A stretch of DNA of 29,781 bases from Clostridia bacterium (GTDB taxonomy: Bacteria > Bacillota > Clostridia > Lachnospirales > Lachnospiraceae). The stretch spans positions 1 through 29,781 of the forward strand of contig BNZI01000010.1 in the NCBI GenBank assembly GCA_026000945.1, in the 5' to 3' direction. Shown here piece by piece: positions 1 to 29,781 of the stretch (its first letter is position 1; each line of letters opens with the position of its first letter). A program made the translations under genes and the position numbers. The notes beneath the pieces are model-generated. The model searched no databases, was not told the DNA's origin, and was given only the letters and a program-made list of their open reading frames with translations.

Positions 1-1
1 A

Positions 2-310
2 CATTTACCTTTAGATGCAAAAGTTTCGATGAATTTTTGGGGACTTACGCCAAGTATTTTTCAAGCTTTAGAAGAAGATTTTATTGCATTTTATCAGCCT
101 TTAGATCAGGAAGCAAAAAAAAGTCAAGAATTTTACTTACCGGCGGTCATTAATCGTTTAGTTAAAGAAGAAAAAGCTTTGGTTAATGTGATTTTTTCTT
201 CTGAAAATTGGTATGGTGTGACCTATGCCGGAGATAAACATGCAGTACAAGAAACCATTAAAGAAATGAAAAGACAGGAAAAATATCCAAAATGTTTATG
301 GGAATCTTAG
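2..310 (+). CDS. Sugar-phosphate nucleotidyltransferase, C-terminal fragment
   Basis: The reading frame is open from base 2, so the 5' part of this gene lies outside the window; the ATG at 29 is internal. The codons before it give a stretch ending in DAKVSMNFWGL. The motif VSMNFWG followed by PSIF and an acidic/aromatic helix, then FYLPAVINRLV, is what I know from the end of the Firmicute nucleotidyltransferase family that attaches nucleoside phosphates to sugar phosphates. The fragment ends with a helix rich in Lys and Glu and the residues CLWES. Only about 102 residues are visible, so the N-terminal nucleotide-binding loop cannot be checked and the substrate cannot be inferred. It has no evident link to the toxin island that follows. 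The family assignment is from memory of conserved C-terminal motifs, not a search. Confidence 0.75.
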   Translation, partial: HLPLDAKVSMNFWGLTPSIFQALEEDFIAFYQPLDQEAKKSQEFYLPAVINRLVKEEKALVNVIFSSENWYGVTYAGDKHAVQETIKEMKRQEKYPKCLWES

Positions 311-461
311 AGCCTATTTTCTATCTGAGAATGTGGAGAATTTTTTGTATAGTTTTTTCCTATTATAAAGAGGTGACGTAGAATATTGGTAGTTCAAGGA
401 ATCCTAATATCATACGTTACTCTACAAGTCCTTAAAATCAATACAATTTGAATGAATCATG

Positions 462-600
462 ACCACCGGCTTTAAGAGCCAGTGGTTTGCTCTGCGACTA
501 TAAGCTACTGTTCCCTGCTTGCCTCTCAAGAGGCTCTGAAAAAGTTCGCCTTCCGCACTACGGTCACGGGCTAGCCCTTAAGGGCTTTCTTATTGTATTC
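462..600. mobile_element. Probable IS200/IS605-type end remnant
   Basis: This gene-free stretch is packed with small hairpins: ACCACCGGCT...AGCCAGTGGT (462-488), GCCTCT..AGAGGC, and AGCCC-TTAA-GGGCT. The order and style of the hairpins (GACCACCGGC, CGACTATAAGC, then GGGCTAGCCC) resemble the structured ends of IS200/IS605-family elements as I remember them. No transposase frame is left. The rest of 311-461 holds an imperfect stem around 371-424 and nothing else that I recognise. The family assignment is tentative. Confidence 0.35.
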
Positions 601-608
601 ACATAAAC

Positions 609-655
609 AAAAAACCACAAGCCTTTTTATGCCTGTGGTTTTTTGTTTTTTATTT
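609..655. terminator. Bidirectional-looking intrinsic terminator
   Basis: An 11-bp stem, AAAAAACCACA (609-619) against TGTGGTTTTTT (634-644), is followed by a T-rich run. The A-run on the other side means it could also work on the minus strand. A closely similar hairpin with the same CCACAAGC...CCTGTGG core and similar TTTATTTGCT flank lies at 20366-20397. Confidence 0.65.
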
Positions 656-660
656 GCTTA

Positions 661-816
661 GGGTGTTCACACTACCGCGGAGCGTCTATCTTTTGCTAGG
701 TTTTATGCTGGTCTGTGTTAAATTTTCTTGAAATACGCATGCTTGTCTGAAAAAATTTCCTTGCGGGGCGAAAATCTACTTAAAATCTGAGCATTTCGGG
801 CAGTATGAACATGCCC
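661..816. mobile_element. MITE-like element with imperfect terminal inverted repeats
   Basis: The left end, GGGTGTTCACACTACC (661-676), and the inverted right end, read inward as GGGCATGTTCATACTGCC (816-799), agree except for a 2-base insertion and two substitutions. Both are flanked by TTA/TAA, consistent with a TA target duplication. The interior has no plausible coding frame and contains a partial palindrome around GCATGC (about 720-760). This is the layout of a short non-autonomous element. From 817 to 1217 I see only AT-rich DNA without genes, the likely promoter region of the next gene. Confidence 0.5.
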
Positions 817-1217
817 TAATAATTTTTTATAGGCTGTATTAACAGATTTTATGTTGAAGTAGCTCCTAAAAGAAAAGCAAGAAAAAGGTGTAGAAGCTAT
901 ATTCTGAAAGAAAAGTTGAGCCGTACTGGTCAACTAACAAATTAAAATATAAAAAAGATTAATTGAACTATTTCTTGTAGATGTGGCATAAATGAATAGA
1001 TGAAATATTTAAGAAAAAGTAAGATTTTAATAAAAAAGTAATAAAAAATTAGGGAAAAAATCCTTTTAAAAGAATAAATGTCGAATTATAATAAATATAT
1101 CTTTTTACATATAAGAGTTTTCCTATAGATAAAATGACAAAAAATATAATAAACAGATGATCTATTCTAAAAAATAGGATATCGTTACCGTTAAAATAAA
1201 ATTGATAGGAGAATGCT

Positions 1218-1796
1218 ATGTTTTTAGATGATATGGTTCTTTCTTTAAGATTGCAAGAAAAACAAAAAAAATTGCAACATTTATTCTTTCATTTACCAAA
1301 AACATTATTTAACGGAAATCAATTTTATACCTTCACCAAACAAGAAATATTGAATTCTTTTTTCATTCCTTTACCTGACGATATAGTACTTAGTCAGCAA
1401 GCGAATCCACTCTCTCAGATTGTTTTAGAAGAAGTAAAGCAATATTCTGATTATCAAATAACAAAAGAAAATCTTCTTTTTTCTTTTGTTAGACATGGTT
1501 ATCGTAGTGGAGATTTTAATGTTAAAAAACAAAGAAATAAACAAAAAGAAAACATAAATATCTTGCTTCCTACTTTCTATGGTTTTGAAGAAGAAAGCTT
1601 TGCTTTAGATAATAATCTAGCTTTTTACTTTGACGGAAAATATTTATATAAGAAACAAATCTTTTATCTCTATTTTGTAAATTTCATCTTACAAAAACAA
1701 TTTTTCACGGCAATTTTTCAATGCCCTTTTTCCCTATACGATTTTTGGCGACCAATTTTTCAAGATATTACACAGTCGATTACCTTGATACCCTAA
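1218..1796 (+). CDS. Hypothetical protein at the head of the CIS cargo island
   Basis: This encodes a 192-residue protein with a well placed ribosome binding site (AGGAGA about 7 bases before the ATG at 1218). I do not recognise a family. The sequence is rich in Phe, Tyr, Lys and Gln. It starts with an amphipathic helix (MVLSLRLQEKQKKLQHLFF) and ends with an aromatic segment that includes FYLYFVNFIL and PFSLYDFWRP. There is no signal peptide or clear membrane segment and no catalytic motif. It lies about 160 bases upstream of a VgrG gene on the same strand, with a small hairpin between them. Such small unknown genes often accompany VgrG cargo as adaptors or immunity proteins, but nothing in the sequence shows which applies here. 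It is transcribed away from the MITE and IS debris to its left. Confidence 0.75.
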   Translation: MFLDDMVLSLRLQEKQKKLQHLFFHLPKTLFNGNQFYTFTKQEILNSFFIPLPDDIVLSQQANPLSQIVLEEVKQYSDYQITKENLLFSFVRHGYRSGDFNVKKQRNKQKENINILLPTFYGFEEESFALDNNLAFYFDGKYLYKKQIFYLYFVNFILQKQFFTAIFQCPFSLYDFWRPIFQDITQSITLIP

Positions 1797-1919
1797 TTAC
1801 ACGTTAACTTTTATCGTGGCTACTAAACTTACTCGACTACTCAATTCAATTTTATCATTCACATAGGAAAAGCACTTTCCAGTGTAAAATGTGACATCTA
1901 TTCATTAAAGATAATTAAA

Positions 1920-1942
1920 AAGCGGATGTTTTGTCTCCGCTT
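1920..1942 (+). terminator. Short hairpin just before vgrG
   Basis: A perfect 7-bp stem, AAGCGGA (1920-1926) and TCCGCTT (1936-1942), ends a few bases before the AGGAGA ribosome binding site of the VgrG gene. It lacks a T-run, so it may be a leader structure or mRNA-stabilising hairpin rather than a terminator. Confidence 0.3.
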
Positions 1943-1958
1943 AAGTAGGAGAAAGCTG

Positions 1959-3359
1959 ATGAGAGATATCCAAATTTTAGTTCCACCTTTTGAATTTCAT
2001 TCTTTAACTAAGGTGGAAATTCATAAAACTGCCAATGAACATTTTACTGCCTGTATTCAGGGGACTATTCAACAAAACCAAGTGAAAGACTATTCTCATA
2101 TTGCTGCTACAGAACAATTTTGTGCAATAAAAGCAAAGATACAAGATGAGAAAAATAATAAAGAGGAAACGTTATTTGTTGGACTATTAGAAAACCTATC
2201 TTTACAAAGTTATGCCGAATATACTGAATTAGAAATTCGTTTAATTAGTGCTACTTATTTGTTAGATTTATCTCCGCATTTACGTGTATTTCAAAATCCA
2301 GAACAAAAAGTAACCGATTTAGTCAAAAGTATTTGTACAACTTATGGAAAAACGACCTGCCTATTTGCTATAAGTGACGAACTAAAATTAAATCGTTTTG
2401 TTGTACAGTATGCAGAAAGTGATTGGGTCTTTTTAAAACGTTTAGCCAGTCTTTATCAATTAATGCTTATTCCTAATGATAGTCATGAAGGCTTAAATTT
2501 ATCGTTTGGCTTATTTTTTCCTCCTCATAAAGAAATATCAATTTCTCCAACGGAAGGGACATGGAAAAGACAAAGCAGTAGAAAAAGAAAAAAAGAAGCT
2601 TATGGTTTAGAACCAGATCATGAACTAGAATTTCATTTTTCTAGCAGAGATTATTACCCGATAATGCAAAAATTAAAAGTACAAAAACAATCTGTATGGA
2701 TTTTTGCTAGTCATAGCGTGTATGAAGGTGGAGAACTCATTCATTATTATGAGTGTAGACCCCAAAAGGGTTGGGATGCTTTTAAACGAGAAAACACCTC
2801 ATTTGCAGGATTGTCTTTAGCAGCGAGAGTACAAGAAGTATCTAATGATATGGTAAAAATCAAAGTAGAAAATGATGAAAATTTTTCAGCCCCTTGTCGT
2901 TGGTTTACTTATAGTACGCCCTATTCAGCGATGAATGGAACAGGATGGTATTCTATGCCAGAGATTGAGGATGAAGTACGTTTAGTATTTCCGAATTTAA
3001 AAGAGAATGAATCTTATGTATTAAGTTCTGTACATTTGCCGACCGCTTCTAGCGATCGAAAAAATCCGGATTTTAAATCTTGGAAAACGAAATACGGAAA
3101 AGAAATTTTATTTACACCCGATTCAATTGTTATCCACAATAATAATAAAACCAGTATTACGATTAAAGATAATGAAGGCATTATCTTAGAAACACCAAAT
3201 GATATTAAAATCCAAGCAAAAAAAGATGTTTCTTTAGAAAGTAAAGAAGGTTCTGTGTTAATTCAAGCAAAAGAAAAGGTTGATATTAAACAAAGTAAGA
3301 TTGGCATTTGTATTGACGATGATATTACCTTTATCAACGGAAAATTGGACATGCAATAA
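1959..3359 (+). CDS. VgrG/phage gpD-like spike protein, no toxin extension
   Basis: This is a CIS spike protein of the VgrG / phage late control D type, which trimerises at the tip of an injection tube. I choose the ATG at 1959 (466 residues) because AGGAGA sits 5-6 bases upstream; the in-frame ATG at 1926 lies inside a hairpin and has no such site. Family marks in order are: an N-terminal gp27-like region; the VgrG signature QYAESDWVFLKRLAS (about residues 148-162); an OB-fold-like gp5 segment containing AARVQEVSNDMVKIKV and later MPEIEDEVRL; and a C-terminal run of alternating short strands (IVIHNNNKTSITIKD onward) typical of the triple beta-helix needle. There is no extra C-terminal toxin domain. 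It is followed after one base by the next gene, so it heads an operon of at least three genes. The family is clear. Whether it serves a type VI-like machine or another CIS is not shown. Confidence 0.9.
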   Translation: MRDIQILVPPFEFHSLTKVEIHKTANEHFTACIQGTIQQNQVKDYSHIAATEQFCAIKAKIQDEKNNKEETLFVGLLENLSLQSYAEYTELEIRLISATYLLDLSPHLRVFQNPEQKVTDLVKSICTTYGKTTCLFAISDELKLNRFVVQYAESDWVFLKRLASLYQLMLIPNDSHEGLNLSFGLFFPPHKEISISPTEGTWKRQSSRKRKKEAYGLEPDHELEFHFSSRDYYPIMQKLKVQKQSVWIFASHSVYEGGELIHYYECRPQKGWDAFKRENTSFAGLSLAARVQEVSNDMVKIKVENDENFSAPCRWFTYSTPYSAMNGTGWYSMPEIEDEVRLVFPNLKENESYVLSSVHLPTASSDRKNPDFKSWKTKYGKEILFTPDSIVIHNNNKTSITIKDNEGIILETPNDIKIQAKKDVSLESKEGSVLIQAKEKVDIKQSKIGICIDDDITFINGKLDMQ

Positions 3360-3360
3360 G

Positions 3361-3948
3361 ATGAGAGGATTCCATTTAGAGAAAAATAATCAAAATATTT
3401 TACAGTTTTGGGAAAAACGCATTTTAAGTATTTGTCAACAAATAGAGCAAGATTTTTGGGAGAAACAAGATGAAATTCTTGCGGAATATAGACAACAGTT
3501 TTTTTCACTCATTGAAGAAGTACGCAATCGTTCTATAAAAAAATCAATACATTTTGTCACTGTTCAGATTTTACCTACAAGTATTTATACAAAGAGCTAC
3601 GCTTATCGATTAGCTTTTTATGACGAGGATTTTTATCTTAAACAAACGGAGGTTTCTACGGAGTGGAGTCCACTGTGGATTTGGAAATATTTTAAAGAAG
3701 AAGCTGAACAAGGAAGGAGCATAGAAAAATGTCCGCCTTGGGTTTGGGAAGAAACATGGAGAAGTTATTCTAATGTATATCATCATATCGTACAACAGTT
3801 TTGTCAAAAAGAAGCTAAAGAAATTTTATCCTTATTAGCAGAATTAAATCTCATTGCGCAAGAATGCCTCTTTTTATTCGGGATGTATTGGGATAAAATG
3901 TTGTGTTTAGCAAAATATGAAGTCGTTAAAGGAGAAAATCATGGGTAG
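3361..3948 (+). CDS. Unknown VgrG-coupled protein, possible effector adaptor
   Basis: This 195-residue protein starts one base after the VgrG stop codon and ends with an 8-base overlap into the effector gene, a sign of translational coupling. The open frame runs further upstream into vgrG, but ATG 3361 is the sensible start; its ribosome binding site is weak, consistent with coupling. I recognise no domain. The sequence is mostly helical, rich in Trp, Gln and Glu (for example WIWKYFKEEAEQG and PPWVWEETWRSYSNVY), with no signal peptide or membrane segment. A position between a spike and a small effector is where adaptors or chaperones that load effectors are usually found, so an adaptor role is a reasonable inference but not a demonstrated one. 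Confidence 0.8.
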   Translation: MRGFHLEKNNQNILQFWEKRILSICQQIEQDFWEKQDEILAEYRQQFFSLIEEVRNRSIKKSIHFVTVQILPTSIYTKSYAYRLAFYDEDFYLKQTEVSTEWSPLWIWKYFKEEAEQGRSIEKCPPWVWEETWRSYSNVYHHIVQQFCQKEAKEILSLLAELNLIAQECLFLFGMYWDKMLCLAKYEVVKGENHG

Positions 3949-4798
3949 TGATCCTTTTAAAATAGGAGCAAAAAGAACTTCTGCTGGTCCCAAAATTCAT
4001 GAAAGACTACAACTTAAACCAAATTGGAATGACGTGGCAGTTACGACTACTCCAAGTTATCAAACCAATTTACCTGAAAGTATGTTGAATCAAATACCAA
4101 AGAATATGTTTCAAACAGAAAGCCAAAAAAGTACAGTGAAAAAGAGCTATATTCAATATTTATCTAATAAATCAATGGATAATACTTATGCTTGGGATTC
4201 CAGTTTGAGTAAAGAAATACGAGAAGAGATTTTTTGCCTGAGGCACCCCTTTGAAGCTGCGGCTATTGGAGTAGATAAAAATTTTTCTACAAGCATTAGC
4301 ACAAACGCCACACGTTTTGCCAATGCTCTTGGCTTAGAAGAAAATATGGTTTACGAAGGATCAGAGATAAATGCTTTTTGTCATACTCTACGGCAAGCGA
4401 GTATCACCTATGAAGTTGGAGCAGATCTAGGAAAGGAATTCGGTGCCGTGCATGAAGAGAATCCAAACGCTTTAGAGACTTGGAATCCTAAAGAAATACT
4501 TTCGGTTTCTAGAAAAGCTGATCAGATCATCAATCTTTTGAATAATCAAATTGGAATTACCATAGGTGAGAAACTAAGGAGATCTGACAATAGATCCATA
4601 GCAATGAATACAATTGCTTCATCAGTATTAGATGAATACCATGAAAATGGTTTGTATTGTCATAAAAAAATAGATACAGATAAATTTGTGATTCTAAAAA
4701 AGAAAATAAATAAAGAAATCTACAAAAAATCTAATACGATACTTAAAACCTTAGATAAAAATGGATATTTTTTTGAGCATGGTAAGGATGAACAGTAA
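3941..4798 (+). CDS. DUF6973-like CIS effector, stand-alone
   Basis: I choose ATG 3941 (285 residues) because AGGAGA lies 6-7 bases upstream; the in-frame ATG 3917 has none. It overlaps the preceding gene by 8 bases. The first 90 residues are polar, Thr/Ser/Gln rich and probably form a loading region. The rest carries a pattern I associate with the DUF6973-type domain found in effectors next to VgrG genes in Proteobacteria: RHPFEAAAIG, STNATRFANALGL, then EINAFCHTLRQASITYEVGADLGKEFG, AVHEENP, INLLNNQIGITIGEK and VLDEYHENGLY. The conserved His/Glu (FCHTLRQA, AVHEENP) and NN..G suggest a helical enzymatic core, though the activity of this domain is not known to me. The gene downstream at 4978 is a possible immunity partner. 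Family assignment is from memory; confidence in an effector role is moderate. Confidence 0.7.
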   Translation: MGSDPFKIGAKRTSAGPKIHERLQLKPNWNDVAVTTTPSYQTNLPESMLNQIPKNMFQTESQKSTVKKSYIQYLSNKSMDNTYAWDSSLSKEIREEIFCLRHPFEAAAIGVDKNFSTSISTNATRFANALGLEENMVYEGSEINAFCHTLRQASITYEVGADLGKEFGAVHEENPNALETWNPKEILSVSRKADQIINLLNNQIGITIGEKLRRSDNRSIAMNTIASSVLDEYHENGLYCHKKIDTDKFVILKKKINKEIYKKSNTILKTLDKNGYFFEHGKDEQ

Positions 4799-4977
4799 CA
4801 CGTACAATGAAGTGCATTCACTTCTTCGGAATTAACATTTATGGTGTTCTGAAAAGATGATGCTGAATAGATTGATTTACTATTTGCACTGCTTAAGCAA
4901 GAGATAAAATCCCGATGATTAAAATTGTTACTAGATAAAATTTTGATTTCTAAAAAGAACAAAGGAGGCTGGCCAAG

Positions 4978-5496
4978 ATGAGTTATTATTGGCTTGAAAA
5001 TAATCCGCTATATGGAAATCCACTTAGTACAATAGGGTTAATTGGTGAGGTAGATGAAATTGAAAAGCAAGAAATACATTCATTTGCATATTGGAATGTA
5101 TGGACTTTAGATGTTGAGCCTGATTATTTACAAGAAGTGATTTGTTTTCCCTTATTTTGTGTTACGGAAAAAATCCATCAACGGTATGCGATGTATCTTC
5201 CGGATGTAATATGGAAAAGAGTCATCATCTTTTCTCAAAATATTCAGGAATTATATTATATTCCGAATATTCCAAAACTGAGTATTGAAGAAAGTTTTAT
5301 TCATACAAAAAATTTGGGAGAAGATGTGTTATCTTTTCGTTTTAGTCAACAGCAAAAGAGTCTACCACTTTGCTTTCAAACAACTGAAAAAGGCTATCCA
5401 AAGCATTTAATTGTGCAAGAAGAATTGGTGTATAGTTTGGGTGTAAGATGTTTAAATGGATTATCCATCCATTCTGTACATATAGAAATGTGCTAG
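4978..5496 (+). CDS. Probable immunity protein (Imm11/DUF1629-like)
   Basis: This encodes 172 residues. The ATG at 4978 is preceded by a strong AAAGGAGG with about 9 bases of spacing. The layout resembles Imm11/DUF1629-type immunity proteins: a Tyr/Trp/Pro-rich start, a central strand region ending in VIIFSQNIQELYYIPNIPK, and a C-terminal LIVQEELVYSLGVRCLNGLSIHSVHI, where the family has a 'seen-in-the-source, activated residue, G.R/G' pattern. Similarity is by eye and weak. It lacks signal peptide and membrane segments, so it would protect in the cytoplasm. It follows the effector at 3941-4798 after a 179-base gap with no other gene. Its TAG stop codon lies inside a transposon-end-like sequence (see 5494), so the natural C-terminus may have been changed. 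Confidence 0.65.
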   Translation: MSYYWLENNPLYGNPLSTIGLIGEVDEIEKQEIHSFAYWNVWTLDVEPDYLQEVICFPLFCVTEKIHQRYAMYLPDVIWKRVIIFSQNIQELYYIPNIPKLSIEESFIHTKNLGEDVLSFRFSQQQKSLPLCFQTTEKGYPKHLIVQEELVYSLGVRCLNGLSIHSVHIEMC

Positions 5497-5511
5497 GGCA
5501 TGTTGACCCAA
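5494..5511 (+). mobile_element. Solo transposon-like end at the immunity stop codon
   Basis: TAGGGCATGTT (5494-5504) is identical to the inverted right end of the MITE-like element at 661-816. No partner end was found by eye before the Rhs gene. The following bases to about 5590 are unlike the neighbours and are probably debris. The remaining 5497-5846 contains a hairpin (5631-5661) and the Rhs leader but no gene. Confidence 0.35.
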
Positions 5512-5630
5512 CCGCAGGGTGTCCGTCCTTAGGCAGTTTTTCTTTAGTCTGCGTCTAAGAGCCTGTCTTGTATCTCACTTACGGGAGAATATTGGTATCC
5601 TTTTTTAAAAAAGTTTGATAAGAATGTAGA

Positions 5631-5680
5631 AAAACCTAATCAGCATGCTGTATAAGGTTTTACCTCATTTTCTTTTGAAA
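5631..5680 (+). terminator. Near-palindromic hairpin with T-rich tail
   Basis: AAAACCT (from 5631) pairs with AGGTTTT (to 5661), enclosing a perfect CAGCATGCTG palindrome, and a T-rich stretch follows. It could end transcription from the 1959-5496 operon before the Rhs gene. Confidence 0.45.
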
Positions 5681-5846
5681 ATAGGTAGATCTATGATTAT
5701 TGCTCTATTTTAGACATTTAAGATTGTTCACTTGTTTCTAGTTTGAAACTGGAGAAAAGCAAGAATTTTAGAAACCCTGGAAATAGTATTTAGGATATGA
5801 TGTTAAATCATTAAAAAATATTAGAAATCAAAAGAGGAGAAGAAAA

Positions 5847-8800
5847 ATGGCACATAGCTATCTTGTAGCAGGAGCCCCACTAAAATGTGTAGCAGGAAGT
5901 TGTACAGGAAAATTGTCTTTACCAAAAAGTCACGGAATCTATGTAAAAGGGGATGCCCTTTGCAATGAGGATGATACGAAACCGATTCTCAATATTCCTT
6001 CTTTTGGCGTTTGTAGCATTACCGGAAAACCTTGTACGCCGATGCCCGTTCCAAAGTGGATGGCTGCCAAAAAGACGACGAAAATCGATGGAAAGTCAGC
6101 AATTACTACCGATTCTGGCTTGTTTTGTCTGTGTGGAGCATTAATCTTACCCGAAAGCTCTGGACAAAAGGAAGTGATGGCGCTGCTGGCGAGTTTGCCA
6201 GAAGAAGAAAGACGAAAGTTATTAAATGGGATTAAGACTTGTTCGCCTTATAGCAAAGATCCCGTCAATTTATGTACAGGAAATTTGACCATGACCAAGG
6301 AAGATCTGCGGATAGAAGGGCTTTATCCTTTGCCGTTTCATCGTACATACAATTCTTTGGAAACCAGAGTGGGGCAAATCGGAAAAGGTTGGATACATAA
6401 CTTTGAGGTAAGGTTAACAGAATACGATGACCGGATAGAAATTGTGCAGCCAGATAGCCGGATAGAAACCTACTGGAAAGCCGAAGAGGGAAGGCTAAAA
6501 GCTGCTACTGGTATACTGAGTCACTTAAGAAAAGAAGGAAAAGAGTATCTGTTAGAAACGCCAAAGTTTACGCAGTACCGTTTTAATGAAGCAGGACAGT
6601 GCCTATCTATTGTAGAGCTTTCGGGATATCGCGAAGAATTTTTTTATCAAGAGGGAAAGTTAGTCGAAGCAAAAAATCCTTGTGGAAGTATGCATTTTTT
6701 CTATCATGCTGATGGTTTTTTGCGGGAAATTTCAGATGGATTTGGAAAATTTGTTCGCTTTTTCTATAACAAAAACGGTCAACTTTCTTTTACGAAAAAT
6801 GCTTTAGGATATGGAGAAAGCTATACGTATAGCGAAGAGGGATGGTTAACAGAGATTTTTAATGCTTCGGGAGAAAGTACCTTAAACAATGAATATGATG
6901 TCTTGGGTCGTGTGGTGAAGCAAATCTTTCCTGATGGGGGAGTCATGACGTATGAATATACCGATCAATCGCAAAAAACGGTCATGGTTGAACAAAATGG
7001 AAATCGTACACGTTATTACCGAGATGAACGCTTTCGAAATATTCGGGTAGCGGATTCAGAAGGTTCAGAAATCAGAGAATATAATGAACAAGATCAAGTC
7101 ATTCTTTACCGGGATAAAAACAAACAAGAAACTCGCTTTACTTATGATGAGCAAGGAAACGCTGTGGAGTGTATCAATGCGTTAGGAGAAAAAGCCTACA
7201 AAGAATTTAATGCTTTGGGACAACTCACCAAAGAAACGTTTTTTGATGGTTCATCAGTAACCTTAACCTATAACCAAAAGGTTCAGCTGGAAACCAAAAC
7301 CGATGAAGTAGGCAATACCATACGCTATACCTATACCGGTAATGGTTTATTAGAACGTATTCGCTTTCCGGATGGCTCCTCACAACACTATCGCTATGAT
7401 GAGAAAAATCGCCTGGTTGCCCTAACAAATCCCAATGGAAGTATCCATCAATTTGAACATAATGAACAAAATCAAGTGATTGCCGTGATTGATGCTTTGG
7501 GTAACCGTTTGGCACTTGATTATGATGCCATGGGACAATGTCTATCGGTTTGTAATGCAGAGGGAAATACGAGAGAATTTACCTATAATCCACAAGGATT
7601 AGTCGAACAAGTCAAAGACTTTCATGGGGGAATCACCAAGCAAGAGTTTAACCCCTTAAACCGTGTAACCAGCTATCTCAATGCCTTGGAAGAAGAAACT
7701 AAGTTCATTTATGATCCCATGTGGAATGTCAAAGAGCAAATTGCGCCAAATGGGGCAGTAACCAAGTGGGACTATGACCGGAAAAATCGTTTAGTTAAAT
7801 CGACCAATGCTTTAGGGGCAAGTGTAGCGTATGAATACGATCCCAACGGAAATCTCGTCAAAGAAATTGGTCCAAATGGAGAAGAATATGTTATCGAATA
7901 TGATGCCCTGGACCGAAAAATCAAAGAAATCGATCCCGAAGGACGGGAAACCACATTTACTTATGATTCCAGAGATCGCTTAATTGAAGTGGTAGATGCG
8001 AGCGGAAACCGATGGAAGACAGAGTATTATCCCAATGGAAAAGTGAAATCCCAAACCAATCCCTTAGGAGAATGTACCCAGTTTGTTTATAATGCCTTAT
8101 CCCTACTGACGGAACAAATAGATCCCGATGGAGCAAAAACGACTTATGAATATTTTCCCGGAGGCTTACTCAAAAAAGTCCAGTTTTTTAATGGAAACTT
8201 TTTTCTCTATGAATATGATGAGAACAACAATATCCGCTGTAGAAAAGATCAAAGTGGCTATGAGGTCCTTTACCACTATGATGCGTTAAATCGGATCACT
8301 GAAATCAAAGATTCACTGGATGCGAAAAAAAGTTATACCTATACCCCACTGGGACAAGTGGCATCCGTTAGCGATAGTCTAGGCAATACCACGCACTATC
8401 GTTATTCTCTGACAGGAAAACTCTTACAAGTAGAAAATGCGCTCGGCGTAGTAGTTTCTTGTCACTACGACGAATCCGGGAGTTTACTTCAAGTAGAATA
8501 TCCTGCTGATCCGAAAAGCAACTTAGCGGATTTACCAAATGACCGGAGTAAAAACCCCTTTTTCAATGGAAATCCACTAAAGGAACAGCTAGAGGCAGAA
8601 ACTTTAAAACAAGATCCTGCACAACCTCTCTTTGTGGAGTATCAACGAAACCTCTTAGGGCAAGTCACGTCTGCCAAAGATGCCTTAGGGCAGGAAGAAA
8701 AATGGGTGTATGGGACAAATGGAAAACTCTTTCAACAAATCGATAAAGAAGGCTATCTCACCGAGTATTCCTATACCAAAAGCGGTGAATTGGAAGAAAT

Positions 8801-11009
8801 TCGTTATCCGAATCATACCTCTGTAAAAATGCAGTATAATCCCAACAAAGAATTGATTGGATTTTGTGATGCGTTAGGAGAACATCACATTGAGCGAGAC
8901 CCTTTAGGGAGAATTACCGCAGTGACCGATTACCAAGGGGAGAAAGTAGCCTATGAGTGGACCAGTGCAAATTTACTCAAAAGACTCATTTATCCAGATG
9001 AAACCACCGTGGAGTATTCCTATGATTCTGCTAGACGCTTAGTGAAGTGGAAAGAAGGAGAGCAAGTCACCCGCTATGCTTATGATCCGAATAACCGCAT
9101 TCAGGAAAAGCAACTCCCTAAAGGCATCAAAGCGCAGTATACCTATTTACCCAATGGGCAATTAAAAGCCCTAAGCTATTATCAATCCGAACAGATGCTA
9201 GAAAGCCTAAGCTATGGGTATGACCTCGAGCAAAACGTGATCCAAAAGACGCATCACCGGCACGGCTTAGAAGAGCAAAGTGGAACCTTTCACTACGCTT
9301 ATGATGCGTTACACCGTTTAACGGAAGTCAAAAAAAATGGGCAAGCGCTAAGAAAATATACCTATGATCTCCACAATAATCGGACAAGCTTATGGGAAAA
9401 CCACCGCTTGGGAGACTCACTGTTTACTTCTCAAGTAGCGAATGAACGTGATCACGGGGCAGAGGCTATCCAGTATTATGCGTATAACGAAGCCAATCAG
9501 CTGACCCATTCCACCGGCTTTCAAGGAGAGAACGTTTACCAATATGACAAAAGAGGAAACTTAATCAGAAAATGGAAAGATGAACAGTTGATCCTTGCGC
9601 ATGACTATGATCAAAGAAATCATTTGCTCTATGCTTGGAATAAAGCGATAAAGAGTTCAGTTTCTCCCGAGGAACAACTCACGCAGGATCAAGAAACAAA
9701 CGTGACTAGACAAGTACAAGCGAAAATGGCAAAATATACGTATAATGGTTTGGGTTATCTCACGGAAAAAGAAGTAGGCAGAGAAAACCCACATGAACTC
9801 ACTCGAGTCTATTATGATCCAGACGTAGAAAGCTATGTCGGGCGAATGGATCATGTGTTTCAACAAGATCCTCAGAAAAAAGTCCACTACCTTTGGGATA
9901 TGGGGAAAAAATGTAGAAACCTATTAGCCGTACAACAAGGAGAAAGCAAAAAGCGCTATATTTGGGATGAAGAAAGTACCGCAGTCCTTTGTAAAGAAGA
10001 TGCTTTTTCTTATCAGACTCTTTTACAAGATGAACTAGGCACAGTCATGAGAAGCGTGGGTAAACAAGAGACAAGCTATGCCTATGATGAATTCGGAAAC
10101 GATCTGTTTCCACATCAGAAAAAAGCACAAGACTTTGGCTTTACGGGATATTTATTCGATGAACAAAGCGTGTTAAACTTTGCCCAAGCCAGGTACTATG
10201 ATCCGGAAAGCGGAAGATTTGGCGGAGTAGATCCGCTAAAAGGTAGCTTAGCAGATATGCAGACACTTAACTACTACGGCTATTGTCAGGGGAATCCGCT
10301 GAAGTATGTGGATCCCACGGGAGAATTTACTTACTTAGAGGGAATAGAAGCCCATGGAATATTAGAAGCTGATACAAAAGTTAGATTAGGAAATCAAGTA
10401 GAAGTAGAAAAATTTATAAGTCCTTATTTAGGAAGTCCGTTTAAATGGGGTTTTGCAGATATAGTTTATTATGATAATGGAGGTGCAGCAAATGTTTATG
10501 AAATTAAGCCCATAACTCAACGTAAATCTCCTTCAAGAAATCATAATGGATTAACACCAACACAGCAAAGGGAATCCTATGAAAATGGATTAAGAGCAAT
10601 GAATCCTAACATTCAAATTAATCCAAGACCTGCACCTTTACCAGGCTTCATGTATAATCCAACAAACAATACTTGGCAGCGGGATTTATTTTGTCCTAGT
10701 AAAGCTCTAGAAGGAAAAAATTTGCGTTATTATGTTTATGAAGATCAGCCTGGGCTGATCTACTATGGATATGTAAATCAGCCTAAACCTGCCCCACAAC
10801 CGGTAGTTGTGGAAGCGAAGGAGAAAAAAACTGCTAGTGGGTGGCAGAAAGCTCAATATGTAGTGGGGGGGTGTGCATTAATATTAGCCGCAGGAGCGCT
10901 GTTTTTAGATGATGCAACTGGAATTGGTGTAGCAGATGATCCTGTTGCAGTTGGTTTTGTCGCAAAAGCAATACAGTTATTTTCTAGAGTTCTAAGTCCT
11001 GCTTATTAA
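5847..11009 (+). CDS. Rhs polymorphic toxin: PAAR-like DUF4280 cap, Rhs shell, nuclease tip
   Basis: A 1720-residue effector that should sit on a VgrG tip and be injected. The start has AGAGGAGA 7-8 bases upstream. Residues 1-115 form a Cys-rich PAAR-like DUF4280 cap (C11, C16, CSITGKPC, FCLCG). DUF6531 follows (DPVNLCTGNLTM... and FHRTYNSLE.. GWIHNFEVRL), then dozens of YD repeats (Tyr-x-Tyr-Asp/Asn-x-x-Gly) that build the Rhs cocoon. The core ends at the usual self-cleavage region, RYYDPESGRFGGVDP ... NPLKYVDPTGEF (D1489). The last 227 residues are the toxin: D1538 in GFADIVYY and E1552-I-K1554 in NVYEIKP give a D-x13-ExK spacing typical of PD-(D/E)xK nucleases. The tip ends with a hydrophobic Gly/Ala segment (about 1671-1685) and a short amphipathic tail, which is unusual for a soluble nuclease. 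The tip is visibly more AT-rich than the shell, a usual sign of tip exchange. There is no nearby chaperone gene of the DUF1795 type. Confidence 0.92.
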   Translation: MAHSYLVAGAPLKCVAGSCTGKLSLPKSHGIYVKGDALCNEDDTKPILNIPSFGVCSITGKPCTPMPVPKWMAAKKTTKIDGKSAITTDSGLFCLCGALILPESSGQKEVMALLASLPEEERRKLLNGIKTCSPYSKDPVNLCTGNLTMTKEDLRIEGLYPLPFHRTYNSLETRVGQIGKGWIHNFEVRLTEYDDRIEIVQPDSRIETYWKAEEGRLKAATGILSHLRKEGKEYLLETPKFTQYRFNEAGQCLSIVELSGYREEFFYQEGKLVEAKNPCGSMHFFYHADGFLREISDGFGKFVRFFYNKNGQLSFTKNALGYGESYTYSEEGWLTEIFNASGESTLNNEYDVLGRVVKQIFPDGGVMTYEYTDQSQKTVMVEQNGNRTRYYRDERFRNIRVADSEGSEIREYNEQDQVILYRDKNKQETRFTYDEQGNAVECINALGEKAYKEFNALGQLTKETFFDGSSVTLTYNQKVQLETKTDEVGNTIRYTYTGNGLLERIRFPDGSSQHYRYDEKNRLVALTNPNGSIHQFEHNEQNQVIAVIDALGNRLALDYDAMGQCLSVCNAEGNTREFTYNPQGLVEQVKDFHGGITKQEFNPLNRVTSYLNALEEETKFIYDPMWNVKEQIAPNGAVTKWDYDRKNRLVKSTNALGASVAYEYDPNGNLVKEIGPNGEEYVIEYDALDRKIKEIDPEGRETTFTYDSRDRLIEVVDASGNRWKTEYYPNGKVKSQTNPLGECTQFVYNALSLLTEQIDPDGAKTTYEYFPGGLLKKVQFFNGNFFLYEYDENNNIRCRKDQSGYEVLYHYDALNRITEIKDSLDAKKSYTYTPLGQVASVSDSLGNTTHYRYSLTGKLLQVENALGVVVSCHYDESGSLLQVEYPADPKSNLADLPNDRSKNPFFNGNPLKEQLEAETLKQDPAQPLFVEYQRNLLGQVTSAKDALGQEEKWVYGTNGKLFQQIDKEGYLTEYSYTKSGELEEIRYPNHTSVKMQYNPNKELIGFCDALGEHHIERDPLGRITAVTDYQGEKVAYEWTSANLLKRLIYPDETTVEYSYDSARRLVKWKEGEQVTRYAYDPNNRIQEKQLPKGIKAQYTYLPNGQLKALSYYQSEQMLESLSYGYDLEQNVIQKTHHRHGLEEQSGTFHYAYDALHRLTEVKKNGQALRKYTYDLHNNRTSLWENHRLGDSLFTSQVANERDHGAEAIQYYAYNEANQLTHSTGFQGENVYQYDKRGNLIRKWKDEQLILAHDYDQRNHLLYAWNKAIKSSVSPEEQLTQDQETNVTRQVQAKMAKYTYNGLGYLTEKEVGRENPHELTRVYYDPDVESYVGRMDHVFQQDPQKKVHYLWDMGKKCRNLLAVQQGESKKRYIWDEESTAVLCKEDAFSYQTLLQDELGTVMRSVGKQETSYAYDEFGNDLFPHQKKAQDFGFTGYLFDEQSVLNFAQARYYDPESGRFGGVDPLKGSLADMQTLNYYGYCQGNPLKYVDPTGEFTYLEGIEAHGILEADTKVRLGNQVEVEKFISPYLGSPFKWGFADIVYYDNGGAANVYEIKPITQRKSPSRNHNGLTPTQQRESYENGLRAMNPNIQINPRPAPLPGFMYNPTNNTWQRDLFCPSKALEGKNLRYYVYEDQPGLIYYGYVNQPKPAPQPVVVEAKEKKTASGWQKAQYVVGGCALILAAGALFLDDATGIGVADDPVAVGFVAKAIQLFSRVLSPAY

Positions 11010-11111
11010 AATTTTAAGTTCTAAGATCAATATAATAATTTCTAATGATAGGAATTGATATATAAGATTTAGAAAATTTGATCGATAAAATATGTGTAAA
11101 GGAGAAATAAG

Positions 11112-12353
11112 GTGTCTAAACGTGAAACAAACTTAGTTAAGCAAATTATTGGAGAATTGCTATCACAATACGGATTTTCTTGTCATATCGTTAGTCCGGA
11201 AGGTTGGGATTTTACTAAAGTTGAAGGATATTTAGAACAAAATATTAGTATTAGTAGAATATCAGGACAGTATTTGAGATTATACATTAGTAATAATGCA
11301 GGATATGAAAAATCACTGATGGACTTAATACCGGCGGATGAATATACAGGAGATAAAATTTTTCAAGGATATTTTTATCACAATGAAAAAGAGTTTGTAA
11401 ATGCACTAAAAATATTTGCTCAGGTATTACAAAGTTATGCTTTAGACGATTTAGAAAAAGCAAGTCATTCGCCAGATACAAAAGTACCCAAGGGACGATT
11501 AGACAGAGACGATTTTCTTTTTTTTAAAAACAATCAAAAAAAATTATCAGAACAATATAGTTTACAATGGAATATCAATTTAGATACAAAAGATCGTGAA
11601 CAAATGGTTGAGTACTTTACAAAATTAGAAAATAGGATTAATCAAGAAAAAAACAAAGATTTTATTGAGATTAAAGAAATGCTTTTCGGAGTTTCAGCAG
11701 TATATGGAGAACTTTTGAGTCGTTATTTTCAAAGTCCTTGGATTAAAACTGGTGATAACTATTTTATTAATGGATGGATCCTAGCTTTTCCTTTTTCGGT
11801 AGGGTTTTATTTATGGATGGAAAAATATCAGAAGTCTTTGGTAGAAAAATTTTATGATTTTGAGGAACAAATGGAGAAAGCATTAAAAGAACAAAAGAAA
11901 AAAGAAATGCTTACGAGTACGATAAAGATTAAGGATGTTTTTTGGACAGATGAAGAGGAGAAATATCTCTTAGATCACCACGAGGAAGTTACAGAAAAAT
12001 ATCAAGTAGATTGGGATATCGTATTGCCCAGTAGTCAAGCCAGTATGCTAGATATTCAATTTATTGATCAAATGAATCAAAAAATAGAAGAAAATGTTGA
12101 AAAAAATTTTCAGGATGTGAAAGAAATTCTGTTAGGACTTGGAGCGATTTATGGAAGCATTATTGAAAAACAGTTCCAAGGAAAATGGGGGTTAAATCAT
12201 AAAAAAAAGTGTGAATTAAAAACCCCTATTGATATACATCCAATACCTTTAGATTTTATGCTTTCCCTTTGGTATCACAGAGATCAAGAATGTTTAAAAG
12301 AGCAATATTGTTCTTTACTAGAATCTATGGCTATTTATAGAGACTCACTTTAA
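11112..12353 (+). CDS. Probable cognate immunity protein of the Rhs toxin, internally duplicated
   Basis: 413 residues from a GTG at 11112, with AAAGGAGA about 8 bases upstream, 102 bases after the Rhs stop; position alone makes it the likely antidote. It has three parts. Residues 1-115 form an alpha/beta start I do not recognise. Two copies of one helical module follow: about 133-240 (LSEQYSLQWNINL ... EIKEMLFGVSAVYGELLSRYFQSPW) and about 272-405 (VTEKYQVDWDIVL ... DVKEILLGLGAIYGSIIEKQFQGKW). The aligned core in both is K-E-hydrophobic-L-x-G-hydrophobic-x-A-x-YG-x4-(R/K)-x-FQ-x-W. No signal peptide or membrane segment is present, so it is cytoplasmic, which fits a nuclease target. Base composition is as AT-rich as the toxin tip. 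The toxin pairing is inferred from position. Confidence 0.8.
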   Translation: MSKRETNLVKQIIGELLSQYGFSCHIVSPEGWDFTKVEGYLEQNISISRISGQYLRLYISNNAGYEKSLMDLIPADEYTGDKIFQGYFYHNEKEFVNALKIFAQVLQSYALDDLEKASHSPDTKVPKGRLDRDDFLFFKNNQKKLSEQYSLQWNINLDTKDREQMVEYFTKLENRINQEKNKDFIEIKEMLFGVSAVYGELLSRYFQSPWIKTGDNYFINGWILAFPFSVGFYLWMEKYQKSLVEKFYDFEEQMEKALKEQKKKEMLTSTIKIKDVFWTDEEEKYLLDHHEEVTEKYQVDWDIVLPSSQASMLDIQFIDQMNQKIEENVEKNFQDVKEILLGLGAIYGSIIEKQFQGKWGLNHKKKCELKTPIDIHPIPLDFMLSLWYHRDQECLKEQYCSLLESMAIYRDSL

Positions 12354-12379
12354 AAATCATTGGGGATGTGCAGAAGGCA

Positions 12380-12512
12380 TTTATTTAGCCCAGGTTGTTA
12401 AGAAGTAGGAGTCGGGGATAATTGGTAGTAAACGGTAAGACTTACGGGTTTAGCTCGCCTGTGAGTCTTGAGAGAGAAGCTCCTGCGCCTTTATAGGCGG
12501 GGGAGTACGTCA
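12380..12512 (+). mobile_element. Orphan IS200/IS605 right end with omega-RNA-like scaffold
   Basis: The sequence has the layout of the 3' end of tnpB plus right end in IS605-group elements. A stem, AAGACTTAC / GTGAGTCTT (12437-12469), encloses GGGTTTAGCTCGCC. It is followed by AGAAGCTCCTGCGCC, a loop and GGCGGGGGAGTACGTCAC (12475-12512), whose arms form the right-end hairpin. No tnpA or tnpB frame exists here, so this is a relic or a non-autonomous copy. It separates the Rhs immunity gene from the next small gene. In intact elements this region is the 3' part of the TnpB guide RNA. Confidence 0.6.
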
Positions 12513-12543
12513 CACAAGACAGTGATAGAGGAATTTTTATATC

Positions 12544-12822
12544 ATGACGAACAAAAAAATAATACTAGAAAAGACTGGTTTATTCATTTTAGATATCTTT
12601 TTATTATTTATTTCTTTAATTTTATTCATTATTATTCCTTATGAAGAATGGGGAGGTAGAGATAAAGAAGCGATTGAACTTATCCGGGTATTTTTTGTCC
12701 TATTTTTTCCTATTGTATTAGCATTAACTATAGTCTGTTGGAAAAAGAAAAATGTTATCAGTCGTGTTATTTTTTTCATTACAGGAACATTTTTGATATA
12801 CAAATTGGTTAGCACTTTTTGA
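12544..12822 (+). CDS. Small membrane protein, possible orphan immunity
   Basis: 92 residues from ATG 12544, with AGAGGA about 12 bases upstream (somewhat far). Three hydrophobic segments are visible: about 12-32 (LFILDIFLLFISLILFIIIP), 47-65 (VFFVLFFPIVLALTIVCW) and 73-90 (ISRVIFFITGTFLIYKLV). Charged residues lie between the first two (YEEWGGRDKEAIE). I do not recognise the family. It lies right behind the IS605 remnant and between the Rhs immunity gene and other small genes, a place where leftover immunity genes collect. A membrane immunity protein would protect against a pore-forming or envelope toxin no longer encoded here; this is inference. Confidence 0.6.
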   Translation: MTNKKIILEKTGLFILDIFLLFISLILFIIIPYEEWGGRDKEAIELIRVFFVLFFPIVLALTIVCWKKKNVISRVIFFITGTFLIYKLVSTF

Positions 12823-12863
12823 AACAGTTCAACTGTATTGGTTAAGTAAAGTTGTATTTTTAT

Positions 12864-12913
12864 ATACTAAACTATAATACTTTGATCGTGATCATTTTGC
12901 GTATATTTAGTAT
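12864..12913. repeat. Inverted repeat around TGATCGTGATCA
   Basis: The arms ATACTAAACTATA (12864-12876) and TATATTTAGTAT (12902-12913) are inverted with one mismatch or bulge. The palindrome TGATCGTGATCA (12883-12894) sits between them. The unit could extrude as a cruciform or be a regulator site upstream of the gene at 13053. The surrounding 12823-13052 has no gene. Confidence 0.4.
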
Positions 12914-13052
12914 AGTATGCTTCATACTTAAAAAATTCAGTAAAATTTATCTAAAGTCAAAAGATGAAGAAAGTACAATAAGCATTTGTGAAGAGGATAC
13001 CTTTTCTCCTGCAAGATGAAGAAGAAAGATTGCGAGAAGGAGATAACTGATC

Positions 13053-13571
13053 ATGAAAAAAATGATAGCAACTTTTAGTATTTGTATTTTGATTGGAATA
13101 TTGGTTTGGCTTTTTAGTTCTTATTGGTTTATTAGTAAAAAAACCAATTTTCAATCCAATATTTTCAACGATCGTGAACGTATATTGACGATATTTCCCA
13201 GCTTTCCAGAGACAAAACAAATTTATTCACAAGCAGAAAATATAGGAGGTGGAGTTGGTAAATCAATAAATCATATTTATATTTTAGCTGAATTAAATTC
13301 TGAAAACTTTGAATTATTTAGAAAAGATATTGCTTTCAAGGATACTGATGCTGTAAAGATAAAACGTTTTTCTTCTGTTTTTCGTTTAGCTAATCGTAAA
13401 ATAAAATGGAAGACAATTGAGCAAAATGTTCGTCAAAATATACAAGAATTAAAATGTTTAGCTATGTCAAGTGTAGAAGTGTATCTTTCAGAAGAGGATC
13501 ATCTCATTTATTTAGAATTAATCGGTGAGAATCAACCCCTATTTGATGAGGCTTTTTATTCTGTAAATTAA
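13053..13571 (+). CDS. Membrane-anchored small protein, possible orphan immunity
   Basis: 172 residues from ATG 13053, with an ideal AAGGAGA site 9-10 bases upstream (13036-13042). The N-terminus is a positively charged start and one hydrophobic helix (about 5-28, IATFSICILIGILVWLFSSYWF) without a clear cleavage site, so the rest is probably held on the outside of the membrane. The remainder is a soluble alpha/beta domain with ILAELNSENFELF, FSSVFRLANRKIKW and VEVYLSEEDHLIYLELIG. I recognise no family. An exported, anchored domain among immunity-like genes would suit protection against a cell-wall or envelope-acting toxin, but no partner toxin is adjacent. Confidence 0.72.
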   Translation: MKKMIATFSICILIGILVWLFSSYWFISKKTNFQSNIFNDRERILTIFPSFPETKQIYSQAENIGGGVGKSINHIYILAELNSENFELFRKDIAFKDTDAVKIKRFSSVFRLANRKIKWKTIEQNVRQNIQELKCLAMSSVEVYLSEEDHLIYLELIGENQPLFDEAFYSVN

Positions 13572-13650
13572 TTTATGCTAAGGGTTTTGATTTTAAAATT
13601 CTTGATCCACTTGGTAGTGTTTTTCTGTATGGGAAGGTAAAGAAAAAAAC

Positions 13651-14355
13651 TTGTGGATTGAAGAGTATGAAAATTTGGAAGAAGCAAAGCAACGAGAATT
13701 AGAACGTGCGAAAGAAATAAAACAATATTTATCAAGACAAAGTGAGCAATTAGGAGAAGAGAAAATGAAACAAGCAAAAGATATTTTAGATCATATGTTG
13801 AATGGTTTTTATTCTTTGGGTTTACCTCAATGGAGTCAAGAAGATAAAGATAATCAGATTACGTTTTTTGAAACAATGATGAATCGTAACGAGTTTGATT
13901 TAAAGGAAATGATTTATGCAACGATAAGTCGTTATGGAGAAGGCATTCTTGATGGTGATCGAAATTGGATAGCAAAAGTTCCTTATATGTATACTTTTGA
14001 TTGCGAATATGGCGAAGATGTTTTTTATGAAGATTTCTTGACGATTGCTTCAGCGATGTCACAAGGTGATTTTCAGATCAGTGATATTCAAGAAGAAGAT
14101 ATCGATGATGAGACAACTCAAATTACTTTTACATACAATCAAGGAAATGTACATGAAATCCATGCAAAAATTTGTGATGATTGGTTTGATATTGATGTGA
14201 TCACTGCACTCAACGAAATATTAGAAAAAGAAAATAATTCCAAGTATTTTTTTGTATTTAGTGGATGTCCACAAATGATCAGTTTAATTTATCAGAGCAA
14301 AGAATGGATAGAAAATGCGCAAAAAGTTACAGGCGTGTCTTTCGCCATGGCATAA
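13651..14355 (+). CDS. Hypothetical soluble protein, possible orphan immunity; start uncertain
   Basis: The frame opens after a stop at 13615-13617 and the first usable start is TTG 13651 (234 residues), with GGAAGG 13 bases upstream, which is far. A second candidate is ATG 13765 (196 residues) with AGGAGAAG at good distance. The upstream residues (EEYENLEEAKQRELERAKEIK) look like a true helix, so I keep the longer form. The rest is acidic and alpha/beta, with YGEDVFYEDFLTIASAMSQ, ITFTYNQGNVHEIHAKICDDWFD and a C-terminal FVFSGCPQMISLI. I do not recognise it. Its place in the small-gene row after the Rhs pair points to immunity. The lack of a clean start could mean the 5' end was lost. Confidence 0.62.
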   Translation: MWIEEYENLEEAKQRELERAKEIKQYLSRQSEQLGEEKMKQAKDILDHMLNGFYSLGLPQWSQEDKDNQITFFETMMNRNEFDLKEMIYATISRYGEGILDGDRNWIAKVPYMYTFDCEYGEDVFYEDFLTIASAMSQGDFQISDIQEEDIDDETTQITFTYNQGNVHEIHAKICDDWFDIDVITALNEILEKENNSKYFFVFSGCPQMISLIYQSKEWIENAQKVTGVSFAMA

Positions 14356-14615
14356 TAAGCATAAAACACTGATGATACCGTTATACACACAATGCAAAAT
14401 AAAAGGGTATGTATTTAGTTAAATTGTACCTTATAGGTTAAACAGGAACACTTGAGATAGGGATTATTTTATATTTATTTAGTTGTAAAATGGTTTGTGT
14501 CTAACAAAATGGATAGAAAATCTAAAAAAGTAGAGTGGAGAAAAAGAAGTAGCGCATGAGGTAGAGACTTTAGGAGTAGGAAAGAGGTTTCCGTTAAACG
14601 ATAAAGGAGAAAATA

Positions 14616-16625
14616 ATGGCTCTAACCATACAAGAAGTAAAGCTTTTAGGAATACCAGTCCAAACAGAAATGAAAGAAGCAAAAGTACATATTGCCTATG
14701 GTGAACATGCGACGGCAAAAATTATCGTCGCTGTGCAAGAGGGATTTTCTTTTTCACAATGGGTAAGGGTTCAAGATGATGTACCGTTTTCTTTAGTGGA
14801 AGTAAAAGAAGGGAAAGAAATTCCTTGGTTTATCGGGATTTTGGATGAATATAGCTTATCTGAACAAACAGGAGAGTATATTCTAACGATTGAACTGATT
14901 TCCCTCAGTGTATTGTGGGATGATCAAGAAAATCATCGTTCTTTTCAAGATATTCAGATGACGTATCAAGACGTAGTGAATCGTATTGTGGCAGAACGCG
15001 GAGATTTTTCTGCTCGTTACTATGCAGGAGAAGAAAAAATTGGACAACCTATTTTTCAATCAAAAGAAACAGATTGGGAATTTTTGAACCGCCTATTTGC
15101 AAGATTATCACAGGGTGTTATCCCTGAAGTACGTTTTCCCAATAGGATAATCTCTTGTGGTATGGTTAAACAGACTAAATCAATAGAGATAGCGCCTGAA
15201 CAACTTCCACAAAGTAAATTTTGGAGCGGAGATTACTATAAAATGGGCGGAAGAGATACCAAGCAACAGCCTAATGATTTTTTTGTCTACATTTGGGAAA
15301 CAGATTTACATTATCAAATAGGAGATAGCCTAATTTTAGAGGGACAAAGCTACACCATTGCCAAAAAAGAAGCGATCTTTGAACGTGCTGCTTGGAAATT
15401 TCGCTATGAGTTACGTTCTAAAGTACTTAGACGACCGTATGCCAATCGCAAGTTGCAGGGGATAAAATATAGCGGAACTGTACTCAAACGAGAAAATGAG
15501 AGCGTTTATTTACATTTGCATATAGATCAAACACAAGACCTAGCGACAGCTTATCCTTTTCCGTATCGTCCAATCATGGGGAATATGGTCTACACTATGC
15601 CAGAAGTAGGCGAAACCGTATATCTAAGTATGGATTCAGAAAAAGATCATGATGCGAGAGTCATCCACTCTATACGTTGTAGGCGACCACTCGCTACACA
15701 AGTTCATAACCCCAATAATCGCTATTATCATACAAACCACATCAAACAAGTTCAACTTCGTCCGAAAGACCTCAACTTTTATGCTGCTTCCTACATGGAA
15801 AAACCAGAATCCATTCCCGAACCCCTAGCGGTGGAAATGTCCGATGAACGTGGGATTGCACTCCAAAGCCCCTATCTTATGGAGATGAAATCGGGGAAAG
15901 ATATCCTCATTGAAGGAGAACATATCTTAATCGAAGGAAAAAAACAAGTGACCTTGGCTAAAGCAGGAGTAATCCCTACGATGTTGAACTTGAGTGAAAA
16001 GTTTGATGCTGTAGGTGGGAAAGTAGTATTGCTTGGTGAAGAGAAAAAAGATTTTCTCCAAATGATAAAATCATCAACAAATAATCCAAATGGGGTTCCT
16101 AGTACAGGAAACGGGGGAAATGATTCTCCAGATGATAATGTACTAAGTAAAGAATTTGAACAACAGGAAGAAGAATTTAAGGATCAGTATTCTGAGGGTT
16201 CGGATAAAATAAATTCTAAATTAATAAGACAATACGTAAAAGAACTCAAAGAACACACAGGAATGAAGCTAACAAAATCACAAAAGAATAAATTAGCAGA
16301 GGCACTTAGAAATAACGAATATACTAAATTATCACCAGCTGAAGCTATTGAACATCGTACTGAGTTTAATAAAAGGAAAAATAATATTATTAAAGATTGG
16401 GAAATTAATACAGGAAAAAAGTGGCCGACCTATACGGAAGATGTTATTAACGAAAAAGGAAAGGTTACGCGAAAAGCAGGAGATCGATACGATGCTCACC
16501 ATATAATAGAAAATTCTTATGGTGGTGAACATGAATGGTGGAACATACATCCAGCAGAATTCCCGAAAAAACATCAAGGTGGAATTCATGGTTCAGGTTC
16601 TGCTGCAAATGAATTATTTAAATGA
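14616..16625 (+). CDS. Specialised VgrG with C-terminal HNH nuclease toxin
   Basis: 669 residues, with AAAGGAG about 9 bases before the ATG. The gene-free 260 bases upstream end in TTAAACGATAAAGGAGAAAA, which recurs at 17152. Residues 1-480 are a VgrG-like spike: SKETDWEFLNRLFARL is the VgrG signature, and GTVLKRENESVYLHLHID ... MPEVGETVYL forms the gp5 OB-like part, followed by short repeated strands (DILIEGEHILIEGKKQVTL). A Gly/Asn/Ser/Pro linker (about 489-510) leads to a toxin of about 160 residues. Its end has D626-A-H628-H629-I, then GGEHEWWNIHP (H645) and KKHQGGIHG (H653, H658). This is the core of HNH/ENDO VII-superfamily nuclease toxins (AHH/GHH-like) and would cut DNA or RNA in the target cell. 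The toxin half is more AT-rich than the spike half. The next gene is its antidote. Confidence 0.88.
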   Translation: MALTIQEVKLLGIPVQTEMKEAKVHIAYGEHATAKIIVAVQEGFSFSQWVRVQDDVPFSLVEVKEGKEIPWFIGILDEYSLSEQTGEYILTIELISLSVLWDDQENHRSFQDIQMTYQDVVNRIVAERGDFSARYYAGEEKIGQPIFQSKETDWEFLNRLFARLSQGVIPEVRFPNRIISCGMVKQTKSIEIAPEQLPQSKFWSGDYYKMGGRDTKQQPNDFFVYIWETDLHYQIGDSLILEGQSYTIAKKEAIFERAAWKFRYELRSKVLRRPYANRKLQGIKYSGTVLKRENESVYLHLHIDQTQDLATAYPFPYRPIMGNMVYTMPEVGETVYLSMDSEKDHDARVIHSIRCRRPLATQVHNPNNRYYHTNHIKQVQLRPKDLNFYAASYMEKPESIPEPLAVEMSDERGIALQSPYLMEMKSGKDILIEGEHILIEGKKQVTLAKAGVIPTMLNLSEKFDAVGGKVVLLGEEKKDFLQMIKSSTNNPNGVPSTGNGGNDSPDDNVLSKEFEQQEEEFKDQYSEGSDKINSKLIRQYVKELKEHTGMKLTKSQKNKLAEALRNNEYTKLSPAEAIEHRTEFNKRKNNIIKDWEINTGKKWPTYTEDVINEKGKVTRKAGDRYDAHHIIENSYGGEHEWWNIHPAEFPKKHQGGIHGSGSAANELFK

Positions 16626-16639
16626 TTGGAGAAATATAG

Positions 16640-17071
16640 ATGAGTTATAAATTTTTAACGAAGAAAAATAATACTTTTTACCCTGTTAGTAGTACAGAAA
16701 TAATTGAAGTTGAGAATTCTCTTGATCTTGTATTACCAAACAGTTTAAAGGATTTATACAATGAAATAGGATATGGATTTATTAAAGGATCAGAAAACAA
16801 TGTTAATCGTATTTTAGATCCATATTCGATAAGAGATTTTAGAATGAGAGAAAATGATTTTGAATTTTATCCTGATATAGAAATATATACTGAATTTGAA
16901 ATAGATAAAGTTATTTTTTTTGAGGGTAATGAATCTGTTCTCATTTCAATAGGTTTTACCGAAAACAATAAAAATGCAATTTTTTATTACAATACACAAA
17001 TAGCAGCTTCTCTAATGGAGTTTTTACAGAAATTACAGGATAATGATATGTATTATATGGATTTAATATAA
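16640..17071 (+). CDS. SMI1/KNR4 (SUKH) family immunity protein
   Basis: 143 residues, 14 bases after the VgrG-HNH stop, with TTGGAGA about 8-10 bases upstream of the ATG. The SUKH pattern is clear: IIEVENSLDLVLPNSLKDLYNEIGYGFIKG (acidic helix, LP, then the aromatic/Gly motif), a central strand FEIDKVIFFEGNESVLISIGF, and the C-terminal helix ASLMEFLQKLQDN. SUKH proteins bind and block many nuclease toxins in the cytoplasm, so this is the expected antidote for the HNH tip. The matching AT-rich composition and tight spacing support travel as a pair. Pairing is inferred from context and has not been tested. Confidence 0.87.
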   Translation: MSYKFLTKKNNTFYPVSSTEIIEVENSLDLVLPNSLKDLYNEIGYGFIKGSENNVNRILDPYSIRDFRMRENDFEFYPDIEIYTEFEIDKVIFFEGNESVLISIGFTENNKNAIFYYNTQIAASLMEFLQKLQDNDMYYMDLI

Positions 17072-17150
17072 TTATCTAGGAGAATCACAAGGGGATTGTT
17101 ATATCTAAAGGTCTGTAGAGCAAAGATCAATGCAATAGGTTTGACGATCT

Positions 17151-17260
17151 CTTAAACGATAAAAAAGAAAACAATGGCTTAATGATTTTTTGTCTACACT
17201 TGGGAAACAGATTTACATGATCAAATTGAAGATAGCTTAATCTTAGAGGGAAAAAGTACA
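17151..17260 (+). pseudogene. Scar of a second vgrG-toxin copy
   Basis: Bases 17152-17179 match the ribosome binding site and start of the vgrG at 14616 (TTAAACGATAAA, then AATGGCT). Directly after, 17179-17259 match an internal part of that gene (about 15272-15353): TAATGATTTTTTGTCTACA and GGGAAACAGATTTACAT are shared almost unchanged. About 650 bases between these two blocks are missing, and no frame remains. This is a deletion-joined remnant of a paralogous vgrG. The gene-free stretch 17072-17376 otherwise holds only a short frame (M-I-G-L-D-I-K-G-N-I-T, about 17268-17313) that could be a spike-protein end. Confidence 0.72.
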
Positions 17261-17376
17261 CTACTCCATGATAGGTTTAGACATCAAGGGGAATATCACA
17301 GCTGAAAAGTAATGATTAATATCTGCTTTTTTACACATAAAATAATTAAAATATGATGAAATAAGTAGGTTAACAT

Positions 17377-17816
17377 ATGTTATCAAGTTTTGTGGATAAT
17401 GAAGATTTAGAAGTATTCTAAAGAAATCATCATTTATTTTACCTGATGATTATAAAGAATATTTATTAAAAAATAATGGTGGTAGTGCCAATGATAAAAT
17501 TGTTTGCTTTAATGCTGAAAAGATAGCAGAACCAATTGCGCTAGGGGCATTATTTGGAGTGGGTAATGCTAAAGAAAGTTTATCTATTGAAACATGGATA
17601 AATGAGTATGGGGATGAATTACTAGAAAATATGTTAATTATAGGACATGCAACAGGAAGTGGTTTGGTTTTATTAATAAATCAAGAAGATTGAAAAGGAA
17701 TTTATTTTTGGGATAATTATTTAGATTATGAAAATTCTACAGAAGATGAATGCATGTATTTTGTTGCAAAAACTTTTATAGAATTTTTAAATGGATTATT
17801 TTTATATAAAGAATAA
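17377..17816 (+). pseudogene. Broken SUKH-type immunity gene
   Basis: The frame from ATG 17377 stops at once (TAA in TATTCTAAAG) but continues one frame over as SILKKSSFILPDDYKEYLL and KNNGGSANDKIV, then GALFGVGNAKESLSIETWI and MLIIGHATGSGLVLLI. A TGA at 17691-17693 then interrupts the stretch NQED*KGIYFWDNYLDY, where the family has Trp (TGG). The last part (CMYFVAKTFIEFLNG) is intact, ending at 17816. The LPDDYKEFLL...NNGG and GIYFWD motifs belong to SMI1/KNR4 immunity proteins. One frameshift plus one nonsense change make this a pseudogene; it probably belonged to the lost VgrG toxin next to it. Confidence 0.78.
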
Positions 17817-18146
17817 AAAATTATTATTTTTATAGAAGATACGGAGATAGCAATACTGGGTATAGTGACAACATTTGCTTTCCTAAAGTTCAGAAGAAAT
17901 CAGGTATGAAAATTAACCTTAGAGTTCAAGTTCAAGAGTTAGAAGATGACAACGGGGAAGATGAAGAAGGATGGAATATGGACGGTGATTAGTAACAAGG
18001 GAATGAACACTTTGATGATGAAGTACAGAAGAAAGCATAGTTGTCACACCATGTTTTATCGGTTGAAGAGATGAACATCTTTTTTGATAAAGAGTTAAAA
18101 AACTGTATATGAACGAATTAAATATAGGATTTGAGGAGGAACGAAA
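17817..18146 (+). other. Unassigned coding-like remnant before the hydrolase gene
   Basis: From 17817 to a stop at 17990-17992 a frame without a start reads RRYGDSNTGYSDNICFPKV, then QKKSGMKINLRVQVQELEDD and an acidic end. I do not recognise it; it may be the tail of a lost gene. Bases 17993-18130 contain no gene. The end of the stretch carries GAGGAGGAA, the ribosome binding site of the gene at 18147. Confidence 0.3.
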
Positions 18147-20030
18147 ATGGCGGATGAGCAAAAGAAAATAGAAGAGCGAAAGAAAGAATTGGAAAAGCTA
18201 AAGAAAGACTTAATGTTAGTATCTGATGAAGCGACACAAGAAAGTAAAATAAAGGAAATTAATCAAAAAGATAAGCCAGATCCTTCAAATGGGAAATATG
18301 TGACGCAGTCTCAGCTGGATATATTATCTTATTATCACTATATGGGACAGAAATATAAAGAATGGAAGAAATCGTTGTGGAATTGGTGGAAACCAAAGTT
18401 ATCTGATGAAAAAAATTCTAAAATAGTTGAATTGAAAGATATTAGAGATACTTTTGAAAATTTTAAAAACCCTCAGGAGGAAGGTCTTTCGCCATGGGCA
18501 TTAAATAATAGTCCAAATAATAGTTTAAATAATTTAAACGAAAATTTAGTTAAATATGGAATTACAAGTAAAGAAAGTATACATCATTTTTTAGTACAAT
18601 GTGCTGTAGAATCTGGTGTAGGTTTCTCTTTATCTGAAGATGAAAATAAAGACTATCAAGGTGCGGGATATCTTCATTTAACTGGAGAGGAAAATTATAG
18701 AGCATTTTCAGAAAAGATAAAACAAAATAAAGAAAAAGAACTAACAGAACTAGAAGAACTAAAAGAAAAATGTGAAGAGGAGATAGATCCTGAAACAAAA
18801 GATAAAGAAGATCAGGAAATTGAAGAAATTCAACAAAAGAAAAAGAAAAAAATAGAATTTGATTATATAAAACAAGAAAATATCATGGATAAAACGAATG
18901 GAAAAGATACGGTTGTAAATACATATCCATGGGAATCTGCAACATGGTTTTGGACTCATAATCATTGGATTCCTACAACATTAAATGCTGGTTCTGCTAC
19001 ATTTACTCTTCCTTCTGTTCAAGATATAGATATAAATTCAAGTCTTACTTCTAATTCTACTCCAGGAGGTAATTCTTTAAGCTTGGAAACTATATCGGGA
19101 ATTGTTGATTTGGGACCTCAGTATAAGTTAGATCATAAAGGGACTATAGATTTGTTAGATGAGAGAGTTTTTTTATATGATATAACAAAATTTTTGTTCG
19201 ATGAAGCTGAGAAAGCTGGGAAGGAAGAACCAAAGAAAGAGAAAGCACATTTTCCCATGAAATACATGAGAATAACAACGGGTATAGATGATGGGAAACA
19301 TAAAGCTTATTGGACTCATATAGGAACACAAGCTATAGATAATGGTGGAAATGATAAAGTAGGTGAGCCTGAGCCTGTATATGCTCCTTATACGGGAAAA
19401 GTACGTCATATAGATCTATGGGCAAATATGGTATGGTTGGAATCTGTGGAATCTGTGGAATATCCTAAAAATGGAGGTGTTGGTAAGCTTACTATGTTCT
19501 TTATGCATGCTAATGATAATGATTTTAATAAACTTACAGAAGAGCAACGTAAAGGAGATGTTGAGATAAAGCAAGGTGAGGTATTCTACACAGAAGGTGA
19601 AAAAAAAGCGCCGGATAACCTTCATCTTCATATGGAGTGTGCAAAAGGAGAGTACCAAAAAGGAGATAATGGAAAAGGTTATAAGGTGTCATCTTATGAG
19701 GGTGCTGACTATACATATTATGATAAAAATGGTGAAAAGCACACGGAACAGACAAAGAAGGGCGCTTGGGCAATAGGGAATGGGGATGGGATACCACCTG
19801 ATGAAGTACTTTTTCTTAAAATCCATACTAAAATTTATAATAGTGTACATACGATAATGGAAAATGTGAAGGCTGTTACAAAGGATGGAGAAATTCGTAA
19901 AAATTTCGTTGGGCCATCTGATCACAAGAATGAGTACATTTTAACTGTTCATGAAGATGATTCTTATATCGAAATGACTATAGATGATGTATATTATAAA
20001 TGGATGGTAGATCCAGATGCAAGCTGGTAA
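18147..20030 (+). CDS. Two-domain peptidoglycan hydrolase: GH19-like glycosidase and M23 peptidase
   Basis: 627 residues, with AGGAGG 8-9 bases upstream of the ATG. Residues 1-30 form a Lys/Glu coiled coil. Residues about 112-290 resemble GH19/lysozyme enzymes: HFLVQCAVESG (E155 as the likely acid), DYQGAGYLHLTGEENY (about 169-184) and YPWESATWFWTHNHW (about 260-274). The middle is split by a charged Lys/Glu insertion of about 60 residues (190-245). Residues about 375-510 match M23 zinc endopeptidases: HIGTQAID (H391, D398), YAPYTGKVRHID, MFFMHAND (H454) and HLHME (H493, H495). It would cut both glycan and peptide bonds. The C-terminal about 110 residues are unassigned. There is no signal peptide, so delivery with the injection machine is likely, as cargo or as a wall-penetrating part. 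No adjacent immunity gene is clear. Confidence 0.82.
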   Translation: MADEQKKIEERKKELEKLKKDLMLVSDEATQESKIKEINQKDKPDPSNGKYVTQSQLDILSYYHYMGQKYKEWKKSLWNWWKPKLSDEKNSKIVELKDIRDTFENFKNPQEEGLSPWALNNSPNNSLNNLNENLVKYGITSKESIHHFLVQCAVESGVGFSLSEDENKDYQGAGYLHLTGEENYRAFSEKIKQNKEKELTELEELKEKCEEEIDPETKDKEDQEIEEIQQKKKKKIEFDYIKQENIMDKTNGKDTVVNTYPWESATWFWTHNHWIPTTLNAGSATFTLPSVQDIDINSSLTSNSTPGGNSLSLETISGIVDLGPQYKLDHKGTIDLLDERVFLYDITKFLFDEAEKAGKEEPKKEKAHFPMKYMRITTGIDDGKHKAYWTHIGTQAIDNGGNDKVGEPEPVYAPYTGKVRHIDLWANMVWLESVESVEYPKNGGVGKLTMFFMHANDNDFNKLTEEQRKGDVEIKQGEVFYTEGEKKAPDNLHLHMECAKGEYQKGDNGKGYKVSSYEGADYTYYDKNGEKHTEQTKKGAWAIGNGDGIPPDEVLFLKIHTKIYNSVHTIMENVKAVTKDGEIRKNFVGPSDHKNEYILTVHEDDSYIEMTIDDVYYKWMVDPDASW

Positions 20031-20070
20031 TGATGATATATAACGGTGCTACATCATTTAGAAAGTATAA

Positions 20071-20376
20071 TCATTTGATGAGTAAAATTTTAAAATTATC
20101 AAAACAATGAATTAGTATGTGTGATGAATTTTTTGGTACAGTTTGATCGTTTTTAGGGAGAATAGGAATAAGTATAACAAGCAAATATGTGGGTAGCCAA
20201 AACAACAAAGACAAACAATTCAGTAAAGTCAAATTTGGCTCTAGCGAGTTGGAACGTGATAAATAGTAATAATATAGATAAACGTTTATACTGATCATCC
20301 CATAACATGCTACTGTAAGTAAAATTTTGAGTAGCTTCTTAAACTCAACGAAATATGCATGGATAAAACACCACAA
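20071..20376 (-). CDS. Doubtful two-segment membrane protein
   Basis: This minus-strand frame of 101 codons has two hydrophobic stretches (about 15-40, LLKILLTVACYGMISINVYLY; and about 51-73, LLNCLSLLFWLPTYLLVILIPIL) with a polar tail. Its start would be TTG 20376 with AGGA 8 bases upstream, but that start falls inside the terminator hairpin at 20366-20397. A degenerate copy of one piece of it recurs at 25382-25401. It may be a decayed gene. The 20031-20401 gap contains nothing else coding. Confidence 0.3.
   Translation of the reverse strand: MWCFIHAYFVEFKKLLKILLTVACYGMISINVYLYYYYLSRSNSLEPNLTLLNCLSLLFWLPTYLLVILIPILPKNDQTVPKNSSHILIHCFDNFKILLIK
20301..20320. repeat. Short repeat shared with 25382-25401
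   Basis: CATAACATGCTACTGTAAGT here and CATAATATGCTACCGTAAGT at 25382-25401 differ at two of 20 positions. Both are followed shortly by ATTTTGAG. On the minus strand both read as part of a coding-like (S/L)LTVA(Y/C)Y stretch, which suggests fragments of one decayed gene or element. Confidence 0.4.
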
Positions 20377-20397
20377 GCTTTTATTCCTGTGGTGTTT
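20366..20397 (-). terminator. Intrinsic terminator after the antiporter gene
   Basis: A 10-bp perfect stem, AAACACCACA (20366-20375) and TGTGGTGTTT (20388-20397), lies just past the antiporter stop codon. On the minus strand it is followed by a short T-run. It closely resembles the terminator at 609-655. Confidence 0.7.
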
Positions 20398-20401
20398 GTC
20401 T

Positions 20402-21577
20402 TTATTTGCTCAATAATTTTTTATAGCTCATATCCACAGCAATTGCTCCCAGTGGAGCAGTAATTAAAATCGCAAGTACGGCGACTGCCAAAATGATATT
20501 ACCCGCCGCAACGCCAGTAGCTAAAGGAATCCCTCCGATCGCTGCTTGAACGGTAGCTTTTGGTATATAGGCAACAGCACAAAAGAGACGTTCTTTTTGA
20601 TTCAAACTTGTTTTCATGAGGGATACGCAGACACCGCATATTCGCATGAGTAGTACAAAAAGGATAAAAGCAATAGCGAACACTCCTGCTTTAGTCACAT
20701 AGTTTATATCGACTGTCGCACCAACCAGTACAAATAGCAGTAATTCAGCCGCTACCCAAATTTTTGAAAACTTTCCCGAAAGACGTTTTGCCAGAACATG
20801 ATAGCGCTTTAATATCGTGCTACCCAAAGCCATAACAGCCAATAAACCGGAGACGGGAACATAGAGGGGAAGAGCCGTCTCCAAGGTTACAAGCAGGAAA
20901 GACGTACTTAGGATAATCAAAATCTTTATGGTATCTCGCATATGGATTTTTTTGAATAACGCCACCAAAAGAAGTCCTGGTAGTATTCCGGTAAGTAGAC
21001 CGAGTAAAATACCTATTGGTATTTTCACTAGACTTTGTGCGGCGAAGCTGCCGTCACTATACATTCCCAAAAATGATGTAAATAGAACGATTACATATAC
21101 ATCGTCAACAGAAGCTCCTGCCATAATGAGTTGCGGAATACTCTTTGTTTTTCCATAGCCGCTTTCGATCAGCTTGATCATTTTCGGAACAATCACCGCT
21201 GGAGAAACGGCGCTGAGAACTGTTCCCATTATTGCCGCTTCTAAAGGTGAAATCGAAAAAAATATAGGTGCAATTATAGTTACGGAGACTATCTCAAACG
21301 TTGCAGGGACAAAGCACATCAGGATAGCTGGTCTGCCGACCTTTTTCAATTCCTCAATATCCAAGGCGAGACCAGCCCTTGTCAGGATAACAATCAGCGC
21401 AAGTTTCCTTAAATCAGCGGATATGCCTAGTATTTCAGGAGCAATTAGGTCAAGAGCATATGGACCGAGAATAATACCTGTCAGAAGCATACCGAAAAGA
21501 CCGGGCAATCTAAGCTTTTGCATAACTCCGCTTAAAACGAGAGCGCAAAGGAGTATAACAGCAAGGCTAAACAACAT
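20402..21577 (-). CDS. CPA-type cation:proton antiporter under a fluoride riboswitch
   Basis: 391-392 residues, typical of short antiporters without a regulatory tail. Two ATGs are in line (21580 and 21577); GGAGG (21585-21589) sits 4 bases from the first and 7 from the second, so I prefer 21577. About 11-12 hydrophobic segments are visible, from FSLAVILLCALVLSGVM to AVAVLAILITAPLGAIAV. Marks of the Na+/H+ antiporter fold are GMLLTGIILGPYAL near the start, LILTRAGLALD-type LALIVILTRAGLALDI, VLSAVSPAVIVPKMI (family core helix 4), and MAGASVDDVYVIVLF with paired acidic residues D154/D155 as the likely ion site. The gene stands alone and runs opposite to its neighbours. The leader (21605-21746) shows how it is controlled. 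It may help the cell withstand fluoride by moving protons or cations, or carry fluoride itself; the sequence cannot tell which. Confidence 0.88.
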   Translation of the reverse strand: MLFSLAVILLCALVLSGVMQKLRLPGLFGMLLTGIILGPYALDLIAPEILGISADLRKLALIVILTRAGLALDIEELKKVGRPAILMCFVPATFEIVSVTIIAPIFFSISPLEAAIMGTVLSAVSPAVIVPKMIKLIESGYGKTKSIPQLIMAGASVDDVYVIVLFTSFLGMYSDGSFAAQSLVKIPIGILLGLLTGILPGLLLVALFKKIHMRDTIKILIILSTSFLLVTLETALPLYVPVSGLLAVMALGSTILKRYHVLAKRLSGKFSKIWVAAELLLFVLVGATVDINYVTKAGVFAIAFILFVLLMRICGVCVSLMKTSLNQKERLFCAVAYIPKATVQAAIGGIPLATGVAAGNIILAVAVLAILITAPLGAIAVDMSYKKLLSK

Positions 21578-21604
21578 CATGGAACCTCCATATACAAAAA
21601 ATGT

Positions 21605-21707
21605 AAAAAAGCTAATGATTTCCGCAACTTAATCGTGCAGAAGTCATTAGCTTTTTTCAATAAGCGTTTCGGTCGGCTTGCCGACACGGGGAGAACTTCA
21701 TTCCCAA
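21605..21707 (-). promoter_or_regulatory. Fluoride (crcB-type) riboswitch with intrinsic terminator
   Basis: Read on the minus strand, GGGAATGAAGTTCTCCC (from 21705) matches the fluoride aptamer start GGxGATGxxGxTCxCC. After a small hairpin (GTCGGC-AA-GCCGAC) come AACGCTT...AAGCTAATGACTTCTGC, ending at 21637. GAAGT in the first loop can pair with ACTTC in the last part, giving the family's pseudoknot. The bases AAGCTAATGA and CTTCTGC can instead pair with GCGGAAATCATTAGCTT, followed by T6 (21610-21605), forming a terminator that excludes the pseudoknot. Ligand binding should therefore allow read-through. The antiporter start codon is 25-28 bases downstream. Confidence 0.88.
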
Positions 21708-21717
21708 TATTTCTTGA

Positions 21718-21746
21718 ATAGTAGCATGATCAAGAGGATATGTCAA
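21718..21746 (-). promoter_or_regulatory. Promoter of the riboswitch-antiporter transcript
   Basis: On the minus strand a perfect -35 TTGACA (21746-21741), 17 bases of spacing and a -10 TACTAT (21723-21718) are present. Transcription would start about 7 bases later, only a few bases before the riboswitch. Between this promoter and the MarR promoter (21747-21930) I see no gene. Confidence 0.8.
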
Positions 21747-21932
21747 CCTATTTTTGTATTTCTCTTTTGTTGAATGTGCATGTTTGAATGGGTATTTTGC
21801 CTAATCAATATAGGGGATTTAAGAGATATATTCTGCCTAGGTGTTTTTTTAGAAAGTTTATTTTGGAAAAGTTGTATAAGACTGATAAAAGAGTAGAATG
21901 TACAATAATATACAAAAACAGTTTAATATATT

Positions 21933-21989
21933 AGTAAACTACTTGACAAAGTAAAATTCCTGTGATAGTCTATAGTCAATTACTTGACT
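21933..21989 (+). promoter_or_regulatory. MarR gene promoter with two operator-like repeats
   Basis: The -35 TTGACA (21943-21948), 17 bases and the -10 TAGTCT (21966-21971) form the promoter. Two similar boxes overlap it: AGTAAACTACTTGACA (21933-21948, covering the -35) and AGTCAATTACTTGACT (21974-21989, just after the -10). The second is a perfect inverted repeat AGTCAA-TTAC-TTGACT, as expected for a dimeric MarR repressor controlling its own operon. Confidence 0.7.
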
Positions 21990-22024
21990 AATAAGCAGAT
22001 TACAATAGAAGAGGAGAGACTTCA

Positions 22025-22510
22025 ATGAACGCTAAGAAGGAAAAGCTGATTGCGCAATTTGCACGCTTACAAGCTCTGGCCAATCGCCATCAAAAACAGC
22101 ATTTTGCAAGTGTCGGTCTAAGTGCTAGCCCATACAGTGGACAGGGGCGTGTGCTATTACTGCTAAAAGAAAAATTAGAAATTAGTCAAAAGGAATTGAC
22201 TTCTATTCTAGATATGACAAAACAGGCAACGGCGCAGTTGCTTGACAAATTGGAAAAAAATCATTATATCACAAGAAATACATCAAAAGAGGACCGTCGT
22301 GTTTTGATCATCAAGCTTACCGAGTCAGGAATGAAGTTGGCTACTGAAATGGAAATTGTGCCGCATGAAAGAGGTACTGAGTTTGATTGTTTGCAAGAGG
22401 ATGAATTGGATATTTTAAGTGGATATATGGAACGCCTCATTAAGCGCTTTGAAGAACTCAATGTAAATACCGATAACAATGACAAGAATAATAAAGGAGT
22501 GAAGAAATGA
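22025..22510 (+). CDS. MarR-family transcriptional repressor
   Basis: 161 residues, with GAGGAGAG about 8 bases before the ATG. The winged helix-turn-helix is clear: EISQKELTSILDMTKQATAQLLDKLEKNHYITR (about 57-89) as helix and recognition helix, then the wing SKEDRRVLIIKLTESGMKLA, the classic MarR D-R-R...L-T..G pattern. N- and C-terminal helices give the dimer interface. Its own promoter carries two operator-like boxes, so it probably represses the operon it heads. It shares a 4-base ATGA overlap with the flavin-reductase-like gene, the expected regulated target. The inducing ligand is unknown. The extension at the end (NNDKNNKGVKK) is low complexity. Confidence 0.92.
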   Translation: MNAKKEKLIAQFARLQALANRHQKQHFASVGLSASPYSGQGRVLLLLKEKLEISQKELTSILDMTKQATAQLLDKLEKNHYITRNTSKEDRRVLIIKLTESGMKLATEMEIVPHERGTEFDCLQEDELDILSGYMERLIKRFEELNVNTDNNDKNNKGVKK

Positions 22511-23073
22511 ATTTCAATAATCTATTTAAGCAAATTTCACCGGAAGAGGTCTGTGATCAATACAATGTATGTACATTGTTTGGAAAGGATTGTTATGCAG
22601 TGACTGCCGGCAGGGAAGATCAATACAATTCTATGGTGGGCAGCGGAGGTGGTTTGGTGATACAGTTTAAAAAACCGGCAACGTGGTGTATCTTTCAATC
22701 AGACCGCTACACGCTCGAACTCATTCGGAAAGAGCAGAGTTATACCTTGTCTTTCTTTCCAGACAAATATAAGGAACAATTGATGTTTTTGGGGAGTAAA
22801 TCAGGACGAGATAGCAATAAAATGCAAGAAACAGCATTGACTGGCATTCAAACTCCATCTGGTAACATGGCTTTTTCTGAAGCTAAACTGATTATTGAAT
22901 GTAAGTTGACGCAGAGTACTCTTGCTAAACCAGAAGATTTTTATTCACCACAAGCGATAGCTTATCTAAAAGAGGCTTATCAGGAAGTAAACGATTATCG
23001 ACAATATGTATTTGGGGAAATTATACATGTATGGGTTAACAATATCAAAGTGAGTCTTTTGGTGAATGGGTAA
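22507..23073 (+). CDS. Flavin reductase-like FMN-binding split-barrel protein
   Basis: 188 residues, translationally coupled to marR by an ATGA overlap, with AAAGGAG about 9 bases upstream. The flavin-reductase-like barrel pattern is visible: CTLFGKDCYAVTAGREDQYNSMVGSGGGL (residues 22-50), a strand with ATWCIFQSDRYTLELIRKE, YTLSFF at about 78-83, and GSKSGRDSNKMQETAL, the loop used for the phosphate and ribityl of FMN. It probably reduces or binds flavin and could act on electrophilic compounds sensed by the MarR partner. A redox-stress role is inference. The stretch 23074-23392 after it holds no gene that I can support. Confidence 0.8.
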   Translation: MNFNNLFKQISPEEVCDQYNVCTLFGKDCYAVTAGREDQYNSMVGSGGGLVIQFKKPATWCIFQSDRYTLELIRKEQSYTLSFFPDKYKEQLMFLGSKSGRDSNKMQETALTGIQTPSGNMAFSEAKLIIECKLTQSTLAKPEDFYSPQAIAYLKEAYQEVNDYRQYVFGEIIHVWVNNIKVSLLVNG

Positions 23074-23392
23074 CTAAATCGTTACAAAAAATCTAAACAA
23101 GACTATACAAAGATGTACAGCAAGTATAGAGTTAGATAATCTAAAACTCTTTCAGGGCGGGTAAGCGGAATAAATGAGTCTGCATGGGGAGTAATTTCTA
23201 TATAGAACACTGCTAAGTTAATTTTTGTGGATTCAAAAATAGGGTTTAGCTATGCATGCGCATGATAGAGTGATTTTTAAGCTGTTGGCTGTAGAATAGC
23301 TTATATTGAAATTGGAGACAAGGTTCTGATTAATGGGAGAGCGACATTGTATCGATTACTATACTAAATTCATTTGGAATGGGGGTGCAAGT

Positions 23393-24070
23393 TTGAATAA
23401 AATACTTGTCGTTGACGATGATGTGAATATTCGCAAGCTTATCTGCCGAATATTGACTGATGCAGGCTTTGCAGTTTGTGAAGCTAGCGATGGAAATGAC
23501 GCTTTGGAAAAATTTTATATAAACGATATTAGTGTATGTGTCGTAGATATCATGATGCCGAATATGGATGGTTTCGAGTTTTGCCGCAATATTCGTAGTG
23601 AAAACCAGGATATTCCTTTGCTTATGCTTACGGCTAAAACGGGAATCAGTCAAAAGAAAGAGGGATTTGGTGCCGGCGCAGATGATTATTTGACGAAACC
23701 CTTTGACGCTGAGGAATTGATTCTGCGCATTAGGGCATTGCTTAAACGTTATCAAATTATTTCGGCGCAAACGCTGACAGTAGGTGAACTTACGATTGAT
23801 CGTGAGAGTCATACAGTAACAGCGGACGGTGTTCGCTCGGATATTCCGATGAAGGAATTTGAAGTGCTTTTCAAGTTGGCGAACACACCTGGTAAAACGT
23901 TCTCACGCAATCAGTTAATAGAGGACATATGTGGTTACGATTTTGAGGGTAACGAGCGCACGGTTGATGTACATATTAATCGCTTGCGTGAGAGATTTCC
24001 GTCAGAGAAATACGGTTTTCGGATTAAGGCTATCCGTAGTTTGGGGTATCGCTTGGAGGTGCTGTCTTGA
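23393..24070 (+). CDS. OmpR/VanR-family response regulator
   Basis: I choose TTG 23393 (225 residues) because GGGGGTG lies 6-7 bases upstream and the receiver domain begins here with KILVVDDD; the in-frame ATG 23333 would add 20 residues unlike the family and has no good site. The receiver contains the acidic pocket D8-D9-D10, the phospho-acceptor D52 in VVDIMMPNMDG, T in LMLTAKT and the conserved Lys in YLTKPF. The C-terminal half is a winged helix (LTVGELTIDRESHTV ... FEVLFKLANTPGKTFSRNQLIEDICG ... TVDVHINRLRERF). It overlaps the kinase gene by four bases (TTGA). Paired 11-bp repeats in two downstream promoters (25107 and 26824) are its probable targets. Confidence 0.92.
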   Translation: MNKILVVDDDVNIRKLICRILTDAGFAVCEASDGNDALEKFYINDISVCVVDIMMPNMDGFEFCRNIRSENQDIPLLMLTAKTGISQKKEGFGAGADDYLTKPFDAEELILRIRALLKRYQIISAQTLTVGELTIDRESHTVTADGVRSDIPMKEFEVLFKLANTPGKTFSRNQLIEDICGYDFEGNERTVDVHINRLRERFPSEKYGFRIKAIRSLGYRLEVLS

Positions 24071-25086
24071 AAAAGAATAAGCTGCGTAATTTGTTTCGAG
24101 GAGTGTTTATGTTTTTTGTAGTCGGTATTGCTTGCGTCGTAAGCCGTGTTCTTGCCGTATTCATTTTCAAGGGAATGGGGACATCAAATGATTTGATTCA
24201 ATATTTGGTGTCAGTCTCCATTTTCTTTTTTTTTCTTTGGTTGCTGTTTCAACTAAAACCTGAAGATAACGAAGATTATGTCACTAGCATTTTTGATACA
24301 TTGAGGAATGTTTCACAGGGCAACTTCAATGTTTTGATTGAGCAGAACAAGGGTAGCCGCTTTGATGAATTGGCTGTTAGAATTAACGAGATGGCGAAAG
24401 AACTCGGCTCAATGGAACGTTTACGGCAGGATTTCATCTCCAATATATCCCATGAATTTCAATCGCCATTAACGTCCATAATCGGATATGCCACACTTTT
24501 GCGTAAAAACGGAGCGACGTCACAGCAGATAGAATATGCCACCATTATTGAGGAAGAAAGCAAGAGATTGTCTAAGCTGGCGGATAATCTCTTGTTACTT
24601 TCTGCACTCGAAACAGATGCAGCTCCAATGGAAAAGACCGTTTATCGACTAGATAGGCAGCTTGAAAATGTGATACTTCTACTTGAACCCCAATGGTCAG
24701 CAAAAAACATTGAACCAGAAACTGACTTGCACAAGATAGAAGTTCTTGGTAACGAGGACTTGCTGAAGCAGGTGTGGATTAACCTATTGGTTAACGCAAT
24801 CAAATTCACGCCTGAAAGCGGTGAAATTCAGGTATCAGTGAAATCGGGTGAAGGCAGTATTGAGTGCCACATTGCCGACAGTGGTATCGGTATAGCTCCC
24901 ACCGACCAGATGCGAATCTTTGAGAGATTTTATAAAGTAGACAAAGCACGTGACCGCTCAATTGGCGGAAATGGCTTGGGATTATCGCTTGTAAAAAAAA
25001 TTGTGGAGCTGCACGGTGGAAATATAACGGTTGAAAGTGTACTCGGCCGGAGAACGATATTTATCGTTACATTGCCTTCAAAATGA
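24067..25086 (+). CDS. VanS-like sensor histidine kinase
   Basis: 339 residues from TTG 24067, overlapping the regulator stop. Two hydrophobic segments at the start (about 11-37 and 45-65) are separated by only a few residues, so there is almost no outside sensor domain: it probably senses the membrane or an interacting protein. A HAMP-like linker follows, then the H-box FISNISHEFQSPLTSI with phospho-acceptor H129, the N-box NLLVNAIKFTPESG, G1 DSGIGIAP, the F-box FERFYKVDKAR and G2 GGNGLGLSLVKKIVELHGG. All kinase motifs are intact. It phosphorylates the regulator encoded just upstream. The neighbouring amidohydrolase and ABC exporter suggest a drug or peptide-antibiotic response, by inference. 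Confidence 0.92.
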   Translation: MKKNKLRNLFRGVFMFFVVGIACVVSRVLAVFIFKGMGTSNDLIQYLVSVSIFFFFLWLLFQLKPEDNEDYVTSIFDTLRNVSQGNFNVLIEQNKGSRFDELAVRINEMAKELGSMERLRQDFISNISHEFQSPLTSIIGYATLLRKNGATSQQIEYATIIEEESKRLSKLADNLLLLSALETDAAPMEKTVYRLDRQLENVILLLEPQWSAKNIEPETDLHKIEVLGNEDLLKQVWINLLVNAIKFTPESGEIQVSVKSGEGSIECHIADSGIGIAPTDQMRIFERFYKVDKARDRSIGGNGLGLSLVKKIVELHGGNITVESVLGRRTIFIVTLPSK

Positions 25087-25106
25087 TTTTTTCGGTTTAC
25101 CTTACA

Positions 25107-25149
25107 TTTATCCACAATTTATCGTCAGTTTATAAATCCCTCCTATAAT
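25107..25149 (+). promoter_or_regulatory. Response-regulator-type promoter of the amidohydrolase unit
   Basis: Three TTTATC/TTTATC/TTTATA boxes start at 25107, 25118 and 25129, exactly 11 bases apart, and the -10 TATAAT is at 25144-25149. The last box starts 15 bases before the -10 and replaces a -35, the usual layout for activation by an OmpR-type regulator. The same layout occurs at 26824-26855. Confidence 0.75.
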
Positions 25150-25176
25150 GTGGTGATTACATTATAGGAGGGATTT
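25134..25176 (+). terminator. Perfect 18-bp stem-loop after the kinase gene
   Basis: AAATCCCTCCTATAATGT (25134-25151) and its exact inverse (25159-25176) form a hairpin with a 7-base loop and a short T-run, so it can end the regulator-kinase transcript. It also contains the -10 of the promoter at 25107-25149, so one element may do both jobs. Confidence 0.6.
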
Positions 25177-25186
25177 TCTTTGGAGT

Positions 25187-25294
25187 ATGGTCGGTTTTCA
25201 TTCCAATAAAAAATATGGAGAAATTGTTTGCAGTATAGCAATTTTAGCAAAGTATGTTGTTAATGTAGGGCGTATACCGTTGAAAGTTATTTAG
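25187..25294 (+). pseudogene. Short coding-like remnant in the amidohydrolase leader
   Basis: A 35-codon frame from ATG 25187 reads MVGFHSNKKYGEIVCSIAIL, continues KYVVNVGRIPLKV and stops at 25292-25294. After that the reading continues in another frame (GILVATIFNIGNHV). AGGAGGG lies 14 bases upstream. It resembles the decayed start of a small membrane protein. The rest of the gap to 25463 contains a repeat (25382-25401) and the ribosome binding site of the next gene. Confidence 0.25.
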
Positions 25295-25381
25295 GAATTT
25301 TGGTAGCTACTATTTTCAATATAGGCAACCACGTTCATTGCTGATGGATTGTTAATTGCGTACACAATAAGGAACAATAGA

Positions 25382-25401
25382 CATAATATGCTACCGTAAG
25401 T
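25382..25401. repeat. Second copy of the 20301-20320 repeat
   Basis: CATAATATGCTACCGTAAGT matches the sequence at 20301-20320 at 18 of 20 positions. It is in a gene-free leader, probably part of a decayed gene or element. Confidence 0.4.
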
Positions 25402-25463
25402 GAGAGATTAAACCATTTTGAGAAGCAAGGTATAAAACAAATCAAAATCATAAAGGAGAGAAT

Positions 25464-26795
25464 ATGATGAACCGCAAAACAGGAATGTCAAAAAGGTTGA
25501 TGAAAGTGTTATCGCTCTTGGTTTCAGGAATGTTGATAATCGGAATGATGGGTGGTTGCTCGAACAAGACAGCTAATACTGACCAAGACTTTGTTGCTAT
25601 AATCAACGCAAAAGTTTTTGACGGTGAAAGCGTAATTGATACAACAACCGTGGTAATCAAAGACGGAATAATCCACTCAGTGGGTGGAGAAATTCCCGAA
25701 GGTGCAGCCATTGTAGATGCCGCGGGTAAAACGCTTATGCCGGGATTGATTGATTCCCACACGCATACTGATATGAATGGTCTTAAAGATGCGCTAAAAT
25801 TTGGAGTGACTACAGAGCTTGAGATGAACGGTACATGGTCCGCCAATGAGCGCAAAAAAATTACAAACAGCAACAATATGGCAGATTTACGTTCCCCTGG
25901 TATGGGCATTACATCCAAAGGCGGTCATCCAAGCGAATATCAGAGTTCTAGCAACAATTTGTTGATACGCTATTTTTTTAAATTTCCCTCAGCTTCTACT
26001 CCAAAAGAGGCAATGAAACTTGTTGATCAGCGTATTAAGGAAGGCGCAGATTACATAAAAATTCTTGTTGAAAATGGCGATAATATCGGCTTTCCGGGGC
26101 TTCCTGTGTTGGACGATGCAACGCTTCAAGCCGCTATTGACGAAGCGCACCGCTTTGATAAACTGACGATTGCTCATGTAACTACTGCCGCCGAGACAGA
26201 GCGTGTCGTCGCAGCGGGGATAGACGGATTGGGACATTTGTTCTTTGACGATCAACCTTCTGATGGACTTGTTAGCGATATTGTATCTTCGGATGTTTTT
26301 GTTATACCAACTCTTGTAACACTTTCCACTGCTTTTGGCACTGACGCAGCTTGGCTTGCAAAAGATGAACGGGTAAGCTCAAAGCTCAGTAAAGAGTGGC
26401 TTGATTCATTATCTACCAGTGCGAATGTTTATCCCGAAGGTAATCTTGAGGAGGCTTATACTACTGTTATGACACTACATAATGCGGGTGTGGATATTTT
26501 GGCAGGCAGTGATGTGTCGGAACCTGTTCCCGGTCTTGGTGGACTTGCACACGGTGCCAGCCTGCATCATGAATTGCAACTATTGGTAGAGGCAGGATTT
26601 ACACCTACTGAGGCATTACGTGCAGCAACCTCTGTTCCAGCGCATCGTTTCAGCTTGGATGATCGTGGTCAGATTATTCCTGGTGCGCGTGCTGATCTTC
26701 TATTGATCGATGGTGACCCACTGATTGACATTTCTCATACACTAAACATTGATACGATATGGCGTGGAGGAATTAAACTTGAAGATATGCAATAG
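25464..26795 (+). CDS. Lipoprotein amidohydrolase (imidazolonepropionase-like)
   Basis: 443 residues, with AAAGGAG 5-8 bases before two ATGs (25464 and 25467). The start is a lipoprotein signal: basic residues, a hydrophobic core (VLSLLVSGMLIIGMM) and the lipobox MGGC with C32, so it is anchored to the outside of the membrane. The metal-dependent amidohydrolase barrel follows: an N-terminal beta-sandwich with VDAAGKTLMPGLIDSHTHTD (metal HxH), then DYIKILVENGD (Lys), LTIAHVTT (His), GIDGLGHLFFDD (His) and the final metal Asp in ILAGSDVSEPVPG. The C-terminal end, GQIIPGARADLLLIDGDPLIDI, is standard for the COG1228-type prolidase/imidazolonepropionase-like group. An extracellular amidase beside a drug-type exporter and two-component pair could inactivate a peptide or lactam compound; that is inference. 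Confidence 0.88.
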   Translation: MMNRKTGMSKRLMKVLSLLVSGMLIIGMMGGCSNKTANTDQDFVAIINAKVFDGESVIDTTTVVIKDGIIHSVGGEIPEGAAIVDAAGKTLMPGLIDSHTHTDMNGLKDALKFGVTTELEMNGTWSANERKKITNSNNMADLRSPGMGITSKGGHPSEYQSSSNNLLIRYFFKFPSASTPKEAMKLVDQRIKEGADYIKILVENGDNIGFPGLPVLDDATLQAAIDEAHRFDKLTIAHVTTAAETERVVAAGIDGLGHLFFDDQPSDGLVSDIVSSDVFVIPTLVTLSTAFGTDAAWLAKDERVSSKLSKEWLDSLSTSANVYPEGNLEEAYTTVMTLHNAGVDILAGSDVSEPVPGLGGLAHGASLHHELQLLVEAGFTPTEALRAATSVPAHRFSLDDRGQIIPGARADLLLIDGDPLIDISHTLNIDTIWRGGIKLEDMQ

Positions 26796-26823
26796 TTTAG
26801 TTTTTTGAAAATGATTTTGCCAG

Positions 26824-26855
26824 TTTATCGTTTATTTATAAAACCTATCTATAAT
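26824..26855 (+). promoter_or_regulatory. Response-regulator-type promoter of the ABC exporter
   Basis: TTTATC (26824) and TTTATA (26835) are 11 bases apart, and the -10 TATAAT is at 26850-26855. The distance from the last box to the -10 is 15 bases, the same as in the promoter at 25107-25149. Flanking bases are also alike (ATGATTTT before, TATAAA after), so the two promoters are copies of each other. Confidence 0.75.
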
Positions 26856-26884
26856 GCGAGTATAACAGTTGAGGAGGAATGATG

Positions 26885-27823
26885 ATGAAGAATATGGCTA
26901 TCGAAGCTCAAGGCTTAATCAAAGTATTTGGAAATAATCGTGCTGTTGACGGGGTAAATCTTAATATCCCAACAGGAAGCATATGTGGTGTACTCGGACC
27001 GAACGGGGCCGGGAAAACGACAACAATCAATATACTTGCTACATTGTCAAAGCCGGATGCGGGTAGCGCAAGAATTTTTGGTTATGATGTGTTAAAAGAA
27101 ACCCAGAAAGTGCGCCAGTTAATAGGATTAACAGGGCAATATGCAACGATTGACGAGAGTTTGACCGCTATGGAAAATCTCACAATTTTTGGTCGTCTGC
27201 ACGGATATTCGAGAAAAGATTCAAAGCGAAAGTCAATTGAGCTGCTTGAAGAATTCGATCTGATGGAAGCGGCGAACAAAGCTCTTTCGCAATTTTCGGG
27301 AGGAATGCGTCGGCGCCTTGATCTTGCGGCAAGTCTGTTGTCAAGTCCGCCACTTATTTTCCTTGACGAACCGACGACAGGGCTTGATCCAAGAACACGG
27401 ACTCAGATGTGGATGACAATCCGCAGTCTTGTAAAAAACGGTTCAACGGTATTGCTTACAACGCAATATCTTGACGAAGCTGACCAACTCGCCGACAATA
27501 TTGTAGTTATTGACCGAGGAAAAGTAGTTGCTAACGACACCCCAAGTGGATTGAAAAAATCGATCGGAGCTTCATCTCTACAAGTTACGGTGAAAAATCC
27601 AGATGATGTTTTGGAAGCTACGCAGATAATCGAAAATATTCTTGGTGAACATGTATTAATCACAGAAGTAGCAGATTTAACGGTGCCAATGAAAAGCACG
27701 GATAAACTAATTGATATATTGACGGCAGCGAAAAACGCCGGAATTATCTTGACAGAAATCAATGTTCGTCAGCCCTCACTTGACGAAGTGTTTTTCGCCT
27801 TGACGGGTAACGTGGATAATTAA
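26885..27823 (+). CDS. DrrA-like ABC exporter ATP-binding protein
   Basis: 312-314 residues. Three ATGs are in a row (26879, 26882, 26885); AGGAGG at 26872-26877 is best spaced for the third, so I take 26885. The ATPase motifs are complete: Walker A GPNGAGKTT, Q-loop GLTGQYATID, signature FSGGMRRRLDLA, Walker B PPLIFLDEPTTGLDP, and the switch His replaced by Gln (LLTTQYLDEADQLA). That Gln is usual for the daunorubicin DrrA group. The last 90 residues form the DrrA-type C-terminal domain (LQVTVKNPDDVLEATQ ... PSLDEVFFALTG). It powers the membrane protein encoded 15 bases downstream and is probably controlled by the two-component pair. Confidence 0.92.
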   Translation: MKNMAIEAQGLIKVFGNNRAVDGVNLNIPTGSICGVLGPNGAGKTTTINILATLSKPDAGSARIFGYDVLKETQKVRQLIGLTGQYATIDESLTAMENLTIFGRLHGYSRKDSKRKSIELLEEFDLMEAANKALSQFSGGMRRRLDLAASLLSSPPLIFLDEPTTGLDPRTRTQMWMTIRSLVKNGSTVLLTTQYLDEADQLADNIVVIDRGKVVANDTPSGLKKSIGASSLQVTVKNPDDVLEATQIIENILGEHVLITEVADLTVPMKSTDKLIDILTAAKNAGIILTEINVRQPSLDEVFFALTGNVDN

Positions 27824-27838
27824 GAAAGGAGATTCAAA

Positions 27839-28690
27839 ATGGCTAGTACATCAACAACGAACAGAGCAATGTCAGCAAATACAGCTATTGTTCCTGCAAT
27901 GGAGCGAAAGCTCAAAAATAGTGTAAGTTTTTGGACTGCGCTTCAAAACATCTTTACGTTTGCTTATCGTACCTTAATTAAGACAATACGCAATCCCGAA
28001 ACGCTAATGGATGTAACCATTATGCCCATTATGTTCACCCTGGTATTTACTTTCCTTTTTGGAAGTTCTGTTTCAGGCAGTGTTTCGGAGTATTTGCCGA
28101 TTATTATTCCGGGTATTTTAATTCAGACGTTTTTAACAAGTTGCTCAGCAGTTGGAGTTCAAATGCGGGAGGATATGGAAAAGAGCATTACAAACCGTTT
28201 TAAATCAATGCCAATTGCTCGGATTGCTCCTCTTGCCGGAGCGTTGGTAGCAGATATCTTAAGATTTACAATTGCTGGAATAGTAATCTTCACTATGGGA
28301 GAAATCCTCGGTTATAGGCCTGAAGCTGGAATATTAGCAGTAGCAGCGAGCATACTTTTTATGACTCTAATCGCCTGGTGTTTAAGTTGGTTGTTCTCAT
28401 TTGTAGCGCTCTCAGTACGGTCAGTAACTGCCGCTTCTACTACTGGAATGCTGATTATGTTCCCACTCTGCTTTCTGTCAAACGCGTTTGTTCCGGTGGA
28501 AGCATTGCCAGGCGCACTCAAATTTTTTGCTGAGCACATTAATCCAGTGTCAAAAGCCGTTTCAGCGGTTCGGCAGATCTTGAGTAGCGGTACAGTCGGT
28601 ATAGACTTCTGGATGGCATTAGCGAGCATATTCGTTGTACTTGTGATCTTTGTACCGCTGACGTTGAAGGTTTATATGCGCAAGGAGTAG
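27839..28690 (+). CDS. DrrB-like ABC-2 exporter permease
   Basis: 283 residues, with AAAGGAG 7-8 bases before the ATG and 15 bases after the ATPase gene. After a polar N-terminal tail of about 45 residues it has about six hydrophobic segments: MDVTIMPIMFTLVFTFLFG, YLPIIIPGILIQTFLTSCSA, the APLAGALVADILRFTIAGIVI region, ILAVAASILFMTLIAWCLSW, TTGMLIMFPLCFLSNAFVP and a final FVVLVIFVPLTLKVYM. The MREDMEKSITNRFKSMPIAR loop and the FVPVEALPGALKFFAEHINPVS segment are typical of ABC-2 type exporters for drugs or lipids. It would form the membrane channel with the DrrA-like subunit. The exported compound is unknown. Confidence 0.9.
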   Translation: MASTSTTNRAMSANTAIVPAMERKLKNSVSFWTALQNIFTFAYRTLIKTIRNPETLMDVTIMPIMFTLVFTFLFGSSVSGSVSEYLPIIIPGILIQTFLTSCSAVGVQMREDMEKSITNRFKSMPIARIAPLAGALVADILRFTIAGIVIFTMGEILGYRPEAGILAVAASILFMTLIAWCLSWLFSFVALSVRSVTAASTTGMLIMFPLCFLSNAFVPVEALPGALKFFAEHINPVSKAVSAVRQILSSGTVGIDFWMALASIFVVLVIFVPLTLKVYMRKE

Positions 28691-28770
28691 AGTATGATTT
28701 AGGTTTGACATGGAAATCATTTCAGGAAATAAAGCATTACAATGTATGCGCCTTACAGCGTGTTGGAAGT

Positions 28771-28793
28771 CCATAAGCTTTAGCAGCTTATGG
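28771..28793. terminator. Hairpin between convergent genes
   Basis: CCATAAGCT (28771-28779) and AGCTTATGG (28785-28793) form a perfect 9-bp stem with a 5-base loop, between the ABC permease and the oppositely directed dehydrogenase. There is no strong T-run on either side. It could end both transcripts weakly. No gene is seen in 28691-28850. Confidence 0.4.
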
Positions 28794-28850
28794 AGTATTC
28801 ACATATATTGATGGGAATATCTGTAGTAAATCAAATAGAAGAAGAAATCA

Positions 28851-29781
28851 TTAAAAATTTGAGATGCTTTTTTCCGAAAGTAAAATTTTCTCTGCTTCTG
28901 CATTCCATAATCCATTGTGTCTTGCACAACTTTCAGCAAGTCGTTTCATCAGAGGATCTGTCTTTCCTAGTTCTTTGAAATCCAAAATTGCGGTCAAAGG
29001 CATATCAATTTGCGTATAAGTAAGTTTTTTTCCGCCTGGTATTACTGGTAAGTTGGTGGTAGTGTCAATTATGCTATCAATTCCTCCTATATGGGTTACC
29101 ATGACAGATGGTCTAATTTTTTCTTTTGCAGAAAGAAGCAAAGCCTCTTTTAAATCATCCGTATTTCCTCCAGTAGTGCCCATAATGTGGGTACTGCTAT
29201 AGTGACAATTGTATAAGTTGATTTCTGAGCGAAAACCACTGTCAGACGGACCTGCAAAAAAATTCATACAGCCATCAAAAGCCAAAAGACGATCGCCTAA
29301 TTCAGCAAGTTCTTTAATGGGTGCATAGACAAAAATGTCATCATAACCTGTTCCATCACTTAAATCCATCAAGTACTGATAATCGTTTTCGATCGTTTTT
29401 GGATTGACATAGGAGAGATTTACTCCTTTTTCAGCGGCAAATTCAGGAGAAATTAACTGCTTTGCTCTGTCAATGCGAGCAGTATCTACATCTGTTACCA
29501 CAATGGCAGAGGGCTTATTTTCCACTGCCAAAGGATATTCCACAGCTCCAAGACCCATAGGACCGCAACCACCCAGAATTAAAACTTTGCCTCCCGGTTT
29601 GATTCCCATAGCATGGTTGTAGTTTTGCTTGTTTGTGTGGTAATTGGCATGATAACCGCCGATGATACAAGACATCGGTTCACCTAAGGAAGCGTCAAAA
29701 TAACTTTCTCCGTCAAAATGCAGTAGACAACCTAGCTCCATCACTTCTGGAGGAATAATACAATAAGTACAAGCCCCTCCA
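28851..29781 (-). CDS. Zinc-binding sugar/polyol dehydrogenase, SorE-like, 5' end outside window
   Basis: The frame is open to the window edge: upstream of the GTG at 29744 it continues as GGACTYCIIPPEVMELGCLL, so this is a fragment of about 310 residues and the N-terminal zinc-ligand region is missing. Visible marks of this medium-chain dehydrogenase branch are DASLGEPMSCIIGGYHANYHT, the Rossmann loop GGKVLILGGCGPMGLGAVEYPL, the NAD(P) acidic end VVTDVDTARIDRA, and C-terminal GCMNFFAGPSDSGF, HYSSTHIMGTTGGNTDD and AEKILL. These recall the L-sorbose 1-phosphate reductase-like group in Firmicutes, which links sugar or polyol uptake to phosphorylated intermediates. It is convergent with the ABC exporter and functionally unrelated to it. 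Confidence 0.85.
   Translation of the reverse strand, partial: GGACTYCIIPPEVMELGCLLHFDGESYFDASLGEPMSCIIGGYHANYHTNKQNYNHAMGIKPGGKVLILGGCGPMGLGAVEYPLAVENKPSAIVVTDVDTARIDRAKQLISPEFAAEKGVNLSYVNPKTIENDYQYLMDLSDGTGYDDIFVYAPIKELAELGDRLLAFDGCMNFFAGPSDSGFRSEINLYNCHYSSTHIMGTTGGNTDDLKEALLLSAKEKIRPSVMVTHIGGIDSIIDTTTNLPVIPGGKKLTYTQIDMPLTAILDFKELGKTDPLMKRLAESCARHNGLWNAEAEKILLSEKSISNF

Follow-up and report, generated by a model that had tools for sequence, protein, structure and literature searches.

What does a cation:proton antiporter do for a cell when its gene is placed under the control of a fluoride riboswitch? This question is raised by a gene in the window analyzed here, a stretch of 29,781 nucleotides from a genome of the class Clostridia. 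A fluoride riboswitch in front of a Na+/H+ antiporter gene is a known arrangement, and the window gene is one more member of this group; it is the pattern across the clade to which the gene belongs that is of interest. In the passages that bear on this subject, a review counts two bacterial fluoride exporters, treats the antiporters as pH helpers and puts Na+/H+ antiporters second only to the exporters among the genes that fluoride riboswitches most often precede (PMC11139923). The initial annotation of the locus left two roles open for the antiporter, namely the cell's own answer to fluoride or a partner in pH recovery.

A fluoride riboswitch with an overlapping terminator

The initial annotation proposed a fluoride riboswitch upstream of the antiporter gene and an Rfam search as the means to verify it. 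At gathering thresholds, a cmscan search of the whole window yielded a sole match, a full-length hit (model positions 1-64) to the fluoride riboswitch family RF01734, also known as the crcB motif, at 21714-21631 of the minus strand, with a score of 43.1 bits against the curated gathering cut-off of 34 (E 5.8e-9), which confirms the proposal. The window switch shares with RF01734 the pseudoknot, the P3 helix and the overlapping terminator, and differs from it in two respects, the GAAGU:ACUUC sequence of the pseudoknot and an additional hairpin located between P1 and P3 (Table 1). This longer form is present in 37 of 54 antiporter leaders, as counted from the alignment rows. A riboswitch form exclusive to antiporters was considered and rejected, given that matches of similar length precede crcB too (e.g., in genomes G003 and G364).

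In the alignment of these 54 leaders (53 relatives and the window), 92.0% of the cells pair, compared with 38-60% in slid versions of the alignment. Double-sided changes, which fall in the pseudoknot, P3 and P1, occur in 9 of the 13 pairs (shuffled mean 4.2, with 0 of 500 shuffles as high), with the qualification that these shuffles ignore relatedness and that 11 of the 500 equalled the observed number of pair types. This covariation supports the pseudoknot and P3 and, together with the conserved linkage to the antiporter described below, rules out a chance match.

None of 200 shuffled sequences folds as well as the hairpin at 21657-21605, which has a U-rich tract on its 3' side; the terminator rule of the window scan allows loops of at most 8 nucleotides, so that the scan did not list this hairpin. 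Because the hairpin takes in the 3' pseudoknot strand, the aptamer and the terminator are predicted to be mutually exclusive, and competition between aptamer folding and the overlapping terminator appears well supported. The layout of the leader is that of a predicted fluoride-ON transcription switch. The promoter-like sequence by itself carries little weight because the same scan detected 8 such sites in comparison with 4.7 in shuffles. The first ATG of the antiporter gene, at 21580, lies 24 nucleotides past the terminator hairpin, and the true start may be the second ATG, at 21577, because the aligned homologues mostly begin there (MLF...). Back-to-back divergent pairs of fluoride riboswitches, approximately 115-142 nucleotides apart, were also observed in other genomes (G359:C72:4585-4855, G255:C57:47563-47834 and G385:C1:1229942-1230196).

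Table 1. Predicted features of the antiporter locus, in the order of transcription
Feature	Coordinates	Strand	Evidence
Sigma-70-type promoter, TTGACA-17-TACTAT, TG before the second hexamer	21718..21746	-	10 of 12 matches; consensus match only
Fluoride riboswitch aptamer (RF01734)	21631..21714	-	43.1 bits, E 5.8e-9; covariation in 54 leaders
5' pseudoknot strand GAAGU	21695..21699	-	pairs with 21640-21644; 97.0% of cells paired in the 54-leader alignment
Extra hairpin between aptamer P1 and P3	21670..21688	-	fold and leader alignment
3' pseudoknot strand ACUUC, common to the aptamer and the terminator 5' arm	21640..21644	-	hairpin fold and leader covariation
Intrinsic terminator hairpin (expression platform), overlaps the aptamer	21605..21657	-	-25.8 kcal/mol, z -8.6
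Ribosome-binding site GGAGG	21585..21589	-	read in the sequence
NHA2-like cation/proton antiporter, 392 aa	20402..21580	-	PF00999, NHA2 profile match, structure model
Inverted repeat AAACACCACA...TGTGGTGTTTT with T tract, directly past the stop codon	20365..20397	-	read in the sequence; absent from the scan list

The antiporter is related to NHA2

The only Pfam family matched by the antiporter is PF00999 (E 1.5e-38, 133 bits against a cut-off of 26.2), which places it in the CPA superfamily. The protein is unrelated to both known exporters and matches neither PF02537, the family of Fluc, nor PF00654, the family that includes CLC-F. The closest solved relative by sequence is NHA2 (E 4.8e-51 with a profile). 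A structure model built from 120 relatives reached a pLDDT of 88 and had NHA2 (7b4l) as the top Foldseek match, with a TM score of 0.83 and 29% identity, which indicates a fold of the NHA2/NhaP type; this model supersedes an earlier one from 35 close relatives (pLDDT 51), for which the fold search was weak and served as a hint only.

The ion-site residues named for NHA2 in the relevant part of a published study are E214, D277, D278, R431, K459 and T461 (PMC8850199). Their counterparts in the window antiporter are E96, D159, D160, R313, K341 and T343, and these residues are matched in 119-120 of the 120 aligned relatives (119 of the 145 locus proteins and the window). The antiporter thereby retains the DD pair, the Glu-Arg pair and the ion-site Lys and Thr of NHA2/SLC9B2 (7b4l, 7p1i), in agreement with membership in the NHA2-like part of CPA2; it differs from NHA2, apart from the low overall identity, in the Tyr that replaces W456 in 119 of the 120 relatives and in the predicted control by a fluoride riboswitch. 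The scores against the NCBIfam equivalogs for the CPA2 subfamily 2a37 and for potassium-proton antiporters fall short of the cut-offs (40.1 against 238.3, 50.6 against 355 and 35.8 against 309). One switch-linked antiporter (L097, from genome G059) lacks three ion-site residues in the alignment, the two aspartates and the lysine; a misalignment, a frameshift or genuine variation could account for this.

The window antiporter has perhaps been acquired horizontally. The GC content of the gene is 42.2%, compared with 36.1% for the window, although the stretch 22025-28690 reaches 40.8%. Within the class set, its closest relative (78%) belongs to another family, and among the 20 genomes listed of its own family, the antiporter is found only in the window's own genome and one other. 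In a collection of plasmids, 342 records match the antiporter (174 from Escherichia and 130 from Klebsiella), 5 of which cover 80% of it; the ten partial matches listed span residues 207-392 at 60% identity (e.g., locus L232, 5022-5570), and in the one plasmid record inspected, rmtB adjoins the antiporter piece. This plasmid-borne piece may hint at what sort of donor that segment came from. Elsewhere in the window, positions 1926-11009 and 14616-17071 encode phage-baseplate-hub (GPD) proteins, the second of these below the family cut-off, along with a 1720-aa protein with DUF4280 and RHS repeats and a SUKH-1 protein; the composition of this stretch resembles that of a polymorphic effector and immunity cluster of the contractile-injection type.

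Linkage of the riboswitch to the antiporter across genomes

The class set consisted of 393 genomes (drawn at a completeness of at least 90%, with the window's own added). Fluoride riboswitches were found in 97 of the 393 genomes, with 120 matches in total, 11 of these below the family cut-off, in a search the filters of which were stricter and lost weak matches. The antiporter profile yielded 70 matches in 66 genomes at E 1e-50 or better, and 54 of these genes are preceded by a fluoride riboswitch on the same strand, at a distance of 34-341 nucleotides for 53 of them and of 2.4 kb for one; among the 16 genes without a riboswitch call, one later gained a weak call (E 0.0043). The 120 riboswitches precede the antiporter in 53 cases, crcB in 22 and CLC genes in at least 9, with another gene or nothing seen in the remaining 36. 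The antiporter is therefore the commonest target of the fluoride switch found in this class, so that the initial expectation that transporters other than Fluc and CLC-F are less common targets does not hold here.

The linkage extends to a second collection, in which a riboswitch lies within 400 nucleotides of 62 of the 80 antiporter loci, with records that include Parabacteroides, Bacteroidales, Rikenellaceae, Brachyspira, Acholeplasmataceae and Megasphaera. In a tree of the antiporter proteins (one protein shorter than 300 aa left out and 3 identical ones merged), the switch is present at 113 of the 142 tips, and the label is not clustered, with 27 changes against 26.9 for shuffled labels, in a count where loss and a missed call look alike.

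As the initial annotation stated, no fluoride channel adjoins the antiporter. The inverted repeat at 20397-20365 is a probable terminator of a one-gene transcript. No same-strand ORF of at least 70 aa is present within 120 nucleotides at 97 of the 137 antiporter loci that have downstream sequence, at least three of which were counted twice owing to the overlap between the class set and the second collection; at the remaining 40 loci, the ORFs that follow belong to no common family, and no shared operon partner was found. Among the 52 genomes with a switch-antiporter pair (53 paired genes; hereafter pair genomes), exactly one fluoride riboswitch was found in 49, so that the antiporter appears usually to be the sole gene seen under the fluoride switch in a genome. 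The window's own genome has one fluoride riboswitch and no match to PF02537 or PF00654, with an assembly that is 67.6% complete, so that the absence of a channel there carries little weight.

The antiporter alternates with Fluc

The gene crcB (PF02537), which encodes Fluc, is present in 85 of the 393 class genomes, namely in 2 of the 52 pair genomes (G321 and G376) compared with 83 of the 341 others (p 2.5e-4), or in 2 of the 66 antiporter genomes compared with 83 of the 327 others (p 1.1e-5). Both exceptions fall in a divergent antiporter clade of four genomes (G230, G259, G321 and G376); with this clade excluded, none of the 62 antiporter genomes has crcB, compared with 85 of the 331 others (p 1e-7), a comparison in which the clade was set apart only after both exceptions had been seen in it. 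In the second collection, where crcB and CLC-F were searched in 50 of the 80 genomes (at least 3 of the 50 also belong to the class set), a single genome has crcB (L027, Parabacteroides).

A further comparison covered one densely sampled family, picked since it was rich in both genes in the class sample and showed them there without overlap, and searched for antiporter, crcB and CLC-F-like genes. Of its 109 genomes, the antiporter is present in 60 and crcB in 24; 25 have neither gene and none has both, against 13.2 expected to have both (p 7.7e-11). These 109 include the 12 genomes through which the family had already contributed one or the other gene to the class sample. Genomes of the same genus share ancestry, which makes all these p-values too small. 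The within-genus pattern resists this objection best: nine genera hold both genes somewhere, only 2 genomes carry both together, and in one genus of the dense family (g84), each of the 8 genomes listed has exactly one of the two genes (3 with the antiporter and 5 with crcB). At the level of genera, the two genes overlap in 9 compared with approximately 13 expected, and both genes are clustered by genus (e.g., 11 crcB genomes belong to the genus g129).

Other gene pairs behave differently. In the controls, crcB is positively associated with any CLC (65 of the 183 genomes with a CLC against 20 of the 210 others) and is commoner in riboswitch genomes that lack the antiporter than in all other genomes (25 of 44 against 60 of 349), and the association of the antiporter with any CLC is mildly positive (38 of the 62 antiporter genomes compared with 145 of the 331 others, p 0.013). 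No in-place swap of crcB for the antiporter was detected: among 16 loci of three genera, antiporter loci and crcB loci of one genus were not seen to share flanks. Taken as a whole, the comparison of gene contents supports the view that the antiporter alternates with crcB across genomes.

CLC proteins in the antiporter genomes

In the part that deals with CLC-F, the review gives three signatures (GNNLI/GMGLI, GREGT/V and GEVTP) and a frequency of about 3% for strains that have both Fluc and CLC-F (PMC11139923). The CLC genes adjoining riboswitches that we fetched (L146-L155) bear the CLC-F signatures. Neither crcB nor any CLC is present in 18 of the 52 pair genomes. The other 34 with a CLC include two, G259 and G299, in which the CLC-F signatures are present or nearly so (GMALL, GREGV and GEVVP in G299), and 12 with a GREGA-type CLC; the remaining CLCs are of the chloride type (GREGP) or have other motifs. 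The typing covered these CLCs except that of G320 (no match to the CLC-F profile) and the second one of G276, and in the second collection all but the second CLC of G439. The GREGA proteins (e.g., L160, L161 and L177) have GEIVP or GEVIP motifs and are 33-47% identical to the CLC-F L150. Fewer genomes would rely on the antiporter if these CLCs export fluoride. Overall, neither Fluc nor a canonical CLC-F was seen in 48 of the 52 pair genomes. Beyond these, GREGV-type CLCs occur in three of the 50 second-collection genomes (G394, G433 and G426), and in the dense family a high-scoring CLC-F-like gene, identified by score, is present in 1 of the 102 genomes scanned (G493).

Possible functions of the antiporter in fluoride resistance

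From the riboswitch, the protein family, the linkage of the two and the avoidance of Fluc, all of which are read from sequences, we infer that the antiporter alone would supply the fluoride defence. Our leading, if tentative, proposal is that the switch-controlled, single-gene NHA2-like antiporter is a stand-alone defence that replaces Fluc and acts through cation/H+ exchange. Fluoride would enter the cell as HF and dissociate inside, and it would turn on the transcript of the antiporter gene through the riboswitch; the induced antiporter would then let H+ in from outside in exchange for Na+ or K+ from the cell interior. A weak acid of this kind is concentrated inside the cell by the pH gradient. 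The influx of H+ would lower the gradient that traps fluoride, which could leave again as HF. The predicted direction, H+ in and cation out, follows from the consideration that, in a cell with no fluoride exporter, expulsion of H+ would cause further HF to enter, and cation/proton exchange is favored because the NHA2 ion-site residues are nearly invariant among the relatives. A stand-alone role is suggested because a helper limited to pH should have an exporter at its side, yet the antiporter is mostly found without one. The 25 of 109 dense-family genomes with neither gene count against this proposal, as do the antiporter genes without a riboswitch call, the unclustered switch label on the tree, the mild positive association with any CLC and the separate loci of crcB and the antiporter.

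The avoidance of crcB is what redundancy would lead one to expect, and it fits equally well with direct export of fluoride by the antiporter clade itself, for example by F-/H+ exchange, which would add a third exporter family to Fluc and CLC-F. Lowering of the pH gradient explains the avoidance less sharply because its effect would add to that of Fluc. We consider direct export possible, and less likely than cation/H+ exchange. It offers the simpler account of the crcB avoidance, which resembles the rarity of genomes with both Fluc and CLC-F in the cited part of the review (PMC11139923), and in nearly all pair genomes no gene but the antiporter was seen under the switch, with no canonical exporter seen in most of them. 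CLC-F, a chloride family turned to fluoride, provides a precedent. The intact cation site must be reconciled with such an activity, no clade-specific change resembling an anion site was found, and fluoride transport by the CPA family was not found in open PubMed Central papers; anion carriers of related fold (PIN, bile acid) were matched insignificantly (E >0.4) by the earlier, poor model. The more specific claim that the switch-bound NHA2-like clade, in Clostridia and in the Bacteroidales and Brachyspira records, constitutes a third class of fluoride exporters that replaces Fluc genome by genome is doubtful.

We regard it as rather improbable that the role of the antiporter is confined to relief of the acid load from HF entry, with another protein exporting fluoride. 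The part of the review that considers such antiporters holds that they aid pH homeostasis (PMC11139923), and the relevant section of a study of C. difficile describes a fluoride-switched two-gene operon, CD0656-7, that encodes a CLC and an NhaP-type antiporter (PMC11477304). The window antiporter resembles these proteins in being under a fluoride riboswitch; unlike the antiporter of the apparent C. difficile operon, it lies alone, directly behind the switch, in a set of genomes most of which have no Fluc or canonical CLC-F that we could find. A pH-recovery role is compatible with the divergent clade, where Fluc or CLC-F co-occurs in 3 of the 4 genomes. In the pair genomes at large, crcB is avoided rather than accompanied, a canonical exporter is mostly unseen and a conserved operon partner is absent. 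Between the two roles named in the initial annotation, the comparison accordingly fits an answer to fluoride of the cell's own and agrees poorly with a partner in pH recovery.

That the avoidance of crcB is an effect of lineage or habitat rather than function is the least plausible explanation: the clustering by genus and the shortfall of shared genera agree with it, and the near absence of genomes with both genes in the nine shared genera, the complete separation in g84 and the positive association of the other gene pairs argue against it.

Implications

Like crcB and the gene for CLC-F, the NHA2-like antiporter is an alternate fluoride-switched gene. The avoidance of crcB, the one-gene regulon and the kinship with NHA2 were not found in the literature, as far as it is covered by open PubMed Central papers. 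A clade that avoids Fluc even within genera and is usually the sole switched gene seen points to many species in which the antiporter may be sufficient by itself. Two possibilities follow, a third exporter or a defence that works through adjustment of the pH gradient and needs no dedicated exporter, and either outcome would alter the annotation of fluoride tolerance in bacterial genomes.
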